Notes under the pieces: generated by a model
Database searches by the model: none
What the model saw: the letters and a program-made list of their open reading frames with translations, nothing else
Told to the model about the DNA's origin: nothing
From: Acidobacteriota bacterium
GTDB lineage: Bacteria; Acidobacteriota; Blastocatellia; Pyrinomonadales; Pyrinomonadaceae
Assembly (NCBI GenBank): GCA_020846885.1
Contig: JADLDC010000204.1
Location: forward strand, 1 to 52,105
Length of the DNA stretch: 52,105 bases
Direction: 5' to 3'
In this document: positions 1 through 52,105 of the stretch, one piece after another
How the letters are laid out: each line of letters starts with the position of its first letter
Numbering within the stretch: the stretch's first letter is position 1
Translations under genes and position numbers: made by a program

Positions 1-8
1 TACTCAGT

Positions 9-36
9 TTGAATTGTCTTGCCGCTGGTCTATAAT
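9..36 (+). promoter_or_regulatory. Promoter of the tRNA-Met gene
   Basis: A TTGAAT -35-like hexamer at 9-14 and a perfect TATAAT -10 box at 31-36 are separated by 16 bp, and the tRNA begins 11 bp after the -10 box. This is a sigma70-type promoter placed as expected for a monocistronic tRNA gene. Confidence 0.7.
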
Positions 37-47
37 CTACTATCCAC

Positions 48-124
48 GGCTGGGTAGCTCAGATGGTTAGAGCGTGGGATTCATAACCCCAAGGTCGGGA
101 GTTCGATCCTCCCCCCCGCCACCA
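48..124 (+). tRNA. tRNA-Met (anticodon CAU), CCA encoded
   Basis: A 77-nt cloverleaf can be folded by eye. The 5' acceptor strand GGCTGGG pairs with CCCCGCC (one U-C mismatch), the D-arm carries GCTCAGATGGTTAGAGC, the anticodon loop is TTCATAA with anticodon CAT, and the T-arm is GGGAG/CTCCC around TTCGATC. The discriminator A and CCA are encoded at 121-124. CAU could also denote a tRNA-Ile2 or initiator tRNA; the sequence does not settle which, and Met is the default reading. A rho-independent terminator follows. The 3' end also serves as the left boundary of an integrated segment whose right boundary is a degenerate copy at 1515-1542. Confidence 0.93.
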
Positions 125-162
125 CTTTTACTAGATTGATTGCGACAATTAGGAAGGCGAAG

Positions 163-187
163 AGACGGCAGCCGAAGCCGTCTTTTT
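163..187 (+). terminator. Rho-independent terminator after tRNA-Met
   Basis: AGACGGC (163-169) pairs perfectly with GCCGTCT (177-183) across a 7-nt loop and is followed by a T-run (183-187). It sits 39 bp after the tRNA. A near-identical terminator recurs at 1581-1605 after the tRNA 3' fragment. Confidence 0.85.
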
Positions 188-281
188 AGTTTTGTGTGCC
201 AGTAGTGTGCCAAACTTTAGACAGGAACCCGCTGTCGATCCGCGAACTTTGCGCACAGCTTTGTTAAATATTCGTTCATCC

Positions 282-1406
282 TTAACTATCAAGCCAGTTC
301 CAATAATTTTCTCGATGTATCGCCTCTGTGCTTGACGGTTGGTAAGCATCGAGAAACGCCTTTGGAAACCTGACTTTCGCTTTCGGGTTCCACTTCAGTT
401 CAAATGCCGTTAGTTTCCCGGCCGCCTCCTCGACATAATCAATCTCGGCCCCAAGATGGTCGCGCCAGAAATATGTATTGCCCGTAAATCCGTTATAGGC
501 AAGGTATTTCTTTCGTTCTCCGATGATGAAGTTTTCCCACAACGCTCCGACATCGTTTCGTTGGCCTAACGGGCTAAAATTGCCGATAACGCAGTTCCGG
601 ACGCCGTTATCGTAAAAATAGATCTTACGTTTTGTGTTTATCTCGCGCCGCAGATTTCTTGCGAAAGGATTCAGCTTGAACACGACGAAAGACTTTTCCA
701 ATAGATCGATATAGCTGCTGACTGTGTTCTTATCAGCTCCGACCGATTGTGCCAGTTCGTTGTAAGAAACCTCGCTGCCGACCTGCCAGGCCAACGCCCG
801 CAAAATTTTCAAAAGCAATTCCGGGCGACGCACGCCGGCAAGTTCAAGAATATCCTTGTAAAGATAACTGCCTGCCAGGTTTTTGAGTATCTCGACCGCA
901 TCGTCAGCGTGCGTAACCACCTCCGGATACATTCCGGTTATCAGAAACTCCTCTAATCGCGGAAGAGTTTTGGCAAACGAATAGTGATCTTGTATCTCTT
1001 TCCATGACAACGGGTAAAGCAGATACTCCCACTTTCTGCCCGTTAAAGGCTCGTTCATCTTGTTTGCTAATTCCAACGCTGACGACCCGGAAATAAATAA
1101 TTGAACGCCTTTTTTGGCATCAATTATCATCTTGGCGCTGACGCCGATATTCTCAAGTCGCTGGGCTTCGTCTATCACTACAACTTTGTGTTTGCCGACA
1201 TAACGCTCGACAAACGCTTTTGACGGATTGCTCCATTGCAGACGCGTTTCCGGGTCGTCTCCGTCGATAAACAAATGATCGCCGAGCGATGCCGCTATTT
1301 CAGTTATCAAAGTCGTTTTTCCAACCTGTCGTGGGCCTAACAAAATGATCGCTTTTTTATGGTCAACCCTTTTTGCCAGAGTATTTTTTAACACTCTTGT
1401 TATCAT
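282..1406 (-). CDS. AAA-family ATPase with DUF4143 domain
   Basis: A 374-aa protein. The N-terminal AAA_14-type P-loop domain has Walker A GPRQVGKT at about residues 25-32 and Walker B VVVIDEAQ at about 75-82. A winged-helix-like stretch (SYNELAQSVGADKNTVSSYI) sits near 215-234, and a C-terminal DUF4143 region ends at an aspartate-rich EIDYVEE and a FELKW motif typical of nuclease-like folds. Proteins of this class are common in bacteria and their role is poorly known; some are linked to mobile or defence loci. The ATG at 1406 follows a very strong promoter so closely that the mRNA is probably leaderless. The gene stands alone inside the tRNA-flanked insert and faces the tRNA. No partner toxin or antitoxin is visible. 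Confidence 0.88.
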   Translation of the reverse strand: MITRVLKNTLAKRVDHKKAIILLGPRQVGKTTLITEIAASLGDHLFIDGDDPETRLQWSNPSKAFVERYVGKHKVVVIDEAQRLENIGVSAKMIIDAKKGVQLFISGSSALELANKMNEPLTGRKWEYLLYPLSWKEIQDHYSFAKTLPRLEEFLITGMYPEVVTHADDAVEILKNLAGSYLYKDILELAGVRRPELLLKILRALAWQVGSEVSYNELAQSVGADKNTVSSYIDLLEKSFVVFKLNPFARNLRREINTKRKIYFYDNGVRNCVIGNFSPLGQRNDVGALWENFIIGERKKYLAYNGFTGNTYFWRDHLGAEIDYVEEAAGKLTAFELKWNPKAKVRFPKAFLDAYQPSSTEAIHRENYWNWLDS

Positions 1407-1414
1407 GTTTAGCG

Positions 1415-1443
1415 ATTATAATCCCCATATTACATATAGTCAA
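1415..1443 (-). promoter_or_regulatory. Strong sigma70 promoter of the DUF4143 ATPase
   Basis: On the minus strand TTGACT (1443-1438) and TATAAT (1420-1415) are separated by exactly 17 bp. The start codon (1406-1404) begins only 8 nt after the -10 box, so transcription would start at or within a base or two of the ATG. A leaderless transcript is predicted and no Shine-Dalgarno sequence is present. Confidence 0.75.
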
Positions 1444-1514
1444 GTGCTTATATTCACCATATTTCACAAACCCTGGCCGTGCTAATTGTGCCGATCCGCG
1501 CCGCAGAAAAAGAA

Positions 1515-1542
1515 GAGGATTCGAGCCTCCCCCCGCCACCAC
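1515..1542 (+). repeat. Degenerate tRNA 3'-end copy (putative att-like repeat)
   Basis: ATTCGAGCCTCC followed by CCCCGCCACCAC repeats the T-loop, acceptor and CCA of tRNA-Met at 110-125 (GTTCGATCCTCC followed by CCCCCGCCACCAC). A four-pair T-stem (GAGG/CCTC) is kept, but no D-arm or anticodon arm can be found upstream, so this is not a tRNA gene. It is the right-hand boundary of the insert beginning after the intact tRNA. Confidence 0.7.
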
Positions 1543-1580
1543 ATTTAGCTTAGAGTTTGCAATAGCTTTGCAAAAAGAAA

Positions 1581-1605
1581 AGACGGCGATCGAAGCCGTC
1601 TTTTT
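1581..1605 (+). terminator. Rho-independent terminator after the tRNA fragment
   Basis: AGACGGC (1581-1587), a 7-nt loop, GCCGTCT and a T-run (1601-1605). The stem is identical to the terminator after the intact tRNA at 163-187, which supports a duplication of the whole tRNA 3' end plus terminator. Confidence 0.8.
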
Positions 1606-1759
1606 CAGGTTGTGTACCTGTGGTATCCGAATTGTGAGCTGCTGATCCCGTTTGGTACAATAGCAGCGATCAACTTGGCCTTTATTTTGAGGAACGAGGA
1701 TCTGTTCCGTGTGCTCGAGATCGCCTGCGTCGCTTAACGATCAAGCCGCGGTCAAAGGC
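1606..1759. other. Intergenic stretch without recognisable gene
   Basis: This is the remainder of the 353-bp gap between the ATPase promoter side and the aminotransferase stop codon. Apart from the tRNA fragment and terminator annotated separately, I see no conserved ORF or RNA. It contains the 3' flank of the long minus-strand unit; no convincing minus-strand terminator hairpin with a T-run was found. Confidence 0.5.
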
Positions 1760-3097
1760 TCAAACGGTGATCGATTCAACCGCTGAGGCCTTCTTCGATC
1801 TCATAGCAAGGAGCACTTCACCGGCTCGATCGATAGCGTGGTCGATGTCCTGTTCAGTGTGAGACGCGGAGATATACCAGATCCCGCGGCCGATCACGCG
1901 CACTCCTCGATCCAGCATTCCTTTTGCAAACTCAGCGTATTTACCGCCGTCGTTTTCGAGGCAATCGCGATAGTTGACGAGCTTCGGAGACGCCGTAAAC
2001 GCGAGGTGGGTCATTTGCCCGGGACCGCTTATCACGGCGCGGTAGCCTGCTTCCGCCGCCGCCGCTCGGAGCCCATCCTGCAGCCGGAGCCCCAGTGACC
2101 GGATCCGATCATAGAGATCGCCGTCTGATTCCAGTACCTCGACGGTCGCCGCGGCGGCCGCGATCGACGGATTATTACTATTATAAGTGCCGGCGTGCAT
2201 TACCGTTCCGTCGGCCATCTTTTCCATAATATGACGTTTTCCGGCCAGAAAGCTTATCGGAAAGCCGGACGCAAGGGCCTTTCCAAACGTACCGAGGTCC
2301 GGGATAACTCCGTAATATTTTTGCGCTCCGCCAAGCCCCAACCTGAACCCGGTAATGATCTCGTCAAAAACGAGCAACGCTCCATATTTGTCACAGATCT
2401 CGCGCAACCCTTGCAAATATCCCGGAAGCGGTTCAATGCAGCCGTTATTGCACATGATGGGTTCGGTCAATACACAGGCGATCGTGTCGCCCGCTTTCGC
2501 GAATGCCTCTTCAACAGCATCGAGGTCGTTCCACGGCAGAACAATTATTTCATCCAGCACTTCGCGCGATTGGCCCTGAGTTTCAAGAACGCTATTCGGG
2601 CTTTCTTCCGCACCGGCGCTTTCGAGGGACGGGTGCTGGCTGATCAGGACATTATCGAACCAGCCGTGATACTGTCCTTCAAATTTGATGTACTTTTGCC
2701 GTCCCGTAAAGCCCCTCGCAAGGCGAAGAGCGGCCTGGACCGATTCTGAACCGCTGTTGCTGAACCGTATCAATTCAGCGCACGGGATAAGCTCTTGCAG
2801 CTTTTCCGCAAGGTGAAGCTCCGACTCGTGCTGGCCTGCGTAAAGTTGGCCGCGCGCGGTTTCTTCCTGTACACGTTTCAATACGTGAGGATGCGAATGT
2901 CCGATAAGCATCGGCCCCTGGCTTAGCGTGAAATCTACGTATTCATTGCCGTCAACATCATAGATCCGCGAACCTTCGGCCCTCGAAAAGAAAAGCGGAT
3001 GGGGCGCTCCGGCCATTCTAAAATGGCTGCTTACTCCTCCGGCCATTGACTTGCATGCCCGTTCATAAAGTTGACGAGATCGTTCGTAGCTTCTCAT
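1760..3097 (-). CDS. Class III PLP aminotransferase, glutamate-1-semialdehyde aminomutase-like
   Basis: The 445-aa protein is a fold-type I PLP enzyme. Its landmarks are NSGSESVQAALRLAR (114-128, phosphate and substrate cradle), YHGW (143-146), FDEIITGFR with the PLP-pyridine Asp245, and Lys273 in TFGKALASGFP as the Schiff-base lysine. It resembles HemL-type aminomutases, but a catabolic aminotransferase role is more likely here because it closes a long catabolic unit and lies among unrelated sugar-acid genes. The start at 3097 is chosen because AGGAG lies 9 nt upstream; an in-frame extension to 3214 would run into the preceding gene by about 68 bp. It is the last gene of unit 2. Whether it makes or consumes an amino sugar acid is not decidable from sequence. 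Confidence 0.88.
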   Translation of the reverse strand: MRSYERSRQLYERACKSMAGGVSSHFRMAGAPHPLFFSRAEGSRIYDVDGNEYVDFTLSQGPMLIGHSHPHVLKRVQEETARGQLYAGQHESELHLAEKLQELIPCAELIRFSNSGSESVQAALRLARGFTGRQKYIKFEGQYHGWFDNVLISQHPSLESAGAEESPNSVLETQGQSREVLDEIIVLPWNDLDAVEEAFAKAGDTIACVLTEPIMCNNGCIEPLPGYLQGLREICDKYGALLVFDEIITGFRLGLGGAQKYYGVIPDLGTFGKALASGFPISFLAGKRHIMEKMADGTVMHAGTYNSNNPSIAAAAATVEVLESDGDLYDRIRSLGLRLQDGLRAAAAEAGYRAVISGPGQMTHLAFTASPKLVNYRDCLENDGGKYAEFAKGMLDRGVRVIGRGIWYISASHTEQDIDHAIDRAGEVLLAMRSKKASAVESITV

Positions 3098-3146
3098 TGT
3101 TTTTACTCCTGATTGTCCTCCAAACTGCAAAAACGGCCGCACGTCA

Positions 3147-4628
3147 TCATTTGGCTTGTGTCGTTTCGGCCTCATCAAACGGAAACATCCCGCTTCGGAT
3201 GTTTCTGTATTCAAATTGCGTCAGATCTACGCTGGAAAGTCCCGGCGAGTTGACCTCGATGATCTCACCCGCGACCCGTTCGTATGCCGCGCGGAATGCG
3301 ACAGCTGATTTCAGCACGATGATCTTTTCGTGCTCCGGCTCTATCCCTACCGACCTGAGTTGTTCCAGGTTCCACGGCGGCATCTTTTTTTCGGTTATGA
3401 CGATCTTGATCCCATCCGATTCGACAACGGCGGTCCGGCCCATGTCCTCAACAATGCCGTCGCGCATATGGCCGCGATTCCGAAAAATACCATCCGATAT
3501 CAGCTTTACGGTTGCGGAAATTTCGACAGGATCGCCATGAAAACCGTCGGTTTTTCCGCCCACACTCAAGCTGGCCGTCTGGCCGATACCTGCCGCGATC
3601 GAGGCAGAGACCGACTCGGGATCGGCGATGATCACAACCGCGGATTCCGCTTTTTGTTCCAATAGTTCCCGCAGAATAAAGGTGCTGTCACCGGGCGTGC
3701 CGGCACCAATGTTATCGCCAACATCCGCCAGGATCACAGGATGATTCCCTGATTCGATCGCTCTTGCCACCGCATCCGACACGCCGGACAATCTCGGAGT
3801 AAATTCCTCCCTAAGAGATTCAAATCGGTTTGAGATGGCCCGGGCATGCTTGACCGCGGCCGCTGGGTCATTATTTGTCACCACCACGATCGACGGCCCG
3901 ATCTCAGGCACGTCCGAGTAGGCAAAGCCGCCCGCTACCGTCACCGAAAGCACGCCGTCATTGTTTTCGATCTCATGGGCAAGCGAGATCAACTGCCGCA
4001 TCGGTTCTTTGTCGGTCAATTGAACATTCGGCACTACGATCATCGACGGCTTTGCGATCGCCATGACCGGCTTGATCTCTCCCCGCACAGTGCGGACAAG
4101 CAGGTCGGCCGCTTCAAACCCGCGTTCGACCTGGTCAACATGCGGATAGGTGTCATAGCCGACGATCGCATCCGCCTTTTCCACCATCAGTTCCGAGATG
4201 TTTGCGTGAAGGTCAAGCGTAGCGACGATCGGAATGCCCGGCCCTACGAACTCGCGGAACTTTGACAGGATGTACCCGTCACCATCGAGCGCTTGCTCGG
4301 CGACCATTGCACCGTGAAGAGCAAACAAGATTCCGTCGATCTTCCCTGCTTCTTCTATCGCCCGTTGAACAATAGAAATAAAAAGATCGAGCGTCTTTGC
4401 TTCAACCGGGGCGGTCGATAATCCCCAAGCCCAAAGCGTCGGGACCATTTCAAAACCGAATTCCTCCGAACCCTTGATAAACCCGGCCATTTCGCTCGTC
4501 GTCCCTCGAAGCTGCTCAATAGAATCGCGGCCGTCGAGAAACAGAACGCTTCTAAAGGATTCGAGGTCGGTCGCCACGTTCGAGAACGAATGCGACTCGT
4601 GATAAATTCCTCCGACAAGCACCTTCAT
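3147..4628 (-). CDS. M81-family metallopeptidase (MlrC-like)
   Basis: A 493-aa protein with the two-part M81/MlrC architecture. The N-terminal DUF1485-type domain starts MKVLVGGIYHESHSF, and the C-terminal MlrC domain contains ILADVGDNIGAGTPGDS. Likely zinc ligands are Asp139 and His141 of TLDLHANI and His163 of YDTYPHVD, matching the metal-site pattern described for microcystinase C. The family cleaves linearised microcystin in sphingomonads, but most members are of unknown substrate and occur in amino-acid or sugar-acid gene clusters. No signal peptide is seen, so it is cytoplasmic. It sits 9 bp after the threonine-synthase-like gene and 49 bp before the aminotransferase, suggesting a shared role on an amide- or amine-containing intermediate (inference). 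Confidence 0.88.
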   Translation of the reverse strand: MKVLVGGIYHESHSFSNVATDLESFRSVLFLDGRDSIEQLRGTTSEMAGFIKGSEEFGFEMVPTLWAWGLSTAPVEAKTLDLFISIVQRAIEEAGKIDGILFALHGAMVAEQALDGDGYILSKFREFVGPGIPIVATLDLHANISELMVEKADAIVGYDTYPHVDQVERGFEAADLLVRTVRGEIKPVMAIAKPSMIVVPNVQLTDKEPMRQLISLAHEIENNDGVLSVTVAGGFAYSDVPEIGPSIVVVTNNDPAAAVKHARAISNRFESLREEFTPRLSGVSDAVARAIESGNHPVILADVGDNIGAGTPGDSTFILRELLEQKAESAVVIIADPESVSASIAAGIGQTASLSVGGKTDGFHGDPVEISATVKLISDGIFRNRGHMRDGIVEDMGRTAVVESDGIKIVITEKKMPPWNLEQLRSVGIEPEHEKIIVLKSAVAFRAAYERVAGEIIEVNSPGLSSVDLTQFEYRNIRSGMFPFDEAETTQAK

Positions 4629-4637
4629 AATTACGAA

Positions 4638-5738
4638 CTAATGCTCAGCCAATAACCCGATGCCAATATCTCCGATCTGAATGAATTTGACCGGCCCCGC
4701 TGTCGTCGCCGAACCGGACGACGCAGTCTTCAACCCGTGCCCGGTAAGTATGCAGACCGCTGATTCATCATCTTTTATGAACCCGGTTTCGAGGGCCTTC
4801 AGATAGCCCGCCGTTGAAACGGCCCCGGCGGGTTCGACATAGATTCCTTCCTTTCGGGCCAGCGACGACTGTGTATCAAGCACTACTTCGTCCGACACCA
4901 AAAACCCGCGGCCGTTAGATTCAGAAACAGACCTCACAGCCAGGCTTGCGTCGATGTCCACCTGTACGGCCAGGCCGCTGATCGATGTGGTCGTTATTAC
5001 TTCGCGGGCCGATTTGGCATTTTCGTTGACCGCCGATACAACCGTGTCATTGAGCTCAGGCTGCACTGCATTGAGTTTCGGAAGCATCTCGATCAGGCCT
5101 CGCGCTTTCAGGTCCCTAAAACCTCTCCATATCCCTGACAACAAACCGCCGCCGCCGACCGGCACGAAGATGTGATCGGGAACGCCGCCAAATTGTTCAA
5201 CGATCTCGTAGGCGATCGTCTTGACGCCTTCCATTCCGTCCGGCGAATATTTGTAGGCGGAAATGACCAGCCGCGTCGAGCCTTCGTCCGCCAACTGCTG
5301 AAGCCGCTCAAAGATGGGAGCCGACAGTTCATTAGAAACGCCAAAATCCTTGACCCGAAACACCTCTGCACCGTAAACGAGCATCTGATCGAGCTTCGCG
5401 GCCGGCGTGATCTCGTTCACAAAGAGCAAGCATCTGATTCCATGTCGAGCGGCATAGGCGGCCAGGGCTGCTCCGGTGTTGCCCGACGATGTTGCGATAA
5501 AGGCACGAATTCCCTGCCGCTTCATCAGTTCGGTCTCGAGTGCGGCAAACCGGTCCTTGAAAGAGCCCGTGGGGTTAAGCTGCTCCATTTTGAAATAAAG
5601 CCGCGAGTTCCCGCCGATGCTCGAGCTTTTGACCAGCGGCGTATTTCCTTCGCCGATGCCGTCCACGTCTGATGTGCCGGCGAGCGGCAAATACTCGATG
5701 TATTTTTTCAGTATCGAGGCCATAAAGTGCCGCTTCAC
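4638..5738 (-). CDS. Threonine-synthase-like PLP-dependent lyase
   Basis: A fold-type II PLP enzyme of 366 aa. The PLP lysine is Lys61 in NPTGSFKDR, the substrate loop is SSGNTGAALA, and the phosphate loop is VPVGGGGLLSG. It is shorter than canonical homoserine-phosphate threonine synthases of the ThrC2 type. A biosynthetic thrC is usually placed with hom/thrB, which are absent here, so a beta-elimination or ammonia-lyase role on a hydroxy-amino acid is plausible (inference), especially with RidA encoded in the sister unit. The GTG at 5738 overlaps the preceding sialidase stop by 4 bp (GTGA); an in-frame ATG at 5723 is the alternative start. Both have only weak Shine-Dalgarno sequences. Confidence 0.85.
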   Translation of the reverse strand: MKRHFMASILKKYIEYLPLAGTSDVDGIGEGNTPLVKSSSIGGNSRLYFKMEQLNPTGSFKDRFAALETELMKRQGIRAFIATSSGNTGAALAAYAARHGIRCLLFVNEITPAAKLDQMLVYGAEVFRVKDFGVSNELSAPIFERLQQLADEGSTRLVISAYKYSPDGMEGVKTIAYEIVEQFGGVPDHIFVPVGGGGLLSGIWRGFRDLKARGLIEMLPKLNAVQPELNDTVVSAVNENAKSAREVITTTSISGLAVQVDIDASLAVRSVSESNGRGFLVSDEVVLDTQSSLARKEGIYVEPAGAVSTAGYLKALETGFIKDDESAVCILTGHGLKTASSGSATTAGPVKFIQIGDIGIGLLAEH

Positions 5739-6874
5739 TTTTCAGACAACACCCAAGCTCGGTTGAACCGGGCCGACCGGATCGCCCGCCCGGCCCCGTC
5801 CGGCAATTGCTCTTGCCAGACCGCCACGAAATTCCCGGCGGTATCCTGTGTTATGCCGGGATACGATATCTGCGGGCCGTCGGACCGGGCGACATCCTTC
5901 GGACGCGACCAGCTTTTTCCACCATCGGCCGAAATGGCGACGCTCAACGGGTAGCGGTTACGCGGCGAGTTGTTCCAAATGGCAATGATCTCATTAGAAT
6001 TTCCGTCCAGGCGCCATAATGATGCCGGTGTATTGTGCCCGTGGAGTTTCGTCCGCGCCGGTTCCGACCATGTTTTCCCGCCATCGGAACTTCTTGATTC
6101 GTATAAATATTCCGTTCCCGTGCGAAGGAGCATATACAGATCTCCGTTCGCAAGTTCGACGATAGCCGGTTCAACAACGCCGCCGGTCGAGAACGGCGTA
6201 ACTTTCGGAACGAACAAGTGAAGGTCAACATGAGCCGTCCAAGTTGCGCCATGGTCCTTTGACAAAAGAACGCCGGCCTTCAGGTCCATCTCGCCTTCGG
6301 TCTTTGCCGGCGTGCCGCGTTCGGCCCATATGTCGTAAGAAGCCGGCATTACAAGCGTGCCGTCCTTTAGCTTCAGGCCGATGTGACGCTTGCCGACAAA
6401 ATATTTGAATCCTGTCTTGATCTCGGTCGGTTTTGACCAGGTCTTTCCGTCGTCTTCGCTTACCGTCATCCAGACTTCGCTCTTGGTGATCTTGTTTGGC
6501 GGCACGACGGTCGAGGGAATTACAAGGATGCGCTTGCCGTCTATTATCAAGCTGGGATCGCCGTCGAATTGTCCCGGCGTGTCGATCGCGATGACCGGTT
6601 CGCTCCAGGTCTTCCCGCCGTCGTCCGACGTTGAAACGTCTATCCGGCCGTCACTATTCTTCGGGCCGCTCACCGACCAGGCTGTGATCAACTTTCCGCT
6701 CTCGGTCCGGGCAATGACCGGATATGCGTTAGTTTCACCCTTAACCGACGGAAACCGGACGGTTCCCGACCAGAAAAACGGCTGCTCCCCGGCATTCTGG
6801 GCGAAGCCGGCGATCTGAAATGCAAAAAGAAGAGCGGCAGTAACAATACCTCGGATCCAAAATTTCATGATCAT
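5735..6874 (-). CDS. Secreted BNR/Asp-box sialidase-like protein
   Basis: A 379-aa protein with a Sec signal peptide (hydrophobic IVTAALLFAFQIAGFA, cleavage near FAQ-NA). Five Asp boxes of the SxDxGxTW type can be read: STSDDGGKTW, SEDDGKTW, SKDHGATW, SSDGGKTW and SADGGKSW. This predicts a six-bladed beta-propeller of the sialidase superfamily. The protein lacks an obvious FRIP motif, so GH33 exo-sialidase activity is not proven; it could act on another ulosonic or uronic acid linkage. AGGA lies 5 nt before ATG 6874; a second in-frame ATG is at 6868. It is unlike the other two sialidase-like proteins (7577-9361, 9399-11192), being shorter and without a C-terminal domain. It is in unit 2 directly after the RraA-like gene. 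Confidence 0.87.
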   Translation of the reverse strand: MIMKFWIRGIVTAALLFAFQIAGFAQNAGEQPFFWSGTVRFPSVKGETNAYPVIARTESGKLITAWSVSGPKNSDGRIDVSTSDDGGKTWSEPVIAIDTPGQFDGDPSLIIDGKRILVIPSTVVPPNKITKSEVWMTVSEDDGKTWSKPTEIKTGFKYFVGKRHIGLKLKDGTLVMPASYDIWAERGTPAKTEGEMDLKAGVLLSKDHGATWTAHVDLHLFVPKVTPFSTGGVVEPAIVELANGDLYMLLRTGTEYLYESRSSDGGKTWSEPARTKLHGHNTPASLWRLDGNSNEIIAIWNNSPRNRYPLSVAISADGGKSWSRPKDVARSDGPQISYPGITQDTAGNFVAVWQEQLPDGAGRAIRSARFNRAWVLSEK

Positions 6875-6879
6875 TTTTC

Positions 6880-7551
6880 CTATTTACCGAGCAATCGCGC
6901 GCGAAGATCGTCCAGTGTAAATCCTCCGGCACGAATGCGGTCCATAAATTCCTTTTCGTCGTGCCGTACTTTTGCAATTTTTTCGGGCAGTTCGTCGAGT
7001 TTCTCGAACGGGACCTGGACCAGGCCGTTTATGTCGCCGTGTATGATGTCGCCCTGACGAACGGTCATTCCGTGTACCTGCACCGGCATTCCTACCTTGG
7101 CAATCCGGCAATAAACATGACTCGGCGAAGTGCCAACGGCAAAAGTGTGAAATCCCAATTGCCTGACCTCGTTAAAATCTCTGACATTGCAGTCAGTTAC
7201 AAGGCCGATGGCACCAAAATTTTGAAGCAGCGTCGTCATCACATCGCCTGTATGCGACGCAAACTCACGATGGCCGCCGATCTCTTGAATAACGACAACG
7301 ACCGGCTTTGGGCTTGCTTCAACGGCTTCGTACAGACTCATCGTGATCTCGGGGTCACGCGGTTCCATTTTTGTTACCGTCTCTATCTGAACGGTCACGG
7401 CGTAGCCGGCCATTGGGCCAAGCTCCGGATACAGGCACTTGATCTTGCTCGAAGTAAAGTTCTCCGACCCCGGCCGAACATCGAGCAGTTCGATCGCGTT
7501 GCAGACGGTCGGCGTATCGATCGTCTGAAGAAATGAGATGATATCGTTCAT
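6880..7551 (-). CDS. RraA-family protein (HMG/oxaloacetate aldolase-like)
   Basis: A 223-aa cytoplasmic protein of the RraA/demethylmenaquinone-methyltransferase-like fold. The characteristic block GLVTDCNVRDFNEVRQLGF (about 137-155) supplies the Arg-Asp pair that binds substrate and metal in class II pyruvate aldolases such as 4-hydroxy-4-methyl-2-oxoglutarate aldolase. GDIIHGDINGLVQVP near 170 is the other family signature. In a sugar-acid locus a retro-aldol or oxaloacetate-decarboxylase role is more likely than RNase E regulation (inference). The gene lies between a Tat sialidase-like gene and the third sialidase-like gene, 5 bp upstream of the latter, and belongs to unit 2. Confidence 0.87.
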   Translation of the reverse strand: MNDIISFLQTIDTPTVCNAIELLDVRPGSENFTSSKIKCLYPELGPMAGYAVTVQIETVTKMEPRDPEITMSLYEAVEASPKPVVVVIQEIGGHREFASHTGDVMTTLLQNFGAIGLVTDCNVRDFNEVRQLGFHTFAVGTSPSHVYCRIAKVGMPVQVHGMTVRQGDIIHGDINGLVQVPFEKLDELPEKIAKVRHDEKEFMDRIRAGGFTLDDLRARLLGK

Positions 7552-7576
7552 TTTTATTTGTTTTCGACAGAAAAAT

Positions 7577-9361
7577 TTAGCTGAGAATTGTCCTCACGGA
7601 GTGGATCCGCATCTGGCCGCCGTTTGCGATCAACAATCCCATGAACGTCAAGCCGAATACTTTTGAGGTCTTCAATTCTATCCGTTCGCCGTTGTTGATC
7701 GAGATGCGGGCTGTCGCCGACGCCGCATTGTATTGCACCGAGATATTCACGTCCTCTCCCGGCTTAAAGGTACCGGGGTACAACTTTTCTTCACCGATAC
7801 GGTGTGCCAGATAAAAAAACTCGGTGGTCCGTCTGTTGTTCTGCCGCCGGTCCGGCTGGCCGGCGGCCACATATATCTTGTCGTCGGAAAGTCGCAGCCG
7901 CAGGCATGCGTCGGTCGGGTCACGGGGCGAAAGCAGCGTGTTCCCCAAAAGAATATATCCGTCCGATCTGCCTGACTGCACCCTAATGCGGATCTCGCCG
8001 TCCGATACAAATGGTATGTTTCTGACGATACCGGCGGCGTTCTTGTTTTTAGGATTCTGTTCGATCTCAAGCCAGAGCGAATCATCAGCGGCGAGTATGT
8101 ACCGCTCGACCGCCGCGGCCGCGTTCGGCCCCGGATCGATCGTATGCCAGCCTGTACGTCCGTCTCTCAGATCTGCCGTAACGTCTTTTGACAGGATCCA
8201 ATCCCTGCTTACCCGAGCAAAAGTCGGCCGGTTATGCCGCGACCAATTTCCCTTGTTATACGAGACCGCCAGGTCACCTTCCTTTGTTTCGGTAAGGTAA
8301 GAATAGGTCACGTGAGGTATTGAAGCGTCAGGATCATCTGTAAAATCGGTAAAATCCAGTTCGCGCAAACCTTGAAATGTCTTTCCATCTTTTGTCAGCC
8401 CGAGCAGAAGGCTTTGGCGGGCGTAGTTTGAATGCGTGTGATCGTTCCACGCGACGGCGATCTCTCCGCAGCGAAGCCTAAGCGCCGTTGCGGGCGCATT
8501 GCTCGACGGCAGGGCCGACTCAACGGCATGCGTCCAGGTCAAACCGCGATCGCTTGAAAATGACTCCCAAAGAAATCCCGTCTGTGCTCTGATCAGCATC
8601 CATAGTCTGCCGCCCGGCAGCTCGACGACGGTCGGCTCGCTCGCTCCGCTCTCAAATCCGCCGCCTCCGGTCCTTAGCACACTTGCCGACCGCTTCCAGT
8701 TCTTACCGTCGTCGTCGGAGTACATCACGGAAACAGCGAACTGCGATTTCACGTTTGTAAGAAAGCAGAACGGATAGATCAGCCTGCCGTCCCTCATTTG
8801 TTCCATCGACAGGATGTCGCCCTGATATCGCTCGCCGGTCAGCATTTTCGCGGCATTGCTCCACGTCTTCCCTTCGTCATTCGAGCGTTGGATAAAGACC
8901 TCGCTCAGGGATTTCTCCGGCGTGCCGGTCTCATAATCATAGCCGCTGTAACGAACGAAAATGTGCAGAAGCGTCCCGGCCGCCGTCTGGCGGATGTTAT
9001 GGGAAAGGAGCGAATATTCCGTTGTGCCTTGCTGCAGGACCATGGGTTCGCCCCAGCTTTTCCCGCCGTCAGTTGACCGCCGCATTACAAGACGCGAGAT
9101 CGACCACATCGATCTTGAAAGATACGGTGCCTCCGGTTCAGTTGTTACCCAAAGCAGATCTCCGTTCTTTAGCGCCGTGATCGGCCCGCTTCGCGTTGCC
9201 CTGTGGCCAAGGTCAAGCGTAAGGCGTTCCATTTCGCCAAAGACCGGGACCGACGCGAGAGCGGCAGCCGGCAGAAGCGGTCCCGCCGAACCTATGACAA
9301 GGCCCGCAATACCGCCTGATGCCGCCAAAAAATCTCTTCTCCCAAGTTTGTTCTTGCCCAT
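7577..9361 (-). CDS. Tat-exported BNR sialidase-like protein with C-terminal domain (copy 2)
   Basis: A 594-aa protein from the ATG at 9361. The N-terminal GRRDFLAASGG followed by a hydrophobic Ala/Gly/Leu stretch is a twin-arginine signal. Residues ~40-390 form a sialidase propeller with Asp boxes STDGGKSW, SNDEGKTW, SDDDGKNW and SSDRGLTW. The last ~200 residues look like a beta-sandwich of the concanavalin/LamG kind (inference). It is a clear tandem paralog of the next upstream gene (9399-11192), sharing long blocks such as YDYETGTPEKSL and FESGASEPTVVEL. The start at 9361 is preferred because the paralog begins at the equivalent MG; ATG 9373 is the alternative, and a TTG at 9406 would overlap the preceding gene. 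Confidence 0.87.
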   Translation of the reverse strand: MGKNKLGRRDFLAASGGIAGLVIGSAGPLLPAAALASVPVFGEMERLTLDLGHRATRSGPITALKNGDLLWVTTEPEAPYLSRSMWSISRLVMRRSTDGGKSWGEPMVLQQGTTEYSLLSHNIRQTAAGTLLHIFVRYSGYDYETGTPEKSLSEVFIQRSNDEGKTWSNAAKMLTGERYQGDILSMEQMRDGRLIYPFCFLTNVKSQFAVSVMYSDDDGKNWKRSASVLRTGGGGFESGASEPTVVELPGGRLWMLIRAQTGFLWESFSSDRGLTWTHAVESALPSSNAPATALRLRCGEIAVAWNDHTHSNYARQSLLLGLTKDGKTFQGLRELDFTDFTDDPDASIPHVTYSYLTETKEGDLAVSYNKGNWSRHNRPTFARVSRDWILSKDVTADLRDGRTGWHTIDPGPNAAAAVERYILAADDSLWLEIEQNPKNKNAAGIVRNIPFVSDGEIRIRVQSGRSDGYILLGNTLLSPRDPTDACLRLRLSDDKIYVAAGQPDRRQNNRRTTEFFYLAHRIGEEKLYPGTFKPGEDVNISVQYNAASATARISINNGERIELKTSKVFGLTFMGLLIANGGQMRIHSVRTILS

Positions 9362-9398
9362 ATTCTTTCTCATCCAGCCTATCCCGCTGATATCCCAA

Positions 9399-11192
9399 CT
9401 AAGCAAGGGTGGTCGTCATTGAATTGAATCGAAGTTTGCCGCCCTTTCCAACGAGTAAGCCGACAAAGGTTAGTCCAAATATCTTGTCCGTTTGAAGTTC
9501 AACGGTTTCGGCCTCTCCAATAGTTACCATCGCTTTGCTCTGCGAGGCGTTAAAACGCAAACGGACGTTCAATGCTGCTCCCGGCTCAAATGTTCCGGGA
9601 TACGCGACCTCGTCTGTTATTTTGAGTGCCGGATATTGATACTGGGTCGAACGCCTATTGTTCTCGGTCGTTTTCGCCTTGCCGGCCCCGAGAAAGATCC
9701 TGTTGCCCCTGAATCGGATCCGAAGGCAGGCCTCGTCTGCGTTTCTCGGCGACAACAAACTGTTATTGAAAAGCAGGTAGGCTTCCGACTGCGGGGCCTT
9801 CACTTTTAGTTCCACTTCTCCGTCAGTGATCAGCGGAAGATTTTTTATAATTCCCGCCGCCGCGGCCTTACTTTTTGGATTCTGTTCGATCTCAAGCCAA
9901 AGAAGGCCGTCTTCCAGGATATAGCGTTCAACCGCAGCTGAAAGATTCGGGCCCGGATCGATCGTGTGCCACCCGGTCCGTCCATCCTTGAGGTCCGCCG
10001 TGACGCGCCTTTCCTTTAGCCAGGCCTTGCTCACGCGTGCAAAGGTCGGGCGATTGTGCCTTGACCAGTTTCCCTTGTTGTATGGGACGGCCAGATCGCC
10101 TTCGATCGTTTCGGTTAGAAATGCATATGTCGAATGCGGGATCGACGCGGCCGGATCATCAGGAAAATCAGTGAGATCGATCTCGCGCAGACCGCTGAAG
10201 TTCTTACCATCCGCCGTCAGGCCGACGACAAGGGTCTGTCGGGCATAATTTGAGTTAACGTGATCGTTCCACGCAACTGCGATCTCACCGCTCAGCAACC
10301 GCAGGGCAGTCGCCGGAGCATTGCTCGACGGCAGGATCGTTTCGGTCGCCTTCGTCCACGTTTTTCCGTTGTCAGTCGAGAACGATTCCCACAGATGTCC
10401 GGTTTGGGCCCGGATCAGCATCCATAACCTTCCATCAGAAAGTTCAACGACGGTCGGTTCGCTTGCTCCGCTTTCAAAACCGCCTCCGCCGGTTGTAAGC
10501 ACACTCGCCGAACGCGTCCATGTCTTGCCTTCATCATCGGAAAACATCACGGAAACCGCGAACTGCGACTTTACATTGGTCAAAAAGCAGAACGGATATA
10601 CGATCCGCCCATTGCGAAGCTGTTCGAACGAGAGAACGTCGCCGTGATACCGCTCGCCCGTGTCCAGCTTCTGCGCGCTGCTCCACGTCTTTGCACCGTC
10701 GGCCGAATAGTGAAAGAACAGCTCTCTGAGCGACTTTTCCGGCGTTCCGGTCTCGTAGTCATACCCGCCGGAGCGTGCAAATACATGCAGGACCTTTCCC
10801 GACCGCAGCGTGCGGAGTCCGAATGACATGACCGAATATTCTTTTGATCCTCGCTGCAGGATATGTCCGCTGCTCCAGCTTTTGCCGCCATCGGCAGACC
10901 GCCGCATTGCGATCCGCGAGAGGCTCCACATCGACTTTGATAAATACGGCGCCTCGGGTTCGGTCGATATCCACAAAAGGTCTCCATTCTTCAGCGTGGC
11001 GATCGGTCCCGAACGCGGTGCCCGATAACCAAGATCAAGCGTAAACGGCTGCGGTGCCCGGATGACCGATGCGGCCGTTGAAGCGGCAAATGCCTGATCC
11101 GCGGCCGTGAGCTGACCGGCCGCGGCGGCTGCAACCACTCCGCCCGAAACGGTTAGAAATTGCCGTCTGCCAAATTCACTATTCGAACCCAT
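9399..11192 (-). CDS. Tat-exported BNR sialidase-like protein with C-terminal domain (copy 1)
   Basis: A 597-aa tandem paralog of 7577-9361. It has a Tat motif FGRRQFLTVSGG followed by an Ala-rich hydrophobic segment, a sialidase propeller with Asp boxes SADGGKSW, SADGAKTW, SDDEGKTW and STDNGKTW, and a C-terminal beta-rich domain ending in FGLTFVGLLVGKGG. The ATG at 11192 has an excellent Shine-Dalgarno (AAGGAGG, 4 nt gap) that overlaps the stop region of the SDR gene, so translation is probably coupled. Absence of a clear FRIP motif leaves the exact glycosidic bond uncertain. Tandem duplication suggests either two related linkages or dosage (inference). Confidence 0.88.
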   Translation of the reverse strand: MGSNSEFGRRQFLTVSGGVVAAAAAGQLTAADQAFAASTAASVIRAPQPFTLDLGYRAPRSGPIATLKNGDLLWISTEPEAPYLSKSMWSLSRIAMRRSADGGKSWSSGHILQRGSKEYSVMSFGLRTLRSGKVLHVFARSGGYDYETGTPEKSLRELFFHYSADGAKTWSSAQKLDTGERYHGDVLSFEQLRNGRIVYPFCFLTNVKSQFAVSVMFSDDEGKTWTRSASVLTTGGGGFESGASEPTVVELSDGRLWMLIRAQTGHLWESFSTDNGKTWTKATETILPSSNAPATALRLLSGEIAVAWNDHVNSNYARQTLVVGLTADGKNFSGLREIDLTDFPDDPAASIPHSTYAFLTETIEGDLAVPYNKGNWSRHNRPTFARVSKAWLKERRVTADLKDGRTGWHTIDPGPNLSAAVERYILEDGLLWLEIEQNPKSKAAAAGIIKNLPLITDGEVELKVKAPQSEAYLLFNNSLLSPRNADEACLRIRFRGNRIFLGAGKAKTTENNRRSTQYQYPALKITDEVAYPGTFEPGAALNVRLRFNASQSKAMVTIGEAETVELQTDKIFGLTFVGLLVGKGGKLRFNSMTTTLA

Positions 11193-11200
11193 GATCCTCC

Positions 11201-11986
11201 TTAAGCTATCGTCCAACCGCCGTCAACCACAAGATTGTGGCCGTTGATATGGCGGGCCGCATCGGAACAGAGAAAAACCACGATCTCGCCGATCTCTGAG
11301 GCGTCGATCAATTCTCTCTGGGGCATCGGCGCAAGCATGATCTTCTTAATGACCTCATCCTCGGAAATTCCATGATGTGCTGCCTGGCTTGCGATCTGCC
11401 GTTCTACCAAAGGTGTCCGTACATATGCCGGCGAAACGGCATTAACGGTCACGCCAGCTTCGGCGGCCTCGAGTGCCGCCGTTTTTGTTAGTCCTATAAG
11501 GCCGTGCTTTGCGCTTACATACGCCGCCTTGAACTTTGAAGCGACGACGGAATGTATCGACGCTATATTCACAATGCGTCCCCAGCCTTTCGACATCATT
11601 CCTGGCAGAAATTGCTGTGTGCAAAGGAACGATCCGCGAAGCATCACGTTCATCAGCCGGTCCCACTGTTCCAACGGAAACTCCCCCAACGAACTTACAT
11701 ACTGAAGGCCCGCGCAATTGATCAGGATGTCGATCTGACCAAGCTGACGGATCGCGGTTTGGCGCAGTTTTTCAACTTGATCGCTAATGCTAACGTCCGC
11801 AATGCATGTGACCGCGCGGCCCTCGACGGATGTCAGTTCCGCAAGCGAGATCTCCAGGGCGTCAGGTTGGAGGTCTGCCATGCAAACGGACGCTCCAGAC
11901 GCCTTGAGGGCCGCGGCGATCTCGAGGCCGATGCCGCTCGCCGCTCCCGTGACAACCGCCGTCTTATCCGAAAGATCGATCGTCAT
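11201..11986 (-). CDS. SDR oxidoreductase, 3-hydroxybutyrate-dehydrogenase-like
   Basis: A 261-aa classical short-chain dehydrogenase. TGAASGIG at 14-21 is the nucleotide-binding loop, NCAGLQ follows at the end of beta4, the catalytic serine lies in NIASIHS, and YVSAKHG holds the Tyr and Lys. The C-terminus NGHNLVVDGGWTIA is typical. Residues around the active site (VSSLGEFPLEQWDRLMNVML) strongly recall D-3-hydroxybutyrate dehydrogenases, but related SDRs in sugar loci oxidise sugars or sugar acids. It lies in unit 2 between the SGNH esterase pair and the sialidase pair, 8 bp from the latter, so a role in processing the released monomer is inferred. Confidence 0.87.
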   Translation of the reverse strand: MTIDLSDKTAVVTGAASGIGLEIAAALKASGASVCMADLQPDALEISLAELTSVEGRAVTCIADVSISDQVEKLRQTAIRQLGQIDILINCAGLQYVSSLGEFPLEQWDRLMNVMLRGSFLCTQQFLPGMMSKGWGRIVNIASIHSVVASKFKAAYVSAKHGLIGLTKTAALEAAEAGVTVNAVSPAYVRTPLVERQIASQAAHHGISEDEVIKKIMLAPMPQRELIDASEIGEIVVFLCSDAARHINGHNLVVDGGWTIA

Positions 11987-11994
11987 AGGCGAGA

Positions 11995-13110
11995 CTATCT
12001 GTCCAGCAGGCCGCGAATTACCGGCTCGAGTGCGTTTGCGTAATTTGTAAAACCGAGGTCGTTCGGATGCACGCCGTCAAAGGTTGCCTCGCCGTCATCA
12101 CCGTACGAATTGCTGCCTTTGAAATAATGAAGATTTTTTATTCCGGCTTGCTCCAATCTATTGTATTCCTTCAGTAAACGCGTATTCTTTGCCCTTATCG
12201 TTGTGCGGGTTCCGGCATTCCAGATCGTTTGGGCGTAATTTGGATTTTCGACGATCAGGATAGGTGTTTTAGGCCGTGCGGCGCTGATCGTTTTGACAAA
12301 ATCGAACGTTCGATCGGTGATCTCGGCAAACGACATGTTCGGCAGACAATCTATTATGTAAAGGTCGGGATCGAGTTCAGTCAAAAGCTGGGCCATTTCG
12401 GGTTCCATCTTGCAAAGCCCGGCAAAGCCGAGATTGATGACCTCACGTCCGAGCCTCCGGTTAAGCTGTGAGACCAGCGTCATACCGGGCCGCGATGCCG
12501 CACTGCCCTGTATGATCGAAGTGCCGTAGATCACAACCGGCTTTTTCCCGTCCGGCTTTGGCTTGCCGATCCTTGACCCGGCCGGGACGCCGATCTCGAC
12601 AACGTCCACGCCGTTATAGATCGGAAAATAGAGCCTGAAATCACGAAGTTTCTTGGACAGATTCCGGACAAATGTCGTGGTCGTGTCCGGGTAAAACGCT
12701 CCTTCGTGGCCCGGCGGGCGCACCGCACTCGGCGGCTTGGCCGCGGCCCAAACCCATTTGTCAGCCTCCCTCATATACATATCCATGCCGGCAACACTCA
12801 ATGAGGACAACGAAGGCGTATAGAAGCTTGGGTTGTTCAGCCGCCAACGAACAGCTATCAAGCTAGCATCGGTCGTGAACGTGACGTGAAGGCCGGCGGA
12901 GTTGCTGCCCCGCTGCCATACGTCCTTGTTAACCATGCTTTCGGCCTTTGCCGGCAGGCGGTAAAACGGCGTTTTGGTGGCGGAATCGGGCCAGCCTTTT
13001 CCCTCGATCCCGATCTGAGCGGCGCCATACCAGCTCATTTCGATCTTCTGTTGTGAATAGGCATCTATCGAAAAAAGCGTGACCAATGCCATGCACAAAA
13101 ATCGTTTCAT
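11995..13110 (-). CDS. Secreted SGNH/GDSL esterase with N-terminal GxDLY domain (copy 2)
   Basis: A 371-aa protein with a Sec signal peptide (MKRFLCMALVTLFSIDAYSQ). An N-terminal beta-sandwich contains the GMDMY variant of the GxDLY signature (108-112). The SGNH hydrolase domain has Ser198 in GTSIIQG, block II Gly in LGFAG, the block III position read as DCLPNM, and Asp345/His348 in DGVHP. It is probably an acyl- or acetylesterase working in the periplasm or at the surface, removing esters from the glycan. It is a tandem paralog of 13145-14266. The start at 13110 was chosen because the signal peptide begins there; the longer ORF to 13350 invades the upstream gene. Confidence 0.87.
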   Translation of the reverse strand: MKRFLCMALVTLFSIDAYSQQKIEMSWYGAAQIGIEGKGWPDSATKTPFYRLPAKAESMVNKDVWQRGSNSAGLHVTFTTDASLIAVRWRLNNPSFYTPSLSSLSVAGMDMYMREADKWVWAAAKPPSAVRPPGHEGAFYPDTTTTFVRNLSKKLRDFRLYFPIYNGVDVVEIGVPAGSRIGKPKPDGKKPVVIYGTSIIQGSAASRPGMTLVSQLNRRLGREVINLGFAGLCKMEPEMAQLLTELDPDLYIIDCLPNMSFAEITDRTFDFVKTISAARPKTPILIVENPNYAQTIWNAGTRTTIRAKNTRLLKEYNRLEQAGIKNLHYFKGSNSYGDDGEATFDGVHPNDLGFTNYANALEPVIRGLLDR

Positions 13111-13144
13111 AAGCGCCTTCTCCCTCTTTTCTCCACGGCCGTTT

Positions 13145-14266
13145 CTATCGTTTACTATTGCCAAGCAGCGGCCTGATCGCGGGTTCCAATGCATTCGCAT
13201 AAATGGTGTAGCCCAGATCGGTCGGATGAACGCCGTCCAAAGTGCCGTCGCCTTCACCAAACGAATGGCCGCCTTTGAAATAATGAAGGCCCGCGACCCG
13301 GTCTTTTTGCAGCTTATTGAATTGCTGTAAAAACGCCGCATTCTTTTCATTTATCAATTCACGCGCTTCTGTATCCCAGGAGGCGTGTGCAAAGTTGGGA
13401 TGTTCGACCATCAGGATCGGCGTATTCGGACGCGCGGACCTGATCGTTTTAACGAAGTTCACCGTCCGCTGCGTTATTTCCTCCGCGGTCATGTTCGGCA
13501 GACAATCGATGACAAATAGTGCCGGATCGAGTTCGGCAAGCAGGTCCGCCAATTCCGGCTCCATTCTGCACAAACCGGAAAAACCGAGATTTACAACTTC
13601 TCTGTTCAGCCTTCTCCCCAAGATGGAACCGATGTTCATTCCCGCTCGTGATGCTCCGAATCCTTGTATGATCGACGTACCGTAGATGACTATCGGCTTG
13701 CCGGCGGGAGCGGGCACCGGCTTGATAACGGCCTCTTTTGGAATGCCTATCTCAACCCGGTCAACGCCGTTGTAAAGCGGCAGATACAGTCTGAATTCAC
13801 GTTCCGCTTTTGACAGGTTCTGGACAAACGCGGCCTCGGTCACAGGCGGCGTCCCGACCGGGCTTCCCGCGGGCCTGGACATATTCGGCGGTTTGACAGC
13901 CGCCCACGTCCACCTGCCGCCTTCACGTACATAAAGGTCCATTCCGGCAACGCTGGCCGCCGAAAGCACTGGGGTCGAGATACTGGGGTTTCTCAGCTTC
14001 CAGCGAATGTTGATCTGAGCAGCGTCCGTCGAGAATGTCACGTAAAGCCCGGCCGAGTTGATCGAACGCTCCCAAAGTTCCTTGCTCACGGGCTTCTGCG
14101 CCTTTGAAGGCAGCCGGTCAAACGGAGTCTTTGTCTCCGAATTCGGCCAGCCCTTGCCGCCGATTCCAATGTCGGCGGTGTTATGCCACGTCATCTCAAC
14201 AGTCTGCTGAGAGAATGCCTGGACTGACAAGATCGCAATAAAGGTCCAAACTATACAATTCTTCAT
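13145..14266 (-). CDS. Secreted SGNH/GDSL esterase with N-terminal GxDLY domain (copy 1)
   Basis: A 373-aa tandem paralog of 11995-13110. It has a signal peptide ending AFSQ, a GMDLY signature at 108-112, and an SGNH domain with Ser198 in GTSIIQG, LGFSG, DCLPNM and Asp344/His347 in DGVHP. The two copies align without gaps over most of the N-terminal half, so duplication is relatively recent. The normal block III GxND Asn is contributed by PNM in both copies. It follows the SSS transporter by 20 bp in unit 2. Sialate O-acetylesterase-like activity is a reasonable guess, but other esters are equally possible. Confidence 0.87.
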   Translation of the reverse strand: MKNCIVWTFIAILSVQAFSQQTVEMTWHNTADIGIGGKGWPNSETKTPFDRLPSKAQKPVSKELWERSINSAGLYVTFSTDAAQINIRWKLRNPSISTPVLSAASVAGMDLYVREGGRWTWAAVKPPNMSRPAGSPVGTPPVTEAAFVQNLSKAEREFRLYLPLYNGVDRVEIGIPKEAVIKPVPAPAGKPIVIYGTSIIQGFGASRAGMNIGSILGRRLNREVVNLGFSGLCRMEPELADLLAELDPALFVIDCLPNMTAEEITQRTVNFVKTIRSARPNTPILMVEHPNFAHASWDTEARELINEKNAAFLQQFNKLQKDRVAGLHYFKGGHSFGEGDGTLDGVHPTDLGYTIYANALEPAIRPLLGNSKR

Positions 14267-14286
14267 ATCCGAAAGGCCCGGCCTCC

Positions 14287-15783
14287 TTAAACTTCGGCAA
14301 CTTCATTGTCCGCGGCAAGAAAGCTGAACATCACCGCAATCGCAAAGCCAACCAAAAAGGACGCCGGAATGATCCAGGTGAACGAGATGTTCTCTTCTAA
14401 ACCGAAAATTGGTTTACCAAAGGCTATGAAAATACTCGTCATCACCGAAGCGATAAAACCAAGGATCGCCGAAGTTCCGTTCACTCGCCTTATAAGTATG
14501 CCGGCAAGGACGAAAACCGCGAGCGGGCCGACGAACAGGTTTACGAGCCTTCCGCTCAACTCGATCAGATTCCAATTCGTCTCACGCATCCCGAACGTGA
14601 TCGCGACGGCCAGAGCCACACCGAATCCGCTGACCACGATCCCGACGAGGCGTTCAAGTACGAGATCTTTCTTGAACAACGCGACATGACTAAACTGTTT
14701 GGAAAGATCGCTGATCAGAACGCTCGATATCGAATTCATGCCTGAGCTCAAGCCCGACATTGCCGCCGCGAGCAGGCCGGCGATTATTAGCCCCGAAACG
14801 CCGTGCGGCAATTCCTGTACAATGAACTGCGGCATTGCCCGGTCGGCCATTCCCGCGATCGCCGCCTGAAACTCGTCCATCGGAACAGTTGACTTGTGAT
14901 GATAGAACGCGAACAACGCCAGCCCGCAAATGACCAGAAACAATATCGAGGTCAGATTTGAGATCATGAAGACCCACACCGAACGTCGTGCTTCGCGAAG
15001 CGACGGCGTGCTCAAATATCGCTGAACGATCATTTGATCGGAGGTGCTGGTGCATATGAAATAGAACATCACCGACGCCATCTTTCCTACCGTGGTTACC
15101 CGCACGGTAGGATCGGCGCTGAAAGTAATGATCTCCGTTCTGCCGGCCTGCGAGAACGTTTCCCACCATCCGAGCGGCCCGCTGCCGATCGCGTATGCAA
15201 CGTAGATCGGAATTATCAACGCGCATCCTGTAAACAGTGCCGTTTGAATAAAATCGGTCCAGATAACCGACCGCAGCCCGCCCGCCGACGTGTAGAAGGT
15301 GGTGATAACGCCAATGACCGCGATGATCAGGAAAATGTTCAGCCCGGTCACTTCCGAAACCGCGAGACTGGCCGTATAGATTATCGCCCCCATCCAGATC
15401 AGCGTTTTTACGGCAAAAACATATTCGCTGATCTTGGAAATGCGGAGATCAAAACGCTGGGCAAGATAATCGTACGCACTCGTGATCTTGAGCCGCATCA
15501 GTACCGGCAGGACGATGCGATTGATGATCGGAACGACAAGCGGCACAAACGGGTAAACAACAAAGAACCCAAGTCCATACCGGATCATCTCGCCCGGGAT
15601 CGCCATAAAGCTTATGGTCGAAAAAAGCGAAAGGCTTCCGCCGACAAGTATCCAGTGCATGCCGCGGCCGCCAAGAAAAAAATCCTCGCGCGACTTTTGG
15701 CTTTTTGAAAAATACAGCCCGATCAACGACATCGCCGCCAGGTAGGCAATGATCACCGCAATATCGAGCGCATTTAATTGCAT
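14287..15783 (-). CDS. Sodium:solute symporter (SSS family), copy 1
   Basis: A 498-aa integral membrane protein with about 13 predicted helices. The start MQLNALDIAVIIAYLAAM places helix 1 at once, and the family block FFLGGRGMHWILVGGS follows the first loop. SLFSTISFMAIPGE in helix 2 and GLSSGMNSISSVLISD in the helix-8 region correspond to the sodium-binding helices of SSS transporters such as SiaT and vSGLT. The protein is a close paralog of 27722-29251, which has an identical first segment. It is inferred to import the monomer released by the extracytoplasmic enzymes of unit 2. No lipoprotein or binding-protein partner is required for this family. Confidence 0.9.
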   Translation of the reverse strand: MQLNALDIAVIIAYLAAMSLIGLYFSKSQKSREDFFLGGRGMHWILVGGSLSLFSTISFMAIPGEMIRYGLGFFVVYPFVPLVVPIINRIVLPVLMRLKITSAYDYLAQRFDLRISKISEYVFAVKTLIWMGAIIYTASLAVSEVTGLNIFLIIAVIGVITTFYTSAGGLRSVIWTDFIQTALFTGCALIIPIYVAYAIGSGPLGWWETFSQAGRTEIITFSADPTVRVTTVGKMASVMFYFICTSTSDQMIVQRYLSTPSLREARRSVWVFMISNLTSILFLVICGLALFAFYHHKSTVPMDEFQAAIAGMADRAMPQFIVQELPHGVSGLIIAGLLAAAMSGLSSGMNSISSVLISDLSKQFSHVALFKKDLVLERLVGIVVSGFGVALAVAITFGMRETNWNLIELSGRLVNLFVGPLAVFVLAGILIRRVNGTSAILGFIASVMTSIFIAFGKPIFGLEENISFTWIIPASFLVGFAIAVMFSFLAADNEVAEV

Positions 15784-15835
15784 TGGTTAACGGAAACGGC
15801 CCTGTGAGTTTAGATCGGCGAACTGGCGGGGCCGA

Positions 15836-17452
15836 TCACTTTTGATTTTCAGGAACTTCGCTATTCTTTGCCCATATCTGCCACGCTTCAGTCAGCTTCT
15901 TCACCATTTCCGGATGCTTGGCGGAAACATCGTTCGTCTCTGTCCGGTCGGCATCCATGTCGTAGAGTTCCCATTTCTTTGCCGTGACGCCCCAGACGAG
16001 CTTCCACTTCCCGATCCGATACGCCCTTGATCCGTAAAGGAACCAGCCCAACTCGCGCTCCTTCGAAAACTTTCCGCCTTTAAGGACCGGCATCAAACTC
16101 TTGCCTTCGACCGGGATGGTCTTTGCTCCGCCGCGTTCGGCCGGATACTTTGCTCCGGAAACTTCCATAAACGTCGGAAGCAGGTCGATCAAATGTCCTA
16201 TTTCGTTCGTGATCGTGTTCGGCTTTATCTTTTTATTCCATCGAACTATCATCGGCGTCGTCAGGCCGCCTTCGTATGTCCAGGTCTTGTATCGCCGAAA
16301 CGGCGACGATTGAGCGGTCGCCCAACCCGGCCCGCAGAAAACATACGAGTCTTTTGAGCCGAACTTCTTACCTTTATTGTATGCCCGATATTCTGCGTAC
16401 TTCTCGGAGCCCGGCGGTATATCACTTGCACAGCCGCCATTGTCTGAAAAGAAAACAACGATGGTGTCGTCATCTATACCCGTCTCTTTCAAGGCCGCCA
16501 TCACTCGCCCAATGCTCTGGTCCATTCGGTCAACCATTGCCGCATAGACCTCCATCTTTTGGATCTCCCACGCCTTGTCCTCAGCCGAGATCGACTCCCA
16601 AGAATCAACTTTGAGGTCGTAGCGCCAGTTCCCCAGCTTCGGATCAGGATCAGGAAGCCCCCATTTTTCTGAAATTATTCCCAGCTCTACCATCCGCTGA
16701 TGGCGTTTCTTTCTGAGCACATGGTAGCCGTCGTCATATTTCCCGCGATATTTTGCAATGTCCTGCGGCAACGCCTGCATCGGGTAATGCGGTGCAAAAT
16801 GCGCGAGGTGCAGAAAGAACGGTTTTTTAGCTTTGGCAAATTTCCTGATCTGAGCTATTGCATGGTCGGTTATCGCGTCAGTATCGTAATAGTTGTCCGG
16901 AACACTCTTGATAACATCCGCGTTATGCACAAACGGCTGTTTCGGGCCGGCGTGACTAACGAATGGCGGATCGGGCGCCGACGGATCAAAGTGATTTACC
17001 GCACCTATCATCGACCCGTAATATTCGTCAAAGCCGCGGTCGATCGGCCGGGTCGGTTCACCGCCAAGGTGCCATTTGCCGCTCATCGCGGTTGCGTAAC
17101 CGGCGCCCTTTAAAACTTCCGCAACCGTGGCCATGTTCGGCTTCAACAACCCGCCCGGCTTGAATCGCGGGTGCACGCCCGTCAGCATTGCCACGCGGGA
17201 AACATTGCAGACGGCACAATTGAAGAACTGTTTGAACCGCATCCCCTCGGCCGCGATCTTGTCCAAATTTGGAGTAGCGATCTCGCCGCCGTAACAGCCA
17301 AGATCAGCAAACCCCAGATCATCCGCAACGATCATGATGATGTTCGGCGGGCTTTTTTCTTTCGCATCCGCCGAATCGCCCAGGGCCGTCAGTGCCAATG
17401 CTCCGACACCCGAGCCAATAAACGTTCTGCGGTCGATCTTGTTTTTCGTCAT
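15836..17452 (-). CDS. Tat-exported arylsulfatase-family protein with atypical active-site motif
   Basis: A 538-aa alkaline-phosphatase-superfamily sulfatase. A Tat signal (DRRTFIGSG plus hydrophobic stretch) precedes the metal-binding ADDLGFADLGCYGG (Asp44, Asp45). The position normally occupied by the formylglycine motif C-x-P/A-S-R reads Cys82-N-V-S-R followed by VAMLTG, so the proline is replaced by valine. Downstream GKWHLGG, HLAHFAPHYP and FFSDNGG are all conserved, so the fold and most metal ligands are intact. It probably removes sulfate esters from the glycan if the cysteine is still matured. Exported in folded form through Tat, it would have to be matured in the cytoplasm; no formylglycine-generating enzyme is in this window. 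It lies directly after the TonB receptor in unit 2. Confidence 0.9.
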   Translation of the reverse strand: MTKNKIDRRTFIGSGVGALALTALGDSADAKEKSPPNIIMIVADDLGFADLGCYGGEIATPNLDKIAAEGMRFKQFFNCAVCNVSRVAMLTGVHPRFKPGGLLKPNMATVAEVLKGAGYATAMSGKWHLGGEPTRPIDRGFDEYYGSMIGAVNHFDPSAPDPPFVSHAGPKQPFVHNADVIKSVPDNYYDTDAITDHAIAQIRKFAKAKKPFFLHLAHFAPHYPMQALPQDIAKYRGKYDDGYHVLRKKRHQRMVELGIISEKWGLPDPDPKLGNWRYDLKVDSWESISAEDKAWEIQKMEVYAAMVDRMDQSIGRVMAALKETGIDDDTIVVFFSDNGGCASDIPPGSEKYAEYRAYNKGKKFGSKDSYVFCGPGWATAQSSPFRRYKTWTYEGGLTTPMIVRWNKKIKPNTITNEIGHLIDLLPTFMEVSGAKYPAERGGAKTIPVEGKSLMPVLKGGKFSKERELGWFLYGSRAYRIGKWKLVWGVTAKKWELYDMDADRTETNDVSAKHPEMVKKLTEAWQIWAKNSEVPENQK

Positions 17453-17515
17453 GATCTAGAATTATGAGGAGCCGGCAAATTTCGCGGCTCCATTTCAGTC
17501 CTAAGTTACCGATCG

Positions 17516-20500
17516 TTAGAAAAGGAACCTGATACCAAGTTGAACGCTTCGGTTGTCGCGCTGACGCGTGATCATCGCTCCCGACGCATTTGAGACGAAA
17601 TAGTTGAGGCTTGGCCCAAGTAGATTGACTCTATTGAAGGCATTGAATACCTCGCCTCTCAACTGCAGTTTCATTCGCTCGCCGAATTTCACATCCTTGT
17701 GCAAGCCAAAGTCAAAGCTTACGAGGTCCGGGCCCCAAATAATGTTTGGCGGGGCGTTTCCGTTGACGTTCGTGGTCGCGGAATTAACAAAGCAATCATA
17801 ATCAAACCATCGCTCAACGGTTCGTTGATCTGCCGGAAGATTACCGTCGCAGATCCGGTCAGGGGCCCGGCCATTCGCTCCCCTTACACTGAAAGGCTGG
17901 CCGGTTTGGACCGTGGTGATCATATTCATGCGCCATCCGCCAAGAATGGCGTTGACCGTCGGATTCCAATTGTTGCCGAATGTCTTCCCTTTTCCGAACG
18001 GCAGGTCGTACGAACCCGAGAAAGTAAATCGATGCCGAACGTCAAAGTCCGCGTTTGTCCTGATCCTTGTGTACTTGTACGTCCCGGGATTTTCCGGATC
18101 GATCTCGTCCAGATTCTCGTCGATATGATCGTTTGATGCTTCGGCGATCGCATGTGACCATGTATACGCCGCCAGGAAGCTCAACCCATCCTTGAACCGC
18201 TTTGTCATTTTTGCCTGAAGGGCATGGTAGCTGGAATTGAATCCTTTCAAACGAAGGCTCACAACATTACTGCCGCCGCCCGACACCCAGCCTGGATTAT
18301 GGGATGAGATCTTTGCCAACAAGACCGGATCATAACTTCGCATTGATCCCAATCCGTTCAGATTGGTTCCTTTCGATCCGACATAAGAGGTTTCCGCAAC
18401 GACGCCCCATCCGAGTTCTCTTGCTATCCCAAGATTCCAGTGCTGAACGTTCCCGGTCGGGTAGTAGCGCGGATTGAGCCACGTGTTTCCGGGCGATGCG
18501 GGTGCAGTGAGGGGAAGTTCAAATGGCTCCTGGTCCATTGGTATCAAATGATTGATCCGGTCAGGCTGCAGCGAAGCCCTTGTCCGCCAGAGGAATTGGC
18601 TGCTGAACGGGGCGACGAATGAACCGTAACCGGTGGTGTACAGCGTCTCGCTATTGTAAACCATGCCGTATCCACCTCGCACGACAGTTGAATTGCCCTT
18701 GAACAGCCTATAGGCGAATCCGATCCGCGGCCCGAAGTCGAACTTGTTGGCGTCGAACGGTGTATTTGGACCGCCCGTTTCGTAATTGAACTGAAGGTCC
18801 TGCAGCAGCGCCGGGTCTGTTCGCTCCGAATACCATGGCATCCCGGTTTCCCAATTAAGGGTCATGAACTTGCCGTCTTTCGAAGCGAATGGAGGCTCAA
18901 AATCATATCGCAGGCCGAGATTGAGCGTAAGCCGGTCGTTGACCTTCCAGTCATCCTGAAAATATAGGCCGATACTCGTTCGTGTCGATCGGGCATAGGT
19001 AGAATCACCAAAACTATAGTTGGTATAAGATGAGACGCCGGTCAGCAGGTCTGCAAAAGTATGGCCCGCAACTCGATAGTTCAGATTGTTCGCGGCACTT
19101 CCGGTTTCGCTGAACCCAATATAGTAGGCCCCGAACCTTGCGACATCATAAAGCCAGCCATAGTCTTGCGCTTTGATATCCGCACCGAACGAGAACGTGT
19201 GTTCGCCTTGAACATACACCAGGTCCTCGCGCAGGTACCAGGTGTTATTGTCCCGCATATTCGGGCCCTGTACGCCAAGGGTCATAAACCTGTTCCCGAC
19301 TGTATAGAGCTGTACACGCGGAAAGCCCGTGATGTCATCGCCTTTCTCATTCCCCAACCAGAAACCGTATTCCGCGGCGTAGTTCTTGTCCGACTTTGCA
19401 TGCTGATAGCCGTTGTCGCTCCACGTGTAATTGAACTTGGTGTCGCTGACGAGAGTTCGCGTTAACGGTCGGGTATATCCTATGGCTATCGTTTTGCCGT
19501 AGTCGTAATAATTCTGGTCCGCAAATTCCGTTATGCCCGGGATCACATTGTCATACTTTCCGTAATTGTAACTGCCGTTCAGTGTACTTCCGTCTTTGAA
19601 GTTGTGATCGAGTTTGATCAGATACTTGTCTGTGGTCCTGTTGCCGCTCTTGAAAACCCGCAAATTGAAGATCGGGTCGTTGAAATTCGGTTCGGGAATA
19701 AGGTCCATCAATCGTACACCTAGCGGATTGATAATATTTGAAGGAAGGATCTTGCTCGGGATCACGACCTGCTGGCAGTGTTGGGCCGAAGTTGGCGGCG
19801 TGGTTTGGGTCGGCGGAAGGACCAACGGCAGGTTCGGGTTCGGACAGGTGGCGGTAACTGTGTACTGGAACGGATTTACAATAACGACCGGTTGGCCGCT
19901 GGCACTATATGGGTTCAGCGTCTGACTGAAGTTCCCCGTACGTTCAAGTGCGGTCGGCGCAAAGCCTTCGATAAACTGGCCCGGCTTTTTCTGCCGATAA
20001 AATTCGGCACTAAAGAAAAAGAAAGTGCTGTTTTTGATGATCGGGCCGCCGATCGTCCCGCCAAATTGATTCTGAATATAGCTTGGGCTGTCCTCGCGGG
20101 TTCCGGTATAGAAATAAGGAAGAGCGTCCAGGGTCTTGTCTCTATGAAATTCGTAGAGCGATCCGCTGAACTTATTCGTTCCGGATTTTGTTACAACACT
20201 TATGACGCCGCCGCCCGCTCGTCCGTATCGTGCCGAATAAAGGCTTGTTTCAACCCGAAATTCTTTGACGGCGTCGAGCGCCGGAGACGAGACCAATTGG
20301 CCGAAATAGCTGTCGGTAGAGTCAGCCCCATCGACGTAGTATGAGTTGTCTCTCGATCTTGCCCCGCCAAAACTTGCCGAAACGCCCTTGCTGTCGATCG
20401 CACCGGTCTTTCCGCTTCCGGTCGAAACTCCCGGAACAAGGCCCGAGAGTTCGATGAACTCACGCCCGTTGAGCGGCATGTTCTCGATGATCCTTTCGTT

Positions 20501-20914
20501 GATGACCTCGCCCAGAGTCGGATTCTCGGTGTTGACCCCTCGATTCGCATCGTCGGTGACTATCACCTCTTCGCTCACCGACCCGACCTCCAATTGAATG
20601 TCTTCCCGGTGCAGTTGGTTGACATTGACCGTCGATTGCAGGATCTCGGACCGCCTAAAGCCGGCGGCTTCGGCCAGGATCCGATAATTTCCGGGTTGAA
20701 GAAAATCAAACCTGTAATTCCCGTCCGAATCGGTCGTAGTATTCCGACGGACACCCGTGGCGTTATTGGTGATCGTTACCGCTACAGAAGGCACAACCAG
20801 TCCGTTCGGATCTTTCACGGTGCCGACAACGGCTCCCTGATTGGCAGTTTGCGCAATACAAACGCCTGCGGCAACAAATACGATTAGGATCAGTTGGCCC
20901 ACTAACTTTTTCAT
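17516..20914 (-). CDS. Oar-like TonB-dependent outer-membrane receptor
   Basis: The 1132-aa product has a Sec signal peptide (MKKLVGQLILIVFVAAGVCIAQ). A carboxypeptidase-regulatory-like beta-sandwich (~28-95, with VGTVKDPNG, SDGNYRF and LQPGNYRI) is followed by a plug domain (~130-300, with NMPLNGREF, YYVDGADST and SVVTKSGTN) and a large beta-barrel ending VQLGIRFLF with the terminal Phe usual for outer-membrane proteins. No SusD partner is encoded, as is typical of Acidobacteriota. It would import an oligosaccharide or released sugar acid for the periplasmic enzymes and SSS symporters. The start at 20914 has AGGAG 7-11 nt upstream; a longer ORF to 21097 would delete the regulatory leader. 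It is the first gene of unit 2. Confidence 0.92.
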   Translation of the reverse strand: MKKLVGQLILIVFVAAGVCIAQTANQGAVVGTVKDPNGLVVPSVAVTITNNATGVRRNTTTDSDGNYRFDFLQPGNYRILAEAAGFRRSEILQSTVNVNQLHREDIQLEVGSVSEEVIVTDDANRGVNTENPTLGEVINERIIENMPLNGREFIELSGLVPGVSTGSGKTGAIDSKGVSASFGGARSRDNSYYVDGADSTDSYFGQLVSSPALDAVKEFRVETSLYSARYGRAGGGVISVVTKSGTNKFSGSLYEFHRDKTLDALPYFYTGTREDSPSYIQNQFGGTIGGPIIKNSTFFFFSAEFYRQKKPGQFIEGFAPTALERTGNFSQTLNPYSASGQPVVIVNPFQYTVTATCPNPNLPLVLPPTQTTPPTSAQHCQQVVIPSKILPSNIINPLGVRLMDLIPEPNFNDPIFNLRVFKSGNRTTDKYLIKLDHNFKDGSTLNGSYNYGKYDNVIPGITEFADQNYYDYGKTIAIGYTRPLTRTLVSDTKFNYTWSDNGYQHAKSDKNYAAEYGFWLGNEKGDDITGFPRVQLYTVGNRFMTLGVQGPNMRDNNTWYLREDLVYVQGEHTFSFGADIKAQDYGWLYDVARFGAYYIGFSETGSAANNLNYRVAGHTFADLLTGVSSYTNYSFGDSTYARSTRTSIGLYFQDDWKVNDRLTLNLGLRYDFEPPFASKDGKFMTLNWETGMPWYSERTDPALLQDLQFNYETGGPNTPFDANKFDFGPRIGFAYRLFKGNSTVVRGGYGMVYNSETLYTTGYGSFVAPFSSQFLWRTRASLQPDRINHLIPMDQEPFELPLTAPASPGNTWLNPRYYPTGNVQHWNLGIARELGWGVVAETSYVGSKGTNLNGLGSMRSYDPVLLAKISSHNPGWVSGGGSNVVSLRLKGFNSSYHALQAKMTKRFKDGLSFLAAYTWSHAIAEASNDHIDENLDEIDPENPGTYKYTRIRTNADFDVRHRFTFSGSYDLPFGKGKTFGNNWNPTVNAILGGWRMNMITTVQTGQPFSVRGANGRAPDRICDGNLPADQRTVERWFDYDCFVNSATTNVNGNAPPNIIWGPDLVSFDFGLHKDVKFGERMKLQLRGEVFNAFNRVNLLGPSLNYFVSNASGAMITRQRDNRSVQLGIRFLF

Positions 20915-21094
20915 GGCTGTTTTCTCCTGAGAATCTGGAAAGATTTTAAAATACCGCTTGTACTCTTGTCTTGATCGCCTTGGGTTCAAATAGTGCCGAC
21001 AGTGAGTGATCTTAAGGGCAATTACACCTTTCCTGCCACCGTTCGAACTGCCTATTGGGGAGCGATCAAAGAGATCAAAAATTGAGAGGGATAC

Positions 21095-21106
21095 CACGCT
21101 ACCGCC
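21095..21106 (-). promoter_or_regulatory. ops-like element (GGCGGTAGCGTG) before the TonB receptor
   Basis: On the minus strand 21106-21095 reads GGCGGTAGCGTG, identical to the 12-nt operon polarity suppressor that recruits RfaH in enterobacteria. It lies in the untranslated leader about 180 nt before the TonB receptor start and about 140 nt after the inferred transcription start. The regulon encodes its own NusG paralog at 39312-39830, so this is a candidate recruitment site for that protein. Identity is seen directly; the function is inference. Confidence 0.6.
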
Positions 21107-21122
21107 ATCTCGTTCGAGTTTT

Positions 21123-21143
21123 ATGCCGGTCTATGTCCGGCAT
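21123..21143 (-). promoter_or_regulatory. Leader hairpin upstream of the unit-2 ops element
   Basis: On the minus strand ATGCCGG, loop ACATAGA, CCGGCAT forms a perfect 7-bp stem with a 7-nt loop. No T-run follows, so it is not an ordinary terminator. It ends 16 nt before the ops-like element. A hairpin of the same stem and loop length precedes the ops in leader 1 (39284-39304). Confidence 0.5.
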
Positions 21144-21253
21144 CTCGATCGACGGCTGTCTGGCGAAAACTGTGATCACCTTGGAATATGATCCGTCGAT
21201 GAACTGAGTCTGGCGTTACAGCTTTCGGGGCGACAAGATACGGTTACAAATTG

Positions 21254-21282
21254 AACTTAAGATAGTTCCTCTTCTATGTAAA
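21254..21282 (-). promoter_or_regulatory. Candidate promoter of unit 2
   Basis: TTTACA at 21282-21277 (5/6 of the -35 consensus) and TAAGTT at 21259-21254 (weak -10) are 17 bp apart. They occupy exactly the positions, relative to the shared palindrome, that TTTATT and TATAAT occupy in front of the NusG paralog. The weak boxes suggest dependence on an activator. Confidence 0.35.
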
Positions 21283-21326
21283 TAGCTTTTTGGCCCGATC
21301 GGCGGGTTTGGTTCAGTCGGCTGAAC
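21280..21326 (-). promoter_or_regulatory. Shared operator module B: GTTCAG-N4-CTGAAC plus AAATAGCTTTTT block
   Basis: The palindrome GTTCAG-TCGG-CTGAAC occupies 21311-21326 and AAATAGCTTTTT occupies 21280-21291. The distance between their left edges is 31 bp, exactly as in module A (39932-39978). With the candidate promoter at 21254-21282 the palindrome would be centred near -71. The likely ligand is a dimeric regulator; the IclR protein encoded at 40047-40880 is the best candidate. Confidence 0.65.
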
Positions 21327-21343
21327 AGCGGGAGAATCTATTC

Positions 21344-22336
21344 CTAAACTTCCTGCCAAGCATTTTTTTCGATCGATCTTATCAATGCGTCCGCGACCCG
21401 CAGCGCGTTGATTCCGTCATCGACCGTTACCTTACATTCGATATCTGAGTTGATCACGTCCAGAAAATGCTCTATTTGTTTGAGCATCATTGAATCGAAA
21501 GTTTCGGCGATGTCGTAAACCCGTTCAAAATCGTCCTCATATTTCTGCAAGGTGATCGATGTTTTTGTCGCATTGATCGTGAGAACGCCTTCGTCGCCGA
21601 TCATCGTGAAAGCTCTGGTTCCGGGAGACAATATATAGTCTAGATGTGCCGTGCCCGAGACGCCGGATTCCATATCGAAAAGTGCATTCACAACATTCGG
21701 TGACTGTTTCTTTTCACGATTTCCCGATGTGTGACTTATTCCGACGACTCTCTTTACTTTGCCGAGAAACCATTGCAGGTAGTCCCATTCATGGCTGTAA
21801 TCGACAAACAGCTTGTTGATCTCAGTCTGGCTGAAGCGGTTCTTTGCCGCAACCAGGGTGTTGTACGAGCCGAGCAAGATTTGAAACGAGACGATCTCGC
21901 CGATAATGCCGCGATCGACCATTTCCTTTGCCTTCAAGAAAACAGAGTTGTGACGAAGCGGATAGCCGACCAATACCTTTGCTTTTGCTTCTTTGATGGT
22001 TGTGATCAAACTATCGCACTGTGTGACATTCTCGGCGATCGGCTTTTCGATCAATACCGCGGCACCTTTGCGACATGCCTGTTCGGCCTGAGAAATATGA
22101 AATTGATCCGGGGCCGCGATAATAAGTCCGTCAAGGCCATATTCGAGCAGCCGGTCGAAAGAATCCGTGGACGCGGCAACACCAGGCAATTCCATTGCGG
22201 CTTTGCGGTGTGATTCGACCGGATCCGCGACATAGATATCCACCCCGCCCCGCTGCGACAACAGCCGTGTATGCCTAAAGCCGATCGAGCCAATGCCGGA
22301 GACACCGATCCGAAGGCGTTTACTATTTTCCGACAT
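21344..22336 (-). CDS. Gfo/Idh/MocA-family oxidoreductase
   Basis: A 330-aa cytoplasmic NAD(P)-dependent oxidoreductase. The Rossmann loop GVSGIGSIGFRH (about 12-23), the GLIIAAPDQFH strand, and the family signature EKPIAENV with its Lys are visible; the C-terminal alpha/beta domain contains FVDYSHEWDYLQWFLG. Members oxidise or reduce sugars, inositols and sugar acids at one hydroxyl, so it likely handles the imported sugar or its lactone. It is the last gene of unit 1; its stop lies only 18 bp from the operator palindrome of unit 2. The ATG is 12 bp after the SGNH gene stop. Confidence 0.88.
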   Translation of the reverse strand: MSENSKRLRIGVSGIGSIGFRHTRLLSQRGGVDIYVADPVESHRKAAMELPGVAASTDSFDRLLEYGLDGLIIAAPDQFHISQAEQACRKGAAVLIEKPIAENVTQCDSLITTIKEAKAKVLVGYPLRHNSVFLKAKEMVDRGIIGEIVSFQILLGSYNTLVAAKNRFSQTEINKLFVDYSHEWDYLQWFLGKVKRVVGISHTSGNREKKQSPNVVNALFDMESGVSGTAHLDYILSPGTRAFTMIGDEGVLTINATKTSITLQKYEDDFERVYDIAETFDSMMLKQIEHFLDVINSDIECKVTVDDGINALRVADALIRSIEKNAWQEV

Positions 22337-22348
22337 AATGTTTAGACG

Positions 22349-23095
22349 TTATGGAACAAAGGATCTGCAAACCGGACTCTTTTCATCAAAGACCCCAAGG
22401 TCATCGAACATCTTTTTCGCAAGGAACAAATGACCGTAAGCATTCGGGTGAATGCTGCCGTCGTTCAGTAACATTTGCAGCCTGCCCGCTGTTCCGATCT
22501 CTTTTTGCCAGTGAGCATAATGATCGACCAACGGAAGTTTGTGTTTGATCGCAACCTCACGGATCGTTTCTACATAGCCCGGAAGGCCCGCACGCTCTTT
22601 AGCACTTGGAAAATGGATCAGATTGGGCGTGTGCAAAAGAAGCATTGCCTGTCGCTGCTTGGTTTTTTCGACTAACTTTTCTAGAGAATCCTTGAAGCCT
22701 TTTCGCCCTGCCTCTCCGTTTCGGCAATCGTTCATTCCCATCTTGAGCGAGACCACTTTCGGCTTAAATTGAAATATTCGCCATTCGTCCCGGCCCAAAA
22801 GGCCCGTCATGGTGTCGCCGCTGATTCCGGTGTTGATGACAATATCGGCCATACGCCGCAATTCCCATCGCACCCTTTCGGCAAAATGTTCAACGTAGCT
22901 TCGATGGCCAAATGTATGAAGGGCGCCGTGTGTGATGCTGTCGCCGGTAAAGACCCAAACGGCCGGCTCGCCGCCTTTCAGTAAGGCCTTTAATTCTTTA
23001 AATGCGTCGTCTTCCGTTCTGATGACATTACCCATCGCTGTGTTGGCCGCGATCGCCGCGGCCCCGGCTGATGCAATGAATCCTCTTCTGTTCAT
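22349..23095 (-). CDS. Exported SGNH/GDSL hydrolase
   Basis: A 248-aa esterase-like protein. The N-terminus MNRRGFIASAGAAAIAAN has the twin arginines and hydrophobic stretch of a Tat signal. SGNH blocks are Ser in FTGDSITHG, Gly in NTGISGDT, Asn in GMNDC, and Asp/His in DGSIHPNAYG. It belongs to a compact SGNH subfamily without the GxDLY domain, so it is not a close paralog of the pair in unit 2. It probably deacylates the glycan or an oligosaccharide in the periplasm. It lies between the RidA-like and Gfo/Idh genes in unit 1. Confidence 0.86.
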   Translation of the reverse strand: MNRRGFIASAGAAAIAANTAMGNVIRTEDDAFKELKALLKGGEPAVWVFTGDSITHGALHTFGHRSYVEHFAERVRWELRRMADIVINTGISGDTMTGLLGRDEWRIFQFKPKVVSLKMGMNDCRNGEAGRKGFKDSLEKLVEKTKQRQAMLLLHTPNLIHFPSAKERAGLPGYVETIREVAIKHKLPLVDHYAHWQKEIGTAGRLQMLLNDGSIHPNAYGHLFLAKKMFDDLGVFDEKSPVCRSFVP

Positions 23096-23127
23096 TGTTT
23101 TGCTCGCTCTATTATCGCAGTCAAAAG

Positions 23128-23523
23128 TTATTTCTGTTCTCGATCAAGATGGTGCATGGTCAGTTGTGCTACGCAGTCTATCTCAAACAAAAGTGTGGGC
23201 GGCAAGCAGTTCGTTATCGTCGTTCTTGACGGAAACGGTTCAGAGAAAACTTCTCTGTAAAGCCGGTTAAACTCCGGCAGGTCCTCGTCGCGTCTCACAA
23301 AACAACCGACCTTTACGATGTCCGCAAGTGTCGCTCCACCAGCCGCGAGGATCGTCCGCAGATTGTCAATGGACCGTTCAAACTCGTCGGCGAATGTCCC
23401 CGCGATTATCTCGCCGGTTTTCAGATCAACAGACGCCTGGCCCGACACGAACAGCAGATCGCCAACACACATCGCGTGCGAGAACGGCAGCTTGAGATCG
23501 CCGAGTATTATCGGTTTCTTCAT
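23128..23523 (-). CDS. ridA: RidA-family enamine/imine deaminase
   Basis: A 131-aa YjgF/YER057c/UK114 protein. The conserved Arg that binds the carboxylate of 2-iminoacids is in PSRTTI, and the strand DLLFVSGQASVDLKTGEI and the helix ERSIDNLRTILAAGGATLADIV match the family. RidA hydrolyses reactive enamine/imine intermediates released by PLP dehydratases to 2-oxoacids. Its presence with the threonine-synthase-like PLP enzyme and aminotransferase of unit 2 suggests that an amino-acid-type intermediate is deaminated in this pathway (inference). It is encoded 7 bp after the glycerate kinase. Confidence 0.88.
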   Translation of the reverse strand: MKKPIILGDLKLPFSHAMCVGDLLFVSGQASVDLKTGEIIAGTFADEFERSIDNLRTILAAGGATLADIVKVGCFVRRDEDLPEFNRLYREVFSEPFPSRTTITNCLPPTLLFEIDCVAQLTMHHLDREQK

Positions 23524-23530
23524 AATTATA

Positions 23531-24856
23531 TTATGCGGCCAACACTATGCGAATGTCCCTTACGTTGGTTCCGGTCGGGCCGGTCTCAATGGCCGCGTCG
23601 AGTTTCTTTAGAAACGTGAAGCTGTCGCTTTCTTCAAGATATCGTGCGGGATCAAGGCCCTGTTCCCGGGCGGACTTGATCGTTGTTACATCGACCACTC
23701 CGCCCGCCGCCGGGCTGTTCCCGTCAATGCCGTCAGTGCCCGCACTTAGTATTGTGAAATTTCGCAATTCGTCGTTTTCTTCGGCGAGCATTCCGGCACG
23801 CAGCACCGTTTCACAGTTTCGTCCTCCGATACCGCTTCCCCGGACCTCGCAGCCGAACTCTCCGCCAGATACAAAGCATGCCGGCTTGCCTTTTGGAACG
23901 GAGTTTTTGAACGCGAGGGCCCGATCCAAAAGGCCTGACGTTCCATCCCCGATCATCTCGTCGTGATCGTCATCGTCGAACGCCGTTTCAAATCCAATTC
24001 CATTAGCAATTTTGGCTGCATGGCTGACCATCTGCCGATTGTCGAGCAAAACGTGAAAACGGCTGTCTATCGTCACGTCATGATGCACGCTTTCTCGTTC
24101 CCTGATCGATCGGGTGACGATTTCGGGTAACCGACCTTCGAGCCGGTATTTCTCTACGATCTCGATCGGGTCCGGAATTCCCGCACCCGGCAATAAACTT
24201 GGGCCTGATGCAACCGAGGTAATGTCGCCGGACCGTGTATCGGAAACGATTAGGCTGATCTGCTGCGAGTCGGCCGCGCTCAGCGCCAAACCGCCGCCCT
24301 TTACCGCCGAAACAGCCCGTCTCACAGAGTTTATCTCGGTGATCGAGGCACCCGATGTGACAAGTGCCCGGTTTAGCTCTCTTAGATCAGTCAAAGTGAG
24401 CCGAGGATCCCGAGGCAGCTCCATCATTGCCGAACCGCCGCCCGAGACCAGAAACACGACCGCGGCCTTTTCACGATTTGCCCGATCAAGCATCAAAAGG
24501 CAAGCCTTTGCCGCCTCGAAACTTTCTTCGCTGGGCAGCGGGTGCCCGCCAAAGAATTTCTGCCATGCCGAACCTTTCAGGCTAGTTCCGCGGGTCGGAT
24601 CAGCACCCGAAACGACTCCCGCTTTGATATTTTTCCCTGCAGCACGATCAAACGCTTCCGCCATCGGGTACGCAGCCTTGCCGACCGCAACGACATAAAT
24701 TGGCTGCGAAAGCGAAATGGCCGGTTCGCCGAATATCAAGAGGTCTGTGCCATCGGCCCGCAAAGCGTTTTGCACCGCGGCACCGGCATCAACACGTTTC
24801 AGTGCTTCGCTAAATATCGTCCTTGCCGCAAAGGTCAGCTCTTGATTTCGCCCCAT
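23531..24856 (-). CDS. Glycerate 2-kinase, GckA/TtuD (MOFRL) type
   Basis: A 441-aa two-domain kinase. The N-terminal DUF4147 domain carries VAVGKAA, GGHPLP and the glycine-rich FLVSGGGSAMMELP. The C-terminal MOFRL domain carries FVSGGEFGCEVRGSGIGGRNCE and ILSAGTDGIDGNSPAAGG. The family phosphorylates D-glycerate to 2-phosphoglycerate and is the usual last step after tartronate-semialdehyde reductase or hydroxypyruvate reductase. This fits the HIBADH-like (35440-36342) and hydroxypyruvate-isomerase-like (36342-37157) proteins of the same unit, and points to glycerate as the entry into lower glycolysis. Confidence 0.9.
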   Translation of the reverse strand: MGRNQELTFAARTIFSEALKRVDAGAAVQNALRADGTDLLIFGEPAISLSQPIYVVAVGKAAYPMAEAFDRAAGKNIKAGVVSGADPTRGTSLKGSAWQKFFGGHPLPSEESFEAAKACLLMLDRANREKAAVVFLVSGGGSAMMELPRDPRLTLTDLRELNRALVTSGASITEINSVRRAVSAVKGGGLALSAADSQQISLIVSDTRSGDITSVASGPSLLPGAGIPDPIEIVEKYRLEGRLPEIVTRSIRERESVHHDVTIDSRFHVLLDNRQMVSHAAKIANGIGFETAFDDDDHDEMIGDGTSGLLDRALAFKNSVPKGKPACFVSGGEFGCEVRGSGIGGRNCETVLRAGMLAEENDELRNFTILSAGTDGIDGNSPAAGGVVDVTTIKSAREQGLDPARYLEESDSFTFLKKLDAAIETGPTGTNVRDIRIVLAA

Positions 24857-25588
24857 CTAAATTCCAAGCTTTAGTTTTTTTATCTCTTTGATCAGCAGTT
24901 CGGCCTCGATCCGATGCCCTTCGCTGTTTGGGTGCATTCCATCAGTGAACAGTTCGTCCATAGATCGGCCGGTCTCTTTGCCGTAGCGATGGTAAACAGA
25001 AAAAAGATCGATGACCGGGACCCGATTCTTTTTGCCGATCGACTTCAAGGCCGCGACGTAATCCTTCTTCATAAAATTAAATCCATCCGGATCGGCCGGG
25101 TCGTATGGCGGCTTTCCATACATCCCGCGCAATTTCTCGGTCCATCGCGTCGGCAGCGGCGTAACGAGAATGACTTTCACATTCCCGGCTCGGAGTGTCG
25201 TGATCATTTCACTGAGATTTTTGACATAGTCCGCCAACGGAACCCGCGGGCCGGTTGCGGGCGGGTCTTTCCAAACATCCACTGCCGAATCATTATTGCC
25301 GAACTGAATGATGACAAGGTCCGGAGATTTGGCAAGCACGTCCTTCTCGAAACGCTTTTTGGCGTGGTCCGTAGTGTTTCCGCCGATACCCGCGTTTATC
25401 ACTTCTACATTCTTACCCGAAAACGTTTCCCGCAGAACATCTGAATAAGTCACAACGCCCTTGCGCGGAGCAGTGATCGAGTCGCCAAATGAAACTATCG
25501 TCAGCTTCTTCGATTCGGCCGACTGTGAAAATGCGGCCAGCCCCATGGCCATTACAATGATCAGAACGCCGATCATATTTGTTTTCAT
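24857..25588 (-). CDS. Secreted SGNH/GDSL hydrolase
   Basis: A 243-aa protein with a Sec signal peptide (MIGVLIIVMAMGLAAFSQS). SGNH blocks are Ser in FGDSITAP, Gly in NAGIGGNT, Asn in QFGNNDS, and Asp/His in DGMHPNSEGH. It resembles the rhamnogalacturonan-acetylesterase/TAP-like branch. The start at 25588 is preferred over an upstream in-frame start at 25618 because GGAG lies 9 nt before it and the signal peptide begins there. It is the fourth SGNH enzyme of the regulon, so heavy O-acylation of the substrate is suggested. It lies in unit 1 between the Zn-alcohol dehydrogenase and glycerate kinase genes. Confidence 0.86.
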   Translation of the reverse strand: MKTNMIGVLIIVMAMGLAAFSQSAESKKLTIVSFGDSITAPRKGVVTYSDVLRETFSGKNVEVINAGIGGNTTDHAKKRFEKDVLAKSPDLVIIQFGNNDSAVDVWKDPPATGPRVPLADYVKNLSEMITTLRAGNVKVILVTPLPTRWTEKLRGMYGKPPYDPADPDGFNFMKKDYVAALKSIGKKNRVPVIDLFSVYHRYGKETGRSMDELFTDGMHPNSEGHRIEAELLIKEIKKLKLGI

Positions 25589-25623
25589 CGTTACGATCTC
25601 CAGAAAATGGTCCGGCAATTGTT

Positions 25624-26751
25624 CTAAAATTCGATGACCTGACGAACCGCTTTTCCCTCGGCCAAACGGTCAAACCCAACATTGATCTCATCTAATCTTA
25701 TAGTATGGGTCCGAAGCCTCTCGATCGGCAGCATTCCTTTCAGATGCATTTCTATGTACGTTGGTATGTCGCGGCTCGGTAGGCAAGAACCCATATATGA
25801 ACCTTTAACCGTCCGTTCTTCCGCAACAAGGCTGAAGGCCGGAATAGTGAACATCTTTTCCGGATGCGGCAGGCCCGCTGTGATCGTCGTGCCGCCGCGT
25901 CTGGTTGCCTGATACGACTGGATCAGCACCTGTTCGCTGCCCACACCCTCGAATACATGGTCGGCACCACCAGATGTGATCTGTTTGACGGCCTCGACCG
26001 CATCAACCTCCGATGCATTTACGGTGTGCGTGGCCCCGACTTGCCGGGCGAGTTCCAGCTTGTCGTCGAGCCGGTCAACCGCGATGATCGGAAATGCCTT
26101 TGCATAGCTTGCGCCTATCACCATACTGAGGCCCACGCCGCCGAGACCGAAAACGGCCACCGACTCTTCGGCTTCGACCTTCGCAGTATTCAAAACTGCG
26201 CCAACTCCGGTCAGCACCGCGCACCCGAACAGGGCCGCGATGTCCAATTGCAATGACTTGTCGATCTTTACAAGTGATTCTCGAGCGACGACGGTAAGTT
26301 CCGAAAATGCAGAAACGCCCAAATGGTGATTGATCGCTGATCCCGGATCTGAAAAATGCCTGGCCCCCGAAAGCAGTGTTCCGGCGACGTTCGCTTTTGC
26401 TCCGGGCTCGCATAACGCGGCCCGTCCCTGAAGGCAGTACGAGCAGGTTCCGCATACCGGCACAAAGCTGAAGATCACATGATCGCCGGGAACAAGGTCC
26501 TTGACCGCTGTGCCTACTTCACGAACGACACCGCTCGCCTCGTGGCCGAGGACCATCGGCATCACCCGCGGCCTTGAGCCGTCAATTACCGAAAGGTCGG
26601 AATGACAAAGCCCGGCGGCCGCAAGTTCAACCAGGACCTCGCTTTCGCCCGGCCCGGCAAGCGTAATTTCCTCTACACGCAGCGGCGTACTTTCCGCATA
26701 AGGGAAAGGCCTTCCCATTTCTGTTAATACTGCAGCTTTGGTTTTCATCAT
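25624..26751 (-). CDS. Zinc-dependent alcohol dehydrogenase (MDR superfamily)
   Basis: A 375-aa medium-chain dehydrogenase. The catalytic zinc site is Cys49, His70-Glu71 (GHEASG), the structural zinc site is Cys100/103/106/114, and the NAD-binding loop is FGLGGVGLS. It resembles the class III-like/aryl-alcohol branch rather than sorbitol dehydrogenases. Its substrate in this locus is unknown; an aldehyde or secondary alcohol produced during side-chain removal is plausible. The start overlaps the Kelch gene stop by 4 bp (ATGA), so translation is coupled. It is part of unit 1. Confidence 0.9.
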   Translation of the reverse strand: MMKTKAAVLTEMGRPFPYAESTPLRVEEITLAGPGESEVLVELAAAGLCHSDLSVIDGSRPRVMPMVLGHEASGVVREVGTAVKDLVPGDHVIFSFVPVCGTCSYCLQGRAALCEPGAKANVAGTLLSGARHFSDPGSAINHHLGVSAFSELTVVARESLVKIDKSLQLDIAALFGCAVLTGVGAVLNTAKVEAEESVAVFGLGGVGLSMVIGASYAKAFPIIAVDRLDDKLELARQVGATHTVNASEVDAVEAVKQITSGGADHVFEGVGSEQVLIQSYQATRRGGTTITAGLPHPEKMFTIPAFSLVAEERTVKGSYMGSCLPSRDIPTYIEMHLKGMLPIERLRTHTIRLDEINVGFDRLAEGKAVRQVIEF

Positions 26752-27725
26752 TTCTGTTCGTGCCTCACATGGCCGATCACAATTCCCTTGAAACGCGAGG
26801 CGAGTTTGTCTTCGCCTGATGCCCCGTAAAATGTGCCGTCAGCAAAGATGAATTTCGTGTCCATTAGCGGCTGTGGAAGTTTCGAGATCAATTCATACTT
26901 ATCCGACTTCGGAGAGTATCGATAGACCGTATCGAGGCCGGCTTCTGAGTAACCGCCGAGAAGATATACAAACTTGCCGTCCGCTCCGGCCCAAAACGCA
27001 CGCATCGCGATGGGCATCTTCTTAATGCCGGTCCAGGTATTTGTCTTCGTGCTGAATCGATATGCATCATCCAGATTGCGGGGCGTTTCGCCCGCCTTCT
27101 GTGTTATTCCTCCGAACACGTATATGTCAGTGCCGACAGCGGCCGCGGAAAAGATCTGCCGCGGCCCGCCGGGAATGTCCGGCCCGCTGCTCCATTTGTT
27201 CGCTCTCGTGTCGTATATCCAAACATCCTTTGCGGCGGTCGTCACATCGGCCGGGTTAGAAGACCCTCCAAAAACATAGATCTTTCCCCCGACGGTTGCG
27301 TATGCCGGGAAAATAAATGCCGCGGGCGATTCACCTATCTTGTCCCAGCTTCCTTTTCGCAGCCGATAGACATCCGTGTTCGCCAGTCCATTGCCGTCAA
27401 CGCCGCCAAGCAGAAAAATGTCCTTCCCTATCATGGCGGTCACGCCGTATCCGAAGGCTTTGGGCAGCGGTTTACCGGCCGACCATTTATTCAATTTTGG
27501 ATCATAAAAACTTGCCTCATTGGTCCAGAGTTTTTTTCCGTCTTTCCAATAACTCCCGCCCGCAAGCCACAGGCCGCCATTCTGCCAGGCCGCAAAATAG
27601 CCGCCTCTCGGCAGCGGAATGTCTTCGCCGCGTTTCCATTCGATACTCATTTGTTCGCCCGTCGTCTGACCCAAGCACATTCCGAAATTACATAAAAGTA
27701 AGATCAGGAGCCCGACACTTTTCAT
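26748..27725 (-). CDS. Secreted Kelch-repeat protein, NanM-like mutarotase
   Basis: A 325-aa protein with a Sec signal peptide (MKSVGLLILLLCNFGMCLGQ). Kelch blades can be read as repeated GG-x5-6-W-type units: LWLAGGSYW, IFLLGGVDG, IYVFGGSSN, IYVFGGITQ and VYLLGGYSE. This predicts a six-bladed propeller. N-acetylneuraminate mutarotase NanM has this fold and location, and the gene overlaps an SSS transporter gene by 4 bp exactly as mutarotases often accompany sialic-acid SSS symporters. It probably converts the anomer of the released acid sugar before uptake (inference); another acidic sugar is possible. Confidence 0.85.
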   Translation of the reverse strand: MKSVGLLILLLCNFGMCLGQTTGEQMSIEWKRGEDIPLPRGGYFAAWQNGGLWLAGGSYWKDGKKLWTNEASFYDPKLNKWSAGKPLPKAFGYGVTAMIGKDIFLLGGVDGNGLANTDVYRLRKGSWDKIGESPAAFIFPAYATVGGKIYVFGGSSNPADVTTAAKDVWIYDTRANKWSSGPDIPGGPRQIFSAAAVGTDIYVFGGITQKAGETPRNLDDAYRFSTKTNTWTGIKKMPIAMRAFWAGADGKFVYLLGGYSEAGLDTVYRYSPKSDKYELISKLPQPLMDTKFIFADGTFYGASGEDKLASRFKGIVIGHVRHEQK

Positions 27726-29251
27726 AAACGACCTCCCAGATCTTCATCCCGGCCCAAAACCGGTGCGTCGGCCCCGCGTCCCAGAAAGAGGCTGACAATT
27801 GCCGTCACGCCAAAACCGACAATGAACGAGACCGGGATTATCCAAATGAAGGAAAGCTGCTGCTTGACGCCAAAGATCTGTTGGCTAAATCCGATATAAA
27901 GGCTTGTGAGAACTGATGCCGCAAATCCGATAAGTACAGAGATAGCGTTCGATCGTCTTAACAGCATTCCTGCAAAAAAAAGAATCGCGAGCGGCCCGAC
28001 GAACAGATTTACGACGCGGCCGCTAAGCTCCACCAGATTCCATGTCGAACGCTCCATTCCGAGAGTGAATCCGATAGCGAGCAGAACACCAGCGCCGCCC
28101 ATCACGATGCCGATAAGCCGTTCGACGACCAGCGGTTTTTGGAAAAAGCTGATCCAGGTTTTCTTTGGCTGGATCTTGGTGATCAATACGCTGGATATCG
28201 CATTCATTCCCGAGCTAAGGCCCGACATTGCGGCGGCGAGCAGTCCCGCAACTATCAGCCCGGCGATACCGTGCGGCAGTTCTGCGACGACGAATTGGAT
28301 CATTGTTCTGTCCGCTGTTGCCGCGATCTGCTGTTGAAACTCATCGATGGGCAGCGATGACCTATACCTGTAGAAGGCAAACAAAGAGAGTCCGCAGATC
28401 GCAAGAAATACAACCGAGGCCAGATTCGAGACAATGTAAACCCAAACACTGCGGCGGGCCGCCTGCAGCGATGGCGTGCTCAGATATCGCTGAACGATCA
28501 TCTGGTCAGATGAACTTACGCAAACAAAATAGAAGAAGACCGATGCCATGTTGCCCACGGTCGTCATCCGGACGGTCGGGTCAAGACTAAAAGTTGTTAT
28601 CTCGGTTCGGCCGGCCTGCGAAAAAGAATCCCACCAGCCGAACGGCCCAACGCCGGTCGCATACATTACGTACATCGGTATCACAAGTGCGCAGCCCGTA
28701 AACAGCATTGTCTGGATAAAGTCGGTCCAGATCACCGACTGAAGGCCGCCAGCGGAGGTATAAAAGGTAGTAATGATCCCGATGACGGCAATTATGAAAA
28801 ATATGTTCCAGCCGGTAACTTGTGCTACCGCAAGGCTTGCGGTATAGATTATTGCCCCCATCCACAGCAGGGTCTTAAGTACAAAGGTATATTCGGAAAC
28901 TCTCGTTACACTGATATCGAAACGCTTGTCCAGATAGTCGTATGCGCTGCTGATAGGGAGGCTCATTATGATCGGCAGCACGATCCTGTTGATCACGGGA
29001 ACTATAAACGGAACGATCAAATAAGCCACAAAAAAGCCAAGTCCGTATCGGATCATCTCGCCGGGCACGGCCATAAAGCTGATGGTCGAGAATAGCGACA
29101 GGCTTCCGCCGACAAGGATCCAGTGCATCCCGCGGCCGCCTAGAAAAAAGTCCGTTCTGGAATCGAGTTTTCGCGAGAAATATAGCCCGATAAGAGACAT
29201 CGCTGCCATATACCCAACGACAACCGCAATATCAAGCGCGTTAAGCTGCAT
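27722..29251 (-). CDS. Sodium:solute symporter (SSS family), copy 2
   Basis: A 509-aa membrane protein closely paralogous to 14287-15783. Both begin MQLNALDIAV and share FFLGGRGMHWILVGGS, SLFSTISFMA, VIWTDFIQT and GLSSGMNAISSVLI almost unchanged. The C-terminal tail after the last helix is unique (GRGADAPVLGRDEDLG). The family couples sodium to the import of sugars, sialic acids or carboxylates. The gene overlaps the Kelch mutarotase gene by 4 bp, suggesting that mutarotation and uptake are coupled. Having one copy in each long unit suggests two related substrates or anomers (inference). Confidence 0.9.
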   Translation of the reverse strand: MQLNALDIAVVVGYMAAMSLIGLYFSRKLDSRTDFFLGGRGMHWILVGGSLSLFSTISFMAVPGEMIRYGLGFFVAYLIVPFIVPVINRIVLPIIMSLPISSAYDYLDKRFDISVTRVSEYTFVLKTLLWMGAIIYTASLAVAQVTGWNIFFIIAVIGIITTFYTSAGGLQSVIWTDFIQTMLFTGCALVIPMYVMYATGVGPFGWWDSFSQAGRTEITTFSLDPTVRMTTVGNMASVFFYFVCVSSSDQMIVQRYLSTPSLQAARRSVWVYIVSNLASVVFLAICGLSLFAFYRYRSSLPIDEFQQQIAATADRTMIQFVVAELPHGIAGLIVAGLLAAAMSGLSSGMNAISSVLITKIQPKKTWISFFQKPLVVERLIGIVMGGAGVLLAIGFTLGMERSTWNLVELSGRVVNLFVGPLAILFFAGMLLRRSNAISVLIGFAASVLTSLYIGFSQQIFGVKQQLSFIWIIPVSFIVGFGVTAIVSLFLGRGADAPVLGRDEDLGGRL

Positions 29252-29274
29252 AATTAGTTTTTAGAAAGTGAGAT

Positions 29275-30264
29275 CTAGTCGGACAGGAATTCGGCGACCA
29301 GGCAAACCGGATCGCCCGGATTTACCAAAGGATCGGACCGAAGGACGGCAACAATGCCGGAACTCAATGTCCTCACCTCTTCGAGCACTTCACCAAACAG
29401 ATCGCGGACCTCACCGACCAGCCGGCCCTTTTCGACCCGGTCAAGCAAATTCACCCGCTGCACAAAAAAGCCGCCGACATTCACGGACTGTGTGCGGTCT
29501 ATATCGCCCGATCCGAAGAGATGAAGTTTCGGAACGCGGACCGGAGCATCACGGTCTATTACCTTCAGATGCCCAAGCAGATTGAGCAGCGCATCGACAT
29601 AGTATGGAAGCTCGACATTCGATATGCGCCGGCCGCTTGGCGATTCGACATAGAGCCACGGAATTCCCCGCTCGATCGCCGCGTACAATGTGCGGCCCGG
29701 ACCAACGTCAGAGTGGCCCCACATAACCGGCATTCCAGTTCGAAACGCAGCGTCCTTCGATACTTTTGACGCTTCGGTCCCGCTCGCGTCATATCCCGCC
29801 ATTGTCGGCATAAGCGAGGCCGACGCCGAATGCAGGTCAATAAAAAGATCAGCTTGAGGAATGATAAGTTCACCTAAATAGTAAGCGAGCCTCTCGGTAA
29901 CGCTGCCGTCCTTTCGCCCCGGAAACGTCCTGGCGAGATTGAGCGAATCTATCGGGCTTGTTCTCTGAACGGCGCGAAAAGCGGGAAGGTTTGCGACCGG
30001 AACGGCGATAAATCTTCCGTTCATCGCGTCCGTTTCCAATTGACGAAAAACGTCCTGTATTGCCTGGACGCCTTCAAGCTCGTCGCCGTGGACCGCGGCA
30101 AACGCCACAAGCGTTTTCCCCGGTTTCAGCCCGTTTGCCACAAGCAGCGGAATGCCTATCTGCTCACCGCTTCCGGCCGGCGATATCTCCAGAAAGATGG
30201 AGTGCTTGCCGGCCCCGGAAAAGTCGGCGAACCGGAACTGATCGATCTCAATATTAATTGCCAT
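29275..30264 (-). CDS. M14-type succinylglutamate desuccinylase/aspartoacylase-family hydrolase
   Basis: A 329-aa zinc carboxypeptidase-fold deacylase. Counting from ATG 30264, likely zinc ligands are His59 and Glu62 of VHGDELEG and His145 of DLHSAS, with catalytic Glu207 in YVESPSG. The C-terminal ~90 residues form the beta-domain usual for this family (GGFFVQRV and VNPGDPVCLV). Known members remove N-acyl groups from amino acids; here it may remove an N-acyl or amide-linked group from the substrate. The ATG at 30264 is preferred to a TTG two codons upstream. It is in unit 1, 17 bp after the MBL gene. Confidence 0.86.
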   Translation of the reverse strand: MAINIEIDQFRFADFSGAGKHSIFLEISPAGSGEQIGIPLLVANGLKPGKTLVAFAAVHGDELEGVQAIQDVFRQLETDAMNGRFIAVPVANLPAFRAVQRTSPIDSLNLARTFPGRKDGSVTERLAYYLGELIIPQADLFIDLHSASASLMPTMAGYDASGTEASKVSKDAAFRTGMPVMWGHSDVGPGRTLYAAIERGIPWLYVESPSGRRISNVELPYYVDALLNLLGHLKVIDRDAPVRVPKLHLFGSGDIDRTQSVNVGGFFVQRVNLLDRVEKGRLVGEVRDLFGEVLEEVRTLSSGIVAVLRSDPLVNPGDPVCLVAEFLSD

Positions 30265-30281
30265 TATCAAAGCCGTGATCT

Positions 30282-31034
30282 CTAAAAGATCGAACCGATC
30301 TGACCCACGGTCTGCGGGATCGAACCTTTGTTTATCTGCTCAATTGCGGCGTCGATATGCCGCTGGCCGCCGCTGACGGTAAAAAGAAAATGTCCGGGAT
30401 AGAGCCCGTCGATCTTCGATCCGGCAAGTTTGCCGAGGTCTTTACGATAACCTTCCATGGTCGAGCCCGGAGCATTTATCAGCCCGATCACGCCGCCGTA
30501 AAAAAGCACATCGCCGCAAAAAAGATCGCGTGAACCGTTGATCTCGACGAGATAGCAAATTGAATCAGGACTGTGTCCGTCAACGCCTATCGCACTGAAT
30601 TCGAGCCCCGCAACGCTTATCTGATCGCCATCCTCAACCGCCTGATCGACAACACAGTTCTTAAACTGAAACCATTCCGGATAAATGCCTTTCTCGATCG
30701 CCTTATCCAAACCGGCTTCCTCGGCGGTCCCCTGCTCAAGAAGGTCACGGCTGTTTGCCGAGAGATAGACCCTGCATCCCGTGCGTTCACGTATCTCTGC
30801 CGCACCGCACGAATGATCGAAGTGAACATGCGTCAGGAGCAATGCCTTGATATCGTCCGGATCAAAGCCTTCGCTGCGGATATTCTCGAAGATCATTTCT
30901 CCGTCGGTCCCGCCGCCGGCGTCGATCAGTACCAACCCGTCGGGGCCTTTCACCAAATAGACGTGACTGTCCCACCGCCCGGAAATTCCAAGCTGTAAAC
31001 TGCCAACGAGATAGATATTTTCCGTTATCCTCAT
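30282..31034 (-). CDS. MBL-fold metallo-hydrolase
   Basis: A 250-aa metallo-beta-lactamase-fold protein. The dinuclear zinc motif is HVHFDH at 69-74, with the third His in DGHSPDS, the bridging Asp in FCGDVLF, and the last His in LYPGHFLF. No signal peptide is present. It is of the glyoxalase-II/lactonase-like class, and a lactone or thioester hydrolase is a plausible role in a sugar-acid pathway. The ATG overlaps the preceding serine hydrolase stop by 4 bp. Confidence 0.87.
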   Translation of the reverse strand: MRITENIYLVGSLQLGISGRWDSHVYLVKGPDGLVLIDAGGGTDGEMIFENIRSEGFDPDDIKALLLTHVHFDHSCGAAEIRERTGCRVYLSANSRDLLEQGTAEEAGLDKAIEKGIYPEWFQFKNCVVDQAVEDGDQISVAGLEFSAIGVDGHSPDSICYLVEINGSRDLFCGDVLFYGGVIGLINAPGSTMEGYRKDLGKLAGSKIDGLYPGHFLFTVSGGQRHIDAAIEQINKGSIPQTVGQIGSIF

Positions 31035-32176
31035 TGACCTGAACTTCGATCGACCGCGGCGAACGCCCGTGATATCTCAACGATCGTTCCCAGGTGCGCG
31101 CCCGTCAGATTATGCAGCATCGCCACAACCACCTTTTCCTTTGGATAGGCCCACAAATACGATCGTCCGCCGACATTCTCACCGGGATGGAAATAATAGG
31201 TGCGGCCTTCCTTGTCGCGGTTTATCCGCCAGCCCCAGCCGGTCCCAGTCTCTTTACCGTCTGACGTTTTTTGGGATGTGAACATCTTTTCCAACGTTTC
31301 TTTCTTCAGAAATCCGCTTTGAAGATGAGCCGAGCCAAACCTTGCCAGATCGTCGGCGGTGGACAACAGGCCGCCGCCCGCCCAATCGCAGCTTTGATCA
31401 ATGTATGGTGCATTTATTACATTCTTGTTCGTATCCAGCGAATAGAAACGGCTTCGGTTCGGAACGATCCGCCGATTATCGTCAGCCCCGGTATTCGCCA
31501 TTCCCAGCGGGCCGAAGACTTCTTTCTGCAAAAGATCGAGAAACTCTTGGCCGCTCGTTCTTTCAAGCATTGCACTAAGCAGGACAAACCCTTTGGACGA
31601 ATATCCGAACTTTGTGCCGGGCGCGAATTCCAGCGGATCTGCCTGAAACCGGTTGACACCCTCGGTCACATTTTTGCAGTAGGTCTTTCGATCAAAGAAC
31701 TCGTCCTTTTCCGGATCGGGATCACGGCGAAGATGCCTGATGCCCGATAAATGTCCGACAAGCTGCCGTGCGGATATCACAACGCCTTTCGATGGAAACT
31801 CCGGTACGTATTTTTGCACCGGCGCGTCCGGGTCAAGTTTCCCTTGTTCGTAAAGCCGGGCCATCGCCGCCGCGGTGATCGGCTTGGAAACGCTGGCGAT
31901 ACGAAACCGCGTGGCCGGCGTCACTTTCAAATTATTCTCAAGATCGGCAGATCCGAATCCTTCCGACCAGATGATCTTGCCGTCAACCGAAACCGCGACC
32001 GACAATCCGGGTATCGACTGTGCGGCCATCGTTTTGGCAATTATCTCCCTGCTCTCACGGACAGCCGCTTGATACCGTTCAGGAACTTGCGATCCCGCAA
32101 CGCACGGAAATATCGCGCCGAGGACCAGCAAGGCCCAGAGGCCGCGGCGGAAGATACTCGGTCTCCGTTCGGTCAT
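31031..32176 (-). CDS. Secreted serine hydrolase, class C beta-lactamase family
   Basis: A 381-aa protein with a signal peptide (WALLVLGAIFPCVAG). The catalytic Ser95-V-S-Lys98 is in RIASVSKPI, the second motif reads Y-S-S (FGYSSKGF) rather than Y-x-N, and HPGENVGG supplies the third. Such proteins are usually periplasmic esterases or peptidases rather than antibiotic-resistance enzymes, and the altered second motif supports an esterase or D-aminopeptidase-like role. It overlaps the aldolase gene stop by 4 bp in unit 1. Confidence 0.86.
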   Translation of the reverse strand: MTERRPSIFRRGLWALLVLGAIFPCVAGSQVPERYQAAVRESREIIAKTMAAQSIPGLSVAVSVDGKIIWSEGFGSADLENNLKVTPATRFRIASVSKPITAAAMARLYEQGKLDPDAPVQKYVPEFPSKGVVISARQLVGHLSGIRHLRRDPDPEKDEFFDRKTYCKNVTEGVNRFQADPLEFAPGTKFGYSSKGFVLLSAMLERTSGQEFLDLLQKEVFGPLGMANTGADDNRRIVPNRSRFYSLDTNKNVINAPYIDQSCDWAGGGLLSTADDLARFGSAHLQSGFLKKETLEKMFTSQKTSDGKETGTGWGWRINRDKEGRTYYFHPGENVGGRSYLWAYPKEKVVVAMLHNLTGAHLGTIVEISRAFAAVDRSSGQ

Positions 32177-33090
32177 TCCGCCTGCCCTCTGGCGATTTCG
32201 TCAGTTATCGGAAGTCCTAGATCTAATAAGATCTGCCGTACTTTTTCACGTCCCTCGCTATCGCACGCTGCATATGGCGCGATCGTCGTTTTGTCGCAGA
32301 TGCCCAAAAGCTGTAATGCCGCTTCAAACCCGCCCCATATCTCGCCATACTGGAAAATATCGCAGACCTTTTTTAAGTCGCGGCTCTTGGCAAATGCCGT
32401 GTCGTAGTCCTTTGCAGCGAACGCTTCGTAAAGATCGGCGGCGATCCTTGGCGCGATGTTGTGTGCGCCGCCTATCACGCCGTCGCCGCCCATCATCAGG
32501 CATTGCGGTATCAGAAGCTCGGTACCAAAGAACAGATCGAAATTCTCTTTTCCCGCAAAGGCATCGAAGAGGTTTGTCCAGCGGTTGCAATCCTGGCTTG
32601 TTTCCTTTAATCCGACGATGTTCGGCTCTTTGGCGAGTTCGACAAGGGACGCGACGTCAAGGTCCAGTTTTGTAAGATAGGGATTATTGTAAATGAACAC
32701 CGGTACGCCCGAAGCGTTAGCGATGTCGCGAAAAAAGCTCTTTCCCTGCTCCTGTGTCAGTTTGTAGTAGTAGGGCGGGACCGCGGTCACATAATCGATC
32801 TTTAATTTTTCGATCTCCTTTATTTTCGAGATAACGCGTTTTGTCCCACTGTCTGAAACGCCGGCGATGACCGGTACGCGGCCCTTCACCTCATCGACGA
32901 CGATATCGATCAGCCGTACCTGCTCGGCATCCGTGAGCAGTGCAAAGCATCCCATCGTCCCGTTCGCAAAAATGCCGTTCACACCGCCGTCGATCAGATA
33001 CCGGACCAGGTTCCGAAGTCCTTTTTCATCGACCCGTTCGTCTTCCAATACCGGCGTTCCGATCGGCGGAATAATTCCGTTTAATCGCAT
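32173..33090 (-). CDS. DapA/NanA-family class I aldolase
   Basis: A 305-aa TIM-barrel aldolase/lyase. Counting from ATG 33090, the Schiff-base Lys162 is in IVGLKETS and the proton-relay Tyr134 is in FIYNNP. The family pyruvate-carboxylate loop, G-[ST]-T-G-E in most members, here reads GTMGCFALL, so the second Thr and the Glu are replaced. This argues against dihydrodipicolinate synthase and leaves N-acetylneuraminate-lyase-like or keto-deoxy-sugar-acid aldolase activity, or a decarboxylase/dehydratase variant. GGAG lies ~10 nt upstream; a longer start at 33120 would overlap the SDR gene. With the Kelch and SSS proteins it resembles a Nan set, but NanE/NanK are missing. Confidence 0.85.
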   Translation of the reverse strand: MRLNGIIPPIGTPVLEDERVDEKGLRNLVRYLIDGGVNGIFANGTMGCFALLTDAEQVRLIDIVVDEVKGRVPVIAGVSDSGTKRVISKIKEIEKLKIDYVTAVPPYYYKLTQEQGKSFFRDIANASGVPVFIYNNPYLTKLDLDVASLVELAKEPNIVGLKETSQDCNRWTNLFDAFAGKENFDLFFGTELLIPQCLMMGGDGVIGGAHNIAPRIAADLYEAFAAKDYDTAFAKSRDLKKVCDIFQYGEIWGGFEAALQLLGICDKTTIAPYAACDSEGREKVRQILLDLGLPITDEIARGQAE

Positions 33091-33104
33091 AAATTCGTTA
33101 CTCC

Positions 33105-33884
33105 CTAAATAGCGGTCCAACCACCATCGACCATTAAATTATGTCCCGTGATATACGCTGAAGCATCCGAGGCAAGAAAGACCGCCGCTCCCTTGATATC
33201 GTCATCGGTCGCCATTCGCCCAAGCAGGCTTTGCTTTGCGTAGTTTTCAATAAATATGTCGGGCTGGTCGGTTTGAAACCCGCCCGGGCTAATGCAGTTA
33301 ACGCGGATCCCGAACCGGCCGTAATAGCTCGCGGCGTAACGCGTAAAATTGATCATGCCGCCCTTGGCAAATGCATAGTTTGCCGGACTTGTGATATCGG
33401 TGCCTTCGTAAATATTAAAATTCGGGCCGACCACGCCGTAGATCGACGAGATATTTACGATCACGCCCGACCGCTGTTTGATCATCTGTTCGCCGAAGAT
33501 CTTGCACGACATAAAAAACCCGGTCGAATTGACCTTCATCGCACTCACCCAGTCCTCTTCGGTAACTGTCGAAGGATCGCCGCCGGCCCGAGCGACCGCG
33601 TTATTAAAGAGAATGTCCAGCTTTCCGAATTCTGAAACTACCTCGTCGCATAATGCCTGTATCGATCCGCTCGAACCAAGGTCCAGCACGGCAGCAGAGG
33701 CCTTCAGGCCCTCGTCACTAAGTTCGCCCGCCGTTTTTTGACATTGGTCCAAGTTGCGCGAAGCGATCACAACATGTGCTCCGGCCTCGGCAAGTGCACG
33801 GCTAATATGGACGCCGTAAATTCCCGCTCCGCCCGTCACAAGGGCTATCCGCCCGTCGAGCCTGAATAGATCGATCGTGTTCAT
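33105..33884 (-). CDS. SDR-family oxidoreductase
   Basis: A 259-aa classical SDR. TGGAGIYG at about 17-24 is the nucleotide loop, NNAVARAGG follows beta4, the catalytic Ser is in NISSIYG, and YAFAKGG supplies Tyr and Lys. The C-terminus YITGHNLMVDGGWTAI is typical. Gluconate-5-dehydrogenase/KduD-like activity on a sugar acid is plausible from context. Its start overlaps the alpha/beta hydrolase stop by 4 bp. It is one of three SDRs in the regulon. Confidence 0.88.
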   Translation of the reverse strand: MNTIDLFRLDGRIALVTGGAGIYGVHISRALAEAGAHVVIASRNLDQCQKTAGELSDEGLKASAAVLDLGSSGSIQALCDEVVSEFGKLDILFNNAVARAGGDPSTVTEEDWVSAMKVNSTGFFMSCKIFGEQMIKQRSGVIVNISSIYGVVGPNFNIYEGTDITSPANYAFAKGGMINFTRYAASYYGRFGIRVNCISPGGFQTDQPDIFIENYAKQSLLGRMATDDDIKGAAVFLASDASAYITGHNLMVDGGWTAI

Positions 33885-34651
33885 TGCCTATTTATAAACG
33901 AAACAATTGCCTGATCGAATTGTTCCGGCTGTTCGAGGTTTGAATAATGGCCGGCGTTCCTGATCAAGCAAAGTTCCGAGCCATTTACGCGGCTGTGCAT
34001 TTTCCGGCCCATATCGGCATCGGTCAGCTCGTCCTCCTCGCCAAAAATAAAAAGAGTGGGAACGTCTATCTCAGAAAGCAGGTCACAACTGTCATTTCGC
34101 GCGGCCATTCCGCGTAACGCTCCAATTGCCGCCTGAGGATCCGTTCCGGCAAATCTTTGTTCCAGATCGGCATACAGTTCAGGGTTATTTTCTTTTGTGT
34201 ACTTGCCGACAAGCATGGGCAGCATGTTTTCGATCAGTGCCTGCGATCCAGATCCTTCGATCTTCTTGATCAATTTGAAACGGTTCTCCCGTTTTTCGTC
34301 CGTATCGGCCGCACAGGCCGTATCGCACAGGATCAATCCGCTGAACCGGCCCGGATCGAGACGATAGAGCGCAAAGGTCACATATCCGCCCATCGAAAGG
34401 CCGCCGATGATAGCTTTTTCAATTTCAAGACGGTCAAGAAGGTCGGCTACATCGCCGGCCATTTCGTCCATCGTATTAGTGTCAGCCGTACTTTTCGTTT
34501 CACCAAAGCCGCGCAGGTCCGGCAGGATCAGTCGAACATTCACGCGTTCAAGAGCCTTCTTCTGCGGCTCCCACATCCGGCGTGAGAGCGGAAAAGCGTG
34601 CAGTAAAACCAACGGTATTCCGTCGCCGTGTTCTTCATATTCGATCTGCAT
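33881..34651 (-). CDS. Alpha/beta-fold hydrolase (enol-lactonase-like)
   Basis: A 256-aa alpha/beta hydrolase. The nucleophile elbow is GLSMGG, the oxyanion HAFPLS is near residue 18, the acid is in FGEEDELT, and the catalytic His is in RNAGHYSNLEQ. The sequence recalls 3-oxoadipate enol-lactonases and related lactonases. Beside two SDR dehydrogenases, opening of a sugar lactone formed by a dehydrogenase is the most economical role (inference). There is no signal peptide. It is in unit 1, 34 bp after the next SDR gene. Confidence 0.85.
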   Translation of the reverse strand: MQIEYEEHGDGIPLVLLHAFPLSRRMWEPQKKALERVNVRLILPDLRGFGETKSTADTNTMDEMAGDVADLLDRLEIEKAIIGGLSMGGYVTFALYRLDPGRFSGLILCDTACAADTDEKRENRFKLIKKIEGSGSQALIENMLPMLVGKYTKENNPELYADLEQRFAGTDPQAAIGALRGMAARNDSCDLLSEIDVPTLFIFGEEDELTDADMGRKMHSRVNGSELCLIRNAGHYSNLEQPEQFDQAIVSFINRQ

Positions 34652-34685
34652 TGCTGATGTTCCGCGCCCTAATGTTCAAGCCGCT

Positions 34686-35450
34686 TCAATAGATCAAAAA
34701 TCCGCCGTCAACAACGATCGTCTCGCCGGTTATGTACGAGGAATCGTCCGAAGCTAGAAAGACGGCCGTTGGACCGATCTCAAATGCTTCTCCGCGGCGG
34801 TTCAAAGGGATCTTCCGTACATAGTTTCCGGAAAACCCGCGTTCCTTCTTATCCTGGACTACGTTTTCACTCGTCTCGGTTCGGATGTCGCCGGGAGCGA
34901 TCGCGTTTACCCTGATCCCGTGCGGAGCGAGCTCAAGCGCCATGGCCTTCGTCAGCCCGGTCAAGGCGGACTTGGCGGCGCAGTAAACCGATGCTCCTTC
35001 CTGTGCGGCATACGCACCGACTGATGAAATATGAATTATCGAGCCGCCGCGGCCGGCCATCGATCGTGCAGCTTCCTGCGAAACAATGAACGTGCCTTTG
35101 AGATTTACGTCAATTGTCCGATCGAGAAGTTCGTCGGTAACGTCCAGGAAATGTTCGGAAACTTTTGGCCCCGTCATCGCTGCGTTGTTTACAAGAATAT
35201 CTATCGCCCCGCACCTATCGATCGTATCGGCGACAAGCTTCTTCACCATCTCGCGTGAGCTTATGTCGGCCTCCAGCGGAATGACATTGTGCCCTTCAGC
35301 CCGAAGTTCCGCTGCCGCTTTTTCGGCTTTCTCAAGCATCGACTGCGCGATAACGACCACGGCCCCGGCTTCCGCCAGCGACCGGCTGATACCTTTGCCG
35401 ATCCCGGTTCCGCCGCCGGTCACAATTGCTACTTTGTTCTCAAGCTTCAT
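34686..35450 (-). CDS. SDR-family oxidoreductase
   Basis: A 254-aa SDR with the nucleotide loop TGGGTGIGKG (about 12-21), NNAAMTGP after beta4, Ser in HISSVGAY, the Tyr-Lys pair in YCAAKSALTG, and the tail YITGETIVVDGG. It resembles glucose-1-dehydrogenase or gluconate-5-dehydrogenase-like members. It overlaps the HIBADH-type gene by 11 bp. The presence of three different SDRs suggests several sequential oxidation steps on the sugar ring. Confidence 0.88.
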   Translation of the reverse strand: MKLENKVAIVTGGGTGIGKGISRSLAEAGAVVVIAQSMLEKAEKAAAELRAEGHNVIPLEADISSREMVKKLVADTIDRCGAIDILVNNAAMTGPKVSEHFLDVTDELLDRTIDVNLKGTFIVSQEAARSMAGRGGSIIHISSVGAYAAQEGASVYCAAKSALTGLTKAMALELAPHGIRVNAIAPGDIRTETSENVVQDKKERGFSGNYVRKIPLNRRGEAFEIGPTAVFLASDDSSYITGETIVVDGGFLIY

Positions 35451-36342
35451 TTATCGAATGATTCGAAAGCGCCTCTATCACCAGCAGCAGTGAAGAGTGG
35501 TCAAGGTCGCCTTTTCCGCCGGCAACAAGATGAGTGAACATTTGATCGACAAGTGCCGAGACCGGCAAAGCAACTCCGAACTCGCGGGCGGTTTCGAGAA
35601 TGATGCCCATATCTTTGCGATGAAGACGCGCCTTGAAACCGGGCGTAAAATCGTGTTCTATCATTGTCGGTCCGCGAAGGTCCAGAACGCGGTTCTGAGC
35701 AAGTCCGCCGCTCAATACCTGCAAGATCACATCCGGATCAACGCCGGCCTTTGAACCGAGGACCATCGCTTCTGAAACGGCTTCGATCACAAGCGCAACA
35801 ACTATCTGATTGCATGCCTTTACGACCTGTCCAGACCCTAACGGGCCGCAGTGCCGGATCGTCTTGCCCATTGCTTCAAATAGCGGCATTGCACGCTCGA
35901 AATCCCCTGCATCACCGCCGGCCATGATGGAAAGCGTCCCGGCTATCGCTCCCTTGTCGCCGCCGCTGACCGGAGCATCCAACATTCGCGTGCCTGCTTT
36001 TTCAACCTCGGCCGCGATCCGTTTGGTCACTACCGGCGAGATCGTGCTCATATCTATCAGCAGCAGGCCTTCATGTGCAGCTTCAAGAATGCCGTTGGTG
36101 CCGAGTACAACTGCTTCTACGTCCGAAGAATCCGGCAGCATCGTGATCACGATATCGCTCCGCTCGGCAGCTTCTTTCGATGAGTTTGCGGCCGTTGCGC
36201 CTTCGGCCTCAAGCTCGCTTACCGCCGCCCGGCTGCGGTTGTAAACACAAGGAACATAACCCGCCTTCAGTAAATTCCGCACCATCGGTTTGCCCATGAT
36301 GCCCAAACCGATAAAACCGATATTTTCCTTTCCGCGTTCCAT
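35440..36342 (-). CDS. 3-hydroxyacid dehydrogenase, tartronate-semialdehyde-reductase (GarR)-like
   Basis: A 300-aa member of the beta-hydroxyacid dehydrogenase family. The Rossmann loop IGFIGLGIMGKPM (about 8-20), the substrate motif DAPVSGGDKGA, and the catalytic Lys in GQVVKACNQ are all present, and KARLHRKDMGI is the conserved C-terminal signature. GarR/GlxR members reduce 2-hydroxy-3-oxopropionate to D-glycerate. The next upstream gene encodes a hydroxypyruvate-isomerase-like protein whose product would be the substrate, and a glycerate kinase is in the same unit. The start overlaps the Hyi stop by one base (TAATG). Confidence 0.9.
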   Translation of the reverse strand: MERGKENIGFIGLGIMGKPMVRNLLKAGYVPCVYNRSRAAVSELEAEGATAANSSKEAAERSDIVITMLPDSSDVEAVVLGTNGILEAAHEGLLLIDMSTISPVVTKRIAAEVEKAGTRMLDAPVSGGDKGAIAGTLSIMAGGDAGDFERAMPLFEAMGKTIRHCGPLGSGQVVKACNQIVVALVIEAVSEAMVLGSKAGVDPDVILQVLSGGLAQNRVLDLRGPTMIEHDFTPGFKARLHRKDMGIILETAREFGVALPVSALVDQMFTHLVAGGKGDLDHSSLLLVIEALSNHSINEA

Positions 36343-37157
36343 TATCTTAAGAGTTCTAGTGATTCGATATCAATACCGCGGCGATGCTCACGCGGCAGCC
36401 AGTTAAGCGATTCCTCGGTCGTCCCGTTCGCAGCATACTCCAACCCGACCGAACCTTGATAATCACATTTTTCGATCGCTTCAAAAACCCGCCGGTAATT
36501 TATCTCGCCGGTCCCGGGATGTTGGCGCAAGGGCGAATCGGCGATCTGGATATGCCCGATGCTCTCAATGTTCTTTTCCAAAGTGGCGATAATGTTACCC
36601 TCCATTCGCTGCATATGATAAATATCGTAAAGATATTCAAGGTTTGCCGCGCCTACGGAATCAAGGAAAGCCAGCGTATCTGCTGTGTTCGTGAACGGAT
36701 AGAATTTGTTGTCAAAGGCGTTTATCGCTTCGACCATTATCGTTAGGCCGGCCGCCTTTGCTTCTTCACATATCCAACTCAAATTCTCCCTGATGCGGCC
36801 GATCTGCTTTTCCCTTTCCTCGCCGGGCCGAAGATTTCCGGCCAATGCCGTCAGTTTCCTGCAGCCGACCTTGTGCGCGAGTTCAAAGGCGGCTGGAAGG
36901 TTGTCCCGCATCCGCTTGCCGCGGCCAGGGTCATTCAGCAAGCCGCGGTCACCGTCCTGAAGTTCGCCTGCATCGAGATTGAAGGCGGCAACCCGAAGGC
37001 CGTTGTCGAGAACTGCCTGTGCGATCGCTTTCGCATCGTGGTCCTTGTCCCAATAGAATTCGACCGCCTCAAATCCTGCTCTCGCAGCCTCGGCAAAACG
37101 CTCGATGAACGGATATTCCTTAAAGAGGATCGAAATATTTATATCAACTTTTATCAT
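36342..37157 (-). CDS. Hydroxypyruvate-isomerase-like TIM-barrel protein
   Basis: A 271-aa xylose-isomerase-like TIM barrel. The FEAVEFYW strand, EAINAFDNKFYPF (a Glu metal ligand), YDIYHMQRMEGN and GLEYAANG (the last metal Glu) follow the Hyi pattern. Hyi interconverts hydroxypyruvate and tartronate semialdehyde. With the GarR-like and glycerate kinase proteins of the same unit it completes a hydroxypyruvate to glycerate route. A sugar epimerase of the same fold is the main alternative. It is 21 bp after the GHL10-like gene. Confidence 0.88.
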   Translation of the reverse strand: MIKVDINISILFKEYPFIERFAEAARAGFEAVEFYWDKDHDAKAIAQAVLDNGLRVAAFNLDAGELQDGDRGLLNDPGRGKRMRDNLPAAFELAHKVGCRKLTALAGNLRPGEEREKQIGRIRENLSWICEEAKAAGLTIMVEAINAFDNKFYPFTNTADTLAFLDSVGAANLEYLYDIYHMQRMEGNIIATLEKNIESIGHIQIADSPLRQHPGTGEINYRRVFEAIEKCDYQGSVGLEYAANGTTEESLNWLPREHRRGIDIESLELLR

Positions 37158-37178
37158 GATCGGCTGGGGGACTCGCGG

Positions 37179-39089
37179 TCAGAACCCGACATCATTTACC
37201 CAGCGGCCGTACCATGTATCGCCGTAGCGCTTTAGCGGAATATATCTCATCGCCGGCCGCTTTTCTTTTTCCCATTCGGCCAATTTGTCGTCGTGTCCCA
37301 GGCGTGACACCAGCGACCAATAAGTGCCCACGGCCCGTTGGTAGTGCCGCGTTGGCTGTGGCGGGCGGGGTGCGTACATGCCGGTCGGAAACGGGTCCCA
37401 GAAAAGCAGCCCCGCCGCTCCTTTCGCGTAGTATTCCCGTGCGTTTGCGATGGCATCTTCATATGAAGACATTCGCCATCCGATCATCAATGGGTAAACT
37501 TCCGTTTTCGTTCCCTTTGTGATCCTGCTGAACCAGTCCATATCCACCGGCTTGCTTGTATCTGTATGAAATGCCGCCGGAAAAATGCTGATCTTGTCGA
37601 TCAACCCCTCTTTCACCCAACGCTCAACATCCAGCCCGTATTTGCGGTTATCGTTTTCAGTATGGACGACCGACGCCATGAGCTCGTATCGTTCCTTTTT
37701 CCCCTGTTCCTTCTGCACGTCGTCAAGCAGTTTTCGGACATCGCGCATGAACCCGGTCATTATCTCGCCGCGCAGTTCGTAAAGGCGCGGATCGTTCTCA
37801 GGGACCTGTTTCGCGTCGGCCCCGTATTTCTCACGAAATCGATCACTGAAAGCATCTTCCCAAAGCATCAGCGGCAGCCCGCGAAAGTAAATTATTTCGA
37901 TGCCGTCCGGCTTATATGCCAGGACTTCCCTTAAAATATTGTAAATGTGCTCCCTTACCTGCGGCACCGCGTAACTCATTCTCATCGCCGGCGTGCCGTC
38001 TCTGTCGTATGCCCGATATTCGGGATGATCGCGGTAAAACTTTGAAGTGAAATAGTCCTCAAAAGCAGGCGTTGCCTGAAAAGCCTGGGCCCGGAAACCG
38101 ATAAATATTTTCTTGTTCATCGATCGTGCGGCCTGCACGGCTAGTTTCGTATGGTCCTCGCCTCGCTCGATAAATTTCTTTATCGACTGCGTGACATATC
38201 CGTCGCCGGTCCTTGCCGGGACCTCGGAAAGTTCGCCGGGGATCGTTCCATATTTTGACGGAAAATTGACAAGTCCGCCGCCGATGATCTGCCACGACAG
38301 TGTGCCGAAATCCGAGTCACGATAATGCTCAAAATCTTCGAGAAACTCTTCTTTTGTGGTCGGGTAGTTTTGATGTATCCAACTGAAAGCATCAAGTGTG
38401 GCGATCAGCTTCTTTTTGCTCGCGTCCGCTCTGTCCCTTTTTATCTGATCGACTTCAGCGCCTGTCAACGGCACGAGTTTCACATACATCACGACCGTAT
38501 GACGGGGATTGGGATCCGGCATCAGGTTCATCTTTGCCTGCATTCGCATTTGCGCGATATGAAGGCTCTGCCCGGTGAGATCGCCCGCCTTAAAGAAAAC
38601 CTCGTCGATGTCGTCGCGTGCGCCCGAATATCGCCGATGCTGGAAAGTGACATCATTGGTCAGCTTTAGTCTTGCCTCGCTCTCTTGCCCGAAAGCGAAT
38701 CTTCCCATGCCGCCCAACCCAACGTAAATTGCATACCAGCCCTTCACATTAAGCGGCAGCGTCACTTCCGGCGCACCGGTGTCAGGAAGGGATGCGATGC
38801 ACTTTCCTTTAAGCCCGGCCTTCGTTTCATATTCAAGTACTTTCCATTTCCGAACCCGCCGCACATCGGACGATAAGGCACTGCCGGGCGTCACCACCGA
38901 CATATCGGAAATGACGATCGCGTCCTTAGACCTTTCCCACCGGTCCACTTCAAAAGCGGCATTTTGTCCCAACGCTGTAATGTGAAAAAGTAAAACGCCT
39001 GCAAACGACGGCAGTATTACCTTACTCATCATTCGGAACCGTCGAAAGCGGTTCCGCGCGACGTTCGATCTCTTACTAAAAAAGGTCAT
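37179..39089 (-). CDS. Secreted glycoside-hydrolase-like TIM-barrel protein (GHL10-type)
   Basis: A 636-aa protein with a long positively charged N-region (FFSKRSNVARNRFRRFR) and a signal-anchor or signal peptide (VILPSFAGVLLFHITALG). The first ~190 residues are beta-rich and could be a carbohydrate-binding module. The rest is a TIM barrel with YKPDGIEIIYFRG (a barrel strand bearing Asp and Glu) and LMASVVHTENDN, resembling GHL10/DUF-type putative glycoside hydrolases. I do not recognise a characterised family. It is the first structural gene behind the NusG paralog. GAGG lies 9 nt before the ATG at 39089, which is preferred over an internal ATG at 39029. Confidence 0.75.
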   Translation of the reverse strand: MTFFSKRSNVARNRFRRFRMMSKVILPSFAGVLLFHITALGQNAAFEVDRWERSKDAIVISDMSVVTPGSALSSDVRRVRKWKVLEYETKAGLKGKCIASLPDTGAPEVTLPLNVKGWYAIYVGLGGMGRFAFGQESEARLKLTNDVTFQHRRYSGARDDIDEVFFKAGDLTGQSLHIAQMRMQAKMNLMPDPNPRHTVVMYVKLVPLTGAEVDQIKRDRADASKKKLIATLDAFSWIHQNYPTTKEEFLEDFEHYRDSDFGTLSWQIIGGGLVNFPSKYGTIPGELSEVPARTGDGYVTQSIKKFIERGEDHTKLAVQAARSMNKKIFIGFRAQAFQATPAFEDYFTSKFYRDHPEYRAYDRDGTPAMRMSYAVPQVREHIYNILREVLAYKPDGIEIIYFRGLPLMLWEDAFSDRFREKYGADAKQVPENDPRLYELRGEIMTGFMRDVRKLLDDVQKEQGKKERYELMASVVHTENDNRKYGLDVERWVKEGLIDKISIFPAAFHTDTSKPVDMDWFSRITKGTKTEVYPLMIGWRMSSYEDAIANAREYYAKGAAGLLFWDPFPTGMYAPRPPQPTRHYQRAVGTYWSLVSRLGHDDKLAEWEKEKRPAMRYIPLKRYGDTWYGRWVNDVGF

Positions 39090-39153
39090 TGACTGTACCT
39101 CAAAAAACTTTGCGGATCATGCGAACGCTATCCAACGGCACCATCCTAAGCGG

Positions 39154-39169
39154 GCCGTTCACGAACGGC
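39154..39169. repeat. Inverted repeat GCCGTTC-AC-GAACGGC in leader 1
   Basis: A perfect 7-bp inverted repeat with a 2-bp centre lies at 39154-39169, 65 bp before the GHL10-like start. As RNA the loop would be too small unless the inner pairs open, so a DNA operator is more likely. No second copy was noticed. Confidence 0.4.
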
Positions 39170-39210
39170 ATTCTCTACCAGCGGTGGAAGGAAATTTGAA
39201 TAGCACCAAA

Positions 39211-39224
39211 GACGCACTACCGCC
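39211..39224 (-). promoter_or_regulatory. ops-like element (GGCGGTAGTGCG) after the NusG paralog
   Basis: On the minus strand 39224-39217 reads GGCGGTAG, the invariant 8-nt ops core, followed by TGCGTCTTT. Compared with the exact 12-nt copy in leader 2, two of the last four bases differ. It lies in the leader downstream of the NusG-paralog gene and upstream of the remaining 18 genes of unit 1. Confidence 0.5.
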
Positions 39225-39283
39225 AATCCGGCGCGAAACGGGCCGCTCGGCAGGTAATGCTTGAGAGTAGCGGCCGCCCGGAG

Positions 39284-39304
39284 TGCCGCATCGGCCTTGC
39301 GGCA
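39284..39304 (-). promoter_or_regulatory. Leader hairpin directly after the NusG-paralog stop
   Basis: On the minus strand TGCCGCA, loop AGGCCGA, TGCGGCA gives a perfect 7-bp stem with a 7-nt loop starting 8 nt after the stop codon. In this direction CTCCGG follows, with no T-run, so it is not a standard terminator for unit 1. On the opposite strand it would be followed by TTTATT. The stem and loop lengths match the hairpin before the ops in leader 2. Confidence 0.5.
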
Positions 39305-39311
39305 TTTATTC

Positions 39312-39830
39312 CTAAACCGCCGGCTCCAAAAGCCGTCTGTCGATAACAAACTCGGCTGAACATCCCAGTATGTCCAGCAAGAGAACTACTCTGCTCCGGT
39401 CGTTCAGATCGCGCTTGAAGATGCCCTTCATACCTTTAAAGGCACCTTCCCGAACCGATACGGCGTCGCCGCTGTTCAGCTCGGCGTCCATGAACTCGAT
39501 ACAATCATTCGAATCCAGCCTTTCGCGAATTCGCATGATTATCTCATTCTCCACGCGCAAAAGCGTTTGGCCGAAATGCAAGACCCGTCGAACACCGCGT
39601 GTGTATTGGATCGTATGGAGGAATTTTTCAGGATCGAACAAGGCGAAAATATAACTCGGGAAAAGGGCCGTCCTAACTGTGGTCTCGGTACCGAATCTGC
39701 GTCTCTTCTTCAACTGTTTTGGGTTCAAGATCTCCAGATCAAGCTGGGCCGATAGATAATAAGCGACGAGGTCCTCTTGCCCTGATCTCGTCTGGATCGC
39801 ATACCAGTTTGTTCCTTCAAAATAATGCAT
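39312..39830 (-). CDS. Specialised NusG paralog (RfaH/UpxY/LoaP-type antiterminator)
   Basis: A 172-aa protein. The N-terminal NGN domain starts NWYAIQTRSGQE and includes ALFPSYIFALFD and the GVRRVLHFG strand (about 8-105). The C-terminal KOW domain reads SGDAVSVREGAFKGMKGIFK (about 119-138). The housekeeping NusG normally sits in the secE-nusG-rplK operon; this one instead heads a 19-gene catabolic unit, the position typical of RfaH-like, UpxY and LoaP proteins that suppress premature termination across their own long operon. Two ops-type sites in the leaders of both long units support this. It binds RNA polymerase in the cytoplasm. No clear Shine-Dalgarno precedes the ATG. Confidence 0.88.
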   Translation of the reverse strand: MHYFEGTNWYAIQTRSGQEDLVAYYLSAQLDLEILNPKQLKKRRRFGTETTVRTALFPSYIFALFDPEKFLHTIQYTRGVRRVLHFGQTLLRVENEIIMRIRERLDSNDCIEFMDAELNSGDAVSVREGAFKGMKGIFKRDLNDRSRVVLLLDILGCSAEFVIDRRLLEPAV

Positions 39831-39905
39831 AGGCGAAGAATGGGCCTTGATCTTGAATTAGACTGCTGTTCAAAAGTCTGTAGGATTTCGGATTAGACGA
39901 TGATG

Positions 39906-39934
39906 ATTATAAGAAGTTGATTCCTTGAAATAAA
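39906..39934 (-). promoter_or_regulatory. Candidate promoter of unit 1 (NusG paralog)
   Basis: A perfect TATAAT lies at 39911-39906 on the minus strand with TTTATT 17 bp upstream (39934-39929) as a poor -35. The weak -35 overlaps the conserved AAAAAGCTATTT block and the operator palindrome would be centred near -71, a class I activator position. Confidence 0.45.
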
Positions 39935-39953
39935 TAGCTTTTTAGGCTAAATT
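39925..39953 (+). promoter_or_regulatory. Candidate promoter of iclR
   Basis: TTGAAA at 39925-39930 and TAAATT at 39948-39953 are 17 bp apart on the plus strand. The expected start point (about 39960) abuts the palindrome at 39962-39979, which would block or limit transcription of iclR when occupied. Confidence 0.45.
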
Positions 39954-39979
39954 CATGATGTTGTTCAGCGGGCTGAACA
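39932..39979 (-). promoter_or_regulatory. Shared operator module A: TGTTCAG-N4-CTGAACA plus AAATAGCTTTTT block
   Basis: The palindrome TGTTCAG-CGGG-CTGAACA lies at 39962-39979 and AAATAGCTTTTT at 39932-39943. Both elements and their 31-bp offset recur in module B (21280-21326). It lies between divergent iclR and the NusG-paralog unit. Confidence 0.65.
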
Positions 39980-40046
39980 CGACTTTCTTTATTGCCTCTT
40001 TACAGGGCCCGGCAGGCAAGGGCGTTTATTCAGGAGACTGCCGATA

Positions 40047-40880
40047 ATGCGAAAAAGCATCCCAATGGATATCAGGACGAAATCAGTTCCCGCGATCGAG
40101 AAGGCAATGGCTGTATTAGAACGGCTTGCTGCCTCGCAAAACGGCCTCGGCTTGTCTGAACTTACCCGTGAGCTTTCTTTACCTAAGAGCTCAACCTACG
40201 GAATGCTGCTCACACTTGAACGTCTCGGCTATCTGCATCGAAATCAGGACACCGGCCGCTATATGTTCGGGATGAAGATATTGTCGCTCGCGAACATGGC
40301 GTTAAATGGCCTGAATCTGCGTAAATTGGCGATGCCGCATCTTAAACGGCTTATGAACAAGACCCATCTAACTGTTCACATGACCGTGCAGGAACACCAT
40401 GAGGCCGTGATCATCGAGAAGGCCGATTCACCTTATACGCCTAAGGTCGAAACCTGGGTAGGAAAGCGAATGGGCATTCATTGTACCGCGGCCGGCAAGG
40501 CCCTGTTGAGCGGTATGTCTGAGGCAGACCTTGATAAGCTCATAAGATATGGGCTTCCGCGCTACAACGACAACACCATCGTTTCACCCAAAAAACTAAA
40601 GAAAGAACTTGAGACTGTTGCAAAGGAAGGTTATGCACTGGACGACGAGGAAGAAACGATCGGTTCACGCTGTGTCGGTGCACCGATAAGGGACCACACC
40701 GGCAAGGTCGTCGCCGCGGTGAGCGTCGCCGGATATAAGCAGCAGATCCACCACGAAACTTTTCCTTCGCTGGTTCTCTCCGTAAAGGAAACGGCGGCGG
40801 CCATTTCGCAGCAATTAAAACAGCCGCAAGAAGTTAGGGACATCGACAACAATGATAGCGAGCGTATTTCGCTTGCATGA
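40047..40880 (+). CDS. IclR-family transcriptional regulator
   Basis: A 277-aa regulator. The N-terminal winged helix (about 14-75) contains LGLSELTRELSLPKSSTYGM, whose recognition helix is followed by the wing GYLHRNQDTGRYMFG. The effector domain has VGKRMGIHCTAAGKALLSG and RCVGAPIRDHTGKVVAAVSVAG, as in KdgR/IclR proteins that sense sugar acids or 2-oxoacids. It is divergent from the 38-kb cluster and next to a palindrome shared by both long units, so it is very probably their regulator, perhaps with dual action (inference). AGGAG lies 10 nt before ATG 40047; ATG 40065 is an alternative. Confidence 0.92.
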   Translation: MRKSIPMDIRTKSVPAIEKAMAVLERLAASQNGLGLSELTRELSLPKSSTYGMLLTLERLGYLHRNQDTGRYMFGMKILSLANMALNGLNLRKLAMPHLKRLMNKTHLTVHMTVQEHHEAVIIEKADSPYTPKVETWVGKRMGIHCTAAGKALLSGMSEADLDKLIRYGLPRYNDNTIVSPKKLKKELETVAKEGYALDDEEETIGSRCVGAPIRDHTGKVVAAVSVAGYKQQIHHETFPSLVLSVKETAAAISQQLKQPQEVRDIDNNDSERISLA

Positions 40881-40932
40881 CCATCCGGCCTTGTATGGTA
40901 CTTTGGTTGCGGTCAGACGGAGGAGACTGTGT

Positions 40933-40958
40933 ACAGGGCCCGATCTAAAAGGGCCTGT
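40933..40958. terminator. Possible bidirectional terminator between iclR and crp-like gene
   Basis: ACAGGGCCC and GGGCCTGT form an 8-bp stem with a single bulge in the 131-bp gap between convergent iclR and the Crp/Fnr-like gene. No T-run follows in either direction, so termination efficiency is uncertain. Confidence 0.35.
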
Positions 40959-41011
40959 GTGCGCATTGTCTAAGCGCAGTTGGCGCGGGGCATTTTCGGG
41001 GTGAGTTCAGT

Positions 41012-41695
41012 CTAGCCAATGTATCGCCCTAGAGCCTCAACGTCTGGAATGTTGATGGTCTTGCCGTTAATGTCGATCAATCGCGCGGCCTGCATTCTAA
41101 GGATCGACCTGGTGACCACTTCCCTGACCGTGCCGATCCTTGCGGCCAGTTGGCTGTGCGTCAATTCCTGAACAAAGCTGATCGAGTTGCCATCGCGGCT
41201 TCCGCGTCGGCCTGCCTCTTCCAGGATGAATTTTGCGATCCGCTGGCCCACTTCGCGCAATGAGAGCGTTTCGACCAGTTCGGCGCATTTGCGAAGACGT
41301 GTTGCTAGAAGTTTTGTGGCAGCGAGCGCAAGCTGGGGGTGTTTTGTCGAGATCGAACGAATATCTTCCTTTGCGATAAAGAAAACACGTGACGGCTCTT
41401 CGGCCGCAACGGTAGATGGATAATCTCCTTCATCAAAGACCGGAACCTCCGCAACCGTAGTGATCGCCCGCTCGACATGAATGACCTGCTCCCGTCCGTC
41501 GGGGCCGCTCCGATAGGCCCGAAGCGAGCCTTCAGCGATAACATAGAGCCCGGCGGCGGGATCACCCGCGAGAAATAATATCTCATTCCGGTCAAGCCGC
41601 TTTTCAACGATCCGCGATGCAAGGACATTGAGGACCGGCCGGTCAAGCTGTCCAAAAAGCTCAGTTTTTCTTAACGTCTCGATCCTGTCTTCCAC
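41012..41695 (-). CDS. Crp/Fnr-family transcriptional regulator
   Basis: A 227-aa protein. The N-terminal cyclic-nucleotide-binding-like barrel covers ~10-125 (GDPAAGLYVIAEGSLRAYR) and the C-terminal HTH covers ~165-225 (LTHSQLAARIGTVREVVTRSI). No N-terminal cysteine cluster of the FNR type is present, so it does not sense oxygen through an Fe-S centre; the usual cAMP-binding Arg-Ser pair is also not evident. It is the last gene of the minus-strand molybdoenzyme set and probably regulates it. It is convergent with iclR. Confidence 0.88.
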   Translation of the reverse strand: MEDRIETLRKTELFGQLDRPVLNVLASRIVEKRLDRNEILFLAGDPAAGLYVIAEGSLRAYRSGPDGREQVIHVERAITTVAEVPVFDEGDYPSTVAAEEPSRVFFIAKEDIRSISTKHPQLALAATKLLATRLRKCAELVETLSLREVGQRIAKFILEEAGRRGSRDGNSISFVQELTHSQLAARIGTVREVVTRSILRMQAARLIDINGKTINIPDVEALGRYIG

Positions 41696-41776
41696 AGTCG
41701 GATATTACCTTCTCCGACCGGCCAATCCAAATCGCGGGCAGACCGGCAGCAGCTCACAGGCCGCCGGAACAGCACC

Positions 41777-42868
41777 TTAAGCCGCTGGTGGAACGGCGAT
41801 ATCCCGCTCGGGTTTAGGAATAAGGGTGTATATCAATCCGGCAAACGCGGCAACCCAGGCCGCGATCGCAAGATAGATAAAAACTCTTGGTATCCACATC
41901 AGCGGCTCAAAATCGAGCGCCTTCGAGAGTTGGAAAGTGCAGGTGGTGTACATCCCAAGCGGGAACACCATGCCCCAGTACTGCGGATCGTAGCGAAGCG
42001 GAAACCGCTTATAAACGTGCCGCCAGAAGCCCAGCATGAACAGCAACGGTATCCACCATGTGCCGGCCGACCAAAAGAAAAGCGTGAAGCCGCGCAGAAA
42101 CGGCACGATCTCAGTCAGAAAATGAGATTCTGGAGCGGCGATGATCAGCCGTGCCCCCGCAAGAGTTGTAATCGCAACCGCCCCCATATTGATCCAGTAC
42201 GGCGGCGTGAGCGTTTCGCTGGAAATACTGAGAAACGTGAACTGATAGAAGATGAGTGTGATAATGACCAGGTACAGCAGGCAGCCGACCAGGAACATAC
42301 AGACCGTAAAGAACAGTATAAGGTCCGCATATGCCATATAATGCCCAGCAAGCAGCGTACCCAGAACCGATATCGACTGTGTGGCGACCCCGGCGATAAG
42401 CCATGCTCCGTTCAGCCCTTTCTCAAGTGCGGGCTTGTTCTCGCGTACGGTCATTGCCATAAAAAAGCCGTACATCGTCAATACCCATAGCACAAGGCCG
42501 ACAAACCACAGTATCAGCGCGATCTGAAATTGTCCGGCCACCAGAACAAGCTGGCTGCCAAAGACGCAGGTACCGGCAGGGACCGTGAAGAAACCCGGCC
42601 CGCGTGCATGATTGCTAAGATCGGCCCGGACCCGCAGCGAGAACCGCACAAGGCGGATCAAGAGAAGTATCCAAAGCAGTCCGAAAGCAGCGGTGTTCAG
42701 GTACACCAGGGCCCAAGCGAACGCTTCGAGCCCCAGCAGATGCGAGGCAACGGACGTAATGCCCGTTGCCATTACAAGCGCAAAATAGCCCGGGAAAAGG
42801 TCAGCGATCGCCCCGGCGATCCGGCCGGTTACTGGAGTATTATTCTCTGCCACTCTTGTTCGGCTCAC
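41777..42868 (-). CDS. TDT/SLAC1-family anion channel (TehA-like)
   Basis: A 363-aa membrane protein with about ten helices, starting LFPGYFALVMATGITSVASHLLG, the family's first helix. FFTVPAGTCVFGSQLVL and VPFLRGFTLFFWSAGTWWIPLL are family blocks. The tellurite-resistance/dicarboxylate family includes TehA and plant SLAC1, which conduct chloride and nitrate. Located in a molybdoenzyme gene set, it may move the oxyanion substrate or product (inference). Confidence 0.87.
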   Translation of the reverse strand: MSRTRVAENNTPVTGRIAGAIADLFPGYFALVMATGITSVASHLLGLEAFAWALVYLNTAAFGLLWILLLIRLVRFSLRVRADLSNHARGPGFFTVPAGTCVFGSQLVLVAGQFQIALILWFVGLVLWVLTMYGFFMAMTVRENKPALEKGLNGAWLIAGVATQSISVLGTLLAGHYMAYADLILFFTVCMFLVGCLLYLVIITLIFYQFTFLSISSETLTPPYWINMGAVAITTLAGARLIIAAPESHFLTEIVPFLRGFTLFFWSAGTWWIPLLFMLGFWRHVYKRFPLRYDPQYWGMVFPLGMYTTCTFQLSKALDFEPLMWIPRVFIYLAIAAWVAAFAGLIYTLIPKPERDIAVPPAA

Positions 42869-43035
42869 CGAGCCATTTCTTTAATGTATGAACCGGACAA
42901 ACTCGCTCCAACCGGGGCCTCGCCGCTCTATCTTCGGAAAAGCATAGATCTTCGGCAGATAGACGGGCAACGCCCAACGAAGATCAGAGTTCTGACACAG
43001 CCACGAACGCACGAGATCGGATGATGCTCCTCGCT

Positions 43036-43374
43036 CTATTTACGAAGGTACCCGGTGCTTGTCCGCTTCCGCGAAGCCGGCTTCCACCACAAAAAGATCG
43101 TGAGAGCAATGATCCAGCACACGACCGAGGCTGAAATGAGCGGGATAAGCTGGCTAAACTCCCGGGCGAGCGCCGCCTCGATCGTAGCCGCTAGTATCCA
43201 CAGTTGTGCAACGTTGATCATGACCAGAAGAACAAGCCGCGCTTGCCACACGGCCGTTCGGCCAGGCTCCGCGGACCGCCTTCCCGCATGGAAGCGCGAC
43301 GGCCAGTCCGGCCCATAGGCTTCGGCCGCTTTTTGTTTCGCTTGTTCATCGGACCGCGTATTAAACGTTTCCAT
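43036..43374 (-). CDS. Small membrane protein with two helices
   Basis: A 112-aa protein of unknown function. A hydrophilic N-terminal half (METFNTRSDEQAKQKAAEAY) is followed by two predicted membrane segments (ARLVLLVMINVAQLWILAATI and LISASVVCWIIALTIFLWW) with a short loop between. It overlaps the Rieske gene by 14 bp, so it is translationally coupled and may be a membrane anchor for the Rieske/ferredoxin subunits. Confidence 0.7.
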   Translation of the reverse strand: METFNTRSDEQAKQKAAEAYGPDWPSRFHAGRRSAEPGRTAVWQARLVLLVMINVAQLWILAATIEAALAREFSQLIPLISASVVCWIIALTIFLWWKPASRKRTSTGYLRK

Positions 43375-43942
43375 GCTCGCCTCCTTCGCCGCCGCCCCGG
43401 ATCAATCCGGTTGCCCAAACCTCGTCACCGCGGACCTCGATCGCGATGCGGTCCAGCGGACGCTGCGGCGGGCCGTACAGAACGCGGCCGGTTCGGGCAT
43501 CAAAGCCGCCTTCGTGACACGGGCACTCAAGCCTGTCGTGAGTCCTTGCGTAATAGACCGGGCACGTCAAATGGGTGCATTTCTGATTAAAGGCCGAATA
43601 CTCGCCCTGCGGGCTGCGGACAAGGATGGCCGAATCCTGTTCACCCGGATATTTGAAATTAAGGGCACTTCCCGGTTCGAGCGTTGCTGAACCGTCAATG
43701 TGCATTGGCGTGAACTGCTCCACCTGGGTTGCGTCATATGCCGACTTGCCGGCAAAAACGGCCGAACTCGCAAGAAGCGCGCTCGACGTTACGAACAGAA
43801 AGTTGCAGAACTCGCGGCGTGTCACCTGTGATTCATCATCGCGCTCATAGGGAAACTCCTGCTGGTAAGGCGCTGAGGCGATACGAACGTCCTTTTCGCT
43901 CGAAAGGACATCCTTGATCGCGTCGGGTAGATTCGAACTCAT
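43361..43942 (-). CDS. Tat-exported Rieske [2Fe-2S] protein
   Basis: A 193-aa protein. The N-terminal cytosolic tail is followed by a Tat/anchor signal (TRREFCNFLFVTSSALLASS). The Rieske cluster ligands are Cys122-T-His124 in KCTHLTC and Cys140-P-C-His143 in ECPCHEG; Cys127 and Cys142 could form the usual stabilising disulfide. It delivers electrons on the periplasmic side. It is adjacent to a four-cluster ferredoxin and in the same set as a molybdopterin oxidoreductase, so it is probably part of its electron chain and not of a cytochrome bc1 complex, whose cytochrome subunits are absent. Confidence 0.88.
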   Translation of the reverse strand: MSSNLPDAIKDVLSSEKDVRIASAPYQQEFPYERDDESQVTRREFCNFLFVTSSALLASSAVFAGKSAYDATQVEQFTPMHIDGSATLEPGSALNFKYPGEQDSAILVRSPQGEYSAFNQKCTHLTCPVYYARTHDRLECPCHEGGFDARTGRVLYGPPQRPLDRIAIEVRGDEVWATGLIRGGGEGGEHGNV

Positions 43943-43972
43943 AATTATCGCTCCATTAAGATAAGCGGCGTA

Positions 43973-44599
43973 CTAGAACTGATTGCTCTTGTCGGTCTCC
44001 TCGGCCTGCGTGTCTATCCATGATTCATGGATCGCCGGGTCGGCGGCATCGACGCCTTCAACGCTCACCTCGTCGGAATCCGTCGGCAGCATAAGATAGA
44101 CCTTTGTCTCAACACGCTGGTTGCCGAAAACGTGAACATTGACCGGCTTTGTCCGCCGAAGCGGAACGATCTGTTCGTACGTGCCGAAAGACAATGCTCC
44201 GGTCGGGCAAACACTTGCGCACATCGGCTTCAAGCCTTCGGAGGTACGATCAAAACACATATCGCATTTCATCTGCAGGTGCATCTGCGAATTGTATTTT
44301 GGCACGCCGAACGGACAGGCATTGACGCAATTGCGGCAATCGAGGCAGCGCGGTTTGAGCGCGGTCATGACTATTCCGTCTTCCGTCATCTTTATGGCGT
44401 CCGCCGGACATACCAGAGCACAGGTCGGTTCAACGCAGTGCATACAGATGGTCGGCATCGTTGCGGTTGTCTCGGCCCTGTCGAAATAATCGACAAATAT
44501 CATCGAGAAACCCTTATGTGTCGAGCACTCGCGGCACGCGGCAACGCAGGAACGGCAGCCAATGCACCGCTGCGGATCGACGAACATTGTTTCTTTCAT
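43973..44599 (-). CDS. 4Fe-4S ferredoxin-type electron-transfer subunit (HycB/DmsB-like)
   Basis: A 208-aa iron-sulfur protein with four Cys clusters: [20 protein letters not shown] with [16 protein letters not shown], and CDMCFDRT paired with CASVCP. This is the four-cluster pattern of the small electron-transfer subunits of molybdoenzymes (HycB, DmsB, NrfC). It connects the catalytic subunit encoded at 45140-47374 to the Rieske/membrane partners. UspA is encoded between them. Confidence 0.9.
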
Positions 44600-44612
44600 A
44601 ATCCACCCCTAT

Positions 44613-45095
44613 TCAAGTTCGATCTTCTCCCTCGACGACGCTGCGTTTCGGACGCACGATCGCGACCGAGCACGGTGCGTGCTGGACCACAGCTTGTGAA
44701 ACACTGCCCATAAGCAATCTTTTCCATGCGCTCAACCCGCGCGAGCCCATCACGATCAGGTCCGAACCTTCGCGTTCGGCCGCGCCAACTATTTCCTCGG
44801 CGGCCGAATGAAACGGATTAGCGGTGACGACTTCGGTCGTTATTTGCAGTCCGTTATCGGTTGAGCTGAATATTTGCTCGGCCTCCTCAAGGATCTCGTT
44901 GCCCTTTTTGACCGCTTCAGTGTGAACGTCACGGGTGATCTCGCTGTTAACGCCCATCAGGTCGGTGACCGGGAACGGCGACTCGACAATGTGAATGACC
45001 TTAGCTTCGCTCTCCGGGCCCCAGGAATTTCGGGCGACCTCTTGCAGCACAAGTGTACTGTTTTCAGAACCGTCGATCGGGATTAGCAGTTTCAT
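44613..45095 (-). CDS. Universal stress protein (UspA family)
   Basis: A 160-aa Usp protein. The start MKLLIPIDGSENS and the ATP-binding signature G-S-R-G-x9-G-S (GSRGLSAWKRLLMGSVS, about 131-147) are complete, so it likely binds ATP. Its placement inside a redox gene set suggests a role under oxygen limitation or nitrosative stress. It is 45 bp after the molybdoenzyme gene. Confidence 0.9.
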   Translation of the reverse strand: MKLLIPIDGSENSTLVLQEVARNSWGPESEAKVIHIVESPFPVTDLMGVNSEITRDVHTEAVKKGNEILEEAEQIFSSTDNGLQITTEVVTANPFHSAAEEIVGAAEREGSDLIVMGSRGLSAWKRLLMGSVSQAVVQHAPCSVAIVRPKRSVVEGEDRT

Positions 45096-45139
45096 TTTTC
45101 CTCCTTGAACTTTTCAGCCGCTGAATATTTGCGATGCGG

Positions 45140-47374
45140 CTATTTCCCTCGCTGAACCTCGCTTTGGCTTGTACCCTTTCGAGCAGTGCCTAAGATCGGG
45201 AGTTCGCGTGAATGGATCTTCTCGATCCGCGCCGAGCATGCCTTGTATTCCGGGATCTTTGAAACCGGGTCCAGAGCAGGATTCGTCAGTTGATTGGCGG
45301 CCTGCTGTTCGCCCCAGTGGTACGGAATAAAGATCGTGTCGCGCCGAATAGTGCTTACAACAAGCGCCGGAAACACACCCTCGCCGCGTCGCGAAAGTAC
45401 CTTCACCCGTTCGCCGTCAGATATCCCAAGTTTGGCGGCCGTTTCGGGATGTATCTCCACATAAGGCTCAGGACACTGCTGGACGAGAAATCCTATCCGC
45501 CGTGTCTGATTGCCCGAAAGATATTGATAAACCACACGGCCCGTCGTCAGGATAAGCGGATATTCCTCATCCGGTACTTCCTTTGGCCCTTTGTATTCGA
45601 TCGGGTGGAATTTTGCCTTGCCGTCCGGAAGATAGAATTTGAAGTCCTCAAACATCCGCGGCGTTCCGGTGCTTTCTTCCGTCGGGCAAGGCCACATCAC
45701 GCCGTTCTGCCGTTCTATCTTCTCGTACGACATTCCATAGTAATCGGCCTTGCCGCCCTTTGACGCAACGCGCATCTCATCAAAGATGTCGCGTGGACCG
45801 CTAAATTTGAAAAACTCTCCGCGGCCCATGCGTTTTGCTATCTCGCACAATATCCACCAGTCGGTCCGCGAATCACCGATAGGTTCTATCGCCTTATTTA
45901 TCTTGATGACACGGGCCTCGGCACTGGCGGTGACCCCTTCGTCCTCGGCCCAACTTGTTCCCGGCAGAATGACATCCGCATATCTTGATGCCTCGGACAT
46001 CAGAAAATCGATATTGACGTTGAACTCCAGCCCTTCGAGCGACTGCCGAATGCGATTGACATCCGGCAGCGAGACCATGCCGTTGTTGCAGAGCGAAATA
46101 AAGCCTTTCACTTCGCCTTCCCGCATCTTGTCGAACATTTCGACGACGGAAACGCCGGCCTCGGGAAGTTCGTCTTCGGAAATGCCCCAAACCTCACAAA
46201 TATACTTGCGGTGTTCGGGATCGCTGATCGAACGCTGGCCCGGTAGCTGGTCCGCCTTTTGCCCCATCTCCCGCCCGCCCTGGCCGTTGCCCTGGCCTGT
46301 GATAGTGCCGTATCCGCGCCCGGCGGAGCCGATCTTGCCTGTCGCGAGAACGATGTTGATATAGCTCAACACGTTGTCAACACCGTTGCTGTGGTGCTCA
46401 ATACCGCGGGCGTGCATGATCATGCCCGTTTTGGCGCGGCCGTACAGTTGGCCGGCGGCGACGATCTTTTCAGCCGGAACGCCTGATATCTGCGATGCCA
46501 CATCGGGCGTAAATTTTTCGGCGGCCGCCCGCGCGGCTTCCCAATCGTTTGTGTGGGCAGCAATAAAATCGTTGTCGATCAACCCTTCGCGGATGATGAC
46601 GTTGAGTATCCCGTTTGCGACAGCCACGTCGGTGCCGGGCTTTAGCTGCAGGTGCAGGTCGCCCTGCCGCGCGGTCGCCGTCGCCCGCGGATCTACAATG
46701 ATCCAGCGGCCGCCATTGTCACGCTGCTGCCAAAGGAATTTGTTGAGGATAGGGAAGGTTTCGGCGCAGTTCGATCCGGCAATTATCAGAACTTCGGCCA
46801 TCGGTATATCCGACCACGGGTTTGCCGCACGGTCAACGCCAAAGGCCTTGTAGTTGCCCGCACCGGCACTTACCATACAAAGCCGTCCGTTGTAATCGAC
46901 GTATTTTGTGCCCAGACCGACGCGGGCAAATTTGCCGGCAAGATATGTCTTTTCGGTTGTCAGCGACGATCCGGAATAAACGCCAAGCGCGTTCTTGCCG
47001 TACTTTGCCTGGATCTCCTTGAATTTTGCGACGACAAGATCGAGCGCTTCGTCCCAGCTCGCCTTTTCAAAGTTGCCGTTCCGCTTTATCAGCGGATGCG
47101 TGAGCCGGTCGGGATGATGGACCTGCAGATAAGCCGTTACGCCCTTTGGGCAAAGCCGGCCATCGTTGACAGGAAAATCATATCGCGGTTCAAACCCGAC
47201 TACCTTTTCGTTTTCGACGAGCAGGTTAATTCCGCATTGGACGCCGCAATACGGGCAATGCGTCGGCACCATCCGGTCGATAACACGATCGGCCAGCCAG
47301 CCTTCATCGGGTGCATCATGCAGATGCGGGCCAAATTCATCGAGTATCTTTTCTAGATTTTGTACTTTTGACAT
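45140..47374 (-). CDS. Molybdopterin oxidoreductase, NasA/FdhA-like catalytic subunit
   Basis: A 744-aa Mo-bisPGD enzyme. The N-terminal [4Fe-4S] site is Cys40/43/47 in CPYCGVQCG and Cys75 in RLCPKG. The likely Mo ligand is Cys166 in YNGRLCMVSAGAG, which resembles the R-L-C-M motif of assimilatory nitrate reductases more than the HCAR/SeCys motif of FdhF. VDPRATATARQGDLHLQLKPGTD, NNGMVSLPDVN and the C-terminal molybdopterin-binding GVFPALVVS lie in the expected order. No Tat signal is present, so it is cytoplasmic. Nitrate, formate or another oxyanion are all possible substrates; the SLAC1-type channel slightly favours an anion such as nitrate. Confidence 0.88.
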   Translation of the reverse strand: MSKVQNLEKILDEFGPHLHDAPDEGWLADRVIDRMVPTHCPYCGVQCGINLLVENEKVVGFEPRYDFPVNDGRLCPKGVTAYLQVHHPDRLTHPLIKRNGNFEKASWDEALDLVVAKFKEIQAKYGKNALGVYSGSSLTTEKTYLAGKFARVGLGTKYVDYNGRLCMVSAGAGNYKAFGVDRAANPWSDIPMAEVLIIAGSNCAETFPILNKFLWQQRDNGGRWIIVDPRATATARQGDLHLQLKPGTDVAVANGILNVIIREGLIDNDFIAAHTNDWEAARAAAEKFTPDVASQISGVPAEKIVAAGQLYGRAKTGMIMHARGIEHHSNGVDNVLSYINIVLATGKIGSAGRGYGTITGQGNGQGGREMGQKADQLPGQRSISDPEHRKYICEVWGISEDELPEAGVSVVEMFDKMREGEVKGFISLCNNGMVSLPDVNRIRQSLEGLEFNVNIDFLMSEASRYADVILPGTSWAEDEGVTASAEARVIKINKAIEPIGDSRTDWWILCEIAKRMGRGEFFKFSGPRDIFDEMRVASKGGKADYYGMSYEKIERQNGVMWPCPTEESTGTPRMFEDFKFYLPDGKAKFHPIEYKGPKEVPDEEYPLILTTGRVVYQYLSGNQTRRIGFLVQQCPEPYVEIHPETAAKLGISDGERVKVLSRRGEGVFPALVVSTIRRDTIFIPYHWGEQQAANQLTNPALDPVSKIPEYKACSARIEKIHSRELPILGTARKGTSQSEVQRGK

Positions 47375-47380
47375 TTAAAA

Positions 47381-47776
47381 CTACCTGGTTCGCCGTGCCG
47401 CACCGGCCAGCAGCGGCGCAAACATCATGAACATCAAGCCAAAGAGCATCAGGCCGCCGCGGGCCGGGTCGTAATCTTCAGTTATCCGGTCCCAGCTGAG
47501 GCCGAGCAAACGGCCAAGCCCGATCTCAAAACCTATCGTCAGAACCGCCCAGAGCGATCCGATCAGCAGCAGCTGCACTTTTGAACGGGCCACCTGCCAT
47601 CCGACCAGCAACCACGCGAAAGCAAAGATCACGCCGCATCCAACGAAGACGCCGATCTGACGCGCCCGCAGACTGCCAATATACGGCTCAAGAAAGATCG
47701 TGCGTGCGGTCCCGAGCACGCTCTCCGCGAGTATTATCAAAAACCAAACAGCAATGGCCTTCGCAATTGCCATCAC
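47381..47776 (-). CDS. Small integral membrane protein (four helices)
   Basis: A 131-aa hydrophobic protein with four predicted helices (IAVWFLIILAESVLG, FVGCGVIFAFAWLLVGW, LLLIGSLWAVLTIGFEI, LMLFGLMFMMFAPLLAG). I do not recognise a named family. It overlaps the NarI-like gene by 4 bp and precedes the molybdoenzyme gene by 6 bp, so it is probably an assembly or anchor partner. Confidence 0.75.
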   Translation of the reverse strand: MMAIAKAIAVWFLIILAESVLGTARTIFLEPYIGSLRARQIGVFVGCGVIFAFAWLLVGWQVARSKVQLLLIGSLWAVLTIGFEIGLGRLLGLSWDRITEDYDPARGGLMLFGLMFMMFAPLLAGAARRTR

Positions 47777-48891
47777 GGTAACCGCTCGTCGTGCATCTTC
47801 ATCCGGTCGCCGTAGAATACCGGTTCGCTCTTTTCAGCCAGGCCGGCATAAGCGTGCCCGCGAAGAATGCGTTTGCACCGCGGACAATAATCCTGCAGCG
47901 TGTGGCCGTCTCCCATCCGATAATCGAACCCAAGCTGGCCGACGACCTTTTTCAGGTCATCGATCCAAAGCTGGCCGCTGAACATCGTCCCGCATCGCGG
48001 GCACACCGCCTGCTCCATCTCACGCGACCGCTGCTGATAAAGCTCAACACCGATCGACGCCGGCCGCTGGACGATATGAAAGAGTTTTCCGAACGGCAGA
48101 TAAAACAGCGTCATGATGACCAGGGCCTGGTGCGATAGCGAGATGAACGAATACATATAGCCGGCGAACCAAAGGCTTGACGCGGTAAGCATAAGCCCTG
48201 AGACCGAAACGGCGATCAACAGCATGTGCGGCGTAAAATCGAGAAGAAACGTCTGCGATGCGATCGCTCCACGGTCCTTGAGCCGCCGGTGGATGGCGAT
48301 GGCACATCCCGCAAGGACCATCACGGCGGTAAAGTCGAGAGCATGGAACTGGATCCACGCCAGGACACTTCGGCCGTCCATCACGACCGTCGGAAAGCCG
48401 AAAAGATAGGCCCTGTAACCGCGGTCGCCTTCTAGCTTAAAATGCACCCAGCCCCAAGAAAGCGGAAAGGTGATAAGCGCTGACAGGATGCAGCCCCACA
48501 TTATCAAAAGGTGCATCAGCCAACGCTGGCGGCTTCGCTTAAAAATAAACCGCTGTTCGACAATGTTCGTAGCGATCGTCCCTGCGGCGGTGGCGGTATT
48601 TTTTGCCAGCTTTTTTCGCTTAAAGAATAGATCAAGCCCGCGCCAGAAATACGCCCGCGTTGCGGGCCGCTGCAGCCACAAGGCATAGCGGAACACGATC
48701 GCTCCGAGAGCAACAATGCTGGCGATCGTATATCCAAATAGCGCCGGGTCAAAGTGTTCGAGATTTCGTGATCCAACGACCACAAGGATGGTTAGGATGG
48801 CGGCCGCCGCAATGCCCAGAACCGTTGGATTCCGGTAATTCATTCCCTCGTTCCCGCCCCTTGCCTGTGCTTCGCCCCTTGTCTGCGTCAT
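47773..48891 (-). CDS. NarI-like membrane protein with two C-terminal zinc-ribbon motifs
   Basis: A 372-aa protein. Two N-terminal helices are followed by a NarI/heterodisulfide-reductase-E-like four-helix region whose histidines (HLLIMWG, FHALDF, TPHMLL, SHQALV) could ligate b-type haems. The C-terminal ~80 residues are soluble and hold CPRC at 297-300 and CPRC at 336-339, a split zinc-ribbon or rubredoxin-like knuckle. It probably links the quinone pool to the ferredoxin/Rieske and molybdoenzyme. The start at 48891 has GGAG 8 nt upstream; an ATG at 48843 also exists. Confidence 0.8.
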   Translation of the reverse strand: MTQTRGEAQARGGNEGMNYRNPTVLGIAAAAILTILVVVGSRNLEHFDPALFGYTIASIVALGAIVFRYALWLQRPATRAYFWRGLDLFFKRKKLAKNTATAAGTIATNIVEQRFIFKRSRQRWLMHLLIMWGCILSALITFPLSWGWVHFKLEGDRGYRAYLFGFPTVVMDGRSVLAWIQFHALDFTAVMVLAGCAIAIHRRLKDRGAIASQTFLLDFTPHMLLIAVSVSGLMLTASSLWFAGYMYSFISLSHQALVIMTLFYLPFGKLFHIVQRPASIGVELYQQRSREMEQAVCPRCGTMFSGQLWIDDLKKVVGQLGFDYRMGDGHTLQDYCPRCKRILRGHAYAGLAEKSEPVFYGDRMKMHDERLP

Positions 48892-48981
48892 TTCTGGTTC
48901 TCCGTTGTTCGGGCCTCGCGGTCAGGCCCGTGTTCGAAATTGCCGACGTTTTCAAATTGGTGGTTATGTATTCTTGGCTCG

Positions 48982-49004
48982 ATTATATTCGCTTGCCTGA
49001 TCAA
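48982..49004 (-). promoter_or_regulatory. Possible promoter of the molybdoenzyme set
   Basis: TATAAT at 48987-48982 lies about 90 bp upstream of the NarI-like start. No good -35 is found at 16-18 bp; instead TTGATC (49004-48999), a half-site of the FNR/CRP type, lies 11 bp upstream of the -10. This is compatible with activation by the Crp/Fnr-like protein encoded at the end of the set, but only one half-site is clear. Confidence 0.3.
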
Positions 49005-49059
49005 AGTGAAATCCGCCGCCAGCGATGTGTGAAAAGGGGATGGGCTTCTTCGTGCTCTG

Positions 49060-49422
49060 TCATGCGACGGCGCCGGGATTTGGATACATCTCGGCTTCGT
49101 CTTCCTCGGGCCGCGCGTTCGAACATACAAAATCCTTTTCGATCAGGATCGCCGGGGTCCCTTCAGCGTTCGCGATCGCGACCAGGTCGGACGCCGCCCA
49201 TTCGGCCGCACTCCCGCTCGGAACCTTGACCGTGATCCGGCCGCTTGAATACTCTGCCTTTACATCGTCCGCCGCCGCGGAAGGCTCAAGAGCATACGTA
49301 AAGTCCTGCGTTCCGGTCCCAAATTGTACAACCTCCTCGACCGTATGCCCTTGCCCGGCCCGCTCAACCTCGCGCCGCGTGAGCCGTAACCTAACGGAAT
49401 TGCCTTTTATTCTGAGCTTCAT
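49060..49422 (-). CDS. Small conserved protein, probable DUF7009 family
   Basis: A 120-aa soluble protein beginning MKLRIKGNSVRLRLTRREVE and ending in an acidic stretch rich in Glu and Asp with Cys (FVCSNARPEEDEAEMYPNPG). The beginning matches, from memory, a family of uncharacterised proteins (DUF7009) common in environmental bacteria. No function is known. It precedes the NarI-like gene by 168 bp, which contains its own candidate promoter, so it may not belong to that operon. Confidence 0.7.
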   Translation of the reverse strand: MKLRIKGNSVRLRLTRREVERAGQGHTVEEVVQFGTGTQDFTYALEPSAAADDVKAEYSSGRITVKVPSGSAAEWAASDLVAIANAEGTPAILIEKDFVCSNARPEEDEAEMYPNPGAVA

Positions 49423-49624
49423 GGCCTGAATATTACCAGAAATAAAGTGATATTTTCGTGACTTTGGTTACAGCGTGAACGTGCCCGGCGTTACAAGGGC
49501 ATCCCTATATAACACCGCGAACAAGCTTCGCCAATATGCCGCGGATTTCGATCGCGGCCGAAAATAGCGGGATCAAGCCGGAGCCGGCCCAGAAAAGAAT
49601 GTGCTTCCGAAAGGCGGCCCGAGC

Positions 49625-49864
49625 TTATTGGCCGCAAAGGATACTGTCAGGCGGGATTATTCGTTTTTGCCCGAGCTTCATGCCGGAGCGGCCGAGTGTA
49701 AGTTCTTCGGGGATCTTTCCTTTTAGCGCCGCGAGAAGCAGCCGATCGTATTCTTCGCGGGAACCGGTGACCAGATAGCCACCCAAGGCACTGTCCTTTG
49801 GCGTCAAATGATCCAAAATCGTTTCAACGCTCGATCTATCATCTCGGGCCGTCGCGGTCGTCAT
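49625..49864 (-). CDS. Small hypothetical protein
   Basis: A 79-aa protein starting MTTATARDDRSSVETILDHL. AGGAG lies 7 nt before ATG 49864, which is better supported than a longer start at 49933. It is mixed helix/loop with LTPKDSALGGYLVTGSREEY and a Lys/Arg-rich C-terminal half. No family was recognised and no membrane segment is seen. Confidence 0.55.
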   Translation of the reverse strand: MTTATARDDRSSVETILDHLTPKDSALGGYLVTGSREEYDRLLLAALKGKIPEELTLGRSGMKLGQKRIIPPDSILCGQ

Positions 49865-50072
49865 TTCATGTCTCCTGAGCGGGTTAAACTGGGGTGTTTT
49901 GTTCAGATTAATTCCGGCGGGCGAGACAGTCAAGTCCTCACGACGGCGTATTTACCCTGCTGCGAAACTCACAATTCAAGTAGAAACCCCCAAGCCGAAT
50001 GGAGAGAAAATTTGCACGCCGAGTTCTAGAATTTACTTACGCTTAGTAATTTTTGGCCGGGCCGACACGTGA

Positions 50073-52105
50073 TCACGCATCTCCCTTTTTGCCCTTTGGC
50101 TTTGTACCTTCGGGTTTGTCCTCAGAGGGCTCGGCCTTTCGGGCGGGCGGCTTCTGCTCGCCTGGCGGGCGAAGCGGCGGCGGGTCATCCGGCAAAGTCG
50201 GCGGTTTTGTTGTCTCACCCGTATCGCCCGCCGGCGTTTCCGGATCCGCAACGTCTGTTCCCGGCGTCGGTTTGGTCAATGCTCCCGAACGAATGCCGGC
50301 CTGTTCCGCTTTTTCAAGTTTTTCAAGCTCCTCGCGTTTGTTGCGTTCCATCAGCGATCGGATCTCCGCCGGCATTGGCGGAGCTTCGGGGAAACGCTCG
50401 ATCGGCTTGCCCTTCATGAACGCATTCATAAAGGAATTGAAATAAGGCAGGGCCCCGTGGCCGCCGGTCATGCTGCCGCCAAGGTTCTCTTTCCTCTCAG
50501 GATTGCCCATCCAAACGCCGGTCACATATTCAGGAGTATATCCAATGAACCAAACATCCGTATGATCGTTGACCGTTCCCGTTTTGCCCGCAAGCGGCTG
50601 GCCCGCGGCGCTTGCTCCCGGAGCGGTTCCGCCTCCGGCCGTTACACCGCGCATCATATCGACCATGGTCAGCGCGACATACTCGCTCGTCACACGCGAG
50701 CTTGTATTGTCCCATTGTTCAAGCAGTGTACCGTCACGATTGTAAACCTTTCGGATCAAATGCGGCGCGAGACGAACGCCCTTGTTCGGAAAGGCAGAAT
50801 ACGCCGATACCATCTCAAGCAGCGACGCCTCGCTGGCGCCCAGTGCGGACGGCAGGCTTGGCGCCATTGGGTTTGTGATGCCGAAACGGCGGACCATCTG
50901 TGCGCCTGACTGGATACCTACCTGCTCAAGCAAATGAACGGCCGCGAGGTTGTATGATTTTGCCAGAGCGATCTTCATCGGCACATTCGCATGGCTAAGG
51001 CTGCCGTCATAATTATGCGGCTGCCAGCCGCCGCGTTTGATCGGCGCACCGCTGACCAGCATGTCGGGCGTCATCCCATCTTCGACCGCGGCGGTATAGA
51101 TAAACGGCTTATAGCTCGACCCTGTCTGCCGGAGGCCCTGCGTTGCGTTGTTGAATTTATTGGTATGAAAATCGTAGCCGCCGACCATCGCCACAACCTC
51201 GCCGGTGTGAGCGTCGATGGTCACGATAGACGCCTGCACCTCGGGCACCTGCGAAAGCTGTACCTGCAGGGTCTTATCCTGCTGATCTACCTTTTCAACC
51301 AAAAATTCGGCGAGCATTCCGGGCTTAAGCTCATCCTTTGGCCGCTTGCCGCTCCGGCCCATATTCTTCGCCCCGACCACCGCCTTGAATTTGCCGAAAC
51401 GGACGCCCACCTCATCCGATCCCGGATTGGCCTTCATCACCAGGCCCTTGATATATTCGCCTTCCTCATACTCATCACCGTACCAGTCGGCGTGCTTATA
51501 GGAATTCAGCGTTTTCTCGATCTCTTTTGCGTCTGTTATCGCCTGCCCGTCTGTATCTAGCAGAATATTCTGATAATCTGACCGCCAGGCCCGGCCTTTG
51601 TCATAGGCACGCAGGCGCTCGCGTATCACGCGGGTTGCGATCTTCTGTGCTTCGACGTTGATAGTGGTATATACCTTCAACCCGCCCTGTGCCACGCGTG
51701 TTGTGTACTTGTCCTCGAGATATTTGCGGATCTCTTCGACCGGATAATCCCACGCGGTAGATTTCGGCAACGCCTGATAGTATGCCGTATCCGCCAGTTT
51801 GATCGGCTTGGCCTTTGCGGCGTCAACTTCGGCCTGCGAATAGCGCTCGGGGAAATACTTCGTCATCTGGTCGAGCACAATATCGCGTCGCGCCTTTGCC
51901 TTCTCCATGTTCCGCGTCGGCGAATATTCAGGCGATTTCGGTATCGCCGCAAGCAAAGCGGCTTCCTCAAGGCTCAGCTCGTTCAATGATTTGCCGAAAT
52001 ACGTCCGGGAGCCGGCCTCAAAACCATACGCACCGGCTCCGAGAAAGACGTAATTCATATACATCTCAAGGATCTGGCGCTTTGTATAGAACCGCTCGAT
52101 CTGCA
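50073..52105 (-). CDS. Class A penicillin-binding protein, 3' part (start lies outside the window)
   Basis: The reading frame is open to the window edge, so the N-terminal signal anchor and the catalytic Glu of the glycosyltransferase are missing here. The visible part begins in the GT51 domain (YMNYVFLGAGAYGFEAGSRTY split over motif 4-5, LSLEEAALLAAI). An OB-like insert follows. The transpeptidase motifs are SSYK in TGSSYKPF, SYN in AKSYNLAAV, and KTGT in GKTGTVNDHTD. The tail after ~580 visible residues is disordered and rich in Pro, Lys and Glu. It is a PBP1A-type cell-wall synthase acting outside the inner membrane. Confidence 0.92.
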   Translation of the reverse strand, partial: QIERFYTKRQILEMYMNYVFLGAGAYGFEAGSRTYFGKSLNELSLEEAALLAAIPKSPEYSPTRNMEKAKARRDIVLDQMTKYFPERYSQAEVDAAKAKPIKLADTAYYQALPKSTAWDYPVEEIRKYLEDKYTTRVAQGGLKVYTTINVEAQKIATRVIRERLRAYDKGRAWRSDYQNILLDTDGQAITDAKEIEKTLNSYKHADWYGDEYEEGEYIKGLVMKANPGSDEVGVRFGKFKAVVGAKNMGRSGKRPKDELKPGMLAEFLVEKVDQQDKTLQVQLSQVPEVQASIVTIDAHTGEVVAMVGGYDFHTNKFNNATQGLRQTGSSYKPFIYTAAVEDGMTPDMLVSGAPIKRGGWQPHNYDGSLSHANVPMKIALAKSYNLAAVHLLEQVGIQSGAQMVRRFGITNPMAPSLPSALGASEASLLEMVSAYSAFPNKGVRLAPHLIRKVYNRDGTLLEQWDNTSSRVTSEYVALTMVDMMRGVTAGGGTAPGASAAGQPLAGKTGTVNDHTDVWFIGYTPEYVTGVWMGNPERKENLGGSMTGGHGALPYFNSFMNAFMKGKPIERFPEAPPMPAEIRSLMERNKREELEKLEKAEQAGIRSGALTKPTPGTDVADPETPAGDTGETTKPPTLPDDPPPLRPPGEQKPPARKAEPSEDKPEGTKPKGKKGDA

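Follow-up and report, generated by a model that had tools for sequence, protein, structure and literature searches.

The best described counterpart of the locus studied here is RfaH of Escherichia coli, the only protein of its kind whose recruitment is known in detail (PMC7593976; see also PMC7819879). About 95% of RfaH proteins are found in Proteobacteria, and how other specialised NusG proteins are recruited has been called unknown (PMC7593976, PMC7819879). The ops element is defined as a 12-nt sequence, GGCGGTAGnnTG, on the non-template strand of an operon leader. In E. coli its non-template bases form a C3:G8 hairpin, in which RfaH contacts G5 and receives the flipped base T6 in a pocket made mainly of H20, R23, Q24 and R73, while T11-G12 gives the pause and bases 3–8 are dispensable for pausing (PMC5995543). 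A class of monomorphic beta-RfaH homologues acting near their genes has been proposed in a 2026 preprint (PMC13015549). In the literature searched, to which most subscription papers did not belong, ops elements were not reported for the phyla considered below, nor was an ops-type element for UpxY (Bacteroides) or LoaP (Bacillus), two specialised NusG proteins that are encoded together with their target operons, as is the paralog described here.

In the window (the whole stretch of 52,105 nucleotides that was analysed), the sequence GGCGGTAGCGTG at positions 21095..21106 of the minus strand, which is the sense strand of the TonB-receptor gene 17516..20914, matches ops at 12 of 12 positions and is a real feature. 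It lies about 140 nt past the predicted transcription start, in an untranslated leader of 429 bp (20915..21343, minus strand) delimited by the end of the upstream gene at 21344 and the ATG at 20914; sequence identity, strand and leader length are all as given in the initial annotation. A second ops-like element, GGCGGTAGTGCG (39213..39224, minus strand), is located between a nusG paralog and the first catabolic gene. Both are thus ops-like elements on the sense strand of a leader, the one before the TonB-receptor gene being exact and the one on the nusG side deviating by CG instead of TG at positions 11–12, and the bases recognised by RfaH (the C3:G8 pair, G5 and T6) are present at both sites. 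Pausing of RNA polymerase (RNAP) at position 11 is predicted, as the sequence fits the consensus pause.

The 8-mer core GGCGGTAG occurs twice in the window (21099–21106 and 39217–39224), both times on the sense strand and once in each leader of the nusG-paralog regulon. The earlier remark that the core was noticed only in the two long leaders holds within the window but not for the genome, where pattern searches, from which all genome-wide counts derive, returned 69 copies in 3.47 Mb, 67 of them elsewhere. Part of this background is explained by a repeat array (G000:C53:4638-4709) with four copies in alternating orientation within 72 nt. At the genome rate 0.0065 copies would be expected in the 652 nt of the two leaders, giving P(>=2) = 2e-5, a value that is qualified by the core having been picked after it had been seen. 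The argument that a chance match is unlikely stands in this form, with two cores in 652 nt, and not for the 12-mer itself, which has two copies in the genome. The other copy (C220/L002) lies on a contig without a NusG-domain gene, so that the rarity of the 12-mer by itself proves nothing; with two genome copies and common background cores, the 12-mer count was dropped as evidence, and the weight rests on the position and conservation of the element.

The NusG paralog, which had been placed 18 kb upstream, was found at 39312..39830 (minus strand) and codes for 172 aa with an NGN domain and a KOW-type C-terminal domain (Pfam NusG, 1.8e-12). It is distinct from housekeeping NusG and is followed by an 18-kb run of genes on the same strand, as is characteristic of specialised NusG proteins. 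Among the NusG-family models of NCBIfam, RfaH was the best match with 98.2 bits, below the equivalog cut-off of 144.5 bits (TIGR01955), and the protein is therefore not classed as RfaH; the UpxY and LoaP models scored 69 and 66 bits, setting it apart from these two proteins, and the nusG model 47 bits, far under its own cut-off. RfaH was also the best sequence match in the PDB, and the N-terminal domain predicted by AlphaFold superimposed on ops-bound RfaH (8pen_P) with a TM score of 0.86 at 1.7 A. As in E. coli RfaH, F51-P52, F56 and T72-R73-G74-V75 are kept in the NGN domain. The DNA-reading surface is partially retained, with T72 and R73 kept, K10 replaced by R and H20 by Y. Of the autoinhibition contacts, I93 and F130 are kept and E48 is replaced by T, and the C-terminal domain is predicted as beta by AlphaFold2 with low confidence (pLDDT about 51–71). 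The last two features differ from E. coli RfaH and suggest that specificity may not work as it does there; they are shared with the monomorphic beta-RfaH homologues, as is the position of the gene beside its target operon, but the locus differs from these homologues in its clear ops-like elements, one of which stands behind a second promoter 18 kb away (PMC13015549). We describe the paralog as a specialised, RfaH-like NusG that is accompanied by an ops-type site.

The TonB-receptor-like outer membrane protein (1132 aa, CarboxypepD_reg and OMP_b-brl_4 domains) is encoded by the first gene of the second of two units, with a Shine-Dalgarno-like AGGAG and a signal peptide at its ATG. A predicted promoter, TTTACA-17-TAAGTT (21254..21282, minus strand), precedes this unit, and another, TTTATT-17-TATAAT (39906..39934, minus strand), precedes the nusG unit. 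Upstream of them lie two matching palindromes, GTTCAGCCGACTGAAC (21311..21326), a candidate IclR-type operator, and TGTTCAGCnnGCTGAACA (39962..39979), a candidate shared operator. An IclR-family regulator (40047..40880, plus strand; Pfam IclR_C 3.4e-47) is encoded divergently and adjoins the nusG promoter. The first catabolic unit after nusG (21344..39089, minus strand) codes for GHL10-like, TIM-barrel isomerase-type, 3-hydroxyisobutyrate-type dehydrogenase, SDR and DHDPS-family proteins, an SSF transporter, kelch and MOFRL/DUF4147 proteins, GDSL esterases and GFO/IDH/MocA proteins. The remainder of the second unit (1760..17452, minus strand), whose membership in the operon is suggested by the shared strand and small gaps, codes for a sulfatase, an SSF transporter, GDSL/GxDLY esterases, BNR-repeat proteins, RraA-like and M81 peptidase-like proteins and a class III aminotransferase. 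Judged by their predicted products, the two units probably form a cluster for sugar or glycan uptake and catabolism. Local duplications were seen at 7577–15783 and 27722–29251 (two SSF transporters, two GDSL/GxDLY esterases and two BNR-repeat proteins). A separate neighbouring cluster (41012–48891) contains a Crp-like regulator, a SLAC1 channel, a 4Fe-4S protein and a molybdopterin oxidoreductase. The locus resembles the E. coli RfaH/ops system in the identical 12-nt element, its leader position and the long operons as targets; it differs in belonging to Acidobacteriota, in that the paralog is encoded inside its regulon and not by a free-standing gene, and in that the targets are catabolic and TonB-receptor genes and not envelope or virulence operons.

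Among 41 genomes of the genus, the paralog is kept in three, namely the window's own, G084 (95%) and G067 (61%), and close receptor homologues were found in the same three. The whole cluster is sporadic (L064-L066 and L090), which points to transfer or repeated loss. The element precedes the orthologous TonB receptors in all of these paralog-keeping species, the outcome on which the initial annotation had made its proposal depend: all four leaders from the three species carry GGCGGYAGCNTG, 163–180 nt past the start of the -35 box, G067 having two tandem TonB receptors. The individual elements read GGCGGTAGCGTG, GGCGGTAGCTTG, GGCGGTAGCCTG and GGCGGCAGCCTG, within the conserved leader forms GAGATGGCGGTAGCGTGG, GAGATGGCGGTAGCTTGG, CGAAATGGCGGTAGCCTG and CGAAATGGCGGCAGCCTG, and the nusG-side leaders carry GGCGGTAGTGCG in the window's genome and G084 and GGCGGCAGTCTG in G067. 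C3, G5 and G8 are kept in all orthologous elements, and position 6 is T or C, a departure from E. coli ops. Since orthologues vary at positions 6 and 10, and in the nusG-side element also at 9–11, the identity to the enterobacterial ops element, which is complete in the window, is partly luck. Comparison of G067 with the other two species shows much lower conservation in the remainder of the upstream leader. The TTTACA box is retained in G084 and in both G067 leaders. In G084 the palindromes are found again ahead of both nusG and the TonB gene; in G067 they stand ahead of nusG and of one TonB gene, and the leader of its other TonB gene has a diverged version. A long open reading frame starting from a GTG inside the element (21097) was rejected as the true receptor start, because the signal peptide and AGGAG sit at the ATG at 20914 and the G084 leader contains indels.

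Outside the genus, a first set of 80 loci of related paralogs from Acidobacteriota, Nitrospirota, Verrucomicrobiota and other phyla carried GGCGGYAGYNYG in sense orientation in 20 loci and never in antisense orientation within -500/+600 of the paralog gene, at about 10 times the distal sense rate, whereas the control GGCGGRAG, with a purine at position 6, was found three times in sense and 10 times in antisense. The pattern was then fixed before it was applied to new loci (60 from Acidobacteriota and 72 from Nitrospirota). In the 72 independent Nitrospirota loci, 52 sense and no antisense copies were present (control, 4 and 5), which brings the strand bias over both sets (80 + 72 loci) to 72:0. 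The clustering with NusG-paralog genes that had been anticipated was hence seen for RfaH-like paralogs in other phyla. It did not extend to most Acidobacteriota paralogs outside this family: in the 60 Acidobacteriota loci of other families the motif was essentially absent (two sense, one antisense), k-mer comparison of these loci revealed no shared substitute motif, and the extension to all Acidobacteriota paralogs was rejected. The sites lie at a median of 134 nt behind the paralog gene, fewer of them before it, mostly by 15–92 nt. All of them keep G2, C3, G5, G8 and Y11-G12, in part because the search pattern demands these bases, with T or C at position 6; among 71 non-redundant sites, columns outside the pattern were conserved as well (ACCGGAAT-GGCGGYAGCYTG-YC). 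In a Nitrospirota clade (L439, L441, L417, L425, L427, L428, L432 and L443) the element stands 73–89 nt before the paralog gene, a nearly fixed spacing suggesting control of the paralog's own transcription. In the single Nitrospirota locus examined individually (L118) it is upstream of an O-antigen-type operon, and in the acidobacterial locus L136, beside the window's clade in the tree, a further run of TonB-receptor catabolic genes follows the paralog and element. The TonB-receptor-like gene of L136 (3868-7284) is split over two reading frames that match halves of one Pfam domain, possibly by a frameshift or a sequencing error.

Other members of the window's family carry a sister form, TGCGGTAGCTNTRYC. 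In 119 genomes it has 20 sites, of which 15 lie no more than 2.4 kb from a paralog gene; it was present in 11 of 18 genomes with the paralog and 3 of 101 without (P = 9e-9). Sites far from a detected paralog (G039:C24:852, G039:C64:6790, G025:C260:5740, G054:C283:905 and G085:C241:2101) are possibly further targets in trans or chance occurrences. The sister element TGCGGTAGCTYTRYC (L067:1371, L071:1718, L075:1453, L076:8312, L078:10443, L080:1474 and L081:1398) has GGTA-GCTC-TACC-like complementarity with G-U variants and might fold into a small hairpin as well, as RNA or as DNA.

The variation at base 6 could be related to the protein. Base 6 was associated with residue 73 more strongly than with any other column of the N-terminal domain (P = 2e-6), R73 being present in 45 of 49 T6 loci and 8 of 22 C6 loci, and two more columns from the binding pocket, H20 and Q24, were also among the top 15. 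On independent tree branches, four starred pairs in all, the association was not significant; supported independent branches were too few for covariation to be proven. The strict prediction that T6 requires R73 did not hold at 4 of the 41 validation sites, which had non-R residues. As a sequence association, the relation of residue 73 to base 6 fits direct reading.

These data support an ops-like interpretation of the element, and we consider it highly probable that each of the two leaders contains a signal of the ops type, at which RNAP pauses and the regulon's own RfaH-like NusG paralog is recruited. The strongest competing explanation, which we regard as unlikely, is that the paralog works in cis without sequence-specific recruitment and that the motif is a strong consensus pause giving a non-specific factor time. 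The predicted beta C-terminal domain, the loss of E48 and the gene's position next to its targets agree with it, and the consensus pause features G2 and YG at 11–12 suffice for pausing (PMC5995543, PMC13015549). Yet GGCGGRAG does not replace GGCGGYAG in the loci, although E. coli pausing needs none of bases 3–8, and the second unit, with its own promoter and leader, would need to be reached in trans. We give far less credence to an action of the element as RNA, through a leader structure or as protein-binding RNA. The element is transcribed and strand-specific, and LoaP, of the same superfamily, binds RNA; however, neither the two leaders nor the sequence separating them gave an Rfam match, the conserved part is a linear block of 20 nt with no conserved pairing in its flanks, and this block fits the requirements of the ops DNA hairpin base by base. 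Least probable of all is that the match arose by chance or that the motif, for instance as a regulator site, has nothing to do with the paralog, since the 67 other core copies, the second 12-mer copy and the similar background counts of TGGCGGYAGYNTG in genus members without the paralog are outweighed by the orthologous conservation of the element, the 72:0 strand bias with positional conservation and the link between the sister form and the presence of the paralog.

For the preferred reading, recruitment of the paralog at both leaders, we propose the following mechanism, in which pausing, loading and antitermination are modelled on RfaH. The IclR-family regulator would control both promoters through the shared palindrome, and the nusG paralog, as the product of the first cistron in the first unit, would be made first. 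RNAP in either leader would pause at GGCGGYAGnnYG (G at -10, Y at -1, G at +1), and the exposed non-template bases 3–8 would fold into a hairpin of one base pair, C3:G8, presenting bases 5 and 6, which the N-terminal domain of the paralog would bind by its RfaH-like surface (the K/R10, T72 and R73 equivalents). The paralog would then stay on RNAP, exclude NusG/Rho and suppress Rho-type polarity, so that RNAP could be carried through units of about 18 and 19 kb, the element in the receptor leader allowing the paralog to act on the receptor unit as well, which lies 18 kb away and has a promoter of its own. This mechanism is supported by the retained positions, which are those RfaH needs (the C3:G8 pair, the G5 and base 6 contacts, and TG at 11–12).

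More broadly, we see about an even chance that RfaH-like paralogs of at least three phyla, Acidobacteriota, Nitrospirota and Verrucomicrobiota, have in common a probably ancient way of being recruited, by reading an ops-type non-template hairpin, that this mode exists there in paralogs encoded in their regulons and often lacking the E48 contact, that acidobacterial TonB-receptor catabolic regulons have adopted it, and that residue 73 reads base 6 by a code pairing T with R and C with N, T, Q or H. If this is true, ops reading by paralogs that often lack the E48 contact would make sequence-specific loading independent of the fold switch of RfaH. As the pairing of motif and paralog recurs in several other phyla, transcription steering of this type appears far more widespread than described; the ops-like element beside dozens of paralog genes in these phyla offers a testable target for each, links residues of the binding pocket to bases and bears on whether DNA reading preceded autoinhibition and fold switching. 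In the acidobacterium studied here, antitermination of this type would act on genes for nutrient uptake, and not on those for capsules, LPS or toxins.

What the first reader, a model, noticed from the sequence alone, without database searches (positions are those of the whole stretch)
39312..39830. Specialised NusG paralog heads a ~38-kb one-directional catabolic regulon
RfaH/UpxY/LoaP-type NusG paralogs are known for surface polysaccharide, conjugation and antibiotic operons. Here one heads a catabolic glycan/sugar-acid locus of about 32 co-directional genes. A NusG-paralog-controlled utilisation locus of this kind in Acidobacteriota is, to my knowledge, not described.
Basis: partly seen in the sequence, partly recalled or inferred. 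Interest (0 to 1): 0.85.

Follow-up and report, generated by a model that had tools for sequence, protein, structure and literature searches.

The report
RfaH-like antiterminator for glycan catabolism
An Acidobacteriota bacterium carries a spare NusG-type transcription factor at the head of a 38-kb sugar-breakdown locus, and copies of the DNA signal that recruits E. coli RfaH sit in front of the locus's two gene blocks, so an RfaH-type 'keep transcribing' switch, known for capsules and toxins, seems to be used here to eat glycans.

Summary
P0001 (39312-39830, minus) is a specialised NusG paralog: RfaH is its best curated model and best PDB sequence match, and it falls outside the housekeeping NusG clade. 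Housekeeping nusG is missing only because the nusG-rplK-rplA stretch is not in this 79%-complete MAG; two congeners with the same locus carry both genes. The locus is catabolic, and its gene order is conserved in a congener whose paralog is 61% identical. Paralog and locus occur in the same three genomes of the genus.

Two corrections. This is not one operon but two units: paralog to Gfo/Idh (18.5 kb) and outer-membrane receptor to aminotransferase (19 kb). Each begins with the palindrome GTTCAGNNNNCTGAAC, found nowhere else in the genome. Second, each leader carries an ops element; one is identical to E. coli ops (GGCGGTAGCGTG).

More broadly, across 91 non-redundant NusG-paralog loci from several phyla, the commonest 8-mers just downstream of the paralog are ops 8-mers (GGCGGYAGNNYG: 24/91 sense, 0/91 antisense). 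The sampled loci with ops are mostly biosynthetic; this one is catabolic. I infer RfaH-like, ops-directed processive antitermination of a glycan-utilisation regulon. No function has been tested.

The parts
39312..39830 (-). RfaH-like specialised NusG paralog (NGN + KOW), 172 aa
39213..39224 (-). ops-like element 1, GGCGGTAGTGCG, in the 222-nt leader between the paralog and the first structural gene
   Evidence: identical in G005, GGCGGCAGTCTG in G012
21095..21106 (-). ops element 2, GGCGGTAGCGTG, identical to the E. coli ops12 oligonucleotide, in the 429-nt leader of the outer-membrane receptor
   Evidence: GGCGGTAGCTTG in G005, GGCGGTAGCCTG and GGCGGCAGCCTG in G012
39963..39978 (.). Palindrome GTTCAG-N4-CTGAAC upstream of the paralog; candidate IclR-type operator
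   Evidence: only two per genome in G000, G005 and G012, all at this locus
21311..21326 (.). Second copy of the palindrome, at the start of the receptor leader
39906..39937 (-). Conserved promoter-like stretch: CTATTTA 41 nt below the palindrome and TATAAT at 39911-39906; the CTATTTA at 21285 has the same 41-nt spacing from the second palindrome
   Evidence: sequence inspection, not a promoter test
40047..40880 (+). Divergent IclR-family regulator, candidate initiation-level regulator of both units
21344..39089 (-). Unit 1 structural genes: GHL10-like, Hyi-like isomerase, tartronate semialdehyde reductase, SDRs, alpha/beta hydrolase, DHDPS-family aldolase, beta-lactamase-fold and MBL-fold hydrolases, AstE/AspA, SSF transporter, kelch mutarotase-like, ADH, GDSL esterases, glycerate kinase (MOFRL), RidA, Gfo/Idh
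1760..20914 (-). Unit 2: CarboxypepD_reg/beta-barrel outer-membrane receptor (ATG at 20914), sulfatase, SSF transporter, two SGNH esterases, SDR, three BNR sialidase-like proteins, RraA-like, PALP, MlrC, class-III aminotransferase

Best explanation
The protein is an RfaH-like elongation factor dedicated to a glycan/sugar-acid catabolic regulon. Inferred sequence of events: an inducer acting on the divergent IclR-family protein permits initiation at two promoters that share one palindromic operator. RNA polymerase from the first promoter makes the short paralog mRNA, then reaches the ops element 87 nt after its stop codon. There the exposed non-template strand pauses polymerase and recruits the freshly made paralog through its NGN domain. 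The paralog displaces housekeeping NusG, stays on, and carries polymerase through 18.5 kb. The same factor is recruited at the second ops element, 18 kb further on, to drive the receptor/sulfatase/sialidase-like unit. The gene order makes this a feed-forward circuit: the factor's own gene lies upstream of ops, so it does not depend on its own antitermination. Shown by sequence: the protein family, the two ops elements, the two palindromes, and their conservation. Inferred: ops recognition by this protein, antitermination, IclR binding.
For: (1) RfaH is the best curated model and PDB sequence hit (8e-13). The NGN fold matches ops-bound RfaH (5ond, rmsd 2.3 A; 8pen, 1.7 A). The ops-contacting positions T72 and R73 are kept and K10 is basic (R, and K in the orthologs), whereas NusG has V, P and F there. 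(2) GGCGGTAG occurs exactly twice in the window, both on the coding strand in the two long leaders. One site is identical to E. coli ops12. Elements are present in all seven leaders read in three genomes. (3) Palindrome GTTCAGNNNNCTGAAC: two per genome in three genomes, all at this locus, each with an ops about 0.2 kb (unit 2) or 0.7 kb (unit 1) downstream. (4) Full gene-order conservation in G012 and co-occurrence of paralog and locus in the same three genomes of the genus. (5) Over 91 non-redundant paralog loci the commonest downstream 8-mers are ops 8-mers; GGCGGYAGNNYG 24/91 sense, 0/91 antisense, 2/1085 distant windows, Fisher 3e-26.
Against: No expression or binding data. Residue 48 is T/A rather than E, and AlphaFold gives an all-beta CTD with both alignments, so the autoinhibition/fold-switch part of the RfaH mechanism is probably missing. 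RfaH positions R16, H20 and H65-T67 are not kept. Leader 1 has C, not T, at ops position 11, and G012 leader 1 has C at position 6, a base RfaH flips out (T6A weakens recruitment about threefold). The nearest paralogs outside the genus (42% identity) have no such motif. The paralog does not group with E. coli-type RfaH in the tree.
Confidence: 0.77

Rival explanations
1. The paralog works like LoaP or UpxY: it acts through an RNA hairpin or a leader terminator, and the GGCGG motif is only an RNA polymerase pause that helps loading.
For: Both known classes are encoded beside their targets, as here. A leader hairpin, TGCCGC-N9-GCGGCA, is visible just after the paralog's stop codon (sequence). 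Consensus pauses share the flanking G and YG bases.
Against: The conserved core includes C3-G4-G5-Y6-A7-G8, which pausing does not require but RfaH recruitment does. RfaH outscores UpxY and LoaP. No intrinsic terminator-like site was found on the coding strand within either leader.
Confidence: 0.12
2. Two ordinary IclR-controlled catabolic operons; the NusG paralog is a passenger or acts on an unlinked polysaccharide operon in trans.
For: The operator alone could coordinate both units. Many related paralogs sit beside polysaccharide biosynthesis genes. One other exact GGCGGTAGCGTG lies in a seemingly non-coding stretch elsewhere in the genome (G000:C220).
Against: Paralog and locus occur in exactly the same three genomes of the genus, the paralog stays first in the locus at 61% identity, and an ops sits in every leader of this locus in three genomes.
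Confidence: 0.08
3. The ops matches are chance matches of a short motif in moderately GC-rich DNA.
For: Short motif; 14, 9 and 6 matches to GGCGGTAGNNYG per genome.
Against: The motif is depleted relative to its reversed control (28, 46, 51). Most other matches checked fall inside open frames. Strand-specific enrichment at the same place across phyla.
Confidence: 0.02

Closest known systems
E. coli RfaH and its ops element
   Same: NusG paralog with separate housekeeping NusG; best sequence and NGN fold match; ops 12-mer GGCGGTAGCGTG in a leader of a long unit; T72 and R73 kept, K10 basic
   Different: Encoded at the head of its target rather than as a lone trans-acting gene; E48 lost and CTD predicted all-beta, so probably no fold switch; target is catabolic rather than LPS, capsule, toxin or conjugation; different clade in the tree
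UpxY (Bacteroides), LoaP (Bacillus), TaA (Myxococcus)
   Same: NusG paralogs encoded beside the long operon they serve (PMC7819879)
   Different: Those serve capsules or antibiotics; LoaP uses an RNA hairpin (PMC12691694); this one scores higher with RfaH and carries ops DNA
Monomorphic beta-RfaH next to long operons (preprint PMC13015549)
   Same: RfaH-type protein beside its putative target, CTD predicted beta-barrel
   Different: Those neighbours are LPS or secretion operons; here the target is catabolic, the host is an Acidobacteriota, and ops elements are located
Polysaccharide utilisation loci
   Same: Receptor, sulfatase, esterases, sialidase-like proteins, transporters and sugar-acid catabolism under a local regulator
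   Different: Control by a processivity factor with ops elements was not found described

Membership tests
Specialised NusG paralog (NusG-SP) | NusG NGN domain plus KOW domain | tested here: met
   PF02357 over cut-off; AlphaFold NGN + beta-barrel CTD, pLDDT 85
Specialised NusG paralog (NusG-SP) | Exists besides a housekeeping NusG | tested here: met
   G005 and G012 carry both; in G000 the nusG-rplK-rplA stretch is not assembled
Specialised NusG paralog (NusG-SP) | Groups outside housekeeping NusG | tested here: met
   Housekeeping clade 100/100; window in the other 65-row side, 96/85
RfaH (curated equivalog) | Curated cut-off of TIGR01955 (144.5 bits) | tested here: not met
   98.2 bits
RfaH (curated equivalog) | Groups with E. 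coli-type RfaH | tested here: not met
   Separate clades
RfaH-like mechanism | ops element in target leaders | tested here: met
   All seven leaders in three genomes, one identical to E. coli ops12
RfaH-like mechanism | ops-contacting residues K10, T72, R73 | tested here: met
   R/K, T, R
RfaH-like mechanism | Autoinhibition (E48, I93, F130; alpha-hairpin CTD) | tested here: not met
   I and F kept, E48 is T/A; CTD predicted all-beta
RfaH-like mechanism | Binds ops-paused RNA polymerase and raises distal transcription | not testable with these tools
   needs biochemistry and RNA-seq
UpxY / LoaP | Curated cut-offs (100 and 125 bits) | tested here: not met
   69 and 66 bits
Catabolic glycan locus | Degradative and uptake genes, no glycosyltransferases | tested here: met

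The most novel reading that the evidence does not exclude
Recruitment at ops DNA is an old, widespread property of NusG paralogs, present with factors encoded in cis in Acidobacteriota, Nitrospirota, Verrucomicrobiota, Kiritimatiellota, Lentisphaerota and Myxococcota and not requiring autoinhibition, rather than a late invention of proteobacterial RfaH; and in this Acidobacteriota genus the module was captured to run a catabolic regulon.
Probability: 0.55. Interest if true: 0.88.

Novelty: new variant of a known kind. Interest (0 to 1): 0.8.

Why it matters
NusG paralogs are described as serving capsules, LPS, toxins, conjugation and antibiotics; a catabolic regulon run this way widens what processive antitermination is for. 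The 2020 evolution study states that E. coli RfaH is the only paralog whose recruitment is known in detail, and places ops recognition late in its evolution (PMC7593976). The ops elements found beside paralogs of several other phyla make the recruitment of those proteins directly testable and question that order of events. They also supply natural candidates for an ops-recruited, non-fold-switching factor acting near its own gene, for which a 2026 preprint says evidence is lacking.

Tried and rejected
One 38-kb operon: rejected, because a 429-nt leader with its own palindrome, promoter-like stretch and ops divides it. 'Only NusG in the genome': rejected as an assembly gap. First tree contained a wrong-strand housekeeping row (HK_L028); rebuilt. 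Known RNA leader element (e.g. JUMPstart): Rfam gave only a tRNA in the window. Leader terminators as in UpxY: none on the coding strand within either leader. ops near the nearest non-genus paralogs (G043, G047, G059, 42%): none found; the next gene starts about 30 nt downstream. GHL10 homologues elsewhere in the phylum are only about 30% identical, so no paralog-free version of the locus was available as a control.

Full report
The observation. The ORF at 39312-39830 minus encodes 172 aa with a NusG NGN domain. Among curated models RfaH scores highest (98 bits), then UpxY (69), LoaP (66) and housekeeping NusG (47); none reaches its curated cut-off. The best solved-structure sequence match is E. 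coli RfaH, 8e-13. AlphaFold predicts an NGN domain plus an all-beta CTD (pLDDT 85; repeated with another alignment), and the NGN overlays RfaH bound to ops at 1.5-2.3 A.

Is there a housekeeping NusG? In this assembly (78.7% complete, 444 contigs) only the paralog is found, but ribosomal L11 and L1, which normally follow nusG (general knowledge), are absent too, so that stretch is simply not assembled. The two congeners that carry the paralog, G005 and G012, each also carry a housekeeping NusG. In a tree of 86 proteins the housekeeping NusGs form one clade (100/100) and the paralog sits with 64 other specialised paralogs across a supported split (96/85). E. coli-type RfaH lies on the other side. 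It is therefore RfaH-like but not an orthologue of E. coli RfaH. Sampling was seeded with the window's relatives and the root is a midpoint, so the deep order of that tree should not be over-read.

The locus. Downstream genes encode a CarboxypepD_reg/beta-barrel receptor, a sulfatase, SGNH/GDSL esterases, sialidase-like BNR proteins, a kelch mutarotase-like protein, two sodium:solute symporters, a DHDPS-family aldolase, hydroxypyruvate isomerase-like and tartronate semialdehyde reductase proteins, a glycerate kinase, and other catabolic enzymes. No glycosyltransferase was found. By inference the substrate is an acylated, sulfated, acidic glycan whose sugar acids end in the glycerate pathway. 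G012 (Acidobacteria bacterium ACE_ACI6) keeps the entire order although its paralog is only 61% identical. G005 keeps it on two contigs. Within the genus the paralog was found in three of 37 genomes and the first structural gene in the same three of 41.

Two units, not one. All intergenic gaps are 63 bp or less except 222 bp after the paralog, 429 bp before the receptor, and 353 bp at the end. Upstream of the paralog and at the start of the 429-bp gap lies the same palindrome, GTTCAGNNNNCTGAAC. It occurs exactly twice in each of G000, G005 and G012, always upstream of the paralog or of a receptor gene of this locus; the other G012 receptor leader has an imperfect copy. CTATTTA follows both window palindromes at the same 41-nt spacing. 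With the divergent IclR-family gene next door, this is the likely operator (inference).

ops elements. GGCGGTAG occurs exactly twice in 52 kb, both on the coding strand in those two leaders: GGCGGTAGTGCG at 39224-39213 and GGCGGTAGCGTG at 21106-21095. The second is letter for letter the E. coli ops12 oligonucleotide (PMC5995543). G005 has GGCGGTAGTGCG and GGCGGTAGCTTG; G012 has GGCGGCAGTCTG, GGCGGTAGCCTG and, before a duplicated receptor, GGCGGCAGCCTG. In the receptor-leader alignment the element is one of the few blocks conserved in all four sequences. Genome-wide the pattern is rarer than its reversed control, and most other matches examined lie inside open frames. In E. coli the central ops bases are dispensable for pausing but needed for RfaH; these are the bases kept here.

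Beyond this locus. A scan for relatives gave 80 paralog loci, mainly in Nitrospirota, Verrucomicrobiota and related phyla. In 350 nt downstream of 91 non-redundant paralogs the commonest 8-mers, counted without prior choice, were GCGGTAGC (25 loci), GGCGGTAG and CGGTAGCT (15 each) and GGCGGCAG (13). GGCGGYAGNNYG was found in 24/91 sense, 0/91 antisense and 2/1085 distant windows, and the result holds without the window's own orthologues (22/89). The aligned elements show an A-rich pair before GGCGGYAGCNTG. Acidobacteriota paralogs that seemed ops-free carry a CGGTAGC / TGCGGTA-type variant in 8 of 18. The genes after other ops elements are largely sugar-nucleotide, polysaccharide and exosortase functions, so the catabolic setting here is unusual among those sampled.

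Mechanism. I propose that IclR-controlled initiation yields the paralog, which is then recruited at ops in the two transcription units and keeps polymerase processive. Loss of E48 and the predicted all-beta CTD argue that fold-switch autoinhibition is absent; specificity would then rest on ops and on synthesis next to the target. This fits the stepwise model in the literature except that ops recognition appears without autoinhibition, where the 2020 study sees the two arising together. None of the functional steps has been tested.

Literature. Held papers list surface polysaccharide, toxin, conjugation and antibiotic targets. Searches for catabolic, Acidobacteriota or Verrucomicrobiota cases found none. 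Subscription papers are mostly not in that library, so priority is not proven.

Noticed in passing
L072-L096, L159, L169, leaders downstream of NusG paralogs: A family of Acidobacteriota NusG paralogs carries a TGCGGTAGCT-like variant rather than GGCGGYAGCNTG downstream, a possible second ops class (8 of 18 loci).
   Followed up: partly
G000:C220:2416-2427 (L116:1501-1512): Another exact GGCGGTAGCGTG in an apparently non-coding stretch; a possible extra target in trans. No Rfam family there.
   Followed up: partly
L064 (G012), 6797-9150: G012 has an extra receptor/sulfatase unit with its own palindrome and ops: the regulatory leader was duplicated with the genes.
   Followed up: yes
window 48-121 and 282-1406: A tRNA gene and a DUF4143/AAA protein lie just past the end of the locus, a possible insertion boundary.
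   Followed up: no
window 41012-48891: Co-directional cluster with Crp-family regulator, SLAC1-like anion channel, Rieske protein and molybdopterin oxidoreductase, next to but apart from the catabolic locus.
   Followed up: no
window 29275-32176: Beta-lactamase-fold, MBL-fold and AstE/AspA-type hydrolases in a row inside the catabolic unit; scores are far below the resistance-enzyme cut-offs, so probably esterase, lactonase or amidohydrolase roles.
   Followed up: partly
L094, L097, L098: A third kind of NusG paralog without R at the RfaH R73 position and without ops nearby; closer to housekeeping NusG in the tree.
   Followed up: partly
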